DNA from: Puniceibacterium sp. IMCC21224
GTDB taxonomy: Bacteria; Pseudomonadota; Alphaproteobacteria; Rhodobacterales; Rhodobacteraceae
Assembly (NCBI RefSeq): GCF_001038505.1
Contig: NZ_LDPY01000003.1
Span: 186,001 to 250,000 of the forward strand
DNA length: 64,000 nt
Reading direction: 5' to 3'
Within the stretch, counting starts at the first letter, position 1. Each line of letters opens with the position of its first letter. The notes under the pieces were generated by a model. That model saw only the letters and a list, made by a program, of their open reading frames with translations, was not told the DNA's origin and made no database searches. Shown here one piece after another: positions 1 through 64,000 of this stretch. Position numbers and translations under genes: made by a program.

Positions 1-1009
1 ACCAGTCCAGTGTGATCGCGATCTTGCCGAACTGCCCGCCCTTTTGCAGCGCTGCATAGGCGTCACTGATGTCGCCGACCGAGAACGCCTGGGCAATCAC
101 CGGCTCGATGCGATGCGCTGAGATGGCGTCGGTCGCGGCCTGGAAATCGGCAGCCGATCCGGTATTGCCGCCAATCACGCGGATCGCCTTGCCAATGACC
201 GCCAGCAGATCAAGTGGTGTGTCTCGCCCGCTGACAAATCCGATAGCATAGACAGTGCCGCCGTGCCGAACCGCTATTAGCGAGCGGGAAAACGTATCTG
301 TCCCGGTTGTCTCAAGTACCAGATCGGCGCCCAAGCCATCAGTCATACGCAGAACCTCGTCCTGCCAGTCCGGGGTTGCCCGGTAGTTGATACCTTCGTC
401 GGCTCCCAGTGCTTTGGCACGCTCCAGCTTCTCGTCCGAAGACGAGGTGATGATAACGCGCGCACCAGCGGCCTTGGCAAGTTGCAGAGTCTGCAAGGCG
501 GTGACGCCTGTACCCGGCAAAACAACGGTAGATCCGGGGGTGATCTCACCGGCGCGCAGTGCATTCCAGCCCGTGGTTGCGGGAATTGGCAAGCTCGCGA
601 TCGCTTCGAACCCCAAATGGGCGGGCGCTACGACAAGCGATGCTGCATCGACCAGCGCCAGTTCGACGAGCGATCCCGGAATGGTCACGCCGCGCATCGC
701 ACCATTGTTGCGGTCCGTGCCGCGACCTGAAATCCACAACGCTTTGGGATGGACGGCAACATGGTCGCCGACGCCAACGTTCTCCACGCCATCGCCGACC
801 GCAATCACTTCGCCCGCGCCATCCGCCACCGGAATATTGGGATAAAGGGCGCCGGGATAGCCCCCTGTCGCGACCAATCGATCAAGGTAGTTGAAGGCCG
901 CTGCACGCATGCGCACCAGTGCCTGCCCATGACCGACATTTCCGGGTTCGGGGATAGAAACGCGTTTGATCGTTGAGATGGTGGGGCCGCTCAGTTCAAT
1001 GCTGTACAT
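1..1009 (-). CDS. Zinc-independent MDR oxidoreductase (quinone oxidoreductase-like), 3' end cut by window edge
   Basis: The minus strand is open from an ATG at 1009 to the first base of the window (336 codons), which is already the usual length for the medium-chain dehydrogenase/reductase family, so only the stop or a few residues should be missing. The N-terminal GroES-like domain shows FNYLD and VADGAGEVIAVG and lacks the Cys/His zinc ligands of alcohol dehydrogenases. The cofactor fold carries VVLPGTGVTALQ followed by GARVIITSSSDEK, an NADP-type binding pattern. Expected role: cytosolic NAD(P)H-dependent reduction of quinones or enals; the substrate is unknown. A GGAG-type ribosome site lies just upstream of 1009. 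It is divergent from the LysR gene at 1092, which probably controls it. Confidence 0.85.
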   Translation of the reverse strand, partial: MYSIELSGPTISTIKRVSIPEPGNVGHGQALVRMRAAAFNYLDRLVATGGYPGALYPNIPVADGAGEVIAVGDGVENVGVGDHVAVHPKALWISGRGTDRNNGAMRGVTIPGSLVELALVDAASLVVAPAHLGFEAIASLPIPATTGWNALRAGEITPGSTVVLPGTGVTALQTLQLAKAAGARVIITSSSDEKLERAKALGADEGINYRATPDWQDEVLRMTDGLGADLVLETTGTDTFSRSLIAVRHGGTVYAIGFVSGRDTPLDLLAVIGKAIRVIGGNTGSAADFQAATDAISAHRIEPVIAQAFSVGDISDAYAALQKGGQFGKIAITLDW

Positions 1010-1091
1010 GTTCGATCTCCTTTGGATCAACAGATACGGCCCCATGAATTTAACTGGAATAGATACATTTTACAGCTTATACCTGCATATT

Positions 1092-2024
1092 ATGCAGCAA
1101 TACCCTGATCTCGACACGATAGAGGCCTTTGTCGCGCTTGCGGACGCCGGCAGCTTTGCCTTGGCCGGTCAGCGGGTCGGGCGCGATCCCACAATCATCT
1201 CAAGGCGGGTTCAGGCGCTTGAGGCGCGGCTTGGCGTGCGACTTGCGGAACGCAGTACACGGCGCGTGACACTGACCGAAGCCGGGCGCGCCTATCTTGA
1301 ACGTCTACGACCCCTGCTGCGCGAACTGGCCGCCGCCGATCGGGAGGCCTCTGCCTTTGCAGAAGGCGCGCCGCGCGGAAATTTGCGCCTGTCACTGCCA
1401 ACCAGCTTTGGGCGGATGTGGCTATCGCCATTGATCGCGGAATTTCTGAAAGCGCATCCTCAGGTGACGATAGAGGCAGAGCTCAGCAACCGATTTGTCG
1501 ATATCATCGGTGAACAGTTCGACCTTGCAGTACGGCTGGGTGTGCTGCCCGATTCCCGCCTTGTCGCGCGGCGGCTGTTCCCGCGTTACCGACTGCTCTG
1601 CGCGTCGCCGGACTATCTTGCGACCGCCGGACCACTTCGTAATCCAAGCGACCTCGTCCAGCACAACTGCCTGCGCTTCACTGGCAAGGTTAACCCGGCC
1701 GTCTGGGAGTTTTTCGACGCGGATGGGAAAACACTGACGGTGCCCGTTACAGGCGCGTTCGCAAGTGACGATGGGGAGGTTCTGGTCGATTCTGCGGTTG
1801 CCGGGCTTGGCCTGCTCTACAGCTCCGACTGGCTGGTGGCGCGCCAATTGGCATCAGGCCAACTTGTCCGCGTGCTGGCGGACTGGCGCATCCCGGACGA
1901 GGGTGCCATCCAGATAGTCACCCCATCACTTGCAGGGCTCCCGAGCAAAACCCGCGCGTTTTCTGACTGGCTTACAAGACGTTTTCGGCCTGATCCACCT
2001 TGGGCCGCGGCACAGCTCAGATGA
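1092..2024 (+). CDS. LysR family transcriptional regulator
   Basis: A 310-residue protein with an N-terminal winged helix-turn-helix (LDTIEAFVALADAGSFALAG, then ISRRVQALEARLGVRL) and a LysR substrate-binding domain from about residue 90. I chose ATG 1092 because LysR homology starts there; an in-frame ATG at 966 would run into the divergent MDR gene and add a tail unlike the family. Acts as a cytosolic DNA-binding regulator, probably of the divergent oxidoreductase at 1-1009, with which it shares an 80-bp promoter region. The effector is unknown. Confidence 0.88.
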   Translation: MQQYPDLDTIEAFVALADAGSFALAGQRVGRDPTIISRRVQALEARLGVRLAERSTRRVTLTEAGRAYLERLRPLLRELAAADREASAFAEGAPRGNLRLSLPTSFGRMWLSPLIAEFLKAHPQVTIEAELSNRFVDIIGEQFDLAVRLGVLPDSRLVARRLFPRYRLLCASPDYLATAGPLRNPSDLVQHNCLRFTGKVNPAVWEFFDADGKTLTVPVTGAFASDDGEVLVDSAVAGLGLLYSSDWLVARQLASGQLVRVLADWRIPDEGAIQIVTPSLAGLPSKTRAFSDWLTRRFRPDPPWAAAQLR

Positions 2025-2212
2025 CCAGGTTCAGGCGTCGCAACTGGCCTGCACAAGTTACCCCTTGAGCATTCTCCGCCGGCCCGTCGCCGAATCTTGG
2101 CGATACGCCATTGCCATGTCGGGCTCGCCGGTCGCGCTTTGAGAAGATAAAACGTGGCTAATTTTGTAGGCACGGCCATTGCAACAGCATCCCTCACTTC
2201 AAATGTTGGGCC

Positions 2213-3202
2213 TTACTTTCCCGCACTCCGCCTGTGTGCGGCGGGGGACGTGCCGATTACGCGTTTGAATGCGCGGGTGAACGCCGCTTGCGAGGAATAG
2301 CCAAGGCGGTAAGCGACGGACATCACCGAAGTGCCCTCTTGTTCCAGCAACTGTGCAGCTACACGCATTCGCAGATCCGTCAGATAGCGCAACGGGCTGA
2401 CGCCCAGCACGTCGACAAAGCGATCTGAAAACATCGAACGCGAAGCACCCATCAAGCCAGCCATCATTGCAACGTCCCAGTCCCTCCCGGGATCTCGGTG
2501 CAACTCAACCAGTACCCTTGCAAGTCGCGGGTCGCGCAGTGCGGTGATCACGCCAGAGGCGTTATCGCAGCCGCATTCGACCCAGCCCCGAATGATCAGC
2601 GCTGCAATGACATCCGCCAGACGCGCGAGGATACCCGCCGATCCCGGCCGATCCCACTGCATCTCAATTTCCATCGCAGCAAGGATTGCGTGCATTTCCG
2701 GTTGGCTATCTAGCAGGGCGCCCACTGACATCGCCTCAGGCATCAACGCCACCAGCGGATGCACCGTGGCGAGATCCAACTCCATAGCGCCAGTCAGGAT
2801 CGTGGTGTCGGTGCTGCGACATGCGGCATCGTCACATTCACGGATCTCGCTGAACGCCTGGCAAACGGGTTCAGGCGTAAAGCGGTCGAAATCGCGCGCC
2901 GCGACGCGCGGCCCTGACAGTATCTGATGGGGGTGCCCACGCGGGATCAGAACGGCATCACCCGCAGACATGATGCGCGGTGCGACATCTGGCAAAAGCA
3001 GCAGCGCCTTCCCTTGGCCGATGAAGTGAAAACGCGCGTCGTCACTGGCCGTGAAATTCACCCCAAAGGGCGGTGTCAGCCGCAGTCGCCAATAGTTCGC
3101 ACCACGCAAGCGCATGCCAAGAAGCACCTCGCTCACGGCATCATGTGATTCATGCATTTCGGCGTTTGGATCAAACATGTCGGTGAAACTGGCACAGTTC
3201 AT
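2213..3202 (-). CDS. AraC family transcriptional regulator with N-terminal cupin
   Basis: A 329-residue protein. The N-terminal half is a cupin-type ligand domain (PPFGVNF, DAVLIPRGHPHQIL) of the AraC-binding class found with MFS and oxidoreductase genes. The C-terminal 100 residues hold the two AraC helix-turn-helix motifs (ARVLVELHRDPGRDWDVAMM; VMSVAYRLGYSSQAAFTRAF). It is divergent from the MFS pump at 3247 with 44 bp between start codons, so local control of that pump is the simplest inference. An internal ATG at 3178 is an alternative start. Confidence 0.88.
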   Translation of the reverse strand: MNCASFTDMFDPNAEMHESHDAVSEVLLGMRLRGANYWRLRLTPPFGVNFTASDDARFHFIGQGKALLLLPDVAPRIMSAGDAVLIPRGHPHQILSGPRVAARDFDRFTPEPVCQAFSEIRECDDAACRSTDTTILTGAMELDLATVHPLVALMPEAMSVGALLDSQPEMHAILAAMEIEMQWDRPGSAGILARLADVIAALIIRGWVECGCDNASGVITALRDPRLARVLVELHRDPGRDWDVAMMAGLMGASRSMFSDRFVDVLGVSPLRYLTDLRMRVAAQLLEQEGTSVMSVAYRLGYSSQAAFTRAFKRVIGTSPAAHRRSAGK

Positions 3203-3246
3203 CCGATATTTCTAGCTATATCTCTGTCCAACCAACAGACAACGCC

Positions 3247-4470
3247 ATGGAGCGCCTTATGCCATCAGATACATTCGCGACAAATGTTCAGCCAGACATA
3301 TCAGACGAAATTCAAACGCGTCCCGCTTGGGGCGCCGTCTTTTCAATGTCACTTGGTGTTTTTTCGCTGGTGACGGCAGAGTTCCTTCCCGCCAGCCTTT
3401 TGACGCCGCTCGCCGAGGGGCTGAACATCAGTAAAGGGGCCGCTGGACAGGCCGTAACCGTAACCGCGCTTGTGGCGCTTTTGACCAGCCTGTTCATTTC
3501 GGTTGCAATACGCGGCATTGATCGCAAATGGGTTTTGATGGGGTTTTCGGTTCTGCTGATTATTTCCAACCTGACTGTCGCGACCGCACCGGGTATTCTT
3601 ACATTGCTGTTCGGGCGTGTTTTAATGGGGATTGCTTTGGGCGGTTTCTGGAGCTTGTCGATCGCCACGTTGATGCGGTTGGTGCCAGACCGTGACATCC
3701 CACGTGCGATATCAATCATGTTCTTGGGGGTCTCTGCGGCGACTGTTTTTGCGGTGCCGGTTGGCAGCTATCTTGGGGCCATGATTGGCTGGCGGGGCGT
3801 TTTTGTTGCCGCCACCGGACTTGCCGTGCTAGCCCTTTTGGTCCAGATGCTGACGCTTCCGTCTTTGCCAGCACAGGGCAAAGCACGCATGACGATCTTG
3901 TTCGAGGTTCTGTGCCGTCCGGGCATTGGCATCGGGATGATCGCAGTGCTGATGGTGTTCGCCGGCCACTTCACATTCTTCACTTATATCCGACCGTTTC
4001 TGGAAACCGTAACAGGTGTGGGCGTTGACGGCGTAACTGCAATCCTTTTTGGCTTTGGACTTGCCAACTTTCTCGGAACTTACCTGATTGCCTTTGTCAT
4101 TCAGCGGTCACTGCGGCTTGCGCTGATCATGATGCCGACGGTCATGGCGGGACTCGCACTCGTGCTGACCCTCTTTGGCGGAGTGACGGCGGTTGATGCG
4201 CTGTTGATTGCGGTATGGGGTCTCGTCTTTGCGGGGGTACCCGTGTCATGGTCCACATGGATCACCCGCGCGATGCCGGACCAAGCCGAGGCAGGCGGTG
4301 GGCTCATCGTTGCCGCCATCAACTTTGCGATCGCGGCAGGAGCAGGATTGGGTGGTGGGCTACTGGAAATCTCTGGGCCGCGCGGTGTGTTCCTGATCAG
4401 TGGGCTTATCCTCGTCGCGGCGGTCATAACGATCATTCTTAAGATCAAGCCGCTGGGTAACGACGAATGA
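3247..4470 (+). CDS. MFS transporter, NepI-like (DHA1) efflux permease
   Basis: A 407-residue inner-membrane protein with about 12 hydrophobic segments. From recall it follows the purine-ribonucleoside exporter NepI along its length: WGAVFSM near the start, EFLPASLLTPLAEGL, GRVLMGIALGGFW (MFS motif), HFTFFTYIRP and VSWSTWITR. Expected role is proton-driven efflux of a small molecule. Nucleosides are possible, but the substrate cannot be read from sequence. The start could also be the second Met (3262). Divergent from the AraC regulator at 3202. Confidence 0.85.
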   Translation: MERLMPSDTFATNVQPDISDEIQTRPAWGAVFSMSLGVFSLVTAEFLPASLLTPLAEGLNISKGAAGQAVTVTALVALLTSLFISVAIRGIDRKWVLMGFSVLLIISNLTVATAPGILTLLFGRVLMGIALGGFWSLSIATLMRLVPDRDIPRAISIMFLGVSAATVFAVPVGSYLGAMIGWRGVFVAATGLAVLALLVQMLTLPSLPAQGKARMTILFEVLCRPGIGIGMIAVLMVFAGHFTFFTYIRPFLETVTGVGVDGVTAILFGFGLANFLGTYLIAFVIQRSLRLALIMMPTVMAGLALVLTLFGGVTAVDALLIAVWGLVFAGVPVSWSTWITRAMPDQAEAGGGLIVAAINFAIAAGAGLGGGLLEISGPRGVFLISGLILVAAVITIILKIKPLGNDE

Positions 4471-4679
4471 CTAAAATAGGTCGTATCGATGATCTTATCG
4501 CTTTCATCCAGCGTCCACCTGAAAAAAGCTAAATTGGCCACCCGGTCCAGGGACTAATAGAGGGATGCCAAAATTGGATCACGGTGTTCTTCACTGCCGC
4601 GGTCAGAAGAAGCCTCTCGCGAAAAACCAGATGGGCGCGACGGGACGTCTCATATCTAAAAATGAAAGGTTTGTTTGAC

Positions 4680-5333
4680 ATGTCCGAAAAACTGCTTGTC
4701 CTTGTAGGAAGCCCGCGCCGGAACGGAAACACTGCAACATTGGCAGAGGCTGTACGCCGCGGTGCGGAGAAGGCGGGCATCGATGTTCGGTTGCGCTTCC
4801 TCGACGACCACATGACCAGCTTCCTCCGCGATTGTCGGACATGTCGTCAAGCGAACGGCGAATGCGCGATTGCCGACGGATACCGGACGCTGTTCTTCGA
4901 GGATTTCCTACCTGCACGAGCTGTCATTTTCTGCTCGCCAATCTATTGGTACGGAATGTCCGCCCAAATGAAGGCGTTTCTCGACAGGAGCTTTTGTCAC
5001 TATGCGGCGTCCGCTCCGGACTCACACAGCGTACTTCGGGCCATGCGCGGCAAGCGGCTTGGGTTGGTGCTCGCATCAGAGGAAACCTATCCCGGGGCTG
5101 CCCTTGGCATCGTGCATCAGATGCAAGAATTCTCCCGATACACACAGTCAGATTTCGTTGGCGTCGTACGCGGAATAGGCAACTCTCGCGGCGACGTTTG
5201 CCGAGACCCTGCCAATCCCGTTCAGCAAGCCGAACATATCGGCTCAGAAATTCTCACCCGTCCCTATTCCGACTATCGACTAGATACCGAGCGAGCTCCT
5301 GTCGTATGGAAAGAAACGGGTCATACTAAGTAG
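4680..5333 (+). CDS. NADPH-dependent FMN reductase / flavodoxin-fold oxidoreductase
   Basis: A 217-residue flavodoxin-like protein with the FMN phosphate loop GSPRRNGNT at residues 8-16 and the flavin-contacting SPIYWYGMSAQMKAFLDR. A CRTCRQANGEC segment gives the Cys pair common in the iron-sulfur flavoprotein/NADPH-FMN reductase group. Start 4680 is preferred because GAAAGG lies 10 bases upstream and the family alignment begins at MSEKLLVLVGS. It probably reduces quinones, nitro-compounds or flavin in the cytosol. It stands alone between two convergently placed MFS genes. Confidence 0.82.
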   Translation: MSEKLLVLVGSPRRNGNTATLAEAVRRGAEKAGIDVRLRFLDDHMTSFLRDCRTCRQANGECAIADGYRTLFFEDFLPARAVIFCSPIYWYGMSAQMKAFLDRSFCHYAASAPDSHSVLRAMRGKRLGLVLASEETYPGAALGIVHQMQEFSRYTQSDFVGVVRGIGNSRGDVCRDPANPVQQAEHIGSEILTRPYSDYRLDTERAPVVWKETGHTK

Positions 5334-5500
5334 ACATAGAACTGGTGCCGGGGTGCGCAGTTTCGTTATTTTGGGCTTCAAGTCTGCTTCTGCGGAAGGT
5401 TTGGCCGGTAGGCCCGCCCCATGGTCGCTTTTCCGAGTGCGGCACGCGGCCGGACGCGGGCGACTGGGGAGATGGTACATCTGCGAACGTCGGCTTCATC

Positions 5501-6787
5501 TTAACTGTTTGTCATTGCCCGCCATAGTAGCCCTGCGAAGTCGCGTTGAGATTTCCAATAAATGCAGAGACTGATGAACTTAGTCATCACTGCCGGAGCG
5601 CAGCGCAGGCAGGAGCGCAGCGCAGGCAGGAGCGCAGCTATTGTAAGTACGGCAGCAGCATAGAATGCAGCTGGGTAGTGGAACGATGCAATAATTGGCT
5701 GGCTTAGAAGCGGTGACACGAACTGTCCCAGGAATAGGCTTGCCGTAATCACACCTGCTGTTCGACCACGAGTTTGTGGCGATGCAAGTGCCATGGCACT
5801 TGAGAAGATATTCGGGATGGAGATCCCCATCCCGAGACCCGTCAGCCCCGTCCCACACATCACCGTCAGTATTGTGGTGCTCGCGCCTGTCACGGTAATG
5901 CCGAGAGCCATCGCCGTCAGGCCAACCAGAAAGATGACCTTGGCACCCATTCTACTCCGCAACGTGCCGAAAGTCAGCGACGCCATCGCGGAAACGAATG
6001 TCATCAGCCCCATCGAAAGTCCGGCGAGCGAAGGCGACATAAACCCTAGCTCTTTGAGGCGATAGGGTAGTTGCGAAGGGATGATGTAGAAAGCGCCGCT
6101 GACAAACAGGGCCACGACGCAGAGAGCGAGAATACCGGCCGGATTTGCAAAAGTCACACCAGCAGGGTCGTTTCCTTTGGGTCTATCCGGCATGGGTTCA
6201 GTCAGAACACGCCACGCGAGAAATGCCAGCGGCAGAGCAAACGCGTAGATCACGAACGGATAGCGCCAGTTGATATCCGCGAGGAATCCTCCCGCCGTCA
6301 AAAACACAAGACCGCCAAATCCGGTGAAAGCCTGTTGGAGCCCCATGTAGCGATCCCGTTCCGCCCCATTAAAATAGTCGCCTGCCAGTGCCATCCCGAG
6401 CGTCATGATCCCTGCCACGGCGACTCCCAGCAACGCCCGCCCGGCCAGCAGTCCGTAGAAGCTATCCAGCCAAAGTCCCGAGCTTCCGGCAAGGGCGTAG
6501 AGAACGATTGTGCCTATCAGCAACGATGTTCGCCCCACGCGGTCAGCAACTCTTCCGATGATCGGCGAGGCGATGACGACAAAAAGCGCCGGCAGGGTCA
6601 ATACCAGTCGGCTGAGAAGTTCGATATGCGCTGTGCCGGCGTACGCTGCGGTGATCCCCGGCAATGACGGCGAGATTGTCGCTCCTGCCATGATTGTCAG
6701 ACAGGCGGTCAGCAAAAGCGTCAGCTTCAACAGCCAGCTTGGCGGGGCATGCGTAGGTGCTGCCGTGGTCGCGGGGGCTAAGGTCAT
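5501..6787 (-). CDS. MFS transporter with a frameshifted, extended C-terminus
   Basis: A 428-residue, 12-segment major facilitator with LVLTLPALFVVIASPIIGRV and the motif RVGRTSLL after helix 2, a drug-efflux-like permease. The ATG at 6787 overlaps the stop of the FMN reductase at 6784 by 4 bases, so the two are translationally coupled and probably share the TetR-controlled promoter near 7440. A 17-bp tandem duplication at 5602-5635 changes the reading frame 13 codons before the likely ancestral stop (TAA at 5580-5582). Removing one copy restores an ending of LPALRSGSDD; the present frame instead adds about 35 unrelated residues. The pump core is intact, so it may still work. Confidence 0.85.
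   Translation of the reverse strand: MTLAPATTAAPTHAPPSWLLKLTLLLTACLTIMAGATISPSLPGITAAYAGTAHIELLSRLVLTLPALFVVIASPIIGRVADRVGRTSLLIGTIVLYALAGSSGLWLDSFYGLLAGRALLGVAVAGIMTLGMALAGDYFNGAERDRYMGLQQAFTGFGGLVFLTAGGFLADINWRYPFVIYAFALPLAFLAWRVLTEPMPDRPKGNDPAGVTFANPAGILALCVVALFVSGAFYIIPSQLPYRLKELGFMSPSLAGLSMGLMTFVSAMASLTFGTLRSRMGAKVIFLVGLTAMALGITVTGASTTILTVMCGTGLTGLGMGISIPNIFSSAMALASPQTRGRTAGVITASLFLGQFVSPLLSQPIIASFHYPAAFYAAAVLTIAALLPALRSCLRCAPAVMTKFISLCIYWKSQRDFAGLLWRAMTNS
5595..5638. repeat. 17-bp tandem duplication in the end of the MFS gene
   Basis: On the plus strand the unit AGCGCAGGCAGGAGCGC occurs at 5602-5618 and again at 5619-5635, with a 7-base partial copy before it. Because 17 is not a multiple of three, the extra copy shifts the minus-strand MFS frame. 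Confidence 0.95.
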
Positions 6788-7395
6788 GATGCCGTTGCGT
6801 CTTCGGAGAATGATGCAGCCTGCCGCACTCTTAGTGTTTTCAAGGCTTCCGACCAGTCAAGAACCTGGATCAAGGTTTCTACTAGGGCATCAACGGCGCG
6901 ATCGCCCCCAACCCATGCTTCGGGTGCGGTAAAAAGCGCCTTGGAGGTCTGAGATGTCATCAGCACCTGAGAGCGCACGGTCGCGGTGCGCGTCTCGGCA
7001 AGGATCAGACGCAATTGCTCGACCGCCCGTGCGCCACCGATACCGCCATAGCTGACGAAACCAGCGGCTTTGTCGGACCACTCGGAATACAGAAAGTCGA
7101 TCGCGTTCTTCAGCGCCCCTGGGATCGAGTGGTTGTACTCAGGCGTCACGAAAATGAAGCCATCACAGGCATCGACGGCCTTTGCCCATGTCTTCGTGTG
7201 AGCGTGGCGATAGTCCCCCATGATCGCAGGCACAGGCTCATCCAGCATCGGCAGATCAAAATCTGCGATGTCGAGGACGTTGAACTTGGCCCGGTCTCCG
7301 CAGCTTTCACGGGCCGCATGCGCGACACCCTTTGCAATAAGATGGGATTTTCGGCCGGGTCGGGTACTTCCGGTAATGATGCCGATGGTGAGCAT
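6784..7395 (-). CDS. NADPH-dependent FMN reductase (ArsH/YieF/ChrR-like)
   Basis: A 203-residue flavodoxin-fold protein with the FMN loop GSTRPGRKS at residues 8-16 and the family signature TPEYNHSIPGALKNAID; SYGGIGGARAVEQLRLIL follows. The family reduces quinones, azo-compounds, chromate or free FMN with NADPH in the cytosol. Start 7395 is chosen over the upstream ATG at 7419 because AAGGA sits 6-7 bases before it. It is the first gene of a two-gene unit with the MFS pump (4-base overlap) and is divergent from the TetR regulator. Confidence 0.87.
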   Translation of the reverse strand: MLTIGIITGSTRPGRKSHLIAKGVAHAARESCGDRAKFNVLDIADFDLPMLDEPVPAIMGDYRHAHTKTWAKAVDACDGFIFVTPEYNHSIPGALKNAIDFLYSEWSDKAAGFVSYGGIGGARAVEQLRLILAETRTATVRSQVLMTSQTSKALFTAPEAWVGGDRAVDALVETLIQVLDWSEALKTLRVRQAASFSEDATAS

Positions 7396-7420
7396 GTTTG
7401 TGTCCTTGCCATGTTTCATT

Positions 7421-7463
7421 AATTACAACGTTCACTGTATAATTTACAATGACCGTTGTAATT
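7421..7463. promoter_or_regulatory. Twin operator candidates for the TetR regulator
   Basis: The gap between the divergent FMN reductase and TetR genes contains AATTACAACG (7421-7430) and its exact reverse complement CGTTGTAATT (7454-7463). The stretch splits into two similar 18-bp imperfect palindromes, TTACAACGTTCACTGTAT and TTACAATGACCGTTGTAA. Both have the TTACA-N8-TGTA layout typical of TetR operators. They lie where they could repress both genes. Confidence 0.7.
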
Positions 7464-7539
7464 TCAAGGGCAAATCAGTATTTTGCATGTACGGCATCAG
7501 CGACGCCTGTCTATAATATTGATAAATTTGGAGAAAAAT

Positions 7540-8157
7540 ATGGTAACAGGCAACGTTTCAAAACGTGAAGCCATCATTCGTGGCGCGCGCACAGTGTTCG
7601 GGCGCGACGGCTTCGCCAGAGCCAGCATGGACGACATCGCTGCGACAGCGAATGTGTCCTCGCGCACGATCTACAATCATTTCGGCGATAAGTCCGGCCT
7701 GTTTAGTGCCCTAATTGTCGAAAGTGCGCAGGAGGTTCGCGACGCGCAGATTGCTGAGATTGAGCGTCATCTTGGCAAGATTGTTGATCTAGAAGAAGAT
7801 CTTCGCGCATTGGGAACAGCTTTTGCGACCAACCGTTCAAGATTTCCGGAACATTTCGCACTGGTTCGCCATATCTATGCCGAGGCAGGTCACCTTCCAG
7901 CAGATGTGCTGGCCGACTGGGCGGCAGCTGGACCAAGGGCGGTTCATCGGGCTTTGACTGGGGCGCTGGAGGATCTCCAAAAACGAGGGCTCTTAAAGTT
8001 TGATGATAGCACGCGCGCGGCCAATCAATTCGTGGCGCTGGTCGGGACCGAAGTGAATGAACGAACGTTCGGCGGTACGGTCCCCACCGATCCAGCCTTC
8101 ATAGCTGCGGTGGTTCGTGCTGGAGTCGAGACTTTCCTTCGTGCGTTCAAAGCCTGA
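7540..8157 (+). CDS. TetR family transcriptional regulator
   Basis: A 205-residue protein with a TetR N-terminal helix-turn-helix (ARTVFGRDGFARASMDDIAA, then VSSRTIYNHFGDKSGLF) and a helical ligand domain with an AefR-like C-terminus (AIVRAG-type ending). Start 7540 has GGAG 6-9 bases upstream; an in-frame ATG at 7483 has no ribosome site. Likely represses itself and the divergent reductase-MFS pair through the palindromes at 7421-7463. Confidence 0.87.
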   Translation: MVTGNVSKREAIIRGARTVFGRDGFARASMDDIAATANVSSRTIYNHFGDKSGLFSALIVESAQEVRDAQIAEIERHLGKIVDLEEDLRALGTAFATNRSRFPEHFALVRHIYAEAGHLPADVLADWAAAGPRAVHRALTGALEDLQKRGLLKFDDSTRAANQFVALVGTEVNERTFGGTVPTDPAFIAAVVRAGVETFLRAFKA

Positions 8158-8553
8158 AGCCAGATGCTGTAACCACTTAACTTTTAGCGACATAGGCGGC
8201 CTGGGGTCCGCTGGTCAGAACTCAACGGTTCTGTCACAGGCAGAATCCACCGTTTTTGCCCTACACATTGTGACCAGGGGTTTTTGTCCGACAGCGGCCG
8301 TTCGTGACATGTGCGGCGAAAGTCGGGATCGAGCCCGACTCGACAGATTCTGCACTATGCACGAAGGCCCGATATCGCAAAAGTTCCGAAACCTTCATCA
8401 GCCCCTTAGGTTTTGGCTGGGGTTTGTGGCAGCGCCAATTCGGGCAATTTTTAAGGTGTTGGCGGTAATTATCCCCAAATCGCGTTATTCCGCGATTTGG
8501 TTTGCAATAGATTAACACCCATGATTTTTTAGCGAAAAGAGTGGGGTGATCGA
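8158..8553. other. Non-coding stretch with dispersed-repeat copy A
   Basis: I see no gene in these 396 bases. They hold roseobacter-like intergenic sequence, including one copy (8249-8289) of a 41-bp repeat also found at 12710-12750 and 15481-15521, and a palindrome AATCGCG...CGCGATT near 8478-8500 that may act as a terminator. The promoter of the next gene must lie in the last 100 bases. Confidence 0.6.
8249..8289. repeat. 41-bp dispersed intergenic repeat, copy A
   Basis: Starts ACCGTTTTTG and ends GGTTTTTGTCC. By hand alignment it matches copy B (12710-12750) at about 34 of 41 positions and copy C (15481-15521) at about 29 of 41, with the two ends best conserved and the length constant. 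Confidence 0.65.
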
Positions 8554-9147
8554 ATGCTGATTATCATTTCGGCAGTGCTTTCTGCGGCCTGCTATGCAGT
8601 TGTCCTCGGTGTGTTCCTTGCGTTTCATGTAATTGCACCCGAACGGTCAATTTTCGCCCATGCAGTCAGCGACTATGCTGTGGGGAAGACGGCTCGCCTA
8701 TTTATTGGCTACGGCCTCGTAGGAAGTCTTGGGGCCGCATTGCTGGCGATCGCGACAGTATCCACTGGCGATTTCCCTGTGCGAGTTCCGATCTATCTCG
8801 CGCTTCTGGCCATCTTGCGGATCGGGGTGCTGCGTTTTCGGACCGATATCGAAGGCGAGGCGGTCACACGTGAAGGCAGGCTGCACTATGTTTTTGCCAT
8901 CATAACTTTTGCTTTAACCTACATGATCGTTTCAGCAGCACAGCCGACGTTAGGCACTTTCGCCAACCCGCCACTGAACGCGATCCTTAGTGGTCTCGGC
9001 TGGATAGCGACTATCTCGCTGGTGGGCGTGGTAACGACGCTGTTGCCGCCGCTCAGGCGCGTGTTTGGGTTGGCAGAGCGTATCTTCCTTCTGTCCACAG
9101 CATTTTGGCTGCTCTTGCTGGCCGTCACATTGGTAGCATCGCGCTAA
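8554..9147 (+). CDS. DUF998-like integral membrane protein
   Basis: A 197-residue protein with about six hydrophobic helices. The first loop carries HAVSDYAVGKTAR, resembling the HxxSDY motif of DUF998 membrane proteins, followed by FRTDIEGEAVTREGRLHY in a cytoplasmic or periplasmic loop. Function is unknown for the family. It has its own start 7 bases after a GTGG-type weak ribosome site, and stands alone, convergent with the LysR gene at 9265. Confidence 0.72.
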   Translation: MLIIISAVLSAACYAVVLGVFLAFHVIAPERSIFAHAVSDYAVGKTARLFIGYGLVGSLGAALLAIATVSTGDFPVRVPIYLALLAILRIGVLRFRTDIEGEAVTREGRLHYVFAIITFALTYMIVSAAQPTLGTFANPPLNAILSGLGWIATISLVGVVTTLLPPLRRVFGLAERIFLLSTAFWLLLLAVTLVASR

Positions 9148-9264
9148 ATCCACGGTTTATTGAGCGACTGCCAAAAGCGGCCTTTGGTGCAGTCGCAGCG
9201 AAAGCTCACTTTGTCCGCATATCACTCACAGAGAAGGCTTGGTTCAAGCTTGACCATCCTTCAG

Positions 9265-10164
9265 CTAGCTCGCTCGGCGTTTGGAAAGATGGTCGATAAA
9301 GGCCCGCAACGCGGGCGTCACCAGACGTGTTCCGGCATAGTAGAGATAATAACCTGGAAATTGCGGTGTCCAGTCTTTCAGAAGGGTTTGCACCTGCCCT
9401 GAAGCGATTGATGATGCAGCGTCCTGCTCAAACAAGAACGCGATTCCGGCTCCGTCAATGGCTGCTCGTAGAAGAACACGGGCGTCCGTCGAGATAAGTG
9501 GTCCATCCACTTCAATGTTGAAGCAGCGGCCGTCTTTCTCAAATTCCCACAACCAAGGCACCCCGGTGGACGGTCGAAGGAAGTTGAGGCAGGAATGTTC
9601 GCGAAGCGCTTCGGGTGTTTCAGGATGACCGTGATCTGCGAGATAGGCAGGCGCGGCGACAACGACCATACGCACCGCACCACCGATCGGGATGGCGCGC
9701 ATCCCCAGGCCCAAGCTTTCACCAAGCCGCAAACCGCCATCGAAACCGCCCACCACGGCATCGTCCAGCGTTTCGCTGACGACAATCTCGACCTTCACGT
9801 CTGGATAGGCGGCATGAAAGCTGGCCAGGTGCGGCGCAAGAGCATGTTCTGCACCCACACTTGGAGCAGTAATCCGCACACGCCCGGTCACACAATCCAG
9901 AGTAGCAAGCAATTCACCTTCGGCTGCCGCAATCTCGGCCAGCGCTGGCGTGATGCGCATGCGCAGTCGTTGACCTGCTTCGGTTGGTGCAATGCTGCGG
10001 GTCGTGCGGTTCAAGAGCCTTTGCCCCAACCTTTGCTCAAGAGCGCGGATCGACTGGCTGACGGCCGAGGGTGTCATACCGAGATGGGGCGCTGCCATAC
10101 GGAAGCCGCCATGATCCAACACTGCAAGAAATACCCGCAATTCGGCAATGTCATGTCCGCGCAT
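9265..10164 (-). CDS. LysR family transcriptional regulator
   Basis: A 299-residue LysR protein with N-terminal HTH (LRVFLAVLDHGGFRMAAPHL, SAVSQSIRALEQRLGQRLLN) and a substrate-binding domain. ATG 10164 is preferred since AAGGAGAAGG lies directly upstream and the family begins at this point; the frame stays open to 10242. It is divergent from the aldo/keto reductase at 10262, about 97 bp between starts, the typical LysR arrangement with its target. Confidence 0.88.
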   Translation of the reverse strand: MRGHDIAELRVFLAVLDHGGFRMAAPHLGMTPSAVSQSIRALEQRLGQRLLNRTTRSIAPTEAGQRLRMRITPALAEIAAAEGELLATLDCVTGRVRITAPSVGAEHALAPHLASFHAAYPDVKVEIVVSETLDDAVVGGFDGGLRLGESLGLGMRAIPIGGAVRMVVVAAPAYLADHGHPETPEALREHSCLNFLRPSTGVPWLWEFEKDGRCFNIEVDGPLISTDARVLLRAAIDGAGIAFLFEQDAASSIASGQVQTLLKDWTPQFPGYYLYYAGTRLVTPALRAFIDHLSKRRAS

Positions 10165-10261
10165 TGTATGCCTTCTCCTTAACAGTGTGATCGTATCGTA
10201 GGGCATTATCATTGCGCCGTCGATTTGACATCTTCTCACCAAATCAAGATGGAGAGTAACG

Positions 10262-11308
10262 ATGCGGTTAGACGATTACAGGTTGCTTGGGCGATCAGGA
10301 CTTAAAGTGTCGCCGATGGCATTGGGCACGATGACTTTCGGGACCGAATGGGGCTGGGGCGCGGCCGAAGCAGACGCGCGGCAAGTCTTCGACACCTATG
10401 TTGATCGTGGTGGCAACTTCATCGACACGGCCAACTTTTACACCGGCGGCACGTCCGAGAAAATGGTCGGTGCTTTCGCCGTCGGCCGGCGCGACACGTT
10501 GGTCATTGCCACAAAATATACCCTTCCGATGCGCGCGGGCGATCCAAACTCTGGCGGCAACAGTCGTCGCGCAATGGTTCGCGCGGTGGAGGACAGTCTC
10601 AGACGGCTAAAGACTGACTATATTGATCTTTTTTACCTCCACGCTTGGGACTCGACGACGCCGGTTGAAGAAATCCTGAGAGCGATGGATGATTTGGTGG
10701 CTGCGGGCAAGGTCGTCTACCTCGGGCTGTCGGACATCCCGGCGTGGCAAGCCGCTCGTATGCAGGCCGTCGCCGATTTGCGCGGCTGGTCTCCGATGAT
10801 AGCCCTACAGCTCGAATACAATCTCATCGAACGCAGTGGCGATCGCGACCTGATCCCGATGGCCCGCGAGATGGGTATGGGCGTCATTCCATGGTCCCCG
10901 CTCGCCAGCGGGCTGCTGAGTGGAAAGTACAGCCGGGAGGACCTTGAGGGCCGTACAGATGTCCAGGGTCGTGCAGCCATGGCGCGACAGGGTTCACCCA
11001 TGGATGATCGGACCTTCGGCATCCTCGACGTGCAGGCGGACATCGCTGCCGAGACGGGCCAAAGCCCCGCTGCAGTCGCCTTGGCCTTCCTGCTGTCGCA
11101 ATCTGGAATCGCCGCTCCTATTGTCGGCGCGCGGACACTTGAGCAGCTCGAAGGCAACCTTGCAGCACTGGATTTTGAACTGGAACCTGCGCAGTTGTCA
11201 CGTCTTGAAGACGCAGGGGCGCCGGACCTTGGGTTTCCTCACTCTTATCTCAAGCGACCGGAGATACGTCAGAACATCTACGGCGGATTGTCCATTCAAA
11301 CACGATAG
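10262..11308 (+). CDS. Aldo/keto reductase (AKR)
   Basis: A 348-residue TIM-barrel NADPH-dependent oxidoreductase. The catalytic tetrad is visible: Asp in FIDTANFY with its Tyr five residues on, Lys in VIATKYT, and His in LFYLHAWD. The phosphate-binding end is IVGARTLEQLEGNL near residue 290. The family reduces aldehydes and ketones in the cytosol. GGAGAG precedes the start by a few bases. The divergent LysR regulator at 10164 is the likely controller. The transposon of region 2 is inserted 134 bp after its stop. Confidence 0.9.
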   Translation: MRLDDYRLLGRSGLKVSPMALGTMTFGTEWGWGAAEADARQVFDTYVDRGGNFIDTANFYTGGTSEKMVGAFAVGRRDTLVIATKYTLPMRAGDPNSGGNSRRAMVRAVEDSLRRLKTDYIDLFYLHAWDSTTPVEEILRAMDDLVAAGKVVYLGLSDIPAWQAARMQAVADLRGWSPMIALQLEYNLIERSGDRDLIPMAREMGMGVIPWSPLASGLLSGKYSREDLEGRTDVQGRAAMARQGSPMDDRTFGILDVQADIAAETGQSPAAVALAFLLSQSGIAAPIVGARTLEQLEGNLAALDFELEPAQLSRLEDAGAPDLGFPHSYLKRPEIRQNIYGGLSIQTR

Positions 11309-11442
11309 CGTTGCGCCGGCACCGAAGCCATTTTGCGAAGGCAGGTCTCAACCTACAGAAAATTATGGGCGTTCGCTATGGCCCGGTCAACAGACCTTGC
11401 GACGGGTCGCGTCAAAGGTGCGCTGTGGCCGAAATGCCGCTA

Positions 11443-11450
11443 TAAAATTT
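11443..11450. repeat. Target-site duplication, left copy (TAAAATTT)
   Basis: The eight bases TAAAATTT directly before the left inverted repeat are repeated exactly at 18661-18668 directly after the right one. Eight bases is the duplication length known for IS1595-family elements. Confidence 0.93.
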
Positions 11451-11475
11451 GGGGGTGTCCGCAAACTGTGTTGGT
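11451..11475. repeat. Left terminal inverted repeat of the IS1595-family transposon
   Basis: Starts GGGGGTGTCCGCAAAC and ends TGTTGGT; 25 bases identical to the reverse complement of 18636-18660. Confidence 0.93.
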
Positions 11476-11528
11476 TCACTTCGGATTAGTTTGAAAGGGC
11501 CTATGTTACCTCGCTTTCCCAGCGGAGG

Positions 11529-12524
11529 ATGCCCTTGCTACACCACGACTTTCGCCGTTTTATCGATGCTCTCGACGAACTGAATCCGGCCCAGATCGAG
11601 GACGCCCAGGCTAAGATCCGGGATCTTCGACGAAAGACGGAGGCGATTTCGGAGATCGAAGCGCGGACAAACCGAGAACGCAGGTGCCCTTTATGCCACG
11701 ACAATCAACGCCAGAAATGGGGCCGCACACGCACCAACGTCCAGCGCTACCGATGCTCGGGCTGCAAGAAGACCTACTCGGGCCGGACCGGAAGGGCCAT
11801 CGGCCTCATCCATCGCCCTGATTTGTTCATGGTCGTCCTGTGGGATATGCTGGGCACTTCCGTGCTGCAGTCTGTGCGAGCTCTGGCGCATCAACTTCGG
11901 CTCAACAAATACACGATCTGGCGCTGGCGGATGCTAGTGTTTTCGATCATCGGTAGTGGCACGGAGATGGACTTCTCAGGGATTATCGAGGCGGACGAAA
12001 CCTACCAGCGGGAGTCGCGCAAGGGATCACGGGAGTGGGTCCGGCACTTCGCCGATCCGCAGAATTTCTCACAGCCGCCGCGGCCCCGTTGGGGAGACTT
12101 CACGACACAAGGACTGAAAATGATGCGCGGCCTATCGAGGTGGCAGCTGCCCATTCTAACGGTTGCCGACCGCGGCGGCGCACGGCTCTTCCGTAGACTC
12201 CCGAACCGAAAGGGCGCGACGGTGGAGCGCGCGATGAACCCCTTAGTCCCGGGCGATGCCGTGCTCTGCTCGGACAGAGGCAACGGCTACAAGAACCTTG
12301 CGGCAGCACGCGGCCTTGAGCATTTCGTAGTCGGAAGTAAGCCCGGCACACGGGTCGCGGCGGGCTGCTATCATAATCAGAATGTGAACTCGCTGCACGC
12401 CCGCTACGGCAGTTTCATCAAACCCTTCTGCGGGCCAGCGACGAAGAACCTGAACGGCTACATCCGGTGGCTGGAAGTCCGGATGGAAGGAATGCAACCG
12501 GCAGAAATTATTCTTGTGTCATAA
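11529..12524 (+). CDS. IS1595-family transposase
   Basis: A 331-residue transposase. The N-terminus has a zinc ribbon (CPLCHDNQ ... CSGCKKTYS, residues about 57-82), followed by a HTH-like segment (ALAHQLRLNKYTIWRWR) and the ISXO2-like catalytic domain with EADETY and CSDRG supplying two acidic residues. The third position sits in NQNVNSLHARYGSFIKPF, where the IS1595 family uses Asn, His or Glu plus Lys. It cuts and joins at the terminal inverted repeats. The length is normal, the frame is intact, and intact flanking repeats suggest the element could still be active. A GGAGG stretch abuts the ATG, closer than usual. Confidence 0.92.
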   Translation: MPLLHHDFRRFIDALDELNPAQIEDAQAKIRDLRRKTEAISEIEARTNRERRCPLCHDNQRQKWGRTRTNVQRYRCSGCKKTYSGRTGRAIGLIHRPDLFMVVLWDMLGTSVLQSVRALAHQLRLNKYTIWRWRMLVFSIIGSGTEMDFSGIIEADETYQRESRKGSREWVRHFADPQNFSQPPRPRWGDFTTQGLKMMRGLSRWQLPILTVADRGGARLFRRLPNRKGATVERAMNPLVPGDAVLCSDRGNGYKNLAAARGLEHFVVGSKPGTRVAAGCYHNQNVNSLHARYGSFIKPFCGPATKNLNGYIRWLEVRMEGMQPAEIILVS

Positions 12525-12883
12525 GCTTGGTGCTGCTGTGGTCAGATGTCAGCTTCGAGCCCAAAGTGCATGGTGCTGCGCCCTGCATGAATGTCTGCTC
12601 TATCGTGGCACGGCCAAAAACGTGACAAAATTAAAGGCAGTTTTGCCAAGGTTTTGTGGCACAAAAATTTTCAACGATTCCAGCGGCGGTAAAGTGAGTG
12701 ACAAAAACGACCGTTTTTGGTCATCACATTATGACCAGTGGTTTCTGTCCCTGCTGACTGGCGGCAATGTGGGACATAGCGAGCCCCCGCAGGGCTCTCA
12801 GCAGTAAGCACTTCGGAGTTTTTACCAAAAGCAGTGGAGCTACCGTTGAGATGAGGTCATTAAGATCTGGTCTGCAATATGAC
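12525..12883. other. Non-coding stretch inside the transposon with repeat copy B
   Basis: No gene seen. Contains a perfect palindrome CAAAAACGACCGTTTTTG at 12702-12719 that runs into copy B of the 41-bp repeat (12710-12750). The palindrome lies between a plus-strand gene and a minus-strand gene that converge here, so a bidirectional terminator role is possible. This is where an ordinary IS1595 would have its right end, but none is visible. Confidence 0.6.
12710..12750. repeat. 41-bp dispersed intergenic repeat, copy B
   Basis: Starts ACCGTTTTTG and ends GGTTTCTGTCC; same length and ends as copies A (8249) and C (15481). Confidence 0.65.
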
Positions 12884-13774
12884 TCACCCGAGCCGGTCCA
12901 ACTCCTTGCCAATGAATCCGTTAAGGTGGTCGGCTACCTGCCGCACCCGCGCCGAGCGACGGATATCAGGGTGCATTACGAGGAACAGAGGGCGGGGCTC
13001 GAAGGGATTATCATCTGGAAGTTCCATCAGGTCGGGCAGAGCGCGCGCAGCAAAGCGTGGCAGCAGCGCAAGACCTAATCCGGCGCGAGCACTGGCCATC
13101 AGCGTCGCCATGTCGTTGCTGCGCAACCCGATGCTCGCAGTCTCGGCCTGAGTCCGCACATCTAACCAATGGGCTTGGGGCAGGTCGGGCAGGCTGTCAT
13201 CAAAACCAAGATAGACACGTCTCGCCGGTGGCAACGCGATCTGGTCAGGGCGCCCGTATAAACCATAGGCCACCGATCCAAGTCGGCGGGTGATCAGATC
13301 CGGACCGACAACTGCGCCTATCCGCAGGGCAATATCAGCCTCGGCCCGATCCAGGTCGCTGGTCTGCCTTGCGCCAATCAGAATTGGCACCAGACCCGGA
13401 TGTGTCTGCCTCAGTGTCGTCAGCCCCGGTGCCACCAGCATCGCCAGCAGTACCGGGGGCGCTGAGATACGAACCTCGCCAGTCAACGCATCAAGCCCAG
13501 CAGCAGTGCGGGACAAAGTCGCAACCTCACGCTCAACCGCTTCGGCCTGCGCCACGAGCCGCGCTCCCTCGGGTGTTGGCCGCCAGCCTCGCGGCAACCG
13601 GTCGAACAGGCGCAGCCCGAGCGTTGCTTCGAGCCCGCCTACCCGACGCGAGACGGTTGAGTGCTCGACCCCTAGCCCCCGAGCCGCAGCCATCAGGCTA
13701 CCTGCGCGCACGAGCGCTAGGAAGAACCTTAGATCATCCCAAGCCAATGGATCAGTCTGATTATTTATGCCCAT
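12884..13774 (-). CDS. LysR family transcriptional regulator (transposon passenger)
   Basis: A 296-residue LysR protein with N-terminal HTH (LRFFLALVRAGSLMAAARGL, STVSRRVGGLEATLGLRLF) and substrate-binding domain. It is divergent from the MDR-SnoaL pair at 13859 with an 84-bp shared promoter region, so it probably travels with, and regulates, those two genes as a self-contained cassette. The start may also be the internal alternatives near DPLAWDDLRFFL, but 13774 fits the family length. Confidence 0.87.
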   Translation of the reverse strand: MGINNQTDPLAWDDLRFFLALVRAGSLMAAARGLGVEHSTVSRRVGGLEATLGLRLFDRLPRGWRPTPEGARLVAQAEAVEREVATLSRTAAGLDALTGEVRISAPPVLLAMLVAPGLTTLRQTHPGLVPILIGARQTSDLDRAEADIALRIGAVVGPDLITRRLGSVAYGLYGRPDQIALPPARRVYLGFDDSLPDLPQAHWLDVRTQAETASIGLRSNDMATLMASARAGLGLALLPRFAARALPDLMELPDDNPFEPRPLFLVMHPDIRRSARVRQVADHLNGFIGKELDRLG

Positions 13775-13858
13775 ACCATGTCAATTTTTTTATCCTTACG
13801 GCGAAAAATAATCGCACTACCCTCACCGTCAATGCAAGAGGTAACCCGAGGATAATCT

Positions 13859-14920
13859 ATGAAGGTAATTGGAGCATGGCGGGCACTACCCGCTAGCGAG
13901 CCGCAGTCTTTAGTCGACCACGAACTACCTGCGCCGCTACCAAAGGCCACGGATCTTCTGGTGCGGGTCGAGGCAGTTTCCATTAACCCCGCCGATGCCC
14001 GGGTGCGGATGCGCAAGGAGGCTGACGACACATTTGCCGTTTTCGGTTGGGACGTGGCAGGCACGGTGGTCGACATTGGAACCGAAGTGACAGGCTTTTC
14101 CCCTGGCGATGCTGTTTTCTATGCAGGCGATTTGACCCGACCTGGCGGCAATGCCGAATTGCACATTGTCGAGGCCGGGCTCGTCAGTCGTCGGCCCCAA
14201 GGATTGAGCGCCGCACATGCCGCTGCGCTGCCGCTGACGGCGCTGACCGTGTGGGAAGCACTCTTTGAGCGGCTCGGCTTGCCTGAACCGGATGGAATGG
14301 CAGAAGTCGATGCTCCGGCAAGGACCCTTCTGATCGTCGGCGGTGCCGGAGGGGTTGGGTCAATGGCAATCCAGGTCGCTAGGATGGTGCCTGGTCTGAC
14401 CATCATCGCCACCGCGTCACGGAGTGAAACGCGTGATTGGTGTCTGAACCTTGGCGCGGACGCAGTGATCGACCATTCGGGCGACATGGCCGCAGAGCTG
14501 ACTGCACGCGACCTGCCTGCACCGGACCTGATCCTTTTGGCTGCCGATCCTGACACGCACTTTCCGATACTCGCGGCCATGCTCGCACCGCAAGGACGCA
14601 TCTGCTGTATCGTCCCGTTTGACACACCACCCGACATGAATCTTCTGATGCAGAAAAGCGCTGCGCTGACCTGGGAATTCATGTTCACGCGGGCCATGTT
14701 CGCCACCCCGGACCGGGCACGGCAAGGCGTCATCCTAAACCATGTGGCGACCTTGATTGATGCCGGTCGGTTGATTCCCGCCGTGCCCGAAATTCTCGGT
14801 CCTATTAACGCTGCCAACCTGCGCGCGGCCCATTCCCGGATCGAGGGCAAGCGCACCATTGGCAAGCTGGTGCTTGCCGGATTTCCCCCAACCACAATCA
14901 ACCAAGGAGCTTCCTTATGA
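13859..14920 (+). CDS. MDR-family zinc-binding/quinone oxidoreductase-like enzyme (passenger)
   Basis: A 353-residue medium-chain reductase of the AL1/ZADH1-like group (MKVIGAWRALPASEPQSLVD start). It has the GroES-like N-domain with SINPADARVRMRKEADD, FGWDVAGTVVDIG, and the cofactor loop IVGGAGGVGSMAIQVAR at about residue 160. Asn-Pro-Ala-Asp replaces the zinc-ligand Cys, as in NADPH:quinone reductases. Predicted to reduce quinones or activated alkenes with NADPH. Its stop overlaps the start of the SnoaL-like gene by 4 bases. Divergent LysR regulator upstream. Confidence 0.88.
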   Translation: MKVIGAWRALPASEPQSLVDHELPAPLPKATDLLVRVEAVSINPADARVRMRKEADDTFAVFGWDVAGTVVDIGTEVTGFSPGDAVFYAGDLTRPGGNAELHIVEAGLVSRRPQGLSAAHAAALPLTALTVWEALFERLGLPEPDGMAEVDAPARTLLIVGGAGGVGSMAIQVARMVPGLTIIATASRSETRDWCLNLGADAVIDHSGDMAAELTARDLPAPDLILLAADPDTHFPILAAMLAPQGRICCIVPFDTPPDMNLLMQKSAALTWEFMFTRAMFATPDRARQGVILNHVATLIDAGRLIPAVPEILGPINAANLRAAHSRIEGKRTIGKLVLAGFPPTTINQGASL

Positions 14921-15330
14921 CCGACGTAACACAATCCGCCGTAGAGGTTACTCAAGCCTTCCTCGCTGCGATCTTTTCGGGTGCGATGGAAACCGCCATG
15001 GCCATGACTTCGCCGGATGCAGTCTTCGTTTCGACCAATCCGCACAGTAATCCCGGCAACCCAATGCACGGAACCTTTACCGGCCATGACGGTGCTGCGG
15101 CGTTCTTCGCTGGTTTTGCCGAGGTGCTGGAGCCGGGCGACTTTGAAGTGATTGCAGCGTTTGGCGACGAGAGCCATGCCGCGCTCTACGGCAAACTGAG
15201 GCACACCGTGCGTGCTACTGGCAGGCCGTTCGTCAGCGATTGGGCCCTGATAGCACGGATCAAGAACGGACAGATCGCGCTCTATCACTTCTACGAGGAT
15301 ACCGAGGCGCTGACCGAAGCTATGAGATGA
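14917..15330 (+). CDS. NTF2-like / SnoaL-like family protein (passenger)
   Basis: A 137-residue single-domain protein of the nuclear transport factor 2 fold: an N-terminal helix (TQAFLAAIFSGAMETAMAM) followed by a strand-rich cone with PDAVFVST, FTGHDGAAAFFAGFAEVLEP and a C-terminal YHFYEDTEAL. Members include isomerases, cyclases, dehydratases and detoxifying proteins of unknown reaction. It overlaps the MDR gene by ATGA and should be co-translated with it, so both probably act on the same compound. AAGGAG lies 8 bases before the start. Confidence 0.83.
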   Translation: MTDVTQSAVEVTQAFLAAIFSGAMETAMAMTSPDAVFVSTNPHSNPGNPMHGTFTGHDGAAAFFAGFAEVLEPGDFEVIAAFGDESHAALYGKLRHTVRATGRPFVSDWALIARIKNGQIALYHFYEDTEALTEAMR

Positions 15331-15480
15331 TGCTCACAAGGCGGACCTGCGGGTCCGCCTCAAAATTTATCCAGTGTGGTGGCAACGGGCCTTCATGTAA
15401 TGCGCAGCATCGGTCGATCTGGGCACTTCGCGCCGGGCATTCTGGACAAAATTCGGAGGTTTCTGTCCCCGGCGAAACCG

Positions 15481-15521
15481 ACCGTTTTTGACTACTAGGT
15501 ATTGGCAAGGGGTTATTGTCC
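15481..15521. repeat. 41-bp dispersed intergenic repeat, copy C
   Basis: Starts ACCGTTTTTG and ends GGTTATTGTCC; the most divergent of the three copies. Its end overlaps the stop of the CMD-like gene. Confidence 0.55.
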
Positions 15522-15908
15522 AGCCTCGCCACGCTCCTTGAAAACCTCCAAAGCTACGTTGAGCGCATTGATGGCGGCGGGAAAGCCACCGTACAATGCC
15601 ATTTGCCAGATCGCTTCCGCGATTTCCGTTTGGGTAAGACCAGCCCTCAGCCCTCCCTCAATGTGAATGCGAAGTTGAGGGGCTGTCTGTCCCCCCAAAG
15701 CGGTAAGAGCGGAGATCGTCGCAAGATTGCGATCACGAAGGGACAGTCCTGGCCGATCATAGTGTCGCCCGTAGACGAAACTGATCAGGTCTTGCGGCAT
15801 TCCAGGCAGAAGCACGCCGTAGCGCGCCTCTAGGGCCTCTTCCAAACCGGGGTTATGCCTCTCAGCCAGTGCCTTGCCCCGCTCATAGGGATTTTCCATG
15901 TCGCTCAT
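15513..15908 (-). CDS. Carboxymuconolactone decarboxylase (CMD) family protein (passenger)
   Basis: A 131-residue all-helical protein with the CMD signature region RDRNLATISALTALGGQ and a second helix pair IHIEGGLRAGLTQTEIAEAI / WQMALYGGFPAAINAL. It has no CxxC pair, so it belongs to the decarboxylase-like branch and not the AhpD peroxidase branch. It lies 11 bp after the SMP-30-like gene on the same strand, and the two probably form an operon. In this family such proteins hydrolyse or decarboxylate lactones, or act as oxidative-stress partners; the substrate is unknown. Confidence 0.85.
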   Translation of the reverse strand: MSDMENPYERGKALAERHNPGLEEALEARYGVLLPGMPQDLISFVYGRHYDRPGLSLRDRNLATISALTALGGQTAPQLRIHIEGGLRAGLTQTEIAEAIWQMALYGGFPAAINALNVALEVFKERGEAGQ

Positions 15909-15919
15909 CCTCTCAAGTC

Positions 15920-16765
15920 TCAGGGGTAGGCTCGCGCTGACACATTGCCTTCCAACATGGAAGGAAGAACCAGCGTGTTGCCGTATGCTGCAATATCCGC
16001 AAGCCCGGCAGGATACTCGGCCACGACCGTATGAGCACCATCCGCCCCGACTTCGAAGAGCTGCCCCGTGATCCAGTCGCTGACCAAAAGCGTGTCGCCG
16101 ATCCGCACAATGCCGTCGAGGTTTCCAAGGCTCGGGACAATGGTGCTGATCGCTTGAGTCTCAAGATCGACCGCGAGCAAGGAGCCGGGTACTTCCGTAG
16201 AAAAATCGTCGCGCATCCCTTTTCCCCAGGACCCAACGACAAGCCGCTCTTCGTCCAGGAAAAGACCATTGGGATGCGCCAGTGCCTCATCTTCCAGCCA
16301 GACGGTCATGTCGCCTGCCTGATAGTGCCAGATGCGATTGCCCATGAAGTCACTGACATAGGCCTGTTCGCCATCGGACGTGATGTCATTAAGAAACACC
16401 GCACCATCGACCTCTTGGCTGCGAAGAAGAGTTCCCGTCGACAGGTCAATCTCGTGCAAACGTGTGAGATCAGCGACAAGAAGCGTTTTCCCGACAATCG
16501 CCATGCCTTTTGGCGCGTCGAGCCCCGTGATCCAGTTTGGCTCCGAAATCTCGCCATCCAGCGCTAGCAGGGCCAAGTGCCCGTTTCCGTCTGCTTCTCC
16601 AGGATGCCCTTGGATGACGCTGACGATGACACGATCATGCTCTGCGTCAAAAATCGCACTTTCGGGCATATCGAACGGACCAGCAGCCCAACTTGCCGGA
16701 TCGGCATGCAAAGGTGAGGTCAGACCGATCAGAACAGTCACGATAGATGTGATGGTATGGTTCAT
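15920..16765 (-). CDS. SMP-30/gluconolactonase-like beta-propeller, exported (passenger)
   Basis: A 281-residue protein beginning with a signal peptide (about residues 1-21, ending near LHADPAS), then repeated propeller blades: GPFDMPESAIFDAEHDRVIV, LDAPKGMAIVGKTLLVADLT, VFLNDITSDGEQAYVSDFMG, GNLDGIVRIGDTLLVSDWI. The Asn-Asp of FLNDI and the Asp of VSDW are where SMP-30 enzymes bind calcium. Likely a periplasmic lactonase or ligand-binding propeller. Co-directional with the CMD-like gene; a lactonase next to a muconolactone-type decarboxylase is suggestive of lactone handling. The XRE gene is divergent. Confidence 0.82.
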   Translation of the reverse strand: MNHTITSIVTVLIGLTSPLHADPASWAAGPFDMPESAIFDAEHDRVIVSVIQGHPGEADGNGHLALLALDGEISEPNWITGLDAPKGMAIVGKTLLVADLTRLHEIDLSTGTLLRSQEVDGAVFLNDITSDGEQAYVSDFMGNRIWHYQAGDMTVWLEDEALAHPNGLFLDEERLVVGSWGKGMRDDFSTEVPGSLLAVDLETQAISTIVPSLGNLDGIVRIGDTLLVSDWITGQLFEVGADGAHTVVAEYPAGLADIAAYGNTLVLPSMLEGNVSARAYP

Positions 16766-16833
16766 GGGTTTCTCCGTTGCTGTGTCGCAAACTCTATCTT
16801 TCTGATACGCATCTGGGTATTTCTGACTAAATG

Positions 16834-16850
16834 GTATCTGCTTTCGATAC
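16834..16850. promoter_or_regulatory. Operator candidate between SMP-30-like and XRE genes
   Basis: Inverted repeat GTATC (16834-16838) N7 GATAC (16846-16850), with a further GATAC/GTAT pair at 16804-16820. It lies in the 116-bp gap between the divergent genes, where the XRE protein would be expected to bind. Confidence 0.45.
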
Positions 16851-16881
16851 TATTCGCCCCTTCCAGCATCGCGAGGTCACC

Positions 16882-17625
16882 ATGCAGGCGGAACTCTTCG
16901 AGCTTCTGAAGACGGTACTCAAAGCGCGCCGCATGACCTATGCAGACCTGGCTGAGCTGCTGGGACTGTCAGAGCCAACCATCAAACGCATCTTTGCAGA
17001 GAGGGATTGCAAGCTCAGCCGCATGAATGAGATTTGCGCCGCGCTCGGCCTGACCCTTGATGATCTGGTGGCGGAGGCAAATCGCGTTGAGGTGCAGCCG
17101 ATCCGACTTACTGACCGTCAGGAGGCGCGGCTTGCCGATGACCGTCCAGCTTTCAACCTGTTTCTCTTGCTTCTGGATGGCATGACAATTGAAGCGATCC
17201 AAGAACAGTATCGGCTAGAGAAACAAAGGGTTTTCAAACTGGGCATAAAGCTGGAAAAGATCGGGCTTGCGGAGGTAATGCCGGGCAATCGCATCCGCCT
17301 GACCGTACAAAGCCCGGTCGAGTTTCGTCGCGACGGCCCTTTGCACCAAGCACTTGTGAAGCTGAATATGGCGTTTCTTCGCAGCACCTACCTCGCACGG
17401 GACACGGAGCACTCGGCCTATCTGACTCAAACACGTCGCATGACGCAGAAGACAGCGAAGCACATTCTGGCGCGTCTTCGTGATGTTCAGGTCGAACTGT
17501 CAAACCTCGCTCGCAGAGATCAGCTCACTCAACCTGAAAATGCACTCCAGAGCTTCAAGATCGGCATCGCGCTCTCTCCAATAGTATTCTCCGAGCTACT
17601 TCTGTTGGCAGAAGAAGGCTCGTAA
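16882..17625 (+). CDS. XRE-type helix-turn-helix regulator with long C-terminal domain (passenger)
   Basis: A 247-residue protein. Residues 1-70 form a Cro/CI-like HTH (LKTVLKARRMTYADLAELLG, LSEPTIKRIFAERDCKLSRM, ICAALGLTLDDLV). The remaining 175 residues are a helical domain (FNLFLLLLDGMTIEAIQEQY, RLEKQRVFKLGIKLEKIGL) that I cannot assign; similar proteins are annotated only as transcriptional regulators. ATG 16882 has GAGGT five bases upstream; the frame opens earlier at 16831 without a ribosome site. Divergent from the SMP-30-like/CMD-like pair, its likely target. Confidence 0.8.
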   Translation: MQAELFELLKTVLKARRMTYADLAELLGLSEPTIKRIFAERDCKLSRMNEICAALGLTLDDLVAEANRVEVQPIRLTDRQEARLADDRPAFNLFLLLLDGMTIEAIQEQYRLEKQRVFKLGIKLEKIGLAEVMPGNRIRLTVQSPVEFRRDGPLHQALVKLNMAFLRSTYLARDTEHSAYLTQTRRMTQKTAKHILARLRDVQVELSNLARRDQLTQPENALQSFKIGIALSPIVFSELLLLAEEGS

Positions 17626-17694
17626 CGCCAAAACTCATACGTTTATGTCACCGGCGATAACGACCGTTTGTGGAACGAGTGACCGGCTGTTCTA

Positions 17695-18526
17695 GGATCA
17701 GGATTCATAACCAGTAGATGACGACCGCGGCGAGGGCGATGGCTGAGAGGAACACCTTGGGACAGCGATCATAGCGTGTCGCGACTCGCCGCCAGTCCTT
17801 GAGCCTGCCGAACATGATCTCGATGCGGTTGCGCCGTTTGTATCGACGCTTGTCGTATTTGACGGCCTTCTTGCGCTGCTTTCTACCAGGGATGCAGGCG
17901 CGTATCCCCTTGTCTTTCAACGCCTCTCGGAACCAGTCGGCGTCATAGCCGCGATCTCCGAGAAGCCAGTCGACCTTGGGCAGACTGCTCAGTAACGCCC
18001 GCGCACCGATGTAGTCGCTGACCTGTCCAGCGGTGACGAACAGGCTGAGCGGTCGCCCTTGGCTGTCGCAGATGGCGTGCAGCTTGGTGTTCATGCCGCC
18101 CTTGGTTCGACCGATCAGGCGGCCACGCCCCCTTTTTTCGCGGCCAGGCTGGTCGCAGTGCGGTGGGCTTTCAGATACGTCGCGTCGATCATCACGGTCT
18201 TTTCCTCGCCGTGTTCGGCAGCCAGACCGACCATCATCCGGGCGAAGATCCCTTTCTCGCTCCAACGCTTCCACCGGCTGTACAGCGTCTTGTGCGGTCC
18301 GTAGGCTTCAGGGGCGTCGCGCCAGCGCAAGCCATTGCGATTGATGAAAATAATCCCACTCAAGACCCGTCTGTCATCGACCCGAGGCTTGCCGTGGGAC
18401 TTGGGGAAAAAAGGGGCAAGCTTGGCCATCTGCTCGTTGGTCAGCCAGTACAGGTCGCTCATATCACCGCTCCGTTTTCCGAGCCGTGAATCACGCAGCG
18501 CGTCGAAAATCAATGCATCCTGACCC
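17695..18526 (-). mobile_element. IS5-family (IS427-type) insertion sequence nested in the transposon
   Basis: 832 bp bounded by imperfect inverted repeats: GGATCAGGATTCAT at the left (17695 on) and, inverted, GGGTCAGGATGCAT at the right (ending 18526). The flanking dinucleotide TA (17693-17694 and 18527-18528) is the expected target duplication for this group. The transposase is encoded on the minus strand in two frames. It sits between the XRE gene and the right end of the IS1595-family transposon, so it entered a non-coding spot. Confidence 0.88.
17705..18462 (-). CDS. IS5/IS427-group transposase, two frames joined by -1 frameshift
   Basis: The first frame runs from ATG 18462 (GGAG upstream) to a stop at 18115 with MSDLYWLTNEQMAKLAPFFP and the first catalytic Asp in MIDATYLKAHRT. 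The second frame, open to 17705, supplies GDRGYDAD (second Asp) and RRNRIEIMFGRLKDWRR (Glu). The frames overlap at a slippery A6G5 run (minus-strand bases 18138 down to 18128), and a slip of -1 there fuses them to about 250 residues. This is the usual production mode for IS427-type elements, so it is probably functional, not broken. Confidence 0.88.
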
Positions 18527-18635
18527 TAATTTATGACAGTCATCTTCGATAGGCGGAAACGACGGTTTGTTTAATGGTTCGCCGAAGCAGACCTTGGCGC
18601 ATTAGCGGCGAAAGGCCGCTTCGTCCACATAGCCG

Positions 18636-18660
18636 ACCAACACAGTTTGCGGACACCCCC
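18636..18660. repeat. Right terminal inverted repeat of the IS1595-family transposon
   Basis: Reads ACCAACACAGTTTGC ... ACACCCCC on the plus strand, the exact reverse complement of 11451-11475. Confidence 0.93.
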
Positions 18661-18668
18661 TAAAATTT
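18661..18668. repeat. Target-site duplication, right copy (TAAAATTT)
   Basis: Exact copy of 11443-11450, directly abutting the right inverted repeat. Confidence 0.93.
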
Positions 18669-18696
18669 CCATTTCGAGATTACTTGCATAGATCCA

Positions 18697-19344
18697 CTAA
18701 GAGACTTCACCGTGCAAAGGATAAAACATCTCATCAAGCTGCTGAGAAAATATCTTGATTGCCTCGTCGGGAGTATGGAGTCCAATCAGGACTGCGGTTC
18801 CAAGACCATGACTGAGCGCCAGCAGGTTCGCTGAATCATGCGTAAAATCCCGTACTCCGGATATCTCTCCGTTTTTTTGAGCGTCGCGAAGAGCGGCAGC
18901 AATCTGGTGTTCCATGCGCGCCGGTCCAGCAGCAATTTGCTCCTTGGAAAATTCAGGATTTGTAGCCGCTAGCATCGCATAGGATGTCCACACCAAGTGA
19001 AATTTCTGACTTTCTGAATCTGTAGGCAATGCCTCGCGAAAGATCGCATCAATGTACGCACGTATGGATACGTTTTCTGGCAGAGCAGCAAGCTTTGCAG
19101 CCAATCTTTGATGGCTCATTTTCTCGAGGTGTATCAATGTCGCGTTCATCAGGTCGGCCTTTGTCCCGAAGTAGTACTGCACCAGCCGCAGTGAGACCCC
19201 CGCTTCCGTTGCGACGGAGCGCATCGTCACCGCATTAATTCCGACCGTAGCGGCGATGCGTAGAAGCGCCTCGCAGATCTCAGTCCGGCGTTCGTCATGA
19301 TCCACGGTTCTCGGCAACTTCCATAACCCCCTTCTTGTTTTCAT
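18697..19344 (-). CDS. TetR/AcrR (BetI-like) transcriptional regulator
   Basis: A 215-residue protein with a TetR HTH (ICEALLRIAATVGINAVTMR, VATEAGVSLRLVQYYFGTKA) and a C-terminal helical domain like the BetI/QacR group (FHLVWTSYAMLAATNPEF). Divergent from the DHA2-type pump at 19423. An 18-bp near-perfect palindrome at 19343-19360 overlaps its own start, indicating autorepression together with control of the pump. Confidence 0.88.
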   Translation of the reverse strand: MKTRRGLWKLPRTVDHDERRTEICEALLRIAATVGINAVTMRSVATEAGVSLRLVQYYFGTKADLMNATLIHLEKMSHQRLAAKLAALPENVSIRAYIDAIFREALPTDSESQKFHLVWTSYAMLAATNPEFSKEQIAAGPARMEHQIAAALRDAQKNGEISGVRDFTHDSANLLALSHGLGTAVLIGLHTPDEAIKIFSQQLDEMFYPLHGEVS

Positions 19345-19360
19345 GGTACGATTGTATCAT
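19343..19360. promoter_or_regulatory. Palindromic TetR operator candidate
   Basis: ATGGTACGATTGTATCAT reads almost the same on both strands (ATGRTACRATYGTAYCAT). It lies at the 5' end of the TetR gene, covering its start codon, and about 60 bp before the divergent MFS gene. Confidence 0.65.
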
Positions 19361-19422
19361 ATATCTAACCGGAACAACCAAAAGTTTCTTTTTAAAGAGA
19401 AAAAGGGATGCAGGAGTTTGCC

Positions 19423-20889
19423 ATGAGATCCAATCATCCAAAGAACGTATCCGATTCAGCCGATCTTGTCCCAAGGCGGCCGAAGAAAACGGATACTGGT
19501 AGGGCGGATTGGGGAGATCTGCTAGCCGAAGGTCGATTCTCGCGGTTCATCCTAATATGTCTCGGCGTCTGGCTGACTGCAGTCGACACTCTTGTGACCG
19601 CTACGATCATGCCAAGTGTAGGCTTAAATCTCGGCGGTTATGCCTATTTCGGGTGGACAATCGCTGGCTTCATGACCGGTGTCGTGCTGGCTTGTGCAAG
19701 TGCTGGTCGTTTTTCAGAGATTGTAGGCCTGCGCAGAGCGACAGTTCTTGCCGGACTGGTCTTCGGAAGCGGCTGCCTGATGTCTGCGCTCGCCCATAAT
19801 ATGGAGATTTTTACTATTGGGCGGTTGGTGCAAGGTATCGGGGGCGGCTGGATATCTGGTTTTGCGATGATCGCCATTGCTCTCCTCTTTCCTGAACGGC
19901 ATCTCGCACGGGTTTTCGCCGCGACCGCCGCGATCTGGGGAGTTGCGACTTTGCTCGGGCCTCTGATCGGTGGTTTGTTCGCCGATGCCGGAAACTGGCG
20001 TGGTGTGTTCTGGCTGTTTGCATTTCAAGCGCTCGCCTTCGTTTTTGCCGCCGCAGGACTTCTGGGCGGTATTGCGCCCCCCACAATACGTGAGGGTATT
20101 CCGTGGCGGCAACTTGCCATCCTTGCACTAGGCATCGGCTTTATTGGTGCCGCCAATATTATTGGGTCCACACTTACTGCGATCTTATTTGTCATCCTTG
20201 GACTGACGCTGATCGCGTGCGTTCTAAGGGTTGACGCCACAGCACAAATTCGTCTGCTTCCTCGTGGAGCAAGCGACGTAACAAAAGCGTGCGGTGCCGG
20301 TTACGTAGCCATGTTCACACTGACAGCGGCCTCCATCGGTCTTTCTGCATACGGCCCAGCAATCCTTCAAGAGCTTCGCGGGCTTTCACCACTTGCTGCT
20401 GGCTATGCGGTAGCTGTTATGGCCTTCGCTTGGACAGGGTCAGCATTTGCAGTCGCAGGGTCAGACAGATCGAACGAACGGGGATGGATCAGGGCGGGAA
20501 GCGCTTGCATACTCGTTGGCGCTGTCCTTCTGGCTCTCGTCATGGGACAAGCTCATCTTGCCTTGGTGCTGCCATCGGCTGCGATAATGGGGGTAGGTTT
20601 CGGACTATCATCAAGCCTTATGAACCGGCGCGTTTTGGGGGGTCTTTCGGATGAGGACCGTGCAATTGGTAGCTCAGCCCTGATTGCATCCAGGCAGGCA
20701 GGCGGCGCTGTTGGCGCTGCTATTGCAGGCGTAGCTGCAAATTTCGCGGGTTTCGCTTCAGGCTTGAACGCAGCGACAGCAAGCACCACCGCGCTATGGG
20801 TTTTCACATCCTTAGTCCCGCTTGCTGCGGTCGGAACATGGGCGGCATGGCGCCTCACTCGCAGCCAACAGAAAGCCACAGATGCCTAA
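19423..20889 (+). CDS. MFS transporter, DHA2-like multidrug efflux permease
   Basis: A 488-residue membrane protein with about 14 hydrophobic segments. DHA-type motifs include AVDTLVTATIMPSVGLNLGG in helix 1 and GRLVQGIGGGWISGFAMIAI, plus RQAGGAVGAAIAG late in the protein. Expected to export drugs or toxic metabolites using the proton gradient. Start 19423 is chosen because GGAG lies 7-8 bases upstream; the ATG at 19408 directly abuts its AAGGG. Probably repressed by the divergent TetR gene at 18697. Confidence 0.87.
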   Translation: MRSNHPKNVSDSADLVPRRPKKTDTGRADWGDLLAEGRFSRFILICLGVWLTAVDTLVTATIMPSVGLNLGGYAYFGWTIAGFMTGVVLACASAGRFSEIVGLRRATVLAGLVFGSGCLMSALAHNMEIFTIGRLVQGIGGGWISGFAMIAIALLFPERHLARVFAATAAIWGVATLLGPLIGGLFADAGNWRGVFWLFAFQALAFVFAAAGLLGGIAPPTIREGIPWRQLAILALGIGFIGAANIIGSTLTAILFVILGLTLIACVLRVDATAQIRLLPRGASDVTKACGAGYVAMFTLTAASIGLSAYGPAILQELRGLSPLAAGYAVAVMAFAWTGSAFAVAGSDRSNERGWIRAGSACILVGAVLLALVMGQAHLALVLPSAAIMGVGFGLSSSLMNRRVLGGLSDEDRAIGSSALIASRQAGGAVGAAIAGVAANFAGFASGLNAATASTTALWVFTSLVPLAAVGTWAAWRLTRSQQKATDA

Positions 20890-21122
20890 GCCAATTAGAT
20901 CAAAATTCTTGCGACATGGGCACAGAGTGCTGCAAAAGGTCGGAAGGAGCCAGCCAGTTTTCTGAGTTCCCTACTTCGTCGTGAACTGCTGACGCCGCAG
21001 TATCACCGGAAACGGTTAACAATCACCTTAGGTCGGAGCCGAGTTTTTGGTGGCGTCGAGTGACGTGTCTCGCGCGTGTTACAAAAATCGTTTCTGACCT
21101 GTTAGCCACACGTTTGCACCTT

Positions 21123-21926
21123 TCATCGCCCATTATTGAAGCCAGCCATAGCATCCTCCGTTTCCCTGTCCGCCGGAAAAAACGCTTCGATCGTTACCTC
21201 AGACAAGGTGACGTTGATTGCCGTTCCGAAGATGGTAGTTGTGCTGAGAAAGGAAAGCGGCCCGTCGGCGCTCTTCAAGCGCAAAGGGACTGCAATCTCC
21301 TGATGCCGTGTGGGCGCGATATGATCGCGTCGAGCAGCATCTGGGCACGGGAATGCAATCAACTCATCCCTAAGCGCGGCCAATACAGGATCGGCGGATA
21401 TCTCGATTTCATGGCCGAGACGGGTCAACACATGATTGCGCCACTCACCCAAATTTAAAATACGCCGCGCGAGGCCATCGGGATGGAGACTCAAGCGCAA
21501 AACGTTCACTTTACCCTCCAGCAAATGAGTTGCGATGCCAGTCAGCAGGGTAGACAGGGCGGCATTCGCGGAGATCAACGTCCAATGGCGATCCACCGCC
21601 ATCGCCGGGTGAGGAAGATGCCCATGTAGAATACGCTCGATCGCGTCACGCGCGACAGAAAGCTCCGGCGCATCCAGCGGGTGCTGTGGGAAGTGCGGCG
21701 CATAGCCTGCGGCGTTTAGGATAACGTTCCGCTCGCGTAACGGCACCTCCAGACATTTGATCAGTTGCATGACCATATCACGGCTGGGATGCGAGCGTCC
21801 GGATTCAAGAAAACTGAGGTGTCGCTGTGAAATTTCGGCCTCAACAGCGAGTCCAAGTTGGCTAAGCCTGCGACGTTGTCGCCACTGCCTCAATAGTCCC
21901 CCAAAGCTGTCCCGATACTGCGCCAT
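21123..21926 (-). CDS. XRE/MmyB-type helix-turn-helix regulator
   Basis: A 267-residue protein: N-terminal XRE HTH (LLRQWRQRRRLSQLGLAVEA, ISQRHLSFLESGRSHPSRDM) followed by an MmyB-like PAS ligand-binding domain (ILHGHLPHPAMAVDRHWTLI, NLGEWRNHVL). This fusion is widespread in proteobacteria beside reductases or small membrane proteins and is thought to sense a small ligand. The ATG at 21926 matches the usual N-terminus; a TTG at 21962 is the alternative. Divergent from the membrane-protein gene at 22064. Confidence 0.87.
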   Translation of the reverse strand: MAQYRDSFGGLLRQWRQRRRLSQLGLAVEAEISQRHLSFLESGRSHPSRDMVMQLIKCLEVPLRERNVILNAAGYAPHFPQHPLDAPELSVARDAIERILHGHLPHPAMAVDRHWTLISANAALSTLLTGIATHLLEGKVNVLRLSLHPDGLARRILNLGEWRNHVLTRLGHEIEISADPVLAALRDELIAFPCPDAARRDHIAPTRHQEIAVPLRLKSADGPLSFLSTTTIFGTAINVTLSEVTIEAFFPADRETEDAMAGFNNGR

Positions 21927-22063
21927 GCCGACATCGGTAGCCTGCCTCGAAGTTTGAAACAATTACCTTTGACGTAATCGACAGAAGTCCGTGGGCGCTG
22001 GATGATTACGCCATCACATTGCCGCTCACACAGGGTAGCGCGCCTCAAAAAAAGGAGCAATGC

Positions 22064-22462
22064 ATGACCGATCGCTCGCACCGGCCCTCACTGCATAAAA
22101 TTCTCGCCCTAGACGCAGCGACCTGCGTTGCCATGGGTATATTGCTGGTTTGTGCATCCGGATTGATAGCGGGGTTGACACAAATTCCTGGACCGTTCCT
22201 GCTCTGGGCAGGAGTAATTCTATTGCCGGTTGCAGGCTTCATGGCGGCCTGCGCCAGACTAAAAGCAATACCCAGTTGGGCAGTGCAGGCAATCGTTTCA
22301 GGGAACATATTCTGGGTCGTCGGCAGCATGATTCTTCCGATGGCCGGACTGATTAACCCCAATGCACTCGGTTGGGTCTTTCTTATCATGCAATCTTCAG
22401 TCGTTGCCATGTTTGCGGCTCTTGAATGGGTCGCACGGCGAGACCCTAATCCTTCAGCCTGA
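22064..22462 (+). CDS. Small integral membrane protein, unknown function
   Basis: A 132-residue protein with four predicted membrane helices (VAMGILLVCASGLIAGL, FLLWAGVILLPVAGFMAACA, AIVSGNIFWVVGSMILP, LGWVFLIMQSSVVAMFAALE). I do not recognise a characterised family. AAAGGAG lies about 6 bases upstream of ATG 22064. The gene is paired divergently with the XRE/MmyB regulator, a common arrangement in which the regulator controls the membrane protein. Confidence 0.75.
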   Translation: MTDRSHRPSLHKILALDAATCVAMGILLVCASGLIAGLTQIPGPFLLWAGVILLPVAGFMAACARLKAIPSWAVQAIVSGNIFWVVGSMILPMAGLINPNALGWVFLIMQSSVVAMFAALEWVARRDPNPSA

Positions 22463-22576
22463 CGCAGAAACAAATAGGGACTTACCAGTAAGTTTCCGCG
22501 ACCCTGAGCGTCCGGCCAACAAGCTGAAAGTCCGCCTCTTTCTCCCTTAATTTTTGCAGCCGATAAAGGAGTGACA

Positions 22577-22990
22577 ATGTCAGAACTTACTAAGAAGCAG
22601 GCGCATCTTGCCCATATGGTATTCGCCGCGCCTGCCCCAAAACGGCTAGGAATAGAACCCGTATCAATTGAAAAAGATACGGTATCCGCGAGGCTCCCTT
22701 ACAACACGGCCAACTGCACCTTAGGTGAGGTCATGCATGGCGGTGCTATTGCGACCCTCGTCGACGTTGTCGGCGTCGCGGCAGCAATATTTGGCTTGCC
22801 ACACGTGCCAAGCACCGGTGGAACAGCAACTCTCACGATAAACTACCTCGCCCCAGCTATGGGCTGTGACCTTACTGCTAAGGCTACAATTCTTAAGGGT
22901 GGGCGACGACAATGCGTCAGCCGCGTTTCTGTCGTCTCCCCGAAAGGTAAGTTGGTTGCCGAGGCACATGTAACAGTCGTTTTTGCATAG
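22577..22990 (+). CDS. PaaI-type hotdog thioesterase
   Basis: A 137-residue hotdog-fold protein with the PaaI/YdiI-type active-site signature LGEVMHGGAIATLVDVVG, in which the helix-start Asp acts in catalysis, and the strand GTATLTINYLAPA. The enzyme family hydrolyses acyl-CoA thioesters in the cytosol. AAAGGAG five bases upstream fixes ATG 22577; a GTG at 22571 overlaps that ribosome site. Single gene with no obvious operon partner. Confidence 0.88.
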   Translation: MSELTKKQAHLAHMVFAAPAPKRLGIEPVSIEKDTVSARLPYNTANCTLGEVMHGGAIATLVDVVGVAAAIFGLPHVPSTGGTATLTINYLAPAMGCDLTAKATILKGGRRQCVSRVSVVSPKGKLVAEAHVTVVFA

Positions 22991-23261
22991 TGGCAGAAAA
23001 GTCCCGCATAGCCGCCAATTAGCGGAACGCGGTTGTTGTAGAAGCAAAACCTGTGATCCCGGCGATACGCCGGTCTTCCTTTGAGCGATAGACAGGGCAG
23101 GGGATTGACGGGCTGACGCCAACCCTGAAAGTTTCTAATTCCTTTTGATCCGCCTGCAATCCTGGCAGGTCCGAGAAAACCGGCAAGCGCCGCCGTTGGC
23201 GTCGGATCCGGTCGAGAATTCCGGTACCTCCCACGCGTAGGCGCGCGGTTCTCTCCCAAAT

Positions 23262-23861
23262 TCACGCCCTCCACCCGGTTGTCACGGCCCCGCCAGGCCG
23301 CAGGACGGGCTTTGCCCTTACCTGCTCTGCCGTTCCGAATGCATGGGCATTCCAGAAATCAGAACAGGAAGGCCCGCCCATTGGCGGAAAGGGGAACAGA
23401 CCGGTGCCGAACTTCGCGGTCAGGAACTGGTCATAGAACTGCAGGCAGTGGTAGATTGTGTCCCCGGACAGACCGCGCTGGACGCGCAGGTACGTCTCGT
23501 ACTCCCGTTTGAGCACAGCCCTTGGTGACATGTCGAGCGGCGGTATTGGGCGCGCTGGAGCGGATGCATTCTCGATCAGGTAATCCCTGAACCGATTAAG
23601 TCGGTATAGGCAATGCTTCTTGTCTTTCGCCGAAGCGGCGTCGACGATTGGACGCGCAAGCTGGTTCATAAGCTCATCAGTTAAGTCAGAAGGGGTGAGT
23701 TTTGCCGATACCAAGGCCTCCCTGAGCGCTTGTGCATTCGACCAGTATTTATCAATCGACCCCTTGCTGTACCCTTCAGATTCGATGACTTCGGCGAAGT
23801 GGTCTGCATGATTGATCCGGTTTGGCAAAGATCGGTTCGCGCAAGATAGTTGCGTTTTCAT
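23262..23861 (-). pseudogene. Truncated tyrosine recombinase (integrase) N-terminal half
   Basis: 199 residues resembling the N-terminal and core-binding part of transposon-type tyrosine recombinases: HADHFAEVIESEGYSKGSID and VLKREYETYLRVQRGLSGDT / YDQFLTAKFG. The catalytic half (Arg ... His-x-x-Arg ... Tyr) is absent, and after LTAKFG the sequence changes to an unrelated tail rich in Gly and Pro. Full relatives are about twice this length. This is a relic of an integrative element and hints at past integration at this junction. Confidence 0.65.
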
Positions 23862-24130
23862 AAGCTTTTCCTTCAGTTGATTGAAGGTTGTGCTTATGCC
23901 AGATCGCCGAACCGGACGCTCACGGCGCGAGGATAGATCGACACAAAGCGTTCATGCCCGATGCTTGACGTCGCACCTCAAATAACTAACTATCCGGTTG
24001 TTCGTCAGCGCCGACATCCTGGTCAGGCCTTCTGAGTCCGGCACCAAGGTATCTCTAGGCGCTGGAATAGACGCTTCGGAGCAAGCGCCAGAATATCATC
24101 CAACATAGAAAATAGAAGGAGTCTGAGACG

Positions 24131-24628
24131 ATGATCTCAGCCGAATATTGCCGCCTTATGTCCCGCTACAATACTTGGCAGAATACCTCATTGGTAACCG
24201 CCGCTGACGGGCTCACCGAAATCGCGCGACACAAGGATCGGGGTGCATTCTTCCAATCAATAGCTGCCACCCTGAACCATTTGTATTGGGCTGACGCACT
24301 GATCTTGCAGCGATTGAAGGGAAACGAACGACCAGAGAAAACGATTACGCACTCCCTGACCAGCCCATCGGATTGGAACGAGTTCAAAGCTCTGCGTTCC
24401 AAACGAGATGAGGAAATTGAAGAGTGGGCGGCCGGACTGGGCGACGCTGACCTCAACGGAATGGTTGTTTGGTATCCAGGCGATGGCTCAACTCGTATCG
24501 AGAAACCAAAGACTCTTTGCGCCGCAGAACTCTTTAATCATCAGACCCACCACCGGGGGCAGGTCCACGCAATGCTGACAGCAGCAGGTGCAGAGCCAGA
24601 GCCAACCGACCTGTCAGTGTTGCCGTAG
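24131..24628 (+). CDS. DinB family protein
   Basis: A 165-residue four-helix-bundle protein of the DinB/YfiT superfamily. Candidate metal ligands are the His of ATLNHLYWAD (about residue 49) and the HxxxH pair of FNHQTHHRGQVHAML near residue 137-141. Members bind nickel or zinc and some are thiol transferases; DinB itself is damage-inducible with unknown reaction. AGAAGGAG lies about 10 bases upstream of the start. No operon partner. Confidence 0.85.
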   Translation: MISAEYCRLMSRYNTWQNTSLVTAADGLTEIARHKDRGAFFQSIAATLNHLYWADALILQRLKGNERPEKTITHSLTSPSDWNEFKALRSKRDEEIEEWAAGLGDADLNGMVVWYPGDGSTRIEKPKTLCAAELFNHQTHHRGQVHAMLTAAGAEPEPTDLSVLP

Positions 24629-25127
24629 TTTGCACGCGGAGGGCTCAAAGCCCGAATTCGCCGTGTTTGGTTCGAACGGCTGCTGTTTGTTGCCAAGTTT
24701 TATGCCGACACGCTGCATTGCGGTTGGACCGCTTGGGCCGGTTCAATGATCGCAAGGCCTATGCGTTCGAGGAGTTGGTCGCGGAAATAGGAAACTGCAT
24801 GCTTTGCGCGCAGATCGGTGTGGAACCTGAATTTGACCAAAGCGCTCCGCCCCAAGAATTTCACCACACATGCCAGACCCCGTCTAAGAGACGTCGTTAA
24901 TGACGTCCTTAGCGACGTCTCTTAGATCATCGCACGAGCATCAGGCAGGCGGTGCCAATGGCGTGGTTACAAAGGATGTGGCAGACTTCGCCGACCTTGT
25001 TGACGGCAGAGGTGCACTCAATAACCCGCGCGCCAGTAGAGCGTGAAGGATAGTTTTTCAGTTAATGCACTTGTTGCACTTATTTCATATATGATGGCAG
25101 ACAGCAGAAAACGGAGAGGAGACCACC
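24629..25127. other. Non-coding stretch with a strong hairpin, upstream of the toxin-antitoxin pair
   Basis: No convincing gene. Contains the hairpin at 24883-24926 and, just before the antitoxin gene, a directly repeated TGCACTT (25066-25072 and 25075-25081) followed by AT-rich CATATATGAT, which together could form the promoter and operator of the toxin-antitoxin operon. Confidence 0.55.
24883..24926. repeat. Long inverted repeat (18-bp stem, 8-base loop)
   Basis: The left arm 24884-24900 (CTAAGAGACGTCGTTAA) pairs with the right arm 24909-24925 with one mismatch, and T24883/A24926 extend the stem. GACGTC occurs in both arms and TGACGTCC forms the loop. There is no T-run, so a simple terminator is unlikely; a recombination or protein-binding site is possible. 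Confidence 0.8.
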
Positions 25128-25592
25128 ATGAACATGTTGGCACACCGGCATCTTCCACCGACCCCGCAGGACGCTGCGATCGCGCGTGTCTCGGGACAGG
25201 CCTTGTCGCGCTTTGCGGCAGCCCGAGGCCCCTTGAAGCTTCGCGTTACAGACGCGGAGCAGATGGAACCGATCGAACTTCCCGCCGGCGCTGTTGCGCT
25301 ACTCATGGAGATCCTTGAGGCGATGGCAGCCGGTCGCGGCGTCACCATCATTCCCGAGAACGCCGAACTCTCGACAGTCCAGGCGGCAGAGGTGTTGAAT
25401 GTCTCTCGGCCGTTCCTGATCAAATTGCTTGAGGATGGCAGTATCCCGCATCGGAAGGTCGGCAAGCATCGCCGCGTCCGCATGGAAGACGTCATGTCGT
25501 ACAAGGCAGCCATCGACAACGAGCGCGAAGCCGTCCTTGATCAACTGGCCGCCGACGCACAGGACCAGGACATGGGCTATGGCTCGAAATGA
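25128..25592 (+). CDS. Excisionase-like (MerR-type HTH) antitoxin
   Basis: A 154-residue protein whose residues about 85-130 form an excisionase/MerR-like winged helix (LSTVQAAEVLNVSRPFLIKL, GSIPHRKVGKHRRVRMED). The N-terminal 60 residues (FAAARGPLKLRVTDAEQMEP) are typical of antitoxins paired with PIN proteins. It should neutralise the PIN toxin encoded 4 bases overlapping (ATGA, 25589-25592) and repress the operon. GGAGAGGAG lies 6 bases before the start. Confidence 0.85.
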   Translation: MNMLAHRHLPPTPQDAAIARVSGQALSRFAAARGPLKLRVTDAEQMEPIELPAGAVALLMEILEAMAAGRGVTIIPENAELSTVQAAEVLNVSRPFLIKLLEDGSIPHRKVGKHRRVRMEDVMSYKAAIDNEREAVLDQLAADAQDQDMGYGSK

Positions 25593-26158
25593 GCCAGTAC
25601 ACGGTGCTGTTCGACGCGAATGTTCTCTACCCCGCGCCAATGCGGGACGCGCTGATGCAATTGGCTGTCACAGATTTTTTCAAGGCGAAGTGGACGGCTG
25701 ACATCCATCGGGAATGGATCGACGCCCTTCTACGCAATGAACCTCATCGGGAGCGGGCGGCGCTGGAGCGGACCCGCGACTTGATGGACAGGGCCACGCG
25801 CGACTGCCTAGTCACCGGCTATGAGGCCTTGGTACCGGCCCTCATATTGCCGGATCCCGACGACCGGCGCGTTCTGGCGGCCGCGATCGTCGGGCGCTGT
25901 GACGCCATCGTCACTCAGAACCTGAAGGACTTCCCACCAGAGGCACTTGCACCATTCGGCATCGAAACTCAGCAGCCCGACGACTTTTTTCGGAACCAGC
26001 TTTCTCTCGCGCCCGGTCTGGTCTGCTCCGCGCTACGCAAAGTTCGCGCCCGCCTCAAAAACCCGCCCAAGAACGTTGACGAATATCTGTCGATCCTGAC
26101 GCAACAAGGGCTGGTCGCAACTGTTGCTGACCTGGAGCAGTTTGCCGATCTGCTCTGA
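25589..26158 (+). CDS. PIN-domain ribonuclease toxin
   Basis: A 189-residue PIN protein: first acidic residue in VLFDANVLYPAPMRD, a conserved WIDALLRNEP helix, and the later Asp residues in ILPDPDDRRVLAAAI and CDAIVTQNLKDFP. These would bind magnesium or manganese for RNA cleavage. It is larger than VapC (about 130 residues), with an added C-terminal helical part (LSLAPGLVCSALRKVRARLK). Overlap with the antitoxin gene marks a type II toxin-antitoxin module, typically a stabiliser of mobile DNA. Confidence 0.87.
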   Translation: MSQYTVLFDANVLYPAPMRDALMQLAVTDFFKAKWTADIHREWIDALLRNEPHRERAALERTRDLMDRATRDCLVTGYEALVPALILPDPDDRRVLAAAIVGRCDAIVTQNLKDFPPEALAPFGIETQQPDDFFRNQLSLAPGLVCSALRKVRARLKNPPKNVDEYLSILTQQGLVATVADLEQFADLL

Positions 26159-26225
26159 TTGGCGCCATCGCGGGTCTGGGCGTGCTCAACTCGTTTTGGC
26201 ATTGCAGGTGCTAACCTCTCCATTG

Positions 26226-27068
26226 TCACCGCGCAATCTCCCCAGCCAATACAGCTCTACCATGCACAGCCAGCATGGCCGTGAACCGCTGGCATCCAAA
26301 CTGGCGGATGACCTCGAGAACCCGCGCCTCATAAGCGGCCATACCGATCTTGCTGCACAGGTCTGAAGCATGAAATTGGCGGTTTGCGCTTGGTGCGGCA
26401 TTGATCTGATCGCGTAATTCTCGCTCTCTCGGATCGAGCATCACCTGCGGTTCGGGCAATTCTCTTGGTCGAGGTGTAGCGCCTGGCGCGGTGCGCCACC
26501 TGCGCATGAATCCGAGTAAGAAACCCGCCGGAACCTTCTCGTTGCCGCGCGCGCGGTTGAACGCAAGGAAGCGATCCCAGATCACTTGCGTATCGACATT
26601 CCAGCATGGAAGCACGGTCTTCGCAGCCTTGATCAAGTCGGCCCAGCATGTCTGGAACACGTTCGTAACTGCATTAATGTTGATATGTCCTGAGAATACA
26701 GTTTTGTTATTATCTTTACTAGATAGTGATGTGTCGTCTCTACCTGACGCGACATCTTCGATCTCGCCTTCTTCATCAAAGGCTGTGAAGCGAAAGAGCC
26801 ACGGTGCATACTTGCCATTGGGCTTTTGGCGGGTGAGTTGCAGCTGGGAGGCTTCCAGTTCAGTCAAGAGCACGGTCAGATACTGGCGCGAAACGCCCGT
26901 TTTGTCTGCGAGCGCAGATAGGGTGAACGCGGCTGTCCCGCGTGACAAGCCGTTGTAGCCTTCCTTCCAGGCGATGCCATCGAGGATGATCGTTGCCAAC
27001 TTATGGGCGGATACGGAAAGCTCTGTCTGTGTGATCCGTCGCAAGATCAGGCCGGTTGTGGGTTCCAT
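26226..27068 (-). CDS. Winged-helix/HTH protein, possibly replication- or plasmid-related
   Basis: A 280-residue protein with an N-terminal HTH (AFTLSALADKTGVSRQYLTV, LLTELEASQLQLTRQKPNGK) of the HTH_36/primosomal type used by some plasmid replication initiators. The middle is low in motifs, and a C-terminal helical part has DRFLAFNRARGNEKVPAGFL. I do not recognise a named family. The upstream gap carries two palindromes (27118-27131 and 27163-27201), so it could be a replication or copy-control protein next to its site, or an ordinary regulator. Convergent with the toxin gene. Confidence 0.6.
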   Translation of the reverse strand: MEPTTGLILRRITQTELSVSAHKLATIILDGIAWKEGYNGLSRGTAAFTLSALADKTGVSRQYLTVLLTELEASQLQLTRQKPNGKYAPWLFRFTAFDEEGEIEDVASGRDDTSLSSKDNNKTVFSGHININAVTNVFQTCWADLIKAAKTVLPCWNVDTQVIWDRFLAFNRARGNEKVPAGFLLGFMRRWRTAPGATPRPRELPEPQVMLDPRERELRDQINAAPSANRQFHASDLCSKIGMAAYEARVLEVIRQFGCQRFTAMLAVHGRAVLAGEIAR

Positions 27069-27116
27069 GGTCGGTGTCTCCTGAGAGAGCCGAGGCCATG
27101 CCGTGAGATAACAACA

Positions 27117-27201
27117 TTTTTGCTAGCAAAACAACTTTGCTGGTTGCAGAGGTTCGGACAGTGCGCTAGAAAAACCTTGTTCACGGGTTTTTTTCTAGCG
27201 C
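27117..27201. promoter_or_regulatory. Two palindromes upstream of the HTH gene
   Basis: A perfect 14-bp palindrome TTTTGCTAGCAAAA at 27118-27131 is followed by a 12-bp inverted repeat GCGCTAGAAAAA (27163-27174) paired with TTTTTCTAGCGC (27190-27201). Both share the CTAG core with an A-run. Read in the plus direction, the second has a T-tract inside the right arm and may double as a terminator. Confidence 0.6.
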
Positions 27202-27309
27202 GGCGTCAGGCTTCACGGTCTGGCGTCGTTTCCCTTTTTGGGGTCGGTGCACGGTCTCTGGTGCAGGGTTTATCGGATACGGGCCGGCGCCACGCCGCCC
27301 CGCGCAGGG

Positions 27310-27966
27310 TCAGTAGCGGACCTCTTCGAAGCCGTAGTTTCCCTCGTGGTCTCGCCAGTCCACGAAGACGGAGCGGTAGCTGATCGATCTGCAGTGAACG
27401 GGCTCGGGAAGTTGCGATGCTGGAGGGACATCGGCTACGCTCGACCGTGTCCAACGATAGTCGCCTTGCACTCCATATGAACCGAGGCGGGTGCTGTCGT
27501 AACGGTTGCAATCGCCATCCCGGTTTTCGCGCTGGCTGAACTGGATGTGATAGACGCGAATGCTGCGAACGAAGTCGAAGGCATCGCCCGAGATGTCGAT
27601 GTCAGCCTGTTCTTCTGCCTGCACTAGCAAAGAGAGCGGCGGGTCTTGCGGCTCGCTGATTTGCGGCTCAGTTCGGAAAGCGATGTCGTAGAGCCGTTCC
27701 ATCGGCGAAAGCGGGGCAGGGGCGCTGAACGACACTCCCATCGGGCATCGCCAGATCTGTAGGGGCGGCTCGATCGGCCACGGTGTAATCCGCCGAATGA
27801 AGACGGCCCGAGCATGGGCGCAAGGCGCCGATGCTGGCCAGCCTCCTGCCAGGCAGAGCAAGATGGCGCAGTCAACCTGGTAGGCTTGTGCCTGCTCGAC
27901 TGAACCGATGAGGCTCGATATGGTGATAGCAGCGGCGGCTGCCGTGCTTCGGACCCTGTGCTTCAT
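27310..27966 (-). CDS. Exported protein of unknown function
   Basis: A 218-residue protein with a clear signal peptide from MKHRVRSTAAAAAITISSL to about EQAQA (cleavage near residue 28). The mature part begins with a Cys-rich segment (VDCAILLCLAGGWPASAPCA), then RITPWPIEPPLQIWRCPMG, and later VRSIRVYHIQFSQRENRDGD. I do not know a functional family; proteins of this look occur near conjugation genes in Rhodobacteraceae. ATG 27966 is chosen because it gives the signal peptide; 28002 is an upstream alternative. Confidence 0.7.
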   Translation of the reverse strand: MKHRVRSTAAAAAITISSLIGSVEQAQAYQVDCAILLCLAGGWPASAPCAHARAVFIRRITPWPIEPPLQIWRCPMGVSFSAPAPLSPMERLYDIAFRTEPQISEPQDPPLSLLVQAEEQADIDISGDAFDFVRSIRVYHIQFSQRENRDGDCNRYDSTRLGSYGVQGDYRWTRSSVADVPPASQLPEPVHCRSISYRSVFVDWRDHEGNYGFEEVRY

Positions 27967-28002
27967 GACGCCGACTCCAACTATAATGGTGCTGCGATAC
28001 AA

Positions 28003-28546
28003 AACAACACGAACGATAGCAAGGCGATTTCATCGCATCCTGCTGTGTTGGCGCTCAAAGCTTCGTCGGTAAAGGTTCGGACCTTTGCGGGCGCGCAAGC
28101 ATTGATTGTGATGCGCGGCCGCAGTTCTCGAAGCAGTCTTGCGATAGGTGAGCGGCCAGATCATAAAGCGAGATACTGCGACTACGAGGGTACGGGTCGC
28201 TGGAAGCGCCGCCCTGCCTCGAAGCATGGAGCAGCCGTCTACGAAGCGGCTGTCAAAAAGCACATTAAATCCGTGGATTAGTCAGGCACGGCCGACGGAT
28301 AAACCGGAAGCCTTCAATCCAGGCTCGGCCGCGCGGGCGCCGTGATGATATTAGCACCGATATTGAGCGCGGTCATCGCCGCGGCAGGCTAGGATCTGCT
28401 CGGGAAGGGGGACGGTTTTTGAGGCGGTCAAGCCCACGTCTTGTCGGGTCGATAAGCCCAAGCAATCACGAGGCTCTCGTTGAGCACCAGCACGCTAGTA
28501 CTGAAAGGCATCCGCTAACAATGATCCGCTACACAATAGCCAGAAC
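28003..28546. other. Apparently non-coding or decayed DNA
   Basis: Several short open frames overlap here on both strands, none with a ribosome site, a family motif or a consistent codon bias. Together with the following two fragments this looks like a scar region left by repeated insertions and deletions. Confidence 0.5.
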
Positions 28547-28885
28547 TCACGGGGCGAAATTCGCCTTTTCTTGAGCTGCGGCTGTTTCAGCCTTGTTGAT
28601 CACTACTATATGCTGGCTCCGGGCTGGCAATTGAGCGGCATCACCTAGAAGGCCTAGGCGTTTCAGCACATAAAAGAGCTTCGCGTAGCGGGCGGTCAGA
28701 ACGGCCGAACCGCCTGCCTGCCAAAGAGCGTCTTGACCAGCAGGTGCGCCAGCATCACCAAGTTCGCCCACATCAAGAATGCGCAGGAGGCAGTCTTTGA
28801 ACTTGTGAGTTATGTCGCAGTAGCCGCGCACATGCCAGCGAAAAGCGCGAAAAGGTGCGCCGCAATCGCGGCCAGAGATCGAGGA
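28547..28885 (-). pseudogene. Remnant of a WYL-domain regulator (BrxR/CapW-like)
   Basis: The frame open from about 28870 to 28547 contains FRAFRWHVRGYCDITHKFKD, matching the core of WYL domains, and ends with KLFYVLKRLGL ... QHIVVINKAE, matching the C-terminal extension (WCX) of the HTH-WYL-WCX family. About 60 residues that normally separate these parts are missing, and the upstream HTH part is scrambled across frames. Such regulators commonly sit beside anti-phage operons. Here the remnant is divergent from the DUF6361 operon. Confidence 0.6.
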
Positions 28886-28890
28886 TCGAG

Positions 28891-29067
28891 CAAGGTTCGG
28901 CCGCCGGGATCAAGAAACTGAAAGTTGGTTGGCAAGACCACCGCTTCGAATTCGACGTCTGGATCGTGCAACCCGGCCTCTCGCGAAAGGCCATCGTTGA
29001 AGAAGGGCTGCATCTGCTCGCCGGTGTCGAGACCTATCTTCTCCAAACCCGCGCCATGCGGTTATAG
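28891..29067 (+). pseudogene. C-terminal fragment of an unidentified gene
   Basis: About 58 codons with high GC at third positions and a protein-like sequence (KLKVGWQDHRFEFDVWIVQP, AGVETYLLQTRAMRL) end at a stop at 29067. There is no credible start and the upstream DNA belongs to the WYL remnant on the other strand. I read it as the tail of a deleted gene; the family is unknown. Confidence 0.35.
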
Positions 29068-29162
29068 GTGATTGGCAGTCAATAGTACGCGGCTGCCACC
29101 AAGCATTTAAATCCGCAGGCATTTATGCTCTAATTAGATCACGCGTTTGGGGGACGGGCCTC

Positions 29163-30416
29163 GTGTCATCTTTTGGTTTTACGTTTCTTTCGCGCAAAGC
29201 ACTCGGTCAGGCTGAGCAAATGATGTTCGGCGGTAAGGCTGGCGTGCGCGACGAGGTCGGCTTTCTTATCGTCCACCAGCGCTATGCCGATCATTTCTTT
29301 CCAGGGACCTCGGTTCTGCATACGCGGTTACGTTATGCGCTCCTCATCCCTTGGCTCTATCAAAGTTTACGAACGAGGCGCCCGATTCCCAAGGATTTTG
29401 CGCTGGCCTTTACCGATCTCGAACACGAGATGACCGGACGACTCAAATTTGCCGAGGGACTGGGCGGAGAGAAGGATGGCGTGATCGGTGGGGAGGTTTA
29501 TCCCCGCGCGATAAGCCAGCCACCCGCCTATGTGTATTGGACTGCGCTCGCCAAGTGGGGCCTGATCGGCACTCGCCCTGACGGTCGTCCCTGGAGTCGC
29601 CCGGATATGGCCAAACTCCTCGCCTCATCCAGCAAACGGACAATCCACGACGACGACGGCAAACCTTTTGAGGCAATGGCTTGGCCGATCTCAGGGTTGA
29701 TCGATGCCCCCGCAGATTGGGAGGACTGGGGAAACTGGAACGAGCGGTACAACGAGGATGGCGATAGAAAACTGACCCTCGACCTGACTCCTCGGGAGCA
29801 AAGCTATATCGCTGGCAAGTTGCGCGCCGTCCGTTCGCCGAACGACCCCGGCGAACCGTCGCTCTTGGCTAAACTGGTAGGAAAGCCGCTCGATGGCGCA
29901 GACCATTGCTGGGACGCAGCGATTGTATCTATGGCCGGTCATGAAGCTCCGATGCTAAAACGCGCCGGCCAAGCTGCGGCGCTATCGGCGATAGGCAGGG
30001 CGATCTACGCAGCCTTGGTCGAGATACTCAAAGAGAACAGAGATAACCGCCCGCAGCCTGATCGGCATCGATCGGCGCTCAAAGACACCGTCGATCAATG
30101 GGGCAAGCAAGCCTCTCGGCTTGATATGAACCTATTCCTTGACGAAATTGGGCATCTGCCACCGCCGGTCGAGGCTGTCTTGAAGGATACCTTCGCCTGG
30201 GTTCGGGCCGGCGGCAAGGATCCCATGTCGCTTCTTGATGTCTATGCCAGAGCCGAGGTGAGCCGGAAGGACGATCGCGCACGACTCGCTGCCAATCAGT
30301 TCGGTGTAGATCGCCGCATAGAGTGGCAAGGCGAACACCATGGGCAAGCCGATCCGCTCCACTATCGCTGGGGCAATGTAAAGCGCCTGCTGCGCGATCT
30401 GGAGGGTGTTGCATGA
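29163..30416 (+). CDS. DUF6361 family protein (first gene of candidate defence operon)
   Basis: A 417-residue protein starting at GTG 29163 (GGGGGACGGG upstream). The N-terminus MSSFGFTFLSRKALGQAEQM and the block FFPGTSVLHTRLRYALLIPW are the recognisable features of DUF6361. Other blocks are PPAYVYWTALAKWGLIG and DLTPREQSYIAGKLRAV. No catalytic motif is evident; DUF6361 proteins are typically encoded beside PLD-type nucleases and helicases, suggesting a recognition or scaffold role. Its stop overlaps the PLD gene start by ATGA, the first of two such overlaps in this operon. Confidence 0.82.
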   Translation: MSSFGFTFLSRKALGQAEQMMFGGKAGVRDEVGFLIVHQRYADHFFPGTSVLHTRLRYALLIPWLYQSLRTRRPIPKDFALAFTDLEHEMTGRLKFAEGLGGEKDGVIGGEVYPRAISQPPAYVYWTALAKWGLIGTRPDGRPWSRPDMAKLLASSSKRTIHDDDGKPFEAMAWPISGLIDAPADWEDWGNWNERYNEDGDRKLTLDLTPREQSYIAGKLRAVRSPNDPGEPSLLAKLVGKPLDGADHCWDAAIVSMAGHEAPMLKRAGQAAALSAIGRAIYAALVEILKENRDNRPQPDRHRSALKDTVDQWGKQASRLDMNLFLDEIGHLPPPVEAVLKDTFAWVRAGGKDPMSLLDVYARAEVSRKDDRARLAANQFGVDRRIEWQGEHHGQADPLHYRWGNVKRLLRDLEGVA

Positions 30417-32218
30417 GCGACCGGCAAGCATGGCCCGGCCAACCCTATCTCGACGAGCTGCGACCGGGGCGACTGGAAACGGTGAGGCTAGCGCTTTTTG
30501 CAACCTATTCGGTTGACCTCTCCGCAGTCACTGCGACGTTGCTGGCACTGATCGGCCGCAACGACGAGAAAGGAAGCGGCACAGCGGTCGATTTCGCCCA
30601 AGCGATCGATACGCTGCGTGATCGCGTCAGGATCATTATACAGCGCGGCCGGATCGCGCGACCAATCGCGCTGCCTCGCATTGCAGGCATCCTCGATCAG
30701 TTTATCGCCGAGCAGGATCATGATGAACGTGATCGCAGCTGGCACCCCAAGATCGCCCTTGTTGCCTACGATTGTCCTAGAGGCGAAATCCGCTGGAAAC
30801 TGTGGATCGGCAGTCGAAATTTGACTAGATCGCAGGATCTCGATGTTGGCGTTCTGCTGAACGGAACCAACAAGCGCGCGAAGGGTCGCGGCCGCCTTAA
30901 AGGCGTTGGTGCACTGGCGGCAACTCTCGCACGGGCTGCATCGCGTACCGATGCCGAACACTTGGCCGAGCAGCTGGAAGCGATCTGGTGGCAGGCCCCA
31001 GAAGGCTTCCAGTTGCGCTCCCTGCTCAACGGGCTCGATGAAGATACTCCGCTTCCCGCACAGCCGCCCACCGGCCAGATCGATGGAATAACGGTCATCA
31101 GCCCTTTCTTGTCGCCCGGTTTCCTGAAGACAGCCGGCAAATGGGGACCGGACGGTTCCAGAACGCTGATTTCGTCGATGCCAGCTCTTGTAGATATGGC
31201 CAGTCGATCGAGCAAGCCGCTCAAGGCATTCTCAAAAATCCTAGCCTATGCCGCACCAGATATGCTGCCCGACAAAAGCGCCGTTGCGCTCCCAAGCAAT
31301 GAGGCTGTCACCGAAGATGATGCTGAGCCGTCCCCGCTGGCTTTACACGCGAAGCTCGTTTGCTTCCATTTAGGCGAAAGGACGCTCTTCAGGATCGGGA
31401 GCGCCAACGCGACCGAGCGTGCGTGGGCGGGCCGCAACTCGGAGGTTATGGTGGAACTGGAGGCTGGTGACGCATTCACGTCCGGCTTGGTGTTCCTGGT
31501 CGGGAAGGCAACGCCAGTCTCCATCGAGGTACTTGCTGCAACTGCAGCACCAAACGCGAGCGAGGCTGACGCGTTGGAAGAATCACGCAAGATGCTAATG
31601 GCCTCGTGGCAGCCGATCCTGCGGCGCGACGGCGAGCGCTTCTTGATCGATGCAGGCGCAACGCCGTTGCTCGCATATCAAGCTCACCAGCTCGACGTTG
31701 GGTCCGTAAATGGCGATCTTCTGCCTTGGCCAAGCGGCGTTAGTCGGCTCGATCTCGGAACTATTCCCCTATCGCACCAATCCGCTTTCATTCAGGTTCA
31801 GATCAAAGGCCTGGACGGCGCCGTTCGATGGATGCAGCGCGTCGTTATCGATCCCCCGCTGGACGAGCAGCGCGACCTTGCCGCGCTCGCTAGTCATATG
31901 GGGCTTCGCGCATTCCACGACTGGATGCGCGCAATGCTGAGCGGAGACACGCTTCCGGTTGGCGGTGGTGACTGGGATGAAGATACTCGTTCGCCTGTAA
32001 AGCGTCATAAAGGCCAAGGCTATGATCGCCTGACGCTGGAGGACATTCTCACCGCCTGGGCGCGCGATCGAAAGGCGTTCGGTCGTGCCGATCGTCACTT
32101 TGCGCCCTACGTCGACGCACTTCTCGCGCATGGCGGCAATCTCAGCGACGCGGAGAAGGTAGACTTGAACGAACTCGCGCAAATCTGGGCCATCGCACGG
32201 ACCAGGCTCGCGTTATGA
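30413..32218 (+). CDS. PLD-like nuclease with two HKD-type motifs
   Basis: A 601-residue protein. The first phospholipase-D half-site is SWHPKIALVAYD (about residue 110) with GSRNLTRSQDLDVGV; the second is LHAKLVCFHLGERTLF (about 311) with GSANATERAWAG. Two His-x-Lys half-sites in one chain can form the full active site without dimerising. In prokaryotic immunity such domains cut DNA. The C-terminal third (IQVQIKGLDGAVRWMQRVVI) is unassigned. ATG 30413 overlaps the DUF6361 stop and the gene ends in ATGA overlap with the helicase gene. Confidence 0.87.
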   Translation: MSDRQAWPGQPYLDELRPGRLETVRLALFATYSVDLSAVTATLLALIGRNDEKGSGTAVDFAQAIDTLRDRVRIIIQRGRIARPIALPRIAGILDQFIAEQDHDERDRSWHPKIALVAYDCPRGEIRWKLWIGSRNLTRSQDLDVGVLLNGTNKRAKGRGRLKGVGALAATLARAASRTDAEHLAEQLEAIWWQAPEGFQLRSLLNGLDEDTPLPAQPPTGQIDGITVISPFLSPGFLKTAGKWGPDGSRTLISSMPALVDMASRSSKPLKAFSKILAYAAPDMLPDKSAVALPSNEAVTEDDAEPSPLALHAKLVCFHLGERTLFRIGSANATERAWAGRNSEVMVELEAGDAFTSGLVFLVGKATPVSIEVLAATAAPNASEADALEESRKMLMASWQPILRRDGERFLIDAGATPLLAYQAHQLDVGSVNGDLLPWPSGVSRLDLGTIPLSHQSAFIQVQIKGLDGAVRWMQRVVIDPPLDEQRDLAALASHMGLRAFHDWMRAMLSGDTLPVGGGDWDEDTRSPVKRHKGQGYDRLTLEDILTAWARDRKAFGRADRHFAPYVDALLAHGGNLSDAEKVDLNELAQIWAIARTRLAL

Positions 32219-35217
32219 GCGCTAGATCCAAGCCTTTCCAAGCCGCGACGGTTAAGGCGGCTACCGCAGCCCTTTCGGGCGATAATCCGCTCCGTCGCTT
32301 CCTTGTCGCCGATGAGGTGGGTCTCGGTAAAACTGTTGTTGCGCGCGATACACTTGCCGCGCTCGCAGATAGGGCACGCAAGTTTACGGTCTATTATATC
32401 ACCAGCGGACTGAAGGTCGCCGACCAGAACAAGCTTGAGCTGCTGCGATTTCTCGACAAGGACGACGTTAAACATGCGCTGTCAGGCATCGATCGGGTCG
32501 GACTCATCCCCTTCGAGGAAAAGCGCAAAGGCAAGCTGCGTCTGTACGCTTTTACGCCAAGGACCTCATTCTCCAACTCCCAGCGTCTTTACGGAGGGAA
32601 GGCTGTCGAGCGTGCGTTCATCAAACTGTTGGTGGACGAGCTCTATCCGGGGCTTTCGGATGAATTTCCCGAAGGCTACATCGAATATGGGGCGACTTCG
32701 GGCTGGCCTTGGGCGTGCGGTGCAGCCCAAGATAAATTCGACAATGTCTCTGGCGTCTTCAAAGCCGCCTATGGGCGTGCGCTACGTGCGGAATTTGGCA
32801 AGCCGGCACGCGAAAACATTCTGCGTGCAATAGAGACAAGCAAGCACGGTCAGAGCCTGGGCCGGATGCGAAAGGCGCTTGCCCAAGCTGCGTTGGATTC
32901 TGCGCCTCCCGATCTCGTGATTTTCGACGAGTTCCAATGCTACCGCGACCTTCTCAACGCGGGCGAGGATAATCCGCTGGCGCGCCAATTGCTGGAAGGA
33001 CAAGAAGGGGAAGCGCCGCCGCCGATCCTCCTCTTGTCTGCCACGCCCTATCGCTTTTACGCCGAACGTTGGGAAAACGGCACCGGAGCGGCACCACACC
33101 TCGAATTTTTTGAGATTATCGAGTTCCTGGGTGGCTCAACCATTCGCGCGGAGGCTGAAGCGCAGTTTTGTCGATTTGGCGATCTATTGCATTTGATTGG
33201 CCACTTGCCGCTCGACAATCGGCAAGCCGCTATCGAGGAGGCGCAATCCCTCAAGCATAGTCTGGAGGATCTCCTCACACCATTGATGTCGCGTACCGAA
33301 CGTCCAGTGTTTCACCATCCAACAGAACCCGAACCCTACTCCGTAAGGATCGAACCCCATGATCTCGACGTCTATAGACACTTCACCGATCATGTATCGC
33401 CCAAGATGGCAAGCAGCGCGATCGCCTACTGGCTATCCGTGCCACTGCCCGCGCAAGCCTTGGGTGATCGGTATCAGATCTCTCGCGACATAGATTTTCC
33501 TGCAACGCGCAGTGTTCCACGCCTCGGGGTCACGAATTGCTTCAAGCCGCCAAGAGATGGCTGGGGAAGCGCCAAGCTGCGCGCGCTCAACAGCCTCGTG
33601 CCAACTGACGCGCTCGCGCTCCCGTGGGTACTGCCGTCTCTGACATGGTGGGCACCTTCAGGCCCTTGGACAAAAGTGACGCAGTCCCCCAAGATGTTGA
33701 TCTTCAGCCGGTTCAGGGCGACTCCCCAGAGCCTTGCGGCTCTCGTCAGCCTCGAGGTCGAACGCAAGCACGTTGCGAAAGGCAATCTCCTCTACGCAGC
33801 CGCATGGAAGAAACGGCACCTCAACCCTAAGCCCAAACAAGGCCCGACGCTTGCCCTGTTTCATCCCAGCCCATTCCTCGTTCGAGCTGTTGATCCCCTC
33901 GATGTGAAGGGGAAAGCGACAATAAAGCAGGTCAGAGCCCGAGCGCGTCAGCAGATCATTCAATCGCTGCCGGCGTCGATTGCGGCCAAAGCACCGAATG
34001 CGCGCAGCAACCGGCGGCGCAAACCAGCATGGGCGGTCCTCGCTGCGATCGAGCGTGCCCAGAAAGCCCCGCTCGCCCGCGAGTTCAACTCGGTTCAGAA
34101 GTGCTGGAGCCGGGTCTCGCCAAAAGACATGGCGCTCCAAACGCTACTCAAACAACGCCAAGACGCCGATGCGATCACATGGCTCAGCGGCTGGGAACTC
34201 GATGCCTTGGTCGATATGGCGCTTGGCGCTCCGGGTGTTGTGGTCGGCCGAGCACTTTACCGTCACCTGCCCAGCCTATTTGACTTCAACGAGCAGCATT
34301 TCACGCAGTTGGTGCGCTTCTGCTGGACGCGGCTGCGAACCTATCTCGATCGCCCCGTATTCTGGTCGATCCTGCCGGGGGAGGATGCGACCCAGAAATA
34401 TCAAAGTGCGTCCATCGACGGCTGCCTTGAAGCGGTACTCGATGAACATTTTTGGCTGCGCAAATCAAAGGTCAATGCCGATGGGCTGATCGAGGATTTG
34501 TCTGCGGCGCTCGCTGCCAACGTCGGTACATTCGGGTTCAAGGGGGCTAAAAAACGCGACAAGATCCGAATCCGCTGCCATGCTGCAGTGCCGTTCGGCG
34601 GCACAGAAAAGGAAACGCAACGGCACGATCAAGATACCAATGAACCGCCACCGGCGCGCTCGGAAGAAATCCGAAGCGCGTTCAACACGCCCTTTTGGCC
34701 GCACGTCTTGGCGACAACCTCCGTCGGCCAGGAAGGACTGGATTTCCATAGCTGGTGCGACAGGCTCGGCCATTGGGATCTCTGCTCAAGCCCAGTCGAT
34801 CTGGAGCAACGCGAGGGCCGGGTGCAACGCTTCGGTGGACTAACTGTACGACAGCCGCTTGCCCTCAAACTCGGTGAGCAAGCCCTAGCCCAGGCCCGAG
34901 GCCGAACATTGTCGCCATGGGATATAATCGCGCGCAACGCGGATGAGGCGTTTGCGGATGACAAGACTGGCCTTAGCCCGTGGTGGACTATGCAAGGCGC
35001 GGACCTCAAGCGGCACCTGTTCGCACTACCCCAGAGCCGCGACATAGATCGGTTCGCGAAGTTGAAGACGCAACGGTTGCTCTACCGCCTCGCCTTGGGG
35101 CAACCAAATCAGGAAGATCTTGTCGATTTGCTGACGCAAGACGACGTGGAAACCACGCGATCATTGCAAGCGCTTACCCTCGATTTATCTGCATTTTCCC
35201 GCATGAAACGCGAGTAG
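32215..35217 (+). CDS. SF2 helicase/translocase, 1000 residues
   Basis: Superfamily 2 motifs are all visible: Walker A DEVGLGKTVVARD (residues 33-45, SNF2-like), DEFQ box in LVIFDEFQCYRDL (about 238), motif III LLLSATPYRFYAE (about 275), and in the second RecA domain TTSVGQEGLDFHSW (about 835) and DLEQREGRVQRFGG (motif VI, about 863). The 550 residues between the lobes are unusually long and hold unassigned sequence (LFHPSPFLVRAVD). Likely an ATP-driven DNA translocase that loads or activates the PLD nuclease. Start overlaps the PLD gene by 4 bases. Confidence 0.88.
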   Translation: MSARSKPFQAATVKAATAALSGDNPLRRFLVADEVGLGKTVVARDTLAALADRARKFTVYYITSGLKVADQNKLELLRFLDKDDVKHALSGIDRVGLIPFEEKRKGKLRLYAFTPRTSFSNSQRLYGGKAVERAFIKLLVDELYPGLSDEFPEGYIEYGATSGWPWACGAAQDKFDNVSGVFKAAYGRALRAEFGKPARENILRAIETSKHGQSLGRMRKALAQAALDSAPPDLVIFDEFQCYRDLLNAGEDNPLARQLLEGQEGEAPPPILLLSATPYRFYAERWENGTGAAPHLEFFEIIEFLGGSTIRAEAEAQFCRFGDLLHLIGHLPLDNRQAAIEEAQSLKHSLEDLLTPLMSRTERPVFHHPTEPEPYSVRIEPHDLDVYRHFTDHVSPKMASSAIAYWLSVPLPAQALGDRYQISRDIDFPATRSVPRLGVTNCFKPPRDGWGSAKLRALNSLVPTDALALPWVLPSLTWWAPSGPWTKVTQSPKMLIFSRFRATPQSLAALVSLEVERKHVAKGNLLYAAAWKKRHLNPKPKQGPTLALFHPSPFLVRAVDPLDVKGKATIKQVRARARQQIIQSLPASIAAKAPNARSNRRRKPAWAVLAAIERAQKAPLAREFNSVQKCWSRVSPKDMALQTLLKQRQDADAITWLSGWELDALVDMALGAPGVVVGRALYRHLPSLFDFNEQHFTQLVRFCWTRLRTYLDRPVFWSILPGEDATQKYQSASIDGCLEAVLDEHFWLRKSKVNADGLIEDLSAALAANVGTFGFKGAKKRDKIRIRCHAAVPFGGTEKETQRHDQDTNEPPPARSEEIRSAFNTPFWPHVLATTSVGQEGLDFHSWCDRLGHWDLCSSPVDLEQREGRVQRFGGLTVRQPLALKLGEQALAQARGRTLSPWDIIARNADEAFADDKTGLSPWWTMQGADLKRHLFALPQSRDIDRFAKLKTQRLLYRLALGQPNQEDLVDLLTQDDVETTRSLQALTLDLSAFSRMKRE

Positions 35218-35387
35218 GTGCCCGTCGCCCTATACGCCTTGCCTATGCAGTTCAGGTGATGCAGCCGATCCGAAGCGCATAAGAAACACACTTAAAAGAC
35301 TCGTTTGCGCAAGGAGTTATTGTTGCAATTCGCGCCTCGCCGCATTTTCCATGCAGCGGCGCCATCCGACCGCTTTCCGTTTAGCGG

Positions 35388-35636
35388 TCACTCAACCGCC
35401 TCGACAAACCGCCCGTAGTCCTCGCTCACCTCCCTGGCCTCGACAAAGGCCCGCGCGCGTTCTTCATCGAGGCAACGAAAGTAGTCCTGAACATCGGCGA
35501 TGTAGGCCTCGAAATCCCCCCGGATCAGATCCGCGTAGGTGCGTATGTCCTCTTGAGACTGGGGTAGAAACGGTCGCTTAGGGTAAATGCAGGCAGCAGC
35601 CGGACCGGCCGCCCCCACGCCCAGGATCAGCAGCAT
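35388..35636 (-). CDS. Small exported protein of unknown function
   Basis: An 82-residue protein with a hydrophobic signal (MLLILGVGAAGPAAA) followed by CIYPKRPFLPQSQEDIRTYA, then an acidic helical tail (EERARAFVEAREVSEDYGRF). The family is common in Rhodobacteraceae, with no known role. ATG 35636 is chosen; the first Cys after the hydrophobic stretch could be a lipid-attachment site. It faces away from the virB operon. Confidence 0.65.
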   Translation of the reverse strand: MLLILGVGAAGPAAACIYPKRPFLPQSQEDIRTYADLIRGDFEAYIADVQDYFRCLDEERARAFVEAREVSEDYGRFVEAVE

Positions 35637-35857
35637 CAAGGTTATATTGCGCGCACAGTTTATGTGCAGGGCAAAACTCCTTTGCCGCCTTTAAGATTGT
35701 CGATCTGTCGGGTATCACTCTTATCGAAGCAAGGCGATCTTCGTCAAGTCGTTATTATTGTCTTGCTAACGTTTATGTTGTCTTGTATCGCCCACGGCGT
35801 TTCGAACCCGTGGGACCGGTACTGCACCTCAGGCAGGAAAGGACCCAAGGGAAGGCC

Positions 35858-36217
35858 ATGATAGAAGAAGCACCGAATGTGGTTACAGAAGACGGATTGC
35901 GCGGCCTGCTGGCCGAACACTACCTCATCGAGGTGGTCTGCAAGGATGGCGCTGAGAAGCGCCATAACAGTTGGTACGGCACATGGGTCATCCGTGCCGT
36001 TGCTGAGGACGGGCGTGACGACAAGATGCTCGTCACGAGCCGTAGCTATCTCAAGGTTCGCGAGTTCAAAACGATTGTCGGTCTTGTCAGCTTCCTTGCC
36101 GACATGGGCTGCACGACTGCCAGCATCCCGCTTGTCGAGGGTGCCCGCGAGCGCCATGCAGCACCCGGGCGTACGCCCGAGCCACGAACCGGCCCGGTTC
36201 TGGTCAAGGACAACTGA
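35858..36217 (+). CDS. Conserved hypothetical protein at the head of the virB operon
   Basis: A 119-residue soluble protein (HYLIEVVCKDGAEKRHNSWY, GTWVIRAVAEDGRDDKMLV) with no signal peptide and no known domain. AAGGGAAGG precedes ATG 35858. The last 62 bases overlap the start of the lytic transglycosylase gene in another frame. A hairpin (CCCACGG/CCGTGGG, 35791-35814) lies upstream. Its position as first gene before virB1 suggests a role in or regulation of conjugation. Confidence 0.65.
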   Translation: MIEEAPNVVTEDGLRGLLAEHYLIEVVCKDGAEKRHNSWYGTWVIRAVAEDGRDDKMLVTSRSYLKVREFKTIVGLVSFLADMGCTTASIPLVEGARERHAAPGRTPEPRTGPVLVKDN

Positions 36218-36926
36218 CCGCGCATTTGCGCTCGTCGTTGCATTGGGTACAGGTGTTTGTTCAGCACCCCCGACCCTTGCCGACGGTTTCATCTTCCAGG
36301 TCAGCCCTGATGGCCGACTGATCGACACAACTGATGCCACGAGCACCTTGCTCTCGTTCACCGGCGACGTAGACGCCCAGAATGGGCCACTTCCAGATCG
36401 TCTCTTTCTTTTTGCAGCACCGCAGTCCCGTGGGGATGATGATCCCCTGAGGGATGTGACGGCTGCAGCAGCGGTCGCCCCGCGCGCCGTCCGCGCCTCC
36501 CCCGAAATCTTCCACGCCATCGAGACCACCGCCTTGCGTTACGGCAGTCATGACGCTCTGCGTCAGGCGGATCTGTCGGTCACCGATTGGGCGCTGTTCT
36601 ACCGCGCCAATATCGAGGTCGAGAGCGGCTATAACCCGCGTGCGCTGAGCCCGGTCGGGGCAATCGGCCTCGGCCAGCTGATGCCGGACACCGCGCGCGA
36701 TCTCAACGTCGATCCCCATGACATCGCCCAGAACCTCGATGGCTCGGCGCGATACCTTCTGATGATGCTCGAGCAATTCGGCGATCCCGCGCTGGCGCTC
36801 GCGGCCTACAATGCCGGCCCCCATGCGGTCACCCGCCATGGCGGTATTCCCCCCTTTCGAGAAACCCAAGGGCATGTGGCCCGTGTGACGGCCGTGTTTC
36901 ATCGGCTCAAAGGAGATCTTTCATGA
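36156..36926 (+). CDS. virB1: Lytic transglycosylase, VirB1-like
   Basis: About 256 residues; a signal peptide lies near residues 20-45 (AFALVVALGTGVCSAPPTLA), followed by a linker and an SLT domain with catalytic Glu in ANIEVESGYNPRALSPVGAI and the LGQLMPDTARDL and AAYNAGPHAV motifs. It opens the peptidoglycan so the secretion apparatus can cross it. The start is uncertain: ATG 36156 overlaps the previous gene by 62 bases and leaves a long N-region; a later GTG/TTG is possible. It overlaps virB2 by 4 bases. Confidence 0.83.
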   Translation: MQHPGVRPSHEPARFWSRTTDRAFALVVALGTGVCSAPPTLADGFIFQVSPDGRLIDTTDATSTLLSFTGDVDAQNGPLPDRLFLFAAPQSRGDDDPLRDVTAAAAVAPRAVRASPEIFHAIETTALRYGSHDALRQADLSVTDWALFYRANIEVESGYNPRALSPVGAIGLGQLMPDTARDLNVDPHDIAQNLDGSARYLLMMLEQFGDPALALAAYNAGPHAVTRHGGIPPFRETQGHVARVTAVFHRLKGDLS

Positions 36927-37213
36927 CGTCCAAACCATCCCTTGTCGCGCTCGGCGCGATGGCCCTCATCGTGCTGGCCGGCCCTGCGCTGGCCCAAAGC
37001 ATCGACCTCTCGCCTGTGCAGACGCTGCTGCAGGGCATCGTCGATGCGATCACCGGTCCCTTGGGCATCGTGATCGGCACGCTGGCGTTAATCGGCGTGT
37101 TCCTCTCTTGGCTCTTTGGCATCCTCGATTTCCGCCAAGCGCTCTGGGTGGTGGTTGCAATCGCCGGCATCGCCGCAGCGCCCACCATCGTCGCCGCCAT
37201 CTGGACGACTTGA
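36923..37213 (+). CDS. virB2: VirB2/TrbC family pilin subunit
   Basis: A 96-residue prepilin: signal peptide (ALGAMALIVLAGPALA, cleavage before QSIDLSP), then two hydrophobic helices (GPLGIVIGTLALIGVFLSWL; ALWVVVAIAGIAAAPTIVAA). This matches conjugative major pilins in the inner membrane before assembly. Overlaps virB1 by ATGA; virB3 follows 24 bases later. Confidence 0.9.
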   Translation: MTSKPSLVALGAMALIVLAGPALAQSIDLSPVQTLLQGIVDAITGPLGIVIGTLALIGVFLSWLFGILDFRQALWVVVAIAGIAAAPTIVAAIWTT

Positions 37214-37237
37214 GCCCCCATTTCTGAGTTCGCACCC

Positions 37238-37516
37238 ATGTCTGACCAGTCCCGCGTATTCATCGGCCTTTTGAGGCCACCCAAGCTGATGGGCTTGCCG
37301 ATCATGTACGCCATGGTCTGGCTCTTCGGTTCGACGCTTCTGTTCCTCTGGGTACAGAGCTGGGTGGTGGCCGTCTTCGCGGGGCTGGCTTGGCCTGCGC
37401 TCTGGAAGGCCGCAGACTGGGATCCGAACTTTCTCGATGTCCTGGTGATCACCTTGCAGGAAACCCCACCCACGGCAAACCGCAAGTTGCACGGGGGTGA
37501 CAGCTATGCCCCGTGA
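37238..37516 (+). CDS. virB3: VirB3 family type IV secretion protein
   Basis: A 92-residue inner-membrane protein with LRPPKLMGLPIMYAMVWLFG, two close hydrophobic segments, and an aromatic C-terminus (KAADWDPNFLDVLVITLQET). Needed for pilus assembly with VirB4, whose gene overlaps its last 11 bases, a common coupling in T4SS operons. Confidence 0.87.
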   Translation: MSDQSRVFIGLLRPPKLMGLPIMYAMVWLFGSTLLFLWVQSWVVAVFAGLAWPALWKAADWDPNFLDVLVITLQETPPTANRKLHGGDSYAP

Positions 37517-39911
37517 TGGAATTGCCGATGACGAGGCCGATGCGCCAGACGCGCTCGATCCGCTGACCGCGCTGCCCGCATGGGTCAAGGGCGAGAAGCG
37601 GCTCTCGTCGATGCTGCCCTATGTGAGCCTCGTGACCGACCGGACGATCCGGACGCGCGGCAACGAGCTGATGCAATGCATCCGGCTCGAGGGGGTGAAT
37701 AGCACCACGAGCGAGGATGCGCATCTCGACCGGATCGGCGGACTGCTGGCAGGCATCGTCGCGCAGGTCGGGACGGAGTTTTCCTTCTACCTGCACAAGG
37801 TCTCGAAAGCGGTCGATGTGACCCTGCCGCCCATTCCGGGCGAGGGATTTGCTGCCGCCGTCGACCAGCGCTGGCGCGCGCATCTGGGCTGGTCGGGCCT
37901 GCGCGACAAGACGCTGACCCTGACGGTACTGAAGCGCCCAGAGACCGGCAGCCGCTTGCCGTTCGGTCTGGGGGCATCCCGCGCGCGGCATGCGGCGGAT
38001 ACGACCCGGCGCTTACGCAAGCTCGACGAGGTCGTGGGGTTTCTCCTGTCATCCTTCGATGAGTTGAAGCCCCGCCTGCTTGCGGCCAGCACTGGCGAGC
38101 TTCTGGGGTTTCTCGGCTCCCTCAACACGGGCGAGGAGCATCTGCTCTTCCCGCGGTCGCGCCTGGGCGTGATCGCCGAGGACGTGGCCAATACCCGCGT
38201 CACCTTCCGCGGCACGACCATCGCGCTCTCCGACGGTGCCGTCGGCGACAAGCTCGGAGCGATCTTCGCGGTGAAGAACTACCCCGCCAAGACCGATAGC
38301 CTGATGCTCGACGAACTGAACCTGCCCGTCGACATGGTGGTCACGCATTCCTTCGTGCCGATCAATGCCAACATGATGGCGGGCCGGATCAAGCGGCAGC
38401 TCCGCCTCATGCAGGCGGCCAATGACGGGGCCGTCAGCCTCGCGCAGGAACTGGAATTGGCGCAGGACGATCTGGAATCAAAACGCCTGATCTTCGGCGA
38501 GCATCACATGACGGTGGCTGTCTATGCGCGATCGCAGGCCGCTCTTGACGACATCGCAGCCGAGATTCGTAACATCTCGGCCACCTCCGGCATCAACCTG
38601 ATCTCGGAGGCCTTCGGGGCGCGGACGCATTTCATGGCGCAGCATCCCGGGAACACCGGTGCAAGGAGCCGCAAGGCCGCGATCACGAACCACAACTTCG
38701 CCGATCTCGCTACCTTCCACCGTACCCCGCTCGGTAAGACGGCCGCGCAAGTGCCCTGGGGCGTGCCCATCACGCTCTTTCCGACACCCGAGCGCAGCGG
38801 GTTCCGCTTCAACTTCCATGAACAAGGCGCACCGGATCGCGAGCCCACGGGTGGCCACACGCTGATCCTCGGCCGCCCCGGCTCGGGCAAATCCGTGCTG
38901 GCGGCTTTCCTGATGACCATGGCCCGGCGCGCAGGTGCACGGCTTTTCGTCTTCGACTATCGCGCCGGCATGGAAATGGCCGTCCGCGCGCTTGGCGGGA
39001 GCTATTCGACCGTGCGGGCCGGACGGCCCACGGGGCTCAATCCCCTCCAGACGGAGATCGATGCCCGCGGTCAAGCCTGGCTTGCCGACTGGCTCGCAAG
39101 CCTCCTCGAGCGCCGCGACCGGCCCCTGACCCCTGTGCAGACCAATCGTCTGCAAGAGGTCGTGCGCCAGAACGCCAGCGCCGGGAACGCGGGCCTGCGG
39201 AACTGGTCGGACTTCGCCTCGCTCCTCGTCTCGACCGATGACGAGGGCGACCTCTTCGAGCGGATGCAGGAATGGACGGCAGAGGGCCGCTACGGCTGGA
39301 TCTTCGGGGCGAACGCAGACGACACGTTCCAAATCGGGGGCAGCACCGAGGCTGACGTCGCGGGCTTCGACCTGACCGGCATCCTCGATTCCGAGAGCGA
39401 GCGGGAACGCATGGCGGTCCTGTCCTACCTCTTCCGCCGCGTCGAGCGGGTGATCGAGGACCGCAAGCCCACGATCATCGTGATCGACGAGGCCTGGAAG
39501 GCGCTCGACAACGCGTATTTCGCGGAGCGGCTGTCAAACTGGCTGGTGACGGCCCGCAAGCAAAACGCAGTCGTCGTGATGATGACGCAGTATGCAAGCC
39601 AGCTCGAGCGCACGCGCACCGGCAAGACCATTGTGGAAGCCGTGCCGACCCAGGTGCTCCTGCCCAACATCCGCGCCTCGGCCGCCGATTACGCAATGCT
39701 GGGGCTCAGCGACAAAGAACTCGACGTGCTTCTGGGTGTCGGCTCCGCCTCGCGGCTGGCGCTGGTGCGCGATGACCGCGGCGCGGTGGTCATCGATGCC
39801 GATTTGAGCGCCCTTGGCCCCCTCGTGACCATCCTTGGCGGCATGGAGAAGGGCGAGGCCCTCGTCGGCCCGGATTACCGCGACCGCCCTGATTTCTGGA
39901 GAGTGACATGA
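37506..39911 (+). CDS. virB4: VirB4 conjugation ATPase
   Basis: An 801-residue AAA-type ATPase. Walker A GRPGSGKSVLAAF (about residue 457), Walker B TIIVIDEAWKALDN (about 657) and a C-terminal sensor region (ELDVLLGVGSASRLALV) are intact. The N-terminal domain (VKGEKRLSSMLPYVSLVTDR) matches the CagE/TrbE/VirB4 family. It energises pilus assembly and DNA transfer at the inner membrane. ATG 37506 follows GGGGGTG by 6 bases; a GTG three codons earlier is possible. Confidence 0.92.
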   Translation: MPRDGIADDEADAPDALDPLTALPAWVKGEKRLSSMLPYVSLVTDRTIRTRGNELMQCIRLEGVNSTTSEDAHLDRIGGLLAGIVAQVGTEFSFYLHKVSKAVDVTLPPIPGEGFAAAVDQRWRAHLGWSGLRDKTLTLTVLKRPETGSRLPFGLGASRARHAADTTRRLRKLDEVVGFLLSSFDELKPRLLAASTGELLGFLGSLNTGEEHLLFPRSRLGVIAEDVANTRVTFRGTTIALSDGAVGDKLGAIFAVKNYPAKTDSLMLDELNLPVDMVVTHSFVPINANMMAGRIKRQLRLMQAANDGAVSLAQELELAQDDLESKRLIFGEHHMTVAVYARSQAALDDIAAEIRNISATSGINLISEAFGARTHFMAQHPGNTGARSRKAAITNHNFADLATFHRTPLGKTAAQVPWGVPITLFPTPERSGFRFNFHEQGAPDREPTGGHTLILGRPGSGKSVLAAFLMTMARRAGARLFVFDYRAGMEMAVRALGGSYSTVRAGRPTGLNPLQTEIDARGQAWLADWLASLLERRDRPLTPVQTNRLQEVVRQNASAGNAGLRNWSDFASLLVSTDDEGDLFERMQEWTAEGRYGWIFGANADDTFQIGGSTEADVAGFDLTGILDSESERERMAVLSYLFRRVERVIEDRKPTIIVIDEAWKALDNAYFAERLSNWLVTARKQNAVVVMMTQYASQLERTRTGKTIVEAVPTQVLLPNIRASAADYAMLGLSDKELDVLLGVGSASRLALVRDDRGAVVIDADLSALGPLVTILGGMEKGEALVGPDYRDRPDFWRVT

Positions 39912-40123
39912 CCCGTACCATCACCCGCAGCGCAGCACTTCTTGGCCTCAGCCTGACCCTGACGGCCTGTGCGCAGCACAATCCTGCACAGGCCAACTGC
40001 TTCAATTTCCGCGATGAGCCCGCGCGGGCGGGAACCGCCACGACGACGATCTCGACCATGGGTGCCGCAGTCACGCGCCGCGACTCTGCTTGCGATTTCG
40101 TGATGCTGAGGGCGGGCGGCTAA
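39908..40123 (+). CDS. VirB7-like lipoprotein
   Basis: A 71-residue protein with a lipoprotein signal and lipobox LTAC (Cys at residue 21), giving an outer-membrane lipoprotein of about 50 residues with two more Cys (ANCFNFRDE; RRDSACDFVM) that could form a disulfide. Size and location fit VirB7, the small lipoprotein that stabilises VirB9 in the core complex, although sequence similarity of VirB7 proteins is too low for certainty. Overlaps virB4 by 4 bases. Confidence 0.7.
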   Translation: MTRTITRSAALLGLSLTLTACAQHNPAQANCFNFRDEPARAGTATTTISTMGAAVTRRDSACDFVMLRAGG

Positions 40124-40127
40124 GCGC

Positions 40128-41294
40128 ATGCGGACCTGGCTTCCCCTCTCGATGATCGGCCTTGCGCTGGCAGGTCCCACTGCGGGACCAGCCGTCGCCC
40201 AAGGCGTGCCGACCTTCGACCTGCGCCTCTTCGCCGAGCGGCAGGCGATCCTCGAGCAAACCGATCGGGATCTGGCGCTGCAGCAGGACCGGCTGACCCG
40301 CGAAGAGGAACTGGCCGAGATCGAACGCCAGCAACTCCCCTCGCTTGAGGGGGTGATGGATGCCATGTCGCTTGGCTCGGCCGATGTCGCGGGTACCGTG
40401 GCCGGGCTCGAGGCGGGGCAGGGGGCCGCAAATGGCGTCGAGAGTGCAGCCTCCAGTCTCTATGCACCTCAGGACAACAACCCGGCCGCGGCCCGGATGT
40501 TGGGCGATGCTCGGGAAGGGATCGAGGAGTTGATCATCCGCGCGGCCCGCGACACTCATAATTTGCCGGGCATCAGCCGCGCAGGGCTCTCGCTTGTTCA
40601 ATGGCGTTGCCTCCTGCAAGCCCTGATCTGGCAGGAGAGCCGCTTCCAGATCGGGGCGCGCTCACCCGTGGGAGCCTTCGGTCTCACACAGATCATGCCC
40701 GGCACCGCAGGCGATCTCGGGATCTACCCGGCCTATTACGATGACCCCTACCTGCAGGTCACCGGCGGCGCGCGTTACCTCGCGCAGATGCTGAACATGT
40801 TCGATGGCAACATCATCCACGCACTCGCGGCCTATAACGCGGGCCCGGGCAATGTGCAGAATTACGGTGGCGTGCCGCCCTTCGCGGAAACCCAGCATTA
40901 CGTCGTGGTAATCCCGCAGCAGTACAACAGCTACCTCGCTGCCGTCGGTGGCATCGATGCCCTGGGCACCATCGACCCGGTCCTCCTCGCCAACGCGAGC
41001 TTCAGCCTCTCGGCTCATGGCGCAGGCGTCTATGGGGACTATTCGCTGATCTCGGTGCGCGCGGCGGCCCTGCGGGTGCAGGATATCATCACCCGCATCG
41101 GGGAGACCGATGACCTGCACGAGGCGATCGCGCTGAACACCTATGCCCGGGCCGAGCTGGCCCGGCTGGTCGCGATCCGCACCCGGATCAAGGCCGCCCA
41201 CACCCAGCCGCTCAGCGAGGAACAACTCGCCATGGCTGCCGCCCAAGCCGCCGAGCGGCAATACATGAATTTCAATCAGGAGAATTTGCAGTGA
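40128..41294 (+). CDS. Second lytic transglycosylase (SLT domain) of the virB operon
   Basis: A 388-residue exported protein: signal peptide (LSMIGLALAGPTAGPAVAQG), a coiled-coil-like charged stretch (RQAILEQTDRDLALQQDRLT), then an SLT domain with catalytic Glu in LIWQESRFQIGARSPVGAFG and TQIMPGTAGDL, AAYNAGPGNV. The C-terminal 120 residues are helical. It is the second peptidoglycan lyase in this operon after virB1. It lies 4 bases after the lipoprotein gene and overlaps virB5 by 4. Confidence 0.86.
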   Translation: MRTWLPLSMIGLALAGPTAGPAVAQGVPTFDLRLFAERQAILEQTDRDLALQQDRLTREEELAEIERQQLPSLEGVMDAMSLGSADVAGTVAGLEAGQGAANGVESAASSLYAPQDNNPAAARMLGDAREGIEELIIRAARDTHNLPGISRAGLSLVQWRCLLQALIWQESRFQIGARSPVGAFGLTQIMPGTAGDLGIYPAYYDDPYLQVTGGARYLAQMLNMFDGNIIHALAAYNAGPGNVQNYGGVPPFAETQHYVVVIPQQYNSYLAAVGGIDALGTIDPVLLANASFSLSAHGAGVYGDYSLISVRAAALRVQDIITRIGETDDLHEAIALNTYARAELARLVAIRTRIKAAHTQPLSEEQLAMAAAQAAERQYMNFNQENLQ

Positions 41295-42088
41295 TCCCGC
41301 AATTTACCCGTTCCGTTTTCACAAGTGCGGCGGCCGCAGCACTTGCTTTCGCTGTCAGTGGGCCTGTCGCCGCACAGGGCGTTCCCACGGTCGACACCCA
41401 GAACATCGCCCAGGAAATCCGCCAACTTCAGCAAATGTTACAGGACTTCGGGCTCCAAACCGATCTCCTCGACAATGCCCTCGAGCAGCTCGACATGCTG
41501 CAAAGCCAACTCGATCAACTGAACGAGATGTATGCCTCACTCACCGGACCGCGCAGCATCCTCGGCTTTGCGATGGGCGGGGATCTGGACAACCTGCTCG
41601 AGGCGAATTTTGAAGATATTCCCGGTCTGATCCGGGGCATCCAGGCGGGCGACTGGAGCAGCCTCATCGGCCCTAATGCAGGCCCGATGCGCACGCAGAT
41701 GGAAGCGGCGCTGGCAAGTGCCGGTTTTGACGAAGATTCCCTGCGCGAGATTGCCACCAGCGGCAGTCCAGGGGCGGAAGGCGTGGCCACCCGCGCAACC
41801 ACAGGGGCCGTCATGTCCGCCGCTGCCCAGAACAGTCATGCCGAGGCCGAACAGTCCCTCGAGCGGGTTGAACGTCTGGTCGAGATGATCCCGGACATGG
41901 AGGATCTGAAAGCCTCCATGGACCACAATACCCGCGTTACAGCAGAACTCGCCATCGCCATGACACGCATGTGGGAGTTGGAAGCGATCCAGACCCTCGG
42001 CGCGGGCAATGCAGGCGTGGTCGATGCCGCCACCGTTGTCGAAGAGCGCCGGTACATGGACTTCACCCTACCGGAACTTCGACCATGA
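41291..42088 (+). CDS. virB5: VirB5-like minor pilin / T4SS protein
   Basis: A 265-residue exported protein: signal peptide to about residue 29 (ALAFAVSGPVAAQG), then long amphipathic helices (IRQLQQMLQDFGLQTDLLDN, ALEQLDMLQSQLDQLNEMYA) typical of VirB5/TrbJ tip proteins, and a C-terminal helix (VERLVEMIPDMEDLKASMDH). VirB5 caps the pilus and contacts recipient cells. It overlaps the genes on both sides. Confidence 0.78.
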   Translation: MIPQFTRSVFTSAAAAALAFAVSGPVAAQGVPTVDTQNIAQEIRQLQQMLQDFGLQTDLLDNALEQLDMLQSQLDQLNEMYASLTGPRSILGFAMGGDLDNLLEANFEDIPGLIRGIQAGDWSSLIGPNAGPMRTQMEAALASAGFDEDSLREIATSGSPGAEGVATRATTGAVMSAAAQNSHAEAEQSLERVERLVEMIPDMEDLKASMDHNTRVTAELAIAMTRMWELEAIQTLGAGNAGVVDAATVVEERRYMDFTLPELRP

Positions 42089-42102
42089 GTGGAGGAGTGG
42101 GG

Positions 42103-42750
42103 ATGAACACACGCGAGCTCGTGGAGGAGGAGCTTGTTTATGGTGCCCTGCGCCGTGAACAACTGTGGAGAATGATCGGTCTCGGTGGCGCGGGTTTTGG
42201 CGCGGTGGGCTGTCTCGCAGCCGCAGCTGTCGCGCTGATGGTTGAGGCACCGCCCCCAGTCGTTGTGCCCTATGATCCGGCAACAGGCATGGCACTCCCG
42301 AACGCCAGGGTCGAGACTGCGTCCCTCGCCGAGCGACCCGCCGTCATCGAGGCGCAAATCTACCGCTACATTTATGAGCGCGAGACCTACAATCAGCTCG
42401 ACAATGATCTGCGTGTGCGCCGGGTTCTGGCACAGTCATCCGGTGCCGCCGAGACGAGCATGCGCGCAATATGGACGTCCGGGCAGGAGAACTATCCGCC
42501 GACGCGGTACGGCACATCAGCTGAAATGGCCGTCGAAATCGCCTCGATCACACTGATCGGCGAAAACCGTGCGCAGGTGCGCCTCAGGAAACGCTTGACC
42601 AGCCCGCAGGGTGTGCAGGACGGATCGTTTACAGCGACGCTGATGTTTGCGTTTCAGCCCGAACGGACCCGCTCAATCGATGATGTCTGGCAAAACCCCT
42701 TCGGCTTCACCGTCACCCAATATGCAATCCGACCGGACCGTTCCGAATGA
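42103..42750 (+). CDS. virB8: VirB8 family protein
   Basis: A 215-residue bitopic inner-membrane protein: a short cytosolic N-terminus, one transmembrane helix (GAVGCLAAAAVALMV, about residues 25-45), then the NTF2-like periplasmic VirB8 domain (YIYERETYNQLDNDLRVRRV; QNPFGFTVTQYAIRP). ATG 42103 is favoured by GGAGGAG six bases upstream; an ATG at 42085 overlaps the virB5 stop. VirB8 is the assembly factor of the inner-membrane complex. Confidence 0.88.
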   Translation: MNTRELVEEELVYGALRREQLWRMIGLGGAGFGAVGCLAAAAVALMVEAPPPVVVPYDPATGMALPNARVETASLAERPAVIEAQIYRYIYERETYNQLDNDLRVRRVLAQSSGAAETSMRAIWTSGQENYPPTRYGTSAEMAVEIASITLIGENRAQVRLRKRLTSPQGVQDGSFTATLMFAFQPERTRSIDDVWQNPFGFTVTQYAIRPDRSE

Positions 42751-43451
42751 TCCCTTTTCCCGTTCATGCCTTTTTCATCGCCGGCGCGTTGGCCCTGGCG
42801 GCTCCCGCCGTTCTTGCCGAGACCACACCGCGTCCTGGCTCTCATGACAACCGCGTTCGGGTCGCCACATGGACCGAAGGGCAGGTTTACCGTATCGTCA
42901 CCACCCTGACCCGAGTGACCACCGTCGAGTTCGGCGAAGGTGAGACCATACGCTCGATCATCGCGGGCGACACGGTGGGATTCCAGTTCGACGGCGTCCC
43001 CGGCGGCCGCGCCTTTGCCATCAAGCCCGCGGCCTCGGGCGTAGCGACCAACATCACGGTCTATACCAACCGCCGCTCCTATTACTTCCACGTCGTTGAG
43101 GCGCGCGAGACACCACATTATGTGGTGCAGTTCCGCTATCCTGAAAACCGCGTTCAGCCTACCCGGGCGGTCGCAGCTGAGGCTCCCAACGCGAACTATG
43201 CGGTCAGCGCCCGGGAAGAGTTCACGCCAACAGCCATCTGGGATGACGGCACCTTCACCTATTTCCGCTTCGCGCGGAATGCGCCGGTCCCGGCGATCTT
43301 CCGGTATTCCAATGGCAGGGAGCGGGCGGTGAATAGCCAGGCCCTGAGTGATGGCGTGATCCGCGTCTCCGGCGTGAACCGGCAATGGGTTCTTCGCTTG
43401 GGTGGAGCTGTCGTCTGTGTTCAGGACGCTCGGACCGAGGCCACATCATGA
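42747..43451 (+). CDS. virB9: VirB9 / TrbG family core-complex protein
   Basis: A 234-residue exported protein: signal peptide to about residue 24 (FFIAGALALAAPAVLAE), an N-terminal domain (EGQVYRIVTTLTRVTTVEF) and a C-terminal beta domain that binds VirB7/VirB10 (TPTAIWDDGTFTYFRFARNA, PVPAIFRYSNGRERAVN). Overlaps virB8 and virB10 by 4 bases each. Confidence 0.92.
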   Translation: MIPFPVHAFFIAGALALAAPAVLAETTPRPGSHDNRVRVATWTEGQVYRIVTTLTRVTTVEFGEGETIRSIIAGDTVGFQFDGVPGGRAFAIKPAASGVATNITVYTNRRSYYFHVVEARETPHYVVQFRYPENRVQPTRAVAAEAPNANYAVSAREEFTPTAIWDDGTFTYFRFARNAPVPAIFRYSNGRERAVNSQALSDGVIRVSGVNRQWVLRLGGAVVCVQDARTEATS

Positions 43452-44773
43452 GCCAGGATACCGAAGATCTTGCCGCACGGCTTGTGGCGCTTGAGGGCAC
43501 CACCGCTAAAGCACGGGCAAGCAAACGCCCATCATCGAGCGCTGCAATCCTTGGGATTGCCGGTCTCGCGGCGTTCGGTGGTCTCGCCTGGGCTGCCCTG
43601 CAACCGTCCCCGGATGCTCCAATGGTGACTGCGGCCCCCGAGGAGTTCCAGAACTCTGGGCCCGGCTTCGGGGACCTGGGACGCCCACCTGTAGCACAGC
43701 CAGCACCGACGCCTCCGGTGGAGACCGGTCCGACCGAATCCGAGCTTGCGCTGATGGAAAGCCTTGCAACTTTGCGGGCCGAACTCGAAGAAATGCGGGC
43801 ACGCCCGACTGAGACATCGGACAACGGTGCTGAACAGGCCATCGCAGACCTCACGGCTCAGATCGCTGCGCTGCAGGAGGGCTCCGCTGAGGCACAGCGC
43901 ACGCTGGAGCGTCAGTTGACCGAACGCAACCGTGAACTGGACCAACTGCGCATGGACCTTGAGGTCGCGCGCCTGACCCCGCCCGCGCCGACGGATCTCG
44001 GCCCCAACGAGGAGGAACTGCGGCTGGCTGAACTTGAGCGCCGACGTGCCGCTGAGGCTGAGGCGCGAGCAGAACGGATTGCGTCGCCCATGATCGCGTT
44101 TTCCGGGATGGGGGCAGGGACAGACCGCGAAAGTACGATTGAAGCAGCGCGCTTGAATGCCGATGAAGCCTTCGTGCGCGCCGGTGCGCGACCCGCGCCC
44201 GTCACGCGCGCTGAGGTGATTGTGAACCCAACGAACACGGTTATTCAGGGCACCATGATCCAGGCGGTGACCGAAACCGCACTCGACAGCACGCTGCCCG
44301 GTGCAATCCGCGCCATCGTATCCGAAGATGTCCATTCCTTTGACGGAACGCGCGTCCTGATCCCGCGCGGTGCGCGCCTGATTGGGCGATACCGCTCCGA
44401 TGTGGCGCTGGCACAGTCCCGGGTTATGGTGGCCTGGGACAGGATCATTCTGCCTGACAACCAGACAGTGGAGATCAGCGCCTTCGGCGGAGACGAGCTT
44501 GGCCGCACAGGCACCACCGGTTTTGTCGACACTCGCTTTGCGCAGCGCTTCGGCTCTGCCGCGCTGATCTCGTTGATCGGTGCCCTGCCAGCTGCCGCAG
44601 CGGGCCAGATCGATGACGAGGCTGCTGCCGATGTCGCCAACGATGTCGGCTCGGACCTGCGCGATAGCACCCAAAGCGTGATGCAGGATTATCTCGCGAT
44701 CCGCCCCGTGATCCATGTCGATCAGGGCACGCGGATCACGGTCATGGTTGACCGCGACCTGGAGATATTCTGA
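43448..44773 (+). CDS. virB10: VirB10 / TrbI family core-complex protein
   Basis: A 441-residue protein with a transmembrane helix near residues 30-48 (AILGIAGLAAFGGLAWAAL), a Pro-rich then coiled-coil linker (LMESLATLRAELEEMRARPT; RRAAEAEARAERIA), and the TrbI C-terminal beta barrel (GTMIQAVTETALDS; GTRVLIPRGARLIGRYRSDV). It spans the periplasm and senses ATPase energy. ATG 43448 overlaps virB9 by 4 bases. Confidence 0.92.
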   Translation: MSQDTEDLAARLVALEGTTAKARASKRPSSSAAILGIAGLAAFGGLAWAALQPSPDAPMVTAAPEEFQNSGPGFGDLGRPPVAQPAPTPPVETGPTESELALMESLATLRAELEEMRARPTETSDNGAEQAIADLTAQIAALQEGSAEAQRTLERQLTERNRELDQLRMDLEVARLTPPAPTDLGPNEEELRLAELERRRAAEAEARAERIASPMIAFSGMGAGTDRESTIEAARLNADEAFVRAGARPAPVTRAEVIVNPTNTVIQGTMIQAVTETALDSTLPGAIRAIVSEDVHSFDGTRVLIPRGARLIGRYRSDVALAQSRVMVAWDRIILPDNQTVEISAFGGDELGRTGTTGFVDTRFAQRFGSAALISLIGALPAAAAGQIDDEAAADVANDVGSDLRDSTQSVMQDYLAIRPVIHVDQGTRITVMVDRDLEIF

Positions 44774-44774
44774 C

Positions 44775-45809
44775 ATGGCAGCAAGCTATCTCGAAGCCTC
44801 GCTCGATCGGCTCGGTGCGCCCGTGCAGCGCGAAGACACGATCGAGATCTGCATCAATCCGGACGGGCAGGTCTGGGGAGAGTTCCAGGGTGATCACTTT
44901 ATGCAGGGGCTCGGCACCCCGCTCACCCAGACCGAGATTAAGGACCTTGGCAACCAGATCGCCTCGGCCGCCTCAACCACGCTCAGCACCAAGAAGCCAA
45001 TCGTCTCGGTATCGATTCTCTATCGCGAACGTCCAATCCGGGCGCAAGTCATTCAGCCTCCCGCAGTTGAGGGCGGCTTCTCGATCTCGCTGCGCTTTTT
45101 CTCCTCCCTACCTCTGGAGGCGATTCAGCTCGGCTTTCTCTATGGCAAAGAACGCAGCCTCGAAGGCCTGCGCCGAGAGAGGAACGCCGCGTTACGCGAT
45201 GTGGTGGCATCGGGTGACATCGACGCCGCCCTGCGGTTTTGCGTCGAAAACAAGCTCAACATGATCGTCTCGGGCGGCACTTCGACAGGCAAGACGGTCG
45301 CGGCGCGTAAGATCCTCTCGCTGATCCCACCCCAGGAGCGGATCATCACCATCGAAGAAGCGTCCGAGTTGCGCCCCGAACAGCCGAATGCCGTGACGTT
45401 GATCGCCGACCGTGATGCGGATGCCCGGAGTGCCGATGTACTTTTGGCCTCGACCTTGCGCATGCGGCCCGACCGGATCGTGCTAGGCGAGGTCCGCGGG
45501 CGCGAAGCCATGACCTTCCTCGAGGCTATCAACACCGGCCATGGCGGATCGCTGACCACGCTCCACGCGGAGACCCCGCAACTGGCCGTGCGCCGCCTCG
45601 CCATCGCCGCCCTGAAAACTGATGTGCCGATGACCTATGCCGACATGATCGATTACATCGAGGGCTCAATCGACGTGATCATCCAGGCGGGACGTCATGA
45701 AGGCGCGCGCGGCATCACCGAGTTTTTTCTCCCGGGCCAATCCAAGGATTTCAGCCTCGACAGTATTGATGGCAGAGGCAAAAAGAACGCCTCTGTCGCC
45801 GCCGAATAG
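44775..45809 (+). CDS. virB11: VirB11 family ATPase
   Basis: A 344-residue hexameric secretion ATPase: Walker A SGGTSTGKTVAAR (about residues 165-177), Asp box and Glu in ITIEEASELRPEQ, Walker B RPDRIVLGEVRGREAMTFLE, and His box GHGGSLTTLHAETP. It acts at the inner face of the inner membrane, switching VirB4/VirD4 between pilus building and DNA export. It starts one base after the virB10 stop. Confidence 0.93.
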   Translation: MAASYLEASLDRLGAPVQREDTIEICINPDGQVWGEFQGDHFMQGLGTPLTQTEIKDLGNQIASAASTTLSTKKPIVSVSILYRERPIRAQVIQPPAVEGGFSISLRFFSSLPLEAIQLGFLYGKERSLEGLRRERNAALRDVVASGDIDAALRFCVENKLNMIVSGGTSTGKTVAARKILSLIPPQERIITIEEASELRPEQPNAVTLIADRDADARSADVLLASTLRMRPDRIVLGEVRGREAMTFLEAINTGHGGSLTTLHAETPQLAVRRLAIAALKTDVPMTYADMIDYIEGSIDVIIQAGRHEGARGITEFFLPGQSKDFSLDSIDGRGKKNASVAAE

Positions 45810-45824
45810 AAAAGGAACACCCTG

Positions 45825-46244
45825 ATGCGAAAGCATATCGCAGCACTCGCACTTGCCTCCCTCGCAGGGCCGCTTGCAGCCCAGACCTCCCCACAGGTCA
45901 CAAACGATCTCACGGCGAACATGTCGCCCCAACAATACCGGATTTGCAATGACCGCTCGGCGCGACCAACTTGGATGGACGAAGTCAACCCGCGCGAGGC
46001 CTACAAGGCTCGAACGATGATGCGGCTCTATGAGTTGCGTGCGTGGCAGGCGATCAAAGCATCAAGCGATTGTGGTTGTGATGTCCGCTTCCCTACTTGG
46101 GATGCTGCATCGGTGGAATACGAAGAACGGTTCTCGACAAGCACGCAGGCCGAGCACACCCAAGCTCGGCTAGACCTTAGGGACCAACAGAACCAGATCG
46201 CCCGCGAGGTACAGGATCTCTGCGAAGCGCAGGGCAACTGGTAA
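45825..46244 (+). CDS. Exported T4SS-associated protein, unknown function
   Basis: A 139-residue protein with signal peptide (LALASLAGPLAAQTS) and a helical mature part carrying three Cys (YRICNDR; SSDCGCDVRFPT; VQDLCEAQGNW). It sits between virB11 and virB6, where other T4SS operons often place an entry-exclusion or VirB7-like protein; I cannot assign it. AAAGGAA lies about 8 bases upstream. Confidence 0.7.
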   Translation: MRKHIAALALASLAGPLAAQTSPQVTNDLTANMSPQQYRICNDRSARPTWMDEVNPREAYKARTMMRLYELRAWQAIKASSDCGCDVRFPTWDAASVEYEERFSTSTQAEHTQARLDLRDQQNQIAREVQDLCEAQGNW

Positions 46245-47269
46245 TGGGCGTCGTCAGCTGGATGGTTGGAACCGCAGACGGGTTTCTTGCCGATGCGGCC
46301 GAGTCCCAGTTCGGGGCTGTGGCGAGCAATACCGGCACGATCGTCCTGCTGATGGTCACGCTTTCGGTGATCGGCGTCTGCATCAACATGGCTTTCCAGT
46401 TCCGCAGCATGGATGGGGCCAGCTTCTTCTGGTACCTGATTAAGCTGACGCTGATAGGGCTCTTCGCCTTCAACTGGGCCAACTTCAACGCGGTCGCCAA
46501 TGCCGTCATCGGCGGGCTCGACTACGTCGCCGGGGCCCTGATCTCCTCGGTTGGCGGCGGCGGAGCCGGCGCATCCTACTTTGCAGCTGAATTTGACGAC
46601 TTAATCAATGAATTCAGCCAATACCTAAACGCCATCGGCAGCAACCTGAACTGGATGACAGGCGCAATCCTCGGTGGGATCGGCCTCGTTATGCTTAGTC
46701 TGCTCGGTTTCATGACTGGCATCGTCCTGATCTTCGCCAAGATGATGCTGACACTCATGCTTGGCCTCGCACCCATCATGATCGCTCTTTCGCTCTTCGA
46801 TGCGACGAAGGATTTCTTCCACAGGTGGATTTCGACCACAATCAGCTACGCCTTCTACCCCATCGTGATCGCAGCCATGTTCTCGACCGTGGTCGGCATG
46901 GCCAACTCACTCCTTGCCCAGATCGGCGACCCGAATTCCGCGACCAACATTGGCTCGCTCGTGCCATTCTTTGTGATGGTGTTCCTCGCCAAAGGCTTCG
47001 TTGCAGCAACGCCCCTGATCGTGCGGGGGATCTCCGGGAATCTTATGGTGGCCGCAGCGCCAGCGATCGTCAACGGGTCTGCAGGACTGCTGCGGGGGTT
47101 GGTCAATACGTCCGGCGTTCAGGGCAGGGCTCGGATCGGCGCTCTCACGACAGGTGAGGCGATCGGGCGCGGGGCAGTGCAGACGCCTGCTACAGTGCGT
47201 AGCGCTGCGGCGACGGCAAGTGCACAGGTGGCCAGGATAGCAGAAAGGGCAAAGCGGTTGGGGAGTTGA
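46244..47269 (+). CDS. virB6: VirB6 / TrbL family inner-membrane protein
   Basis: A 341-residue polytopic protein with at least six hydrophobic helices (TGTIVLLMVTLSVIGVCINM; LMLGLAPIMIALSLFD; the conserved FHRWISTTISYAFYPIVIAA loop). Matches the VirB6 family, which forms part of the DNA channel. TAATG joins it to the previous gene. It is the last gene of the plus-strand virB block, whereas VirB6 is usually mid-operon. Confidence 0.9.
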   Translation: MGVVSWMVGTADGFLADAAESQFGAVASNTGTIVLLMVTLSVIGVCINMAFQFRSMDGASFFWYLIKLTLIGLFAFNWANFNAVANAVIGGLDYVAGALISSVGGGGAGASYFAAEFDDLINEFSQYLNAIGSNLNWMTGAILGGIGLVMLSLLGFMTGIVLIFAKMMLTLMLGLAPIMIALSLFDATKDFFHRWISTTISYAFYPIVIAAMFSTVVGMANSLLAQIGDPNSATNIGSLVPFFVMVFLAKGFVAATPLIVRGISGNLMVAAAPAIVNGSAGLLRGLVNTSGVQGRARIGALTTGEAIGRGAVQTPATVRSAAATASAQVARIAERAKRLGS

Positions 47270-47466
47270 GGTCCAACGTGGCTTTACAATGATGCATGGT
47301 CGTCGAAATGTATTGGGTGGAATGTTGACCATTGATGTGCGGCATTGCTTTCGCAGCATTCCCAATAAAGTGGTCGTTCATGGAACTCGCAGCGCACTGG
47401 GCAGAAAGTTGTCTGGGACACCGCGCAATCATCGTAGCGCGACCTCGCAGGCAAGCCGGTCAGCGC

Positions 47467-47988
47467 CTATACGCCATGCTGATAAATCGGCGGGCGGCTA
47501 TTGTCCAAGTCTCCTTGGTTCAAGAAAATTCGGTATCCTGTGAGGTGGAAGGCGGCACTGCCGAGGTCCTTCGCAAGATCCAGCGTATCCACATGGATAA
47601 AGTGGCGATATATGGCTCGAAATCCTTCACCAGGTGCCGCACGGAAATGAATGCCTTGGGGTCCGATCGTCAGACATGCCTCTTGCTGCGGATCGTTAAT
47701 CTCAGACAGCGAAGTTGCCGCGAAATCAGGCTGGATAATCCAGTCGGTTCCGAAGGAAACACATTGCTCATCTGCTTCCCATTGGAAAATCCGATGCCAA
47801 TCGGCTTCGCCCTCGCGCCCGAAACCAGGATTCAAAAGCAGAACCGTCGGTTTGCCGTTCGGCTGATCCAATGGTTCGGAGAGTTTAATGCCAAAGATCG
47901 GCTGATGACCGTATCTCTTGAGGAGAAACAGGGCACCTTTCGGCACCTCGGCGAGAATCGCCGATCTGGCGTTCAAAGTGCTTCGCAT
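47467..47988 (-). CDS. Hypothetical protein in the TIR operon
   Basis: A 173-residue soluble protein (LLKRYGHQPIFGIKLSEPLD, GEGFRAIYRHFIHVDTLDLA) with no signal peptide or known motif. GGGAG precedes ATG 47988 by about 8 bases. It follows the zinc-ribbon gene by 22 bases on the same strand and is probably the third gene of the TIR operon. Function unknown. Confidence 0.6.
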   Translation of the reverse strand: MRSTLNARSAILAEVPKGALFLLKRYGHQPIFGIKLSEPLDQPNGKPTVLLLNPGFGREGEADWHRIFQWEADEQCVSFGTDWIIQPDFAATSLSEINDPQQEACLTIGPQGIHFRAAPGEGFRAIYRHFIHVDTLDLAKDLGSAAFHLTGYRIFLNQGDLDNSRPPIYQHGV

Positions 47989-48010
47989 ACGTGGTCTCCC
48001 TTACGAGCAG

Positions 48011-48175
48011 TTAATCCCAGCCCCGCCGGATATCGGTTCGGTGGCATTCGGGACAATGCACCGCGGTGGTCGGACGTTTTTCACGGCGAGCCTCGCGACG
48101 CTCGTACTCATCAAGCACATCGACTTCGAAGCGGTGTCCACAATTGTTGCAACGGAAGTGAACACGCTCAGTCAT
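48011..48175 (-). CDS. 54-residue zinc-ribbon protein
   Basis: A short reading frame starting MTERVHFRCNNCGHRFEV with a second Cys pair in HCPECHRTDIRRGWD. Two CxxC knuckles spaced about 30 residues apart form a FmdB-type zinc ribbon. Its ATG (48175) overlaps the TIR gene stop by 8 bases, which indicates translational coupling. Below usual annotation length limits. Confidence 0.7.
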   Translation of the reverse strand: MTERVHFRCNNCGHRFEVDVLDEYERREARREKRPTTAVHCPECHRTDIRRGWD

Positions 48176-49109
48176 AGCTGATACCTGCGTTGCCTATGAA
48201 CTGGTTCCAGAGTACCTCTGCCGCTTGGTCTGGCGCCAGCCGCTCGTCAGCCTTGCCGAAGATGTTCATGGTTTGGATCAGGAACTGCTCGTAATCATCG
48301 GCCGAAATGTTGAAGCCGCCGTTTGCCGTATTGTCGCCAGCATTTTCGCTAAACGAGTAGTAAATGTCGCCCAGAGCGACTTGCGAGCTACGACAATGTA
48401 CCGAGATGTGGGCCGTACCATTTCGGTGTCCGCCGTTGACAATTATTGCCCCAAAGGAGGTCGCGCTTCTTTCAACGAAACGACCGCGCAATCCTTCGAT
48501 TGAATCGATTTCGATGATCGCTCTCTGGAAGTAATCCTTTATGGTGGCAAAGGCAGCATCGCGGAAGTCATCCCTGTCGATGTGGTCGAACTGCCGTTTT
48601 GCGCGGTAGCGTGCCATTGCGGGGCGTAAGGCAGACGGCTCATAGGCTACCTTCACCGCAGCCGCAGGTACACTTTCAGATTCGATGATGCGTCGAAGCT
48701 CCTGCACTACGTTTAGGTAGGCGGTGTTCGGGTTGGCCCATGCGCTGATCGCCTTGCCGTCCGTCGGCACGGCCTTGAGTTGCCGCAACTCACTCATCGC
48801 TTTCCAATCGCATTCCTCTACGATGATCGGCACCACGCGAGCGGTCCCGGCGGCGTGGCGTTCAAGCGCTCGCCTCATTTCACGCTCGACACAGTAGTCG
48901 GATGCAATGAAGTCGGGGCTTACTAGGAGCAGGAACAGGTCACACGCCACCAGTTCCCGTTCAATCTCGGCGTCCAGTTCACTGCCGGCCAAGATATTGC
49001 GATCATACCAGGTCTCAATACGCCCTTCCCTCGTAAGATTCTTAAGGTGGACGTGCAGCCGGTCAAGTGCAGCCTTGTCGTTGTGAGAATAAGAAATGAA
49101 TGCCCGCAT
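48168..49109 (-). CDS. TIR-domain protein (predicted NAD+ hydrolase)
   Basis: A 313-residue protein. Residues 1-130 are a TIR domain: MRAFISYSHNDKAALDRLHV, IETWYDRNILAGSELDAEIE, FLLLVSPDFIASDYCVEREM with the candidate catalytic Glu in CVEREM. The C-terminal 180 residues (DDFRDAAFATIKDYFQRAII; NGGHRNGTAHISVHCR) are an unassigned sensor or effector domain. Bacterial TIR proteins degrade NAD+ on phage infection; this is the inferred role. First gene of a three-gene minus-strand unit inserted after virB6. Confidence 0.82.
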   Translation of the reverse strand: MRAFISYSHNDKAALDRLHVHLKNLTREGRIETWYDRNILAGSELDAEIERELVACDLFLLLVSPDFIASDYCVEREMRRALERHAAGTARVVPIIVEECDWKAMSELRQLKAVPTDGKAISAWANPNTAYLNVVQELRRIIESESVPAAAVKVAYEPSALRPAMARYRAKRQFDHIDRDDFRDAAFATIKDYFQRAIIEIDSIEGLRGRFVERSATSFGAIIVNGGHRNGTAHISVHCRSSQVALGDIYYSFSENAGDNTANGGFNISADDYEQFLIQTMNIFGKADERLAPDQAAEVLWNQFIGNAGISYD

Positions 49110-49238
49110 CTGCTCAACTCAAAATGATTTATGTTTGTTCATGATATACCTTAAGCGCTATTTTCCAGAGACACGGCTTAGCTTGGAGAAACTGGATAGT
49201 GGCGCTTGAGCTCGAAACCGCTGCTTTACCGTTTGCAA

Positions 49239-49487
49239 TCAGCGCTTCTTGTTTGACTGGGACAACACCGAACCGGCAAGTGCCTTTGTCCTTTCAGAGT
49301 AGCGATCGCTGCGAAGTACCTTTGAAGCGAGGTCTTCCATTTTCGCACCTGTTTGTCGATTGGTATTGGACTGAGACAACGCCGAACCAGCAAGCTTGCG
49401 GGCGATCTGTGAAGAGCCAGGTTTGAAGAGGGTGTCTGCTGCAAGCGAGGCAACCTTGGTTGAAGTTCCTTTACGATTCACCGCCAT
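49239..49487 (-). CDS. Small basic protein with internal repeat
   Basis: An 82-residue protein made of two related halves ending KLAGSALSQSN and ALAGSVLSQSNKK, with similar motifs before each (DTLFKPGSSQIAR; KVLRSDRYSERTK). Basic and helical, no Cys. Resembles small repeat proteins of unknown role on alphaproteobacterial mobile elements. GGAGG seven bases upstream supports ATG 49487. Confidence 0.65.
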   Translation of the reverse strand: MAVNRKGTSTKVASLAADTLFKPGSSQIARKLAGSALSQSNTNRQTGAKMEDLASKVLRSDRYSERTKALAGSVLSQSNKKR

Positions 49488-49573
49488 AATAACCTCCATG
49501 TGGTGTTTGGTTTGCTTAGAAAGTCTAGATGTGGGTTTGGAGCCAACTGTCCGCAAGCTACACTAGAGAAAAT

Positions 49574-49885
49574 TCAGAATTGCAGCCTCGCCTCAAAAAG
49601 GTCCGGCGTGTCCTCGTCGCGCCGCCTGCTCAGACCTTCGCCAAGATGCAGACACGGGTGCTTAATACGTGTCAGGCCTTTGCCGCCCTCAAAGTGGACC
49701 CACCCCCCTCTGGGCATGCCCACGCTTACGATCAGCGCACCGCAAATTGGACAAGTCCGCCTGAAGGATGCGCCCTTCCTACTTCCGCGATCGCCCCGAA
49801 GTGCCCAACCGCCGCGGACCGAGACTGTTCGCCCCGTAAACAGTCGGCGGGTGTGTTCCTTGCGGTAATACCAGCGGTCCGTCAT
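49574..49885 (-). CDS. Small protein with one Cys pair, coupled to sbcC
   Basis: A 103-residue basic protein (MTDRWYYRKEHTRRLFTGRT) with a single CPICGALIV knuckle and a GGKGLTRIKHPCLHLGEG segment whose Cys and His could complete a zinc site. Its start overlaps the SbcC-like gene stop by ATGA, so it belongs to that operon. I know no function; a DNA-binding accessory is possible. Confidence 0.6.
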   Translation of the reverse strand: MTDRWYYRKEHTRRLFTGRTVSVRGGWALRGDRGSRKGASFRRTCPICGALIVSVGMPRGGWVHFEGGKGLTRIKHPCLHLGEGLSRRRDEDTPDLFEARLQF

Positions 49886-52800
49886 CCCAGTCCCTTTCTT
49901 TCCTCGACCCGGCTTCCGCTTGGGGTCGAACGCACGTAGAAGCCTTGTGGTATGGCCTCCTGCACAAGTCCGACGTGCGATATCAGGCCCACAGCCCGGC
50001 TGCCTTCTGTCAGCGCAGCAAGAACCTGGATCACTTGGTCCAGCGTGCCCGCCCCATTCTCGGTGTCGAGGCTGCCGAAGCCTTCGTCGATGAAGATCGT
50101 GTCCATCCGGATTTTGCCCGACAGGCTCTCGACCACATCGGCTAGCCCAAGCGCAAGGGCCAGCGCCGCAATGAAGGTCTCGCCGCCGGACAGCGTGGCT
50201 GTCGGACGCGCCTTGCCGGTGTTGATGTCAAAGACCTCGATTTCGAGCCCGCGCTTGCCGCGCCCACCCAATGCCTCAATCCCGCGCGCCAGCCGGTATC
50301 GACCGCGAGTCATGGGATCGAGCCGCATGTTCGCCGCCTCGAGAACTTGATCGAACATGGCGCCGATCGCAAAGGTCTCGAGCGTCATTTTGAAATCGTT
50401 CTTGCCATTGGCCAGATCGGCTAGTCCCCGGAGCGGCCCAGTTTCGGTCTCAAGCCGCTCGGTTTTGGCCAAGGCCTCGGCCAGCGATTCCTTGAACTTG
50501 GTAAGGGACGAAACATCTGATCTGGTCGCAGAGAGCGCATCGTTGGCGGTTTTCAATTCCTGGGTAGCGTTTTCGAGTGCCAGCTGAAGCGGGGCGAGGT
50601 CCGGGCGCTCGCGATCCGCACAGGCGGCCCTTGCGTTCTGCCATGTCGTACGGGCCGCGATTAGGCCCTCACGATGATCGGATACCATCTTACGGTCGGC
50701 GTCGAGAGTCGGGAAGTGCGCCTTGCAAGCATCATAGCCCGCTTTGTCCAACTCGACCTCAGCCAGCCGAGCGCTAAAATCACCTCGCGCCTTTTCCACG
50801 CGCAATGTCTGCGCATCACGCGCGCGTTTCGCTGCTTCGAGTTGCTCTTGTGCACGTGTCAGCGCCTCGCTGACCACTCGGTCATTTTCTATTGCCAGTT
50901 CCAGCGCCTTGGAGAGTTGGCCCTGCTCGCCTTGCAAAGCCTCCTGCCGTGCGACAACCGCCTCGGGCGTGCGCAGCCCTTCCGGCAAGGCCTCAACCAC
51001 TGTATCGCGCTTGGCGCGCGCCTCGGCCAGAGTGGTCTGAGCCTGTGCTGCCGCAGTGCGCGCTATAGCCTCGGCGGTCTCGGCATCGGTCACTTTCGGC
51101 TTCAAATCCGCCATCTGCTCCGCCATCGCGTCAAGATCGACGGATTCTCCAAGCGCGTCGACAGTGCCTTCCAGCCGTACGATTTCCGCTTCGAGTTCCA
51201 CCAACGTGCGCTCAGGGCGTTCCTGTTCGTCCAGCGCGCGTTTCTTTTCGTCTAGCCGCGTTCGGCAATTGCCGAGTTCGCTTTCTGCCCGAACCCTGGC
51301 TTCGGATGAGGTTCTCGCCTTAGTCTGGGCGCTACGAAACGCCTCGGTCAAACCAGATTGTTCAGGTGTGCCATGGGCCGGAGTGGGATGATCATGGGAA
51401 CCACAGACAGGGCACGCCGCCCCTTCTGTCAACTTTTCGGCCAGAATGATCGCCTGCGTGCGCGTAAGCCGGGCCTCAGCCTCTACCAAGGCCGCATCGG
51501 CGGCAAGCGCCGCTTCGGTTCTTGTCGTCAGTTCGCTCGCTGCCGCTTTGACATCTTGTTGGGCATCCGCGACAGCTCCTTGCGCCTTCGCATGCGCAAC
51601 CGCCTTGACCCGTTCCCGGATACTCTCGGCCAGTTCACCTGTCAGTTTGCCTCGCGCCGCCTCAGTCTTTCGCGCCTGTTCAAGTGCCAGATCGGTCGCA
51701 TCGAGCTGAGATTTGAGCCCTTCACGTGACTCTACGGCTATTGTCAGCGCCTTCCTCGCCGAAGCTTCATCCCTCGCAGCCTCATCAAACGCTTTCTGAA
51801 GCTCCGCTGCCTGCCCGACCTGCTTCTCAATCGCCTCCAACCTTGTCAGGTCGGCCTGAACCTGCTGCCGCCGCACCTCGCCCGACTGCGCCTCTGCCAG
51901 TTTTTGCGCCGCTTCCTTCTTCGCACCAGTGGCGGTGTTGAGCTCCCCTTCGGCCGTGATCACGGCATTCACAGCAATCTGGCTGTCGCGCTCCGCATCG
52001 TGCGAAGCCGACTCAAGATCACGGGCCTGCAAGGCATTCTTGACTGCCTCAACCCGCATGGCCAGAGCATCGATCTCACCCGTTTTCGCTTCGAGATCAT
52101 CGAGTGCCTTCCGTGCCGTATCGACGGCAACAAAGGCCTTTTCGACCTGCTCGCCATCGGTCAGAGCCTTGCGCGCTGATTCGTTAACCGTTTCCGCGCC
52201 CTGCTGAATGCTCCTCTTTTCGTCGACTTTGGCTTCGGCTGCGGCAATCCCTAGTTCCAGCGCTTCGGCGCTCTCGAAGCCACGTTCCTCGAGCCGAGCC
52301 ACATAGAGCGCGCGCTGGTCGCGCAACGCTCGTTCTGCCTCTGAGGCTTCTTCCTTCAGCCGTGCGGCGAGATCGCGATAGACCTTCACGTCAAAGAGAT
52401 CTCGCAATATCTCGACGCGCGCATCAGTCTTTGCGGCCAGGAACGTTTCGAACTTACCTTGCGGCAAGAGCACGATCTGCCGAAACTGATCTGCCCCATA
52501 GCCCAGCAGCGCCTCGACCTGTTGCCCCACGACCGAGACCTTTTTTTCAGCAATTACGCGACCAGACTGGCTCGGACCAAGCGTGTCTATCGGGATCCCG
52601 GTGACGTCGAATAGCGAGGCTTCCGCTGCGTCCTCTGTCGTCCCTTCGCCGCGCGCCTTCGGACGCTCCTGCACCGGACGACGACGGATCAGATAGGCCT
52701 TGGCACCCAGTTCAAAGACAAATTCGACTTCAGTAGGGAGATCCGGTGCCGCATGATCGGAACGCAACGAACGCGGTTCCTGATCGGTCTTGGTTGGTAA

Positions 52801-52962
52801 TCCGAAAAGCGCGAAGGACATCGCCGAGAACAGCGTCGACTTTCCCGCCCCCGTCTGACCGTAGATTCCAAACAACCCCGTTTCCAGGGCGGAGCGGAAA
52901 TCCACCACCTCGGTTGTCGCAAACGGCCCGAAGGCTTGCAACGATAGGCGAATGGGTCTCAT
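49882..52962 (-). CDS. sbcC: SbcC/Rad50-like AAA ATPase
   Basis: A 1026-residue SMC-type ATPase: Walker A GQTGAGKST (residues 35-43), Q-loop region FRQIVLLPQGKFETFLAA, long coiled coils, a zinc hook CPVCGSHDHPTP near residue 514, then signature LSGGETFIAALALALG and Walker B TIFIDEGFGSLD near the end. With SbcD it forms an ATP-dependent DNA end and hairpin nuclease. Chromosomes usually carry their own copy; this one travels in conjugative cargo. Overlaps sbcD by 4 bases. Confidence 0.9.
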   Translation of the reverse strand: MRPIRLSLQAFGPFATTEVVDFRSALETGLFGIYGQTGAGKSTLFSAMSFALFGLPTKTDQEPRSLRSDHAAPDLPTEVEFVFELGAKAYLIRRRPVQERPKARGEGTTEDAAEASLFDVTGIPIDTLGPSQSGRVIAEKKVSVVGQQVEALLGYGADQFRQIVLLPQGKFETFLAAKTDARVEILRDLFDVKVYRDLAARLKEEASEAERALRDQRALYVARLEERGFESAEALELGIAAAEAKVDEKRSIQQGAETVNESARKALTDGEQVEKAFVAVDTARKALDDLEAKTGEIDALAMRVEAVKNALQARDLESASHDAERDSQIAVNAVITAEGELNTATGAKKEAAQKLAEAQSGEVRRQQVQADLTRLEAIEKQVGQAAELQKAFDEAARDEASARKALTIAVESREGLKSQLDATDLALEQARKTEAARGKLTGELAESIRERVKAVAHAKAQGAVADAQQDVKAAASELTTRTEAALAADAALVEAEARLTRTQAIILAEKLTEGAACPVCGSHDHPTPAHGTPEQSGLTEAFRSAQTKARTSSEARVRAESELGNCRTRLDEKKRALDEQERPERTLVELEAEIVRLEGTVDALGESVDLDAMAEQMADLKPKVTDAETAEAIARTAAAQAQTTLAEARAKRDTVVEALPEGLRTPEAVVARQEALQGEQGQLSKALELAIENDRVVSEALTRAQEQLEAAKRARDAQTLRVEKARGDFSARLAEVELDKAGYDACKAHFPTLDADRKMVSDHREGLIAARTTWQNARAACADRERPDLAPLQLALENATQELKTANDALSATRSDVSSLTKFKESLAEALAKTERLETETGPLRGLADLANGKNDFKMTLETFAIGAMFDQVLEAANMRLDPMTRGRYRLARGIEALGGRGKRGLEIEVFDINTGKARPTATLSGGETFIAALALALGLADVVESLSGKIRMDTIFIDEGFGSLDTENGAGTLDQVIQVLAALTEGSRAVGLISHVGLVQEAIPQGFYVRSTPSGSRVEERKGLG

Positions 52963-54095
52963 GTCTGCTCCTCCCCGGAGGCTGCTGCGTGGAGCTTGTC
53001 CGCTACGATCGCGACTTCGGCGGCATTCGGCTCCCGGCCACGCACAACCTTCATGAAGTCGTCGACCATCTCGATCGGCGTGAATGCGGTGCGCCCGCTA
53101 CCAAGCAGCTTGGTCTCCAGCGCCCGCGCCTTCCGGGCGTAGGCCAAATGGCAGGCATTAGGGTAGGTCGCACGCAACCGCTTCATCGGGTCGATCAGAG
53201 GGTTCTCATCCGTTAGGATGGCTTGGATGAAGTCTTCAGACGGCGTTCCTGCCAGAAGTTCCGCGAATGCCCCAGTGAGCGAGTGCACTTGCCGGATTGG
53301 ACGGAATGGAACGGTGTGGATATCAACCCCTTCAGCTTTCAGATCGACGACAGTCATGGATTTTTCGCTTCCCGCCTCGTCGAATCCGAAAGCAAGCGGG
53401 GCGCCGGAATATCGAATATGGCGTGCGCCTATTTCCTGCGGCTTGTGCAAATGCCCCAGTGCAACATAGTCCGCACCCTCGAAGACATCCAAGGGCACGG
53501 TTTCGATGCCGCCGACCCGCGTCAACGCGCGCTCGGTCTCACCGACCGCGCCGCCCGCAACGAAAGCATGGGCCACAACGACCCAACGCGCGCCTTCAGG
53601 CACCTGTGCCCTTGCTGCGGAGATTTGGGCCGCGATGACATCTGCCGGCGCGCTAATCCGCTCATCCCCAAACACCTCCCGCGCGGCGTATTCATAAGAG
53701 AAGGGCAGTGCGGAAAAGGCGATCTCGCCATGATCGTCACGCAGCACAAGCGGAGTTTCGACCGCGTCGGCGATCCCACGCACCAGCACCCGCGACGCGG
53801 TCGAGAAGACAGACATTGCCTCGATCCGGTCACCGGAATCGTGGTTTCCCGAGATCATCACCACCGCGGCTTCGGTCTGCTCTGCCACGCGCTTAAGGAA
53901 GCGATTGAACTGCCGGATCGACGAATTAGGCGGAGAGGCACGGTCAAAAACGTCCCCCGCGATCACAAGAACATCGGCTCGCTCGGCCACGAGCGTATCC
54001 ACGATCTGGCCCAGGATGACCTCATGGTCCTCTTCGAGGCTCAACCCCATGAACTGCCGCCCCAGGTGCAGATCTGCGGTATGAAGTATTCTCAT
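52959..54095 (-). CDS. sbcD: SbcD/Mre11-like nuclease subunit
   Basis: A 378-residue calcineurin-fold phosphoesterase with metal motifs in order: ILHTADLHLGRQF, VIAGDVFDRA, MISGNHDSGDR, VVVAHAFVAGG and ALGHLHKPQ. C-terminal capping part MVDDFMKVVRGREP. Partner of the SbcC-like ATPase; the ATPase gene follows directly with ATGA overlap. Its promoter region is shared with the divergent WYL regulator. Confidence 0.9.
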   Translation of the reverse strand: MRILHTADLHLGRQFMGLSLEEDHEVILGQIVDTLVAERADVLVIAGDVFDRASPPNSSIRQFNRFLKRVAEQTEAAVVMISGNHDSGDRIEAMSVFSTASRVLVRGIADAVETPLVLRDDHGEIAFSALPFSYEYAAREVFGDERISAPADVIAAQISAARAQVPEGARWVVVAHAFVAGGAVGETERALTRVGGIETVPLDVFEGADYVALGHLHKPQEIGARHIRYSGAPLAFGFDEAGSEKSMTVVDLKAEGVDIHTVPFRPIRQVHSLTGAFAELLAGTPSEDFIQAILTDENPLIDPMKRLRATYPNACHLAYARKARALETKLLGSGRTAFTPIEMVDDFMKVVRGREPNAAEVAIVADKLHAAASGEEQT

Positions 54096-54116
54096 GAGAT
54101 CAATCCACTTTCTATA

Positions 54117-54133
54117 CGTACAGTTAATGTATG
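54117..54133. promoter_or_regulatory. Palindromic operator candidate between sbcD and the WYL regulator
   Basis: CGTACA (54117-54122) and TGTATG (54128-54133) form an inverted repeat with a 5-base spacer (GTTAA) in the 72-bp gap between the divergent genes. This is where an autoregulatory BrxR/CapW-type dimer would be expected. Confidence 0.55.
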
Positions 54134-54167
54134 GACTTTACGCGCGGAGTCAAGTAGTACTCGGCGC

Positions 54168-54959
54168 ATGAGCCTCGAAGATCTCAAACACGCGCAACGA
54201 GAACGACTTTTGTTCCTCGACCAATGCCTGACCTGGAGAGGTCAGGCGAACCGCCGTGACTTGATGGAACGGTTTGATATCTCGATGGCACAGGCTGCCG
54301 TAGACTTTCGAACCTATCTATCTCTGACGAATACGCCGCCAGTCTACGATACCGCGGAGAAGGCCTATTTCTCGACCGGCGACCACCGTCCTTTGACTGA
54401 CGCTGGCCCGGAACAGGTTTTCGAATTGCTCGATAACAAGACGACATCGCTTGGCGCGAGCATCCCGCTTCCCAATCGAGTGATGGATCCCGCCGTATTT
54501 GCACAGCTCTACCGCGCCATGAAGAGCGAACAAGACATCCAGATTACCTACACCTCGATGACAAGCGGTCTCTCCGACCCGCAGTGGATCAGTCCGGTGC
54601 GGTTTCATTTCGATGGAGAAGCAATTTATCTCCGAGCATGGAGCTATAAGCACGAGGCGTACCGCGATTACCTTCCGATAAGAATAACGAAACAAACCAA
54701 GGCGGAAACGCGGGAGACGCCATCTCACTTACCTCTTGATAGGGACTGGAACAGCTTTGTGCGTTTATGGATACGTCCGCGTTCAGATCTATCCGACGCA
54801 CAAGCCCAGGCTGTTCGGCTAGAGTACGGCTTTGAGGACAAGACGCATATATTGATCGAAACTCGAAAGGCGCTGGTGTTCTACGTTGTTAGGCGATGGC
54901 GGCTTAATCAGGAAAAGGCGCGCCTCGAGTTGGAAAAGGTCGAAGAGGCGGACGCGTGA
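54168..54959 (+). CDS. HTH-WYL-WCX regulator (BrxR/CapW-like)
   Basis: A 263-residue protein: N-terminal winged HTH (LLFLDQCLTWRGQANRRDLM, ERFDISMAQAAVDFRTYLSL), a WYL domain (ITYTSMTSGLSDPQWISPVR, DGEAIYLRAWSYKHEAYRDY) and a C-terminal extension (LVFYVVRRWRLNQEKARLEL). This architecture is that of regulators beside BREX and CBASS operons. It should repress the divergent SbcCD operon. ATG 54168 matches the family start; the long open frame upstream of it is antisense to sbcD. Confidence 0.87.
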   Translation: MSLEDLKHAQRERLLFLDQCLTWRGQANRRDLMERFDISMAQAAVDFRTYLSLTNTPPVYDTAEKAYFSTGDHRPLTDAGPEQVFELLDNKTTSLGASIPLPNRVMDPAVFAQLYRAMKSEQDIQITYTSMTSGLSDPQWISPVRFHFDGEAIYLRAWSYKHEAYRDYLPIRITKQTKAETRETPSHLPLDRDWNSFVRLWIRPRSDLSDAQAQAVRLEYGFEDKTHILIETRKALVFYVVRRWRLNQEKARLELEKVEEADA

Positions 54960-55048
54960 AGCCGGAGTATGCTGCCAGGTGCACGAATCCCCGCCTTCGG
55001 GAACTTAGAAGTTGCAAATCCGATGGGCCAGTGCCCGGTAAGGGCGGA

Positions 55049-57025
55049 TCACGCATATTCGGCGATGATCGCCCGCGTCGTCTGTACAGCCGCCGCGAGT
55101 TGAGTCCTGTCTGCCTCCGTGAGCCCCAGTCCTGCCAGATCGACCGACAACTGACCTGACCCACCGCCACCCGCTGCTGCACGAGCGGCTTTACCTCGCG
55201 CCCGACTTGACAGCCCGAGCTTCGAAACATGTATCTCCGTTGCCGGTGTGGCGGGTGCTGCTGTCGCCGGGCTAGAACCCTGCGACCCCGAAGCCGCCCG
55301 TACCTCCTGCAATTCCAGCCTGAGTTTTTCAACGGTTTCCCGCGTCTCGGACATCTGGCGATCCCGCCGCAGTCCGTCCTCATCCGGATATGGGAAGCTC
55401 CCCGCCTGACCCGCATGCAGAACCTTGAGCGCCGGGTCGTCGAAATACTTGATCCGCCGTGCCCGGATCGGCATCTGCGCATCGATCACGAGGATCACCT
55501 CGTCCAGGTCCATCCGCCGGGCCTGGTCCTCGGTCAGGAGCGGTGTGTCCTCCGTCCGCTCGGAAACGCTCCGCCCCTCGAAGGGGTTGCGCCCGACCGC
55601 GCGGGACCGGGTCACCACGCGCTTGGTGGTCTTGCCGACCGCCTGGCTCAGCTCCTCGATGGTCTTCTGCTCGGACGGGGTGAGGTAGAGCTTCACGCCC
55701 GCGCCGCCCTGCAGGGAGCGACGTGTGTTCTCGCCATAGATCTCGTCCAGTGCAGGGATGGTCTGGGTCACGATGGCGAGGTTGCCGCCGAAGGAGCGCA
55801 GCGTCTTGATGCTTTCGGCCACGATGGGCATTTTCCCAAGCCGGTCGAATTCGTCGAGCATGATCATCACGGGCCAGGGTTCATCATCCCCCGGCTCCTG
55901 GGCCTGCAGCGAGGCGATCAGGTCCGAGAAGAACAGCCGGATCAGCGGGGCCAGAGGGCGGATCATCTCGGACTCGACCACGAGATAGATCGCGTGCGGC
56001 CGCCGCCGGATGTCGCGGAAGGAGAAATCCGAGGTCGCGGTGGCCGCGTCGATCGCGCGATTGTCCCAAGTGTCGAGACCTGAGGTCATCAAGAGCGAGA
56101 GGTAAGAGGTCAACGTGTCGTTGTTGGTCGAGGCCATGCGCTCGAAGATCAGCTTGGCGGAGGTGTTTTTCACCTCCTGCGATCGCTTCAGATATTCCTT
56201 CTGCTTGTCGCCCCCAGACGCAGTGATGCGGTAGATCTCGCCGATAGTAGGCACGCCCCGCTCAAAGGCCAGCAGACCAGCCGCCACGAAGAGGTCGATC
56301 CCGCCAGCTAGGAGCCCGCTCAGCTTTTCGTTGTCGGTCTGCAGGAAGAGCTTGGCAGTAAGCTTCAGTTCCATCTGCTGCCGGTCAGGGTTTGTCATGG
56401 CCGCGATGCGCGCCAGCGGGTTGTAGCGGTGAGTCGGGCGATCCCAGTCCGTCGGCGCAAAGCGGAAAACCTTGTCCCCCATGCTGGCGCGGAACCGCGA
56501 AGTCTCGCGGAAGTTCTCACCCTTCACGTCGAGCACCACGGCTGAACCCTTGTAGGTGAGCAGGTTCGGGATCACGAAGCCCACGCCCTTGCCGCGACCG
56601 GTCGGAGCGACAATCAGCGTGTGCGGGAATGTCTTCGAGACGAGGAAAGGCCGCTTCGATTTCGGGGGACCTAATTTACCGAGAAGGAAGCCGCCGCCCG
56701 GCTTGGCGAAGAAGCCATTGCGCTTCATCTCTCCTTTGGTCTGCCAATGGGTCGTGCCGAACCGCGTCAACGCCTCCCCTAGCAGCGTCACGCTCAGCAT
56801 CAGGGCGGCGAGACCGAAGCCGCCAACGATGAGGTTGACCCAAAGGAATTCCTTAAGCGCAGATTGTGACAAACCCGGATATTCGCGGGCGAGCAGGGTG
56901 ACGTCGAAACGCGTGGGCGAAAGCCCGTATCGAAACATGAGAAACCCAGTCGCCACGACATAACCCATGGCAAGGCCTACCAACACGAGGCTCAGGACGC
57001 CTCCGATGATCTTGCCCCTATCCAT
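55049..57025 (-). CDS. virD4: VirD4/TraG type IV coupling protein
   Basis: A 658-residue ATPase: two N-terminal membrane helices (about 10-32 and 62-84), Walker A APTGRGKGVGFVIPNL (about 140), Walker B MIMLDEFDRLGKMPIV, and a Gly/Ala-rich C-terminal tail. It docks the relaxase-DNA complex onto the VirB channel. ATG 57025 lies 8 bases inside the relaxase gene, so the two are co-translated. On the opposite strand from the virB block. Confidence 0.9.
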   Translation of the reverse strand: MDRGKIIGGVLSLVLVGLAMGYVVATGFLMFRYGLSPTRFDVTLLAREYPGLSQSALKEFLWVNLIVGGFGLAALMLSVTLLGEALTRFGTTHWQTKGEMKRNGFFAKPGGGFLLGKLGPPKSKRPFLVSKTFPHTLIVAPTGRGKGVGFVIPNLLTYKGSAVVLDVKGENFRETSRFRASMGDKVFRFAPTDWDRPTHRYNPLARIAAMTNPDRQQMELKLTAKLFLQTDNEKLSGLLAGGIDLFVAAGLLAFERGVPTIGEIYRITASGGDKQKEYLKRSQEVKNTSAKLIFERMASTNNDTLTSYLSLLMTSGLDTWDNRAIDAATATSDFSFRDIRRRPHAIYLVVESEMIRPLAPLIRLFFSDLIASLQAQEPGDDEPWPVMIMLDEFDRLGKMPIVAESIKTLRSFGGNLAIVTQTIPALDEIYGENTRRSLQGGAGVKLYLTPSEQKTIEELSQAVGKTTKRVVTRSRAVGRNPFEGRSVSERTEDTPLLTEDQARRMDLDEVILVIDAQMPIRARRIKYFDDPALKVLHAGQAGSFPYPDEDGLRRDRQMSETRETVEKLRLELQEVRAASGSQGSSPATAAPATPATEIHVSKLGLSSRARGKAARAAAGGGGSGQLSVDLAGLGLTEADRTQLAAAVQTTRAIIAEYA

Positions 57026-59369
57026 GGGTGATCCCCTTTTCGCCGTGCGACGTGGCATGGCGCGCGCGCTGTGCCTCGATCTGTTCCTCAGCCAGGGCGT
57101 CAAGAACGCGCTCCATGGCCGGGCCATGGGCGGTAACCTCGCTGCTCTGGAGATAGGTCTTGGCCAATTCGAGCTGGCGCAGCGGATCCTCGGTAAACTT
57201 GTCCAAGACGTCGGCCTCGCCGGACCGCAGCGCGGTGATCGCGTCGGGCGTCAGACGTTCATTCACCTGCTCAACAAGGCGTTGCTGCTCTATGTCAGAG
57301 AGTGTTTCCGGCTCTCCGGAGGCGGCTTTGCGCACAAAAGCCATGACCGCAGGGGCGGTCTCTTCCAGATAACGCCGCTCAGCATAGTCTTGACGCGCCC
57401 GGTCCTCAATCTCGAAGCTGCGTTCACTGATATAGGCGCGTGAGGCACCCAGAGCGCGAAGGTGATTAATCTCTTCGTGGACCGCCGCACCGAAGGTGTC
57501 ATCCGGCATCTCCGTGCGGTAGCGAGCGACCGTGCGAAGCTCCTCGGTGATCGGACCGAGATGTTCCGATGGATCCCGCAAAGCGAGGTCGATGTCGCCC
57601 GCATGGAGTGTGCGGTCTTGCTCCGCGACCGCGTATTGCGGCGGCTTGAAGCCATCAGTCACCTGCTCCCAGGCCATCGAGGCCAGCTCGGCATGTTGTG
57701 GCGATCTTTGTGCATAGGCGTCAAACGCGGCACGCGCCTCTTCCACCTCGATCACACCCCTCCCTCGCACCGACGAATCGTCGGAGAACGGATAGTTGAA
57801 ATCAGTACGGCGGAACTGCGCCACCAGCTGCCGGAAATCTTGTCTCTCCGTTGCTGCGAACACGTCCGGGCGGTCAACTTGGGTGGTCTGGCCTGATAGC
57901 TGCGCGCCATCGCCAAGCCGGAGTTCGCTATCACCCTCTTCAACCTCATCGACGGCTCTCAAGACCTGCGCGCCTGTCAGGGCCTCGCCCAACCGGACAT
58001 GCACCGCTTCCAGCCGGTCAAGGGCGTCCTCGCGGTCCTCGGCTTTTTCCAAGTCGAGATCCCCCTCCTTTGCGATCGCGCGCAGGTCCTGCGCCAGCCA
58101 CTGCCGCTCAAGCGCAGCATTGCTGGCTCCCTCGCGCATGCGGGCCGCGACGGCATCGGCATCGATACCAGTCCCTTGCAGCGCCTCGGCGAGCTTCTCC
58201 TTCACCTCGCCCTCATCGAGGCGCGCGAGATGATCCTCACTCACATTGGGCAGCGCATAGATGCCGTCCCGGGACGGTGCATCGATCAGGGCGCCCGAAC
58301 GATCTCCGAGCGGGTTCAGATGCGCGACCGAGGCCAGCACGTCAGTGAGCTTGCGCTCGATCTCCGATCGCTCGGTGGCAGGTGCCCTGTCGATCGCCGC
58401 TTCGATCTGGCGGATGTTTTGGGAAAACTCGGTAATCAGCGTATCAAACGCCGTCTCGTCGTCGGACATGTAAATGGCTCCATCGGATTGGATTGAACTG
58501 CCACTGGCAAGGATGGTGCTGGCTCGCTCGAGGGCTTCGGCCAGGTCTTCGAAGTTTGATCGTGACGCTTCGGCCGCAAGCCCGCGATAGACCAGGGCAT
58601 TGCGCCCGACCGCTTCCAGGGCTGCCGCCAGATCAGCGCCGGTTCGCTGACGTTCAACCGGCGGCCGCCCTTCCTCACGCGCTTTGTAGATCTCGTCGAT
58701 TTCGGCGCGGTAGGTCGTGACGCCCCGGTCGAGACGACGCGTTGCCTCGAGCCGGATCCCATGGACCTGGGCCGCCTCGACCATCGCCACCCGAAAGGCG
58801 TCGTAGTTGAAGTGGTGATCTTTCCCGAGGAAGAACATTTCGCCATCCTTGCTGCGGCGGTTGAGAACGATATGCGCGTGTGGATGTGCGCGATCTTGGT
58901 GTATTGCAGCAATATAATCGAATTGCGACCCCTCACCTTGAAAGAGCCGCTCGCAGACCGTTTGGCAAATGTCGCGCACCTCTTCGCCCTTGGTTCCAAC
59001 GGGAAACGCCATCAGCAGATGTGAGGTATGGCCAAGTTTTGGGCTGTAGCGTTCGTTCCATTGGTTCTCGAACCTGCGGGCCACGCGCGTGATCTCAGCT
59101 TCCGAGAGCTGTTTCTTCCCCTCATGGGTTCCACGGCTGTCGAGGATATGGCTTGACTTGGTGGTGAGATAGGTGAGTTGCGCCCGAAGCTGCGCGCCGG
59201 TGTGACAGCCGCCCTTTGAGATGGCCTTGAAGATCGCCGGCGAATATCCGCGCGCGGCCCGCACCATCTGCGCACCCTTCGCAAGCCCCTGCCAGCTTCC
59301 CGAAACCCGGCTCCAGTCGCGATCAAAGAGAGATGATCCAACGCCCCGTGCGCGATCACTCCGCGTCAT
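57018..59369 (-). CDS. virD2: VirD2-type relaxase
   Basis: A 783-residue protein whose N-terminal 250 residues form the HUH relaxase domain: ISKGGCHTGAQLRAQLTYLT with the probable nucleophile Tyr, and the metal-binding motif HQDRAHPHAHIVLNRRS. The remaining 500 residues are acidic and helical with a likely VirD4-interaction signal. It nicks oriT and pilots the strand to the recipient. It overlaps mobC by 14 bases and virD4 by 8. Confidence 0.87.
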   Translation of the reverse strand: MTRSDRARGVGSSLFDRDWSRVSGSWQGLAKGAQMVRAARGYSPAIFKAISKGGCHTGAQLRAQLTYLTTKSSHILDSRGTHEGKKQLSEAEITRVARRFENQWNERYSPKLGHTSHLLMAFPVGTKGEEVRDICQTVCERLFQGEGSQFDYIAAIHQDRAHPHAHIVLNRRSKDGEMFFLGKDHHFNYDAFRVAMVEAAQVHGIRLEATRRLDRGVTTYRAEIDEIYKAREEGRPPVERQRTGADLAAALEAVGRNALVYRGLAAEASRSNFEDLAEALERASTILASGSSIQSDGAIYMSDDETAFDTLITEFSQNIRQIEAAIDRAPATERSEIERKLTDVLASVAHLNPLGDRSGALIDAPSRDGIYALPNVSEDHLARLDEGEVKEKLAEALQGTGIDADAVAARMREGASNAALERQWLAQDLRAIAKEGDLDLEKAEDREDALDRLEAVHVRLGEALTGAQVLRAVDEVEEGDSELRLGDGAQLSGQTTQVDRPDVFAATERQDFRQLVAQFRRTDFNYPFSDDSSVRGRGVIEVEEARAAFDAYAQRSPQHAELASMAWEQVTDGFKPPQYAVAEQDRTLHAGDIDLALRDPSEHLGPITEELRTVARYRTEMPDDTFGAAVHEEINHLRALGASRAYISERSFEIEDRARQDYAERRYLEETAPAVMAFVRKAASGEPETLSDIEQQRLVEQVNERLTPDAITALRSGEADVLDKFTEDPLRQLELAKTYLQSSEVTAHGPAMERVLDALAEEQIEAQRARHATSHGEKGITHG

Positions 59370-59943
59370 GATCCGCCTCCGCGTTCAAACCGGAGAGGGC
59401 CTGTGCCACCGATAGATCGAGCGAGCGGCGTCTTGCCCGAAACAGCTCCTGGATCTGGTCGGCCATGTCGAACACCAGGCCCGCGAGATCGCGGATCTCC
59501 GCATGGCTCGCAGCAGTGTATGGCAGAGGCTCTCCTCTGAGTTTGGCCTCGTTCAACCTCCGTGCCACCTGGTTGACGTTGTTGCCCACCCGGTTGAGCG
59601 CTGCGCTCATGCTGCGCAGCTCTTCGGCTGTCGACTCGTCCGGTCGTAGAATGTCATCGGCTGCGAGCATCAACCGCCGCATGGCATCTGAGCGATGCGC
59701 GATACCGCGCCGCGCCAGAGCAGCATCAAAGCCTCGAAGATCGCGATCCGAGACACGGATGCCAATCACCCGCGACCGGCTGGCATTGGCCATCTGCCGC
59801 TGCGAGGCGTGATTGGCAGCGTTGTAGATCGACTTCAGGCTGACGTCATAACGCGCGGCAAGTTCGGCAGCAGGAACGCCCTGAGATCGCTCTCTGGCGA
59901 TGCTCAGACGCTCGGTCTCGGTCAGTCTGCGGCCGCGTGACAT
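59356..59943 (-). CDS. mobC: MobC/VirD1-like relaxosome accessory protein
   Basis: A 195-residue protein with an N-terminal HTH (RLSIARERSQGVPAAELAAR, YDVSLKSIYNA), a ribbon-helix-helix-like middle (IGIRVSDRDLRGFDAALARR) and the MobC signature ALNRVGNNVNQVARRLNEA. It binds oriT and opens it for the relaxase. ATG 59943 is preferred; a GTG ten codons earlier is possible. First gene of the mob operon, immediately beside the palindrome at 59978-60030. Confidence 0.83.
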   Translation of the reverse strand: MSRGRRLTETERLSIARERSQGVPAAELAARYDVSLKSIYNAANHASQRQMANASRSRVIGIRVSDRDLRGFDAALARRGIAHRSDAMRRLMLAADDILRPDESTAEELRSMSAALNRVGNNVNQVARRLNEAKLRGEPLPYTAASHAEIRDLAGLVFDMADQIQELFRARRRSLDLSVAQALSGLNAEADHDAE

Positions 59944-59977
59944 TTTGAAGTTAACGTTCCTATTTCTTGCCACCTTC

Positions 59978-60030
59978 GTACAAGCCCGCCTTCTCCCAGC
60001 ACAAGCGGAGAAGGCATTAAGGGCTTGTAC
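59978..60030. other. Nested inverted repeats, candidate oriT
   Basis: GTACAAGCCC (59978-59987) and its exact complement GGGCTTGTAC (60021-60030) enclose a second perfect pair GCCTTCTCC (59988-59996) and GGAGAAGGC (60007-60015) around a 10-base loop. Position, 35 bp upstream of mobC and the relaxase gene, fits an origin of transfer. It could alternatively be a mobC operator. The nick site cannot be assigned. Confidence 0.6.
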
Positions 60031-60040
60031 TCAATGTAGA

Positions 60041-60063
60041 AAATCGGCCCACGGGGCCGATTT
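60041..60063 (-). terminator. GC-rich hairpin, probable terminator
   Basis: AAATCGGCCC, loop ACG, GGGCCGATTT; a 10-bp perfect stem. Read on the minus strand it is followed by TTCT, so it could end transcripts coming from the repeat tract towards mobC. Confidence 0.6.
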
Positions 60064-60078
60064 GACGTCCATTGTCGA

Positions 60079-60321
60079 ATGCAGCGCGCACCGCGCTCAA
60101 TGCAACGCGTCCCGCGTTCCCTGCACCGTGCATCGCGTCCTATGCACGGTGTCTTTTGCGCTCTGCAGCGCGTCTTCGGGCGAGTGGGCCGTGTCGATTG
60201 CAGCCGGCATCGCGCCTCTCGTATCATGCACGGCGTCGCGTGCACCCCGCATCGCGTTGCGCGCTTCACGTGCTTTGGTGGATGCCGAATGCAGCACGTC
60301 TTCTGGCAACAGCATCGCGCA
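60079..60321. repeat. 21-bp-period repeat tract between mobC and virC1
   Basis: The motif ATGCANCGCGTC recurs on the plus strand in register every 21 bases: clear copies begin at 60079, 60100, 60121, 60142, 60163, 60205, 60226, 60247, 60289 and 60310, weaker ones at 60184 and 60268. Further out-of-phase copies continue to about 60415. The tract forms most of the 530-bp gap between mobC and virC1. On the minus strand the period yields heptads (RDAVHDT-like) in a 72-codon open frame (60097-60315). Either an iteron-like protein-binding array or a heptad-repeat peptide gene. Confidence 0.75.
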
Positions 60322-60506
60322 ACCTGGATGGCGTCGTCTGTTCCGTGCGACTTGCTTTCTGCTCGCCGCAAAATGCGTAACGGCGAATGCATCATGCCCA
60401 CCGCATCGTGCATCCCGCCTTCCGCTTGACGCCGATGCACCAAGAGGTTAGCGACATTCTTGTATCTTTGTAGCATTTCACTACTCTTGTAGGAGGTCCG
60501 CGCCCC

Positions 60507-61226
60507 ATGCCCAACGACAATCTCGTGGTCATCGCCGCGATGGCCCGGAAAGGGGGGAGTGGCAAAACCACGCTCTCGCGCGCCCTGATCAGCGCTGCCG
60601 TGGCTGCCGGGCGTCGGGTTCTACTGATCGACACTGATAGCACCGGAGTGCTTGGTGCCTGGCATGAACGAGCCGAAGCAGCGGGTCTGGGGTCGCCTCT
60701 GCTGCGGTCAATCTCGGTCGAGAGTGTGGGGGCCGTCGATCGCAAGATCGAGCAGGTCTATGATGCGGACTCGGCGGATTTCGTCTTCATCGACACGGCT
60801 GGCGTCGGGGCCGAATGGTCGGACGGGATCGCCGTTCTCGCCGATCACATCGTGACGCCGGTCATGCTCTCGACCTCGGATCTCGATGTTGGCGCGCAGA
60901 CCACCGACTGGTTCGAAAGGTTGCGCGCGCGCGTCGATGACCCAGCGAGCTTGCCGCGCCACCATGTCGTTCTGAACATGGTTGACCCGAAAGCCACGCG
61001 CGCGGATGCCGCCTTGATCGAAGTAGCGATCGCTCGGTTTCCCGTGGTTGAGACGGTGATGATGCGCCGCAACGTCTACAAGGAGATGGACGAGAAAGGC
61101 CTGCTCCACGCCATCGCGCTACAAAAGCAGGCCAACCCAAACCCACTCATGCGCCCGCATGTCCGTCATGTCGTCGAGGCCCTTGAGGAGGCCACCGACA
61201 TCCTCAACAACATCTTGGCCGCGTGA
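60507..61226 (+). CDS. virC1: ParA/VirC1-family ATPase
   Basis: A 239-residue P-loop ATPase with deviant Walker A ARKGGSGKTTLSRAL (residues 13-27), VLLIDTDSTGVLGAW, and DFVFIDTAGVGAEW. Matches ParA-like proteins and, from its place next to the relaxase operon, VirC1, which binds the transfer enhancer and brings relaxosomes to the pole. It could instead be the partition ATPase of the replicon. AGGAGG lies 12 bases upstream; no ParB gene is visible. Confidence 0.82.
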   Translation: MPNDNLVVIAAMARKGGSGKTTLSRALISAAVAAGRRVLLIDTDSTGVLGAWHERAEAAGLGSPLLRSISVESVGAVDRKIEQVYDADSADFVFIDTAGVGAEWSDGIAVLADHIVTPVMLSTSDLDVGAQTTDWFERLRARVDDPASLPRHHVVLNMVDPKATRADAALIEVAIARFPVVETVMMRRNVYKEMDEKGLLHAIALQKQANPNPLMRPHVRHVVEALEEATDILNNILAA

Positions 61227-61236
61227 GGACAGGGCC

Positions 61237-61893
61237 TTGAGAAAGAAGATTCCTACCATCACCCGGCCCGACCCAGCCTATGCCGCGTCCCTTCGGCCCG
61301 AAGGGGAGAATGACCCGGGAAGGGAAGAGGCGGATCGGGAAGAGACCGTCCTGATGCCGATGAGCATGACGGCAGACGTGGCGGATGAAGATCAAGCGCC
61401 GGTGCCAAGCAGGTCTTCCGTGCCTTCGCCGCAACCAAGCCCGGAGACAACAGCAGAGATCAAAACAGCGCCCACGGCGTCGCAGCCCAGGGTCCGACGC
61501 ATTCCGGCCACCCGCAAGATCGATATCCGGGTGAACGCGCTGGAACGGCAAGAAGAAGCCCTCATCGACTGCGGCGTCGACCCCGCTCATGTCATCCGGG
61601 CAGCTCTGCGCCGTGCCGTGAAGACCTGGCGGCTCGGGCCAGAGTTCGTCCCACCATCCGAAGAGCAGCGAACGCGGATCACCGAATGGCGCGCGCGGAC
61701 ATCTCTGGCTGTCGATGCCAATGCGCTGACTTCCATCCTGCACGCCCATGACCCCCTCGATGTGCTCAGCAAGTGGGCCTTGATCCGCGGCCAGATCGAG
61801 CCGCGCGTCTGGGCCGAAATCGATGTCCTTTTGGACGAGCTCGCCCAGCGTGTTGCAGAGCCGCAAGAGGCACCAGACGAGCCAATAGCTTGA
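61237..61893 (+). CDS. VirC2-like protein
   Basis: About 218 residues if the TTG at 61237 is used (GAGGACAGGG upstream); an ATG at 61159 would overlap virC1 by 68 bases, and ATG 61354 is a shorter option. The N-terminal half is Pro/Glu-rich and disordered. The C-terminal half (RKIDIRVNALERQEEALIDC; WALIRGQIEPRVWAEIDVLL) resembles the double ribbon-helix-helix of VirC2, which binds overdrive DNA with VirC1. Position directly behind virC1 supports the call. Confidence 0.62.
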   Translation: MRKKIPTITRPDPAYAASLRPEGENDPGREEADREETVLMPMSMTADVADEDQAPVPSRSSVPSPQPSPETTAEIKTAPTASQPRVRRIPATRKIDIRVNALERQEEALIDCGVDPAHVIRAALRRAVKTWRLGPEFVPPSEEQRTRITEWRARTSLAVDANALTSILHAHDPLDVLSKWALIRGQIEPRVWAEIDVLLDELAQRVAEPQEAPDEPIA

Positions 61894-62041
61894 CTATAAA
61901 GATAACTTCCATTTCAGACTATTTTTGTCGACTTTGACTGATTTCCCCTTGAGGTTGTTTTTCCTGCACATTAGCAGTGCTCGAAAGGATTAAAGGGCCT
62001 CTCACATCTCCAGTGACTGGTCTGGTAAATAGGAGCGCGTC

Positions 62042-62212
62042 ATGACCCCCAAAACCCGCCTCACCGGCGAACCGATCATGCGCATCCTCTGCAAGAAGAC
62101 CGACAATCTGGTGGGTTTCCTCTACCAATGGAACAATGGCGATCTGCAGCCCGCGTGGCTGGACGATGCTTTGGCCGACGTCCGCTACGAACCAATAAGC
62201 GACGCCGCCTGA
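62042..62212 (+). CDS. 56-residue conserved small protein
   Basis: ATG 62042 to TGA 62212 encodes a small acidic protein (KKTDNLVGFLYQWNNGDLQP, LDDALADVRYE). No ribosome site better than GGAGCG is seen. GC-rich third positions argue for real coding. I recall similar orphan proteins near roseobacter conjugation genes, but no function. Confidence 0.55.
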   Translation: MTPKTRLTGEPIMRILCKKTDNLVGFLYQWNNGDLQPAWLDDALADVRYEPISDAA

Positions 62213-62337
62213 CCTCTGTCCGATCGGATACAGTACGGCTGATCCGGGCCGTTACATGGAGATGTGTCCAACCTTTGGACTCGCTGGTAGTGCATAGAAC
62301 CCACTTCCATAAATCATCTTTTTGCCACATAGTGAGT

Positions 62338-62356
62338 TATAGAAAAGGATTCTATA
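62338..62356. promoter_or_regulatory. Palindrome enclosing the fic ribosome site
   Basis: TATAGAA, spacer AAGGA, TTCTATA: a perfect 7-bp inverted repeat whose spacer is the only ribosome-binding-like sequence before the fic start at 62361. It could be an operator or an RNA hairpin presenting the site in its loop. Confidence 0.5.
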
Positions 62357-62360
62357 GCTC

Positions 62361-63473
62361 ATGTACTGGAACTGGACACAACCCGACTGGCCGATCTTCC
62401 GGTATGACCGCGCTGCAATCGAGCCTCTCGAAAGGCGGTTTCTGCTGTCCTCAGGCGAAATCCTTGGTGCGGTCCGCCATGTGACAGGCGAGGAGCGCGA
62501 CCGGCTGCGCATCGAGCTTCTGAGTGAGGAGGCGATGCGGACGAGCGCCATCGAGGGCGAGGTTCTGGACCGATCCAGTGTCCAGTCTTCCTTGCGGCGG
62601 CAGTTCGGACTGACCACGGAGGGCGCACCATCAAGACCCCGCGAGCAGGGCATCGCCGAAATGATGGTCGATGTCTATTCGAACTACGCGACACCTCTGA
62701 CCCACGACACGCTCTCTCACTGGCACGGCATGCTCCTGTCCCATGACCGCGGCCTCGAGACGATCGGTGCCTACCGTCGGCATGATGACGCGATGCAGAT
62801 CGTTTCCGGCCGCATTGACCGACCGACGGTGCATTTCGAAGCGCCTCCGTCGGCGCAAGTCCAAGACGAAATGGACGTGTTCGTCGACTGGTTCAATCGC
62901 ACGGCGCCAGAGGGGTCGACGCCACTGCCAGCGCTGACGCGCGCGGCACTTGGACATCTGTGTTTCGAGAGCGTCCATCCGTTCGAGGACGGCAATGGCC
63001 GCCTCGGCCGCGCGCTGGCTGAAAAGTCCCTCGCGCAGAATATCGGCCAACCGAGCCTGATCGCACTGGCCTACACGATCGAACGCGACCGCAAGGGGTA
63101 CTACGACCAGCTCGAAGCCCACCAGAAAACGCTGGATGTGACCGCGTGGCTTCTGTGGTTCGGCGAGACGGTGTTGAACGCGCAGCAGGTCACACTGACG
63201 CGGGTTGCATTCTTCATCGCCAAGGCAAAGTTCTACGACCAGTTCCGCGATCGGCTGAACGACCGGCAGGCCAAGGTGATCGAGCGCATGTTCCGAGAGG
63301 GGCCCGAGGGGTTCAAGGGCGGGCTCAGCGCCGAGAATTACATCGCCATCACCGGCACATCGCGCGCGACAACGACCCGGGATCTGCAGGATCTGGTCGA
63401 GATGGGCGCGCTGAACCGGACCGGAGATCGGCGGCATACGCGGTATTGGTTAAATCTAGGTAGCTATTTGTGA
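62361..63473 (+). CDS. Fic family protein with N-terminal DUF4172 and C-terminal winged helix
   Basis: A 370-residue AMP-transferase: the N-terminus WNWTQPDWPIFRYD matches DUF4172, an inhibitory helix RTSAIEGEVLDRSS (about residue 62) with the (S/T)xxxEG motif places it in class II, and the active-site loop HPFEDGNGRLGRAL (about 206) is complete. The C-terminal 60 residues form a winged helix (AITGTSRATTTRDLQDLVEM). It should attach AMP to a target protein, self-inhibited. Full-length and intact; candidate toxin or defence gene. Confidence 0.87.
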   Translation: MYWNWTQPDWPIFRYDRAAIEPLERRFLLSSGEILGAVRHVTGEERDRLRIELLSEEAMRTSAIEGEVLDRSSVQSSLRRQFGLTTEGAPSRPREQGIAEMMVDVYSNYATPLTHDTLSHWHGMLLSHDRGLETIGAYRRHDDAMQIVSGRIDRPTVHFEAPPSAQVQDEMDVFVDWFNRTAPEGSTPLPALTRAALGHLCFESVHPFEDGNGRLGRALAEKSLAQNIGQPSLIALAYTIERDRKGYYDQLEAHQKTLDVTAWLLWFGETVLNAQQVTLTRVAFFIAKAKFYDQFRDRLNDRQAKVIERMFREGPEGFKGGLSAENYIAITGTSRATTTRDLQDLVEMGALNRTGDRRHTRYWLNLGSYL

Positions 63474-63522
63474 ATAATAACTATATAAAACAGATATTTA
63501 CAACACCACCAATAAGCAGGAG

Positions 63523-64000
63523 CTACTCGGTGTCATTTGACTTCTCTTCCATTTCCTTCTCCTTGGCGGGATCGAAACGGTCAGCCTGACGAATTCCTTC
63601 AGCGAACGCGTTGAAAATAGCCTCTGTCGTCCTGAAAATAGGTTTGGTCCGAAAATGCTCGGATACCTCCAAGCGAATACTCTCAGTAGACTTGGCCTCG
63701 GGGTTGCCTTCCGCCCAAGTTCGACCCGGATGTATTGTGTCCCATGGCGATTTGTTGTTTGCGCGGGTAGTCGCTGCGTCACCGTGCTTGCCGATCCCGA
63801 AAAGTATCTTGGTCTCGTTGTTCCATATCGGCCAGAACAGACGGATCAGATGGTTTTCGGCAGCGGCTTGGTAACCACTCTGCACGGCCAAGGCACGGCA
63901 TTCGAAGTCCTTGAGGTCGATGCCCGCCACTTTCTCTATGTTTTTACGATGCTCATTCAATCTACCAAAGAGTTTTGTCTCCTGCTCTACGACAGTTTTG
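63523..64000 (-). CDS. Eco29kI-family GIY-YIG restriction endonuclease, 5' end outside window
   Basis: The minus strand is open across the window edge; the last 158 residues are seen. FGRLNEHRKNIE has the Arg and His (four apart), and ENHLIRLFWPIWN the Glu and Asn (twelve apart), in the spacing of the catalytic residues of Eco29kI (R104, H108, E142, N154). RSPWD-like SPWDTIHPGRTWAEGNPEA also fits. Eco29kI cuts CCGCGG; specificity here is unknown. A partner methyltransferase would be expected outside the window. About 90 N-terminal residues are missing. Confidence 0.8.
   Translation of the reverse strand, partial: KTVVEQETKLFGRLNEHRKNIEKVAGIDLKDFECRALAVQSGYQAAAENHLIRLFWPIWNNETKILFGIGKHGDAATTRANNKSPWDTIHPGRTWAEGNPEAKSTESIRLEVSEHFRTKPIFRTTEAIFNAFAEGIRQADRFDPAKEKEMEEKSNDTE

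Follow-up and report, generated by a model that had tools for sequence, protein, structure and literature searches.

The window, a stretch of 64,000 nucleotides from Puniceibacterium sp. IMCC21224, carries an IS1595-family element at positions 11451-18660. The left (11451-11475, + strand) and right (18636-18660, - strand) terminal inverted repeats of this element are perfect over 25/25 bp and are each bordered by the same 8-bp target duplication, TAAAATTT (11443-11450 and 18661-18668), as the sequence-only reading of this locus had described. Pairs of inverted repeats like these are expected about 2e-6 times by chance in 64 kb. The IS1595 transposase reported at the left end was confirmed with NCBIfam NF033547, which the ORF at 11529-12524 (+) matched at 104.9 bits (cut-off 75); the same ORF had no Pfam match at E≤0.001. 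An IS is indeed nested within the segment: it belongs to the IS5 family, lies at about 17695-18523 (-; ends read by eye) and comprises two overlapping frames that matched NF033580 with 164.4 and 108.8 bits versus a cut-off of 110. The outer layer is an IS1595-family transposon, moved as one piece. The full 7.2-kb element is present as a single copy in its own genome, where pieces of it (an oxidoreductase-SnoaL copy and IS5 relatives) occur elsewhere. When 120 related genomes were searched, none of the other 119 contained the joined empty target site. The presence of cargo does not by itself distinguish this element, since two relatives of 1.69 and 1.79 kb (L056 and L058) carry predicted ORFs at the same place, which are different ones (122 and 174 aa).

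The passenger genes are six, as first counted, and correspond to six ORFs between 12884 and 17625; their division into two regulator-plus-target cassettes is real. The LysR group (12884-15330) consists of a LysR-family regulator (12884-13774, -; PF00126, PF03466), a zinc-binding alcohol dehydrogenase family protein (zinc-type oxidoreductase; 13859-14920, +; TIGR02817, 372 bits) and a SnoaL_2 protein (14917-15330, +; PF12680). The CMD/XRE group (15513-17625) consists of a carboxymuconolactone decarboxylase (CMD) family protein (15513-15908, -; PF02627), a 281-aa ORF (15920-16765, -), which is beta-propeller/lactonase-like by eye only and had no Pfam or NCBIfam match at E≤0.001, and an HTH/XRE-type regulator (16831-17625, +; PF13443). 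Each group is a separate cassette with a conserved 46-bp site, RE, at its end, and the two are preceded by a conserved left segment, LE, which we propose to be an attI/res-like site.

LE spans 12557-12721 (+) and starts with GAGCCC; model R1 matches 12606-12721. Because sequences of the window were among the training data of the LE and RE models, the window search was repeated with models built without them, and LE was again detected (E=1.6e-31). The proposed crossover site I of LE, CAAAAACG-AC-CGTTTTTG, lies at 12702-12719 (+), and a weak copy of M5, the cassette 5' motif, follows at 12728-12753 (+; E=0.2). RE1, the end site of cassette 1, is found at 15444-15493 (+), with its site I at about 15474-15490 and a leave-window-out E-value of 3e-11; the M5 of cassette 2 comes next at 15496-15526 (+; E=5e-5). 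Both of these M5 copies are in the M5 training set. RE2, which ends cassette 2, occupies 17627-17673 (+; site I at about 17656-17672; leave-window-out E=6e-16). The right half of a further RE at 18551-18571 (+; leave-window-out E=0.005) is a probable remnant of a lost third cassette. RF, the right flank of the unit, extends from 18577 to 18636 (+; E=1e-8) and overlaps the right end of the IS1595 element. The sequence GCTTCG is present at the left junction (12552-12557) as well as at the right one (18618-18623), the IS1595 similarity to L058 ends at 12556, and the outer unit begins with GAGCCC and ends before GTCC. The block from 12557 to about 18623 looks like a mobile unit that was inserted behind the transposase. 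The genome contains two copies of an LE-to-RF unit, and two LE-RF sites devoid of cassettes were found. No LE or RE was detected at the two closest other copies of the cassette-1 cargo, one in Paracoccus sediminicola (88.8%) and a partial one in this genome (94%).

When the element was compared with other genomes by BLAST, before any model was built, the LE and RE segments recurred, and in four genomes they were paired on the same strand, 0.5-1.5 kb apart. With the models, LE matches were found in 99 of 394 Rhodobacteraceae genomes (E≤0.01) and RE matches in 42 of 394 (E≤1e-5), while beyond the family LE gave weak matches in 8 of 220 genomes of the class (best E=3.4e-4); all three counts were made with stricter filters, at which weak matches are lost. 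Frequencies come only from these three counts and from the genome search for the recombinase described below, the individual loci having been chosen by a match to LE, RE or this recombinase. Duplicate loci (L157, L141 and L011) were omitted, and length and E-value limits applied, in the analyses of LE-RE order, of M5 and RF counts and of recombinase-LE adjacency. RE was downstream of LE on the same strand in 20 of the 22 nearest pairs. At these loci LE and RE bracket unrelated genes, in the recurrent order LE-genes-RE(-genes-RE), and the arrays reach four cassettes: L118 and L227 each have one LE and three REs, and P. sediminicola p1, which is outside all training sets, has one LE and four REs beside the recombinase. 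The cassettes measure 0.5 to about 7 kb and often have genes on both strands; of 10 cassette proteins that were scanned, 9 represent nine kinds of family. Neither LE nor RE was found upstream of 22 of 56 REs, within 6 kb of sequence examined. A search for the same cassette at two loci yielded short common ends at RE (e.g. L226 and L239, 92% identical over 112 bp ending at RE) and gene stretches in common (L228 and L242), though no clean whole-cassette pair; among the loci compared, there was no circle and no empty/filled pair at a single locus.

Both LE and RE contain inverted half-sites, read by eye, around a common central AC, a layout like that of resolvase res sites. This dinucleotide is present in 52 of 59 REs and in 12 of 13 LEs; in a rough count of LE rows beside the recombinase (n=29), AC occurred 19 times, GC 6 times and others 4 times. 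Over all loci, training loci included, M5 followed 24 of 75 LEs and 13 of 59 REs, and RF followed 13 of 59 REs. Because 21 of the counted sites had gone into the M5 model and 11 into the RF model, the count was repeated with these left out. Of the sites that remained, 7 of 57 LEs and 10 of 56 REs were followed by M5 at a distance of at most 15 bp, versus a chance expectation of about 0.0008 per site, and RF followed only 2 of 48 REs. Both motifs are thus weaker outside the training loci than inside.

A 179-aa serine recombinase of the invertase/resolvase type is encoded beside LE in other genomes. The protein has the PF00239 catalytic domain and a C-terminal HTH, and keeps the Ser and Arg motifs (RVST and DRLxR). 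At 24 of 30 closest-homologue loci its gene starts within 28 bp of LE and is divergent from it, with genes beginning about 10 bp away; these 30 loci come from 49 places matched, and many are the same as in an earlier set of 14 loci. The divergent gene was also present at LE in 8 of 10 named plasmids (out of 45 plasmid records), and recombinase and LE form part of a backbone common to several small plasmids. Complete units, with enzyme and sites, are carried by small plasmids found in nature, for example pTB3 of Roseobacter denitrificans. Related plasmids were compared in 11 combinations, which have plasmids in common, and in 9 of these similarity ended no more than 4 bp from the point where LE ends. 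The comparisons carry less weight than they seem to, because plasmids L312, L313 and L314 have neither M5 nor RE after LE and the matching block in L310 and L311 is LE alone. No serine recombinase was found inside the delimited cassettes, and no close homologue (E≤1e-50) was found in the present genome, a result that comes from scoring 8 of its 23 first-look candidates. As the array of the window has no recombinase in its own copy either, it is probably dormant unless a recombinase arrives, and is now carried by the IS1595 element.

These findings suggested that the locus is a nest of three layers, with an IS1595 transposon enclosing the mobile unit that starts at 12557 and ends at about 18623, and this unit enclosing an array of two cassettes that would be integron-like and run by a serine recombinase; judged from sequence, we consider this arrangement likely. 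We further hypothesized, and consider with somewhat less assurance to be more likely than not, that Rhodobacteraceae possess a 'serine integron', unrelated to integrons, made of an invertase/resolvase-type recombinase, an entry site derived from res and RE-M5 cassette sites, of which cassettes and recombinase-less arrays have spread to plasmids, chromosomes and transposons. In its complete form, a small invertase/resolvase-type serine recombinase would be encoded beside, and divergently from, a res-like LE. A circular cassette would carry a single site, an RE-M5 fusion, and exchange would take place between this site and site I of LE, at the central AC. The product would be LE-M5-genes-RE, and repeated insertion would lead to arrays, LE playing the role of attI, RE that of attC and the serine recombinase that of IntI. 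Exchange by this recombinase, the existence of circles and the direction of the steps are inferences from sequence.

We considered the possibility that an integron-like system based on a tyrosine recombinase is responsible, in which a 210-aa XerC-like integrase would be the agent and RE would be a folded attC. In this genome, the gene of this integrase (G000:C5:157852-158481) and an LE share a strand and are 128 bp apart, and a 69%-identical integrase is found beside the cassette-1 cargo in P. sediminicola. Matches to the protein (E≤1e-20, fragments included) occur in 22 of 34 genomes chosen for LE or RE matches, versus 4 of 20 other genomes, of which one gives a weak LE match. Yet, among 20 integrase loci, LE was present only at this genome's own, with a weak half RE at one other, and LE is adjoined far more often by the serine recombinase. 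The 210-aa enzyme was therefore set aside as the cassette agent; it may instead move the outer GAGCCC-bounded unit. RE does look like two imperfect inverted arms. However, in 58 distinct REs, 78.9% of the cells were paired versus 79.7% after shuffling, with a covariation of 0.046 versus 0.054 (the arms of the fold being guessed), so that RE was rejected as an integron attC hairpin. Rfam gave one match, below its gathering score, and the integron integrase TIGR02249 was over cut-off in none of the 38 genomes with LE matches. Taken together, we regard the tyrosine-recombinase explanation as unlikely. It is similarly improbable that LE is only the res site of plasmid multimer resolution, genes having gathered there via res-targeting transposons or homologous exchange between plasmids. 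Such a role would fit the common plasmid backbone that holds recombinase and LE, and the plasmids with cargo after LE but neither M5 nor RE; it leaves unexplained the separate RE site, the arrays of one LE with several REs, and the arrays that have no recombinase beside them and lie within an IS.

Could the intergenic repeats be meaningless? A plain passenger-carrying IS1595 transposon, in which the IS picked up the genes, accounts for the ends, the duplications and the transposase, and the predicted passenger ORF differs between the relatives L056 and L058. Against it, LE and RE are also found around other genes, at loci in which no IS1595 left end was detected, their order and strand are kept in 20 of 22 pairs, and the models built without the window still find its LE, RE2 and RE1 at the E-values given above. 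This explanation is disfavoured, and we give it hardly any weight. The sequence-only reading, which had treated the cargo as plain passenger DNA, needs revision on this point: the cargo has site signals of its own, LE and RE recur around other genes in other genomes, and complete versions lie beside a serine recombinase gene. LE, RE and RF might also be decayed dispersed (MITE-like) repeats that flank genes by chance or through homologous recombination. RF-like and GAGCCC-type repeats are indeed scattered, also where LE is missing, and RF seldom follows RE outside the training loci; but the order and orientation of LE and RE, the position of M5 directly after both, and the tight, fixed link between LE and the start codon of the recombinase make this very improbable.

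The serine-recombinase system that we propose can be compared with several known ones. Like IS1595-family transposons with passengers, the outer element has a transposase, 25-bp inverted repeats, 8-bp duplications and cargo between transposase and right end; unlike in these, the cargo region is a separate unit with a cassette array. Tn3-type resolvase/res modules and DNA invertases, known members of which resolve cointegrates or invert segments, share with it a small PF00239 recombinase whose gene adjoins, and diverges from, a site with several inverted half-sites, the crossover subsite being at the far end of these. They differ in that the second type of site here, RE, marks the end of gene cassettes, and these are stacked in arrays. 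SCC elements have their own large serine recombinases (Ccr) and pdif modules use XerCD. Both resemble the present system in that a recombinase exchanges blocks of genes at specific sites, whereas the enzyme here is small, is encoded at the entry site and was found in none of the delimited cassettes. No title or abstract opening that we found describes serine-recombinase cassette arrays. Integrons are stated to be absent from Alphaproteobacteria in a 2022 paper (PMC9668308). With integrons and CALINs (attC clusters without integrase), the system shares one entry site, beside the recombinase gene where there is one, cassettes with a conserved site at their end, arrays with and without a recombinase, empty entry sites and diverse cargo. 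The likeness to integrons, one entry site being followed by cassettes that each end with a recombination site, is in organisation and not in homology. It differs from integrons by its serine enzyme in place of IntI, by sites that conserve sequence and have no covarying fold, and by cassettes of 0.5 to about 7 kb that often use both strands. The model is directly testable, because complete units exist on small natural plasmids such as pTB3. If true, it would account for the exchange of small gene sets among Rhodobacteraceae, and LE, RE and M5 would be signatures to search for when gene insertions that lack another explanation are annotated. The machines known to stack single genes into arrays are integrons; a serine-recombinase counterpart would represent an independent origin of cassette capture.

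The sequence-only reading had described the element at 11451-18660 as an IS1595-family transposon with cargo, and this description held: the 25-bp inverted ends are identical, the 8-bp sequence TAAAATTT flanks the element on left and right, the transposase scores above the NCBIfam IS1595 cut-off, and the 7.2 kb contain six passenger ORFs and a nested IS5-family element. The complete element is present once in its own genome, and an empty target site (the joined flanks) was not found in the other 119 of 120 related genomes. Two IS1595 relatives, in loci L056 (element 1888-3573) and L058 (element 1399-3191), carry different predicted passenger ORFs, of 122 and 174 aa, at a shared position. The carrier transposon alone would be a further member of an already known kind; the new part would be the cassette system.

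Self-comparison of the element revealed a repeat common to all three intergenic regions. BLAST against 248 Rhodobacteraceae genomes gave transposase and gene matches, plus many to two non-coding stretches, 12557-12720 (LE, the conserved left segment, a proposed attI- or res-like entry site) and 17627-17673 (RE, a proposed attC-like cassette end site). In G134, G082, G232 and G098 the two were both present and shared a strand, with 0.5-1.5 kb and other genes between them. Alignment gave consensus lengths of about 165 bp (LE) and 46 bp (RE), as well as a short motif immediately 3' of LE and of internal REs (M5) and a right flank 3' of terminal REs (RF). Models rebuilt without window sequences recovered the window LE at E = 1.6e-31, the end sites of its second and first cassettes at 6e-16 and 3e-11, and a further RE (8214-8261) at 5e-11; the best match in the reversed window, used as a control, was no better than E = 0.4. 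The further RE (8213-8261 as read in context) opens a stretch (8213-9216): M5 accompanies it, and next comes a unit bounded by GAGCCC (at 8331) that holds a single 197-aa gene (8554-9147) and an RF (9173-9224).

Of 394 family genomes, 99 have an LE match at E ≤ 0.01 and 42 an RE match at E ≤ 1e-5; among 220 genomes of the class, the LE matches outside the family were all weak. In 20 of the 22 nearest LE-RE pairs the two sites share a strand and RE is the downstream one; the exceptions are L063, in which the closest RE comes before LE, and L129, in which LE and RE are on different strands. M5 followed within 15 bp after 24/75 LEs and 13/59 REs, counts that include the sites used to build its model; once these were removed, its placement (7/57 LEs, 10/56 REs) was still far above chance (about 0.0008 per site). 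RF followed within 40 bp after 13/59 REs including its model-building sites and after 2/48 without them. L118 and L227 each hold an array of one LE and three REs. Upstream of 34 of 56 REs another LE or RE lies within 6 kb; the other 22 have none, some being near contig ends. In L062, and in L153 with a weak RF (E = 3e-3), LE is joined straight to RF, forming an empty site.

The 34 delimited cassettes measure 0.5-3.9 kb. Nine of ten cassette proteins scanned had a Pfam match (methyltransferase, PNPOx, NACHT ATPase, EamA transporter, SnoaL, SDR, MBL-fold, glyoxalase and GNAT) and one had none. Five ORFs of the loci matched a profile of tyrosine recombinases made from 12 enzymes, and a search for serine recombinases matched more; neither placed a recombinase gene inside any of the 34 delimited cassettes. 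In L238 and L231 a recombinase ORF lies upstream of an RE lacking a defined cassette start.

DNA similarity between L142 and L239 (82% over 652 bp) spans a 179-aa ORF and continues into LE. This ORF encodes a PF00239 protein, a small serine recombinase of the resolvase/invertase family that retains the RVST and DRLxR motifs. Its nearest solved structures are 4m6f and 3uj3, labelled DNA-invertase, which we take to be phage Mu Gin, and then gamma-delta resolvase. In 14 loci no more than 12 bp separate the recombinase start from LE. In an overlapping set, the best 30 recombinase loci, LE is within 28 bp of the start codon in 24, divergently in 24/24, and overlaps that codon by up to 4 bp in three of them; of the remaining six, two have LE 0.9-1.2 kb away and four lack it in the available sequence. 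A close homologue is encoded in 38 of the 394 family genomes, and 45 plasmid records have one too; none was found in the window's own genome among the 8 of 23 candidates scored. By eye, the LE beside the recombinase gene consists of inverted half-site pairs and then CAAAAACG-AC-CGTTTTTG. Resolvase res sites have the same layout, their crossover subsite being the one at the far end, where LE has a putative counterpart. The central AC is present in 52/59 REs and 12/13 LEs; a rough count over 29 aligned LE rows from recombinase-adjacent copies gave AC 19, GC 6 and others 4.

LE adjoins the recombinase in 8 of 10 plasmid records fetched, and in three of the ten RE follows LE. Paracoccus sediminicola p1 (NZ_CP115769.1) has the recombinase at 5752-6291(-), LE at 6303-6409 and REs at 7806, 8932, 11118 and 18117, each on the same strand as LE, one cassette being about 7 kb. 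Roseobacter denitrificans pTB3 (NC_008388.1) has the recombinase at 9762-10301(+) and LE at 9645-9751(-), followed by M5, one gene and RE (8788-8836(-)), and Phaeobacter piscinae pP14_e (NZ_CP010686.1) has recombinase, LE, M5, TetR and SMR genes, and RE (7182-7230). Neither M5 nor RE follows LE in plasmid loci L312, L313 and L314. The plasmids were compared in 11 pairs, which have members in common and cannot count as independent. In nine of the 11, similarity breaks off no more than 4 bp from where the LE match ends; for two of the nine (L310, L311) the matching block contains nothing but LE. The clearest breaks are those of pTB3 with L312 (91% over 6929 bp) and of L312 with L314 (92% over 2309 bp). 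Between L308 and L312 similarity runs past LE because the TetR-SMR unit is common to both, and between L308 and L313 it stops about 60 bp before the end of LE. Methyltransferase, ATPase and other genes sit between recombinase and LE in L310 (3551-7058) and L311 (6003-11272), as if an insertion had occurred between gene and site.

Between the carrier and the cassettes lies a further layer. The window's own genome contains an approximately 1.4-kb LE-to-RF unit twice, 98.9% identical (L011 5354-6781, contig C5; L012 4306-5731, contig C1). Near-identity begins at the LE GAGCCC (L012 4315, 9 bp into the BLAST block) and, as read by eye, stops within RF. The unit carries a VPLPA-CTERM-like gene (named by eye), and a 210-aa tyrosine recombinase precedes the C5 copy. 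The unit common to plasmids L308 and L312 has ends of the same kind. The IS1595 similarity between window and L058 stops at window position 12556 and LE begins at 12557, GCTTCG occurs at both unit junctions (12552-12557 and 18618-18623), and at the place where the unit would have gone in, L058 reads GCAGCTTCGTCCACATAG. From these features together, a unit of the LE-to-RF type seems to have brought the array into the IS1595 element. The 210-aa tyrosine recombinase adjoins an LE in the window's own genome, and P. sediminicola has a relative of it next to cassette-1 cargo; this enzyme is a candidate mover of such units.

Cassette-1 cargo also occurs elsewhere. In the window's own genome (G000), a second copy of the 3' part of its oxidoreductase gene and of its SnoaL gene (94%; L009 4812-5857, G000:C3:32811-33856) stops at window position 15363, without RE. 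In P. sediminicola p1 the cassette-1 genes (88.8%; L265 3228-7597) lack LE and RE; their neighbours are a tyrosine recombinase and a further serine recombinase, and this plasmid also bears the complete LE/RE array. In the window stretch 17673-18577, the nested IS5-family element parts the second end site from a half RE (18551-18571). This half site, together with the lack of a clear target duplication of the IS5 element by eye, suggests the loss of a third cassette there by deletion. In the window copy the recombinase is missing, the first M5 is weak and just a remnant is left of one RE; the copy is thus best described as a stranded two-cassette array, now carried by IS1595.

Integrons are stated in a passage of a 2022 paper (PMC9668308) to be absent from Alphaproteobacteria. 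Titles and abstract openings from a literature search gave no cassette-array role for the resolvase/invertase family. We considered an integron in the strict sense and ruled it out by the defining parts, as IntI was above cut-off in 0 of 38 genomes and the RE sites lack a covarying attC fold. Recombination, circles and the acting enzyme are proposed from comparison alone. The LE/RE system nevertheless shares with integrons an entry site, cassettes with end sites, arrays, recombinase-less arrays and empty sites; it would work like an integron, yet is not one by its defining parts.
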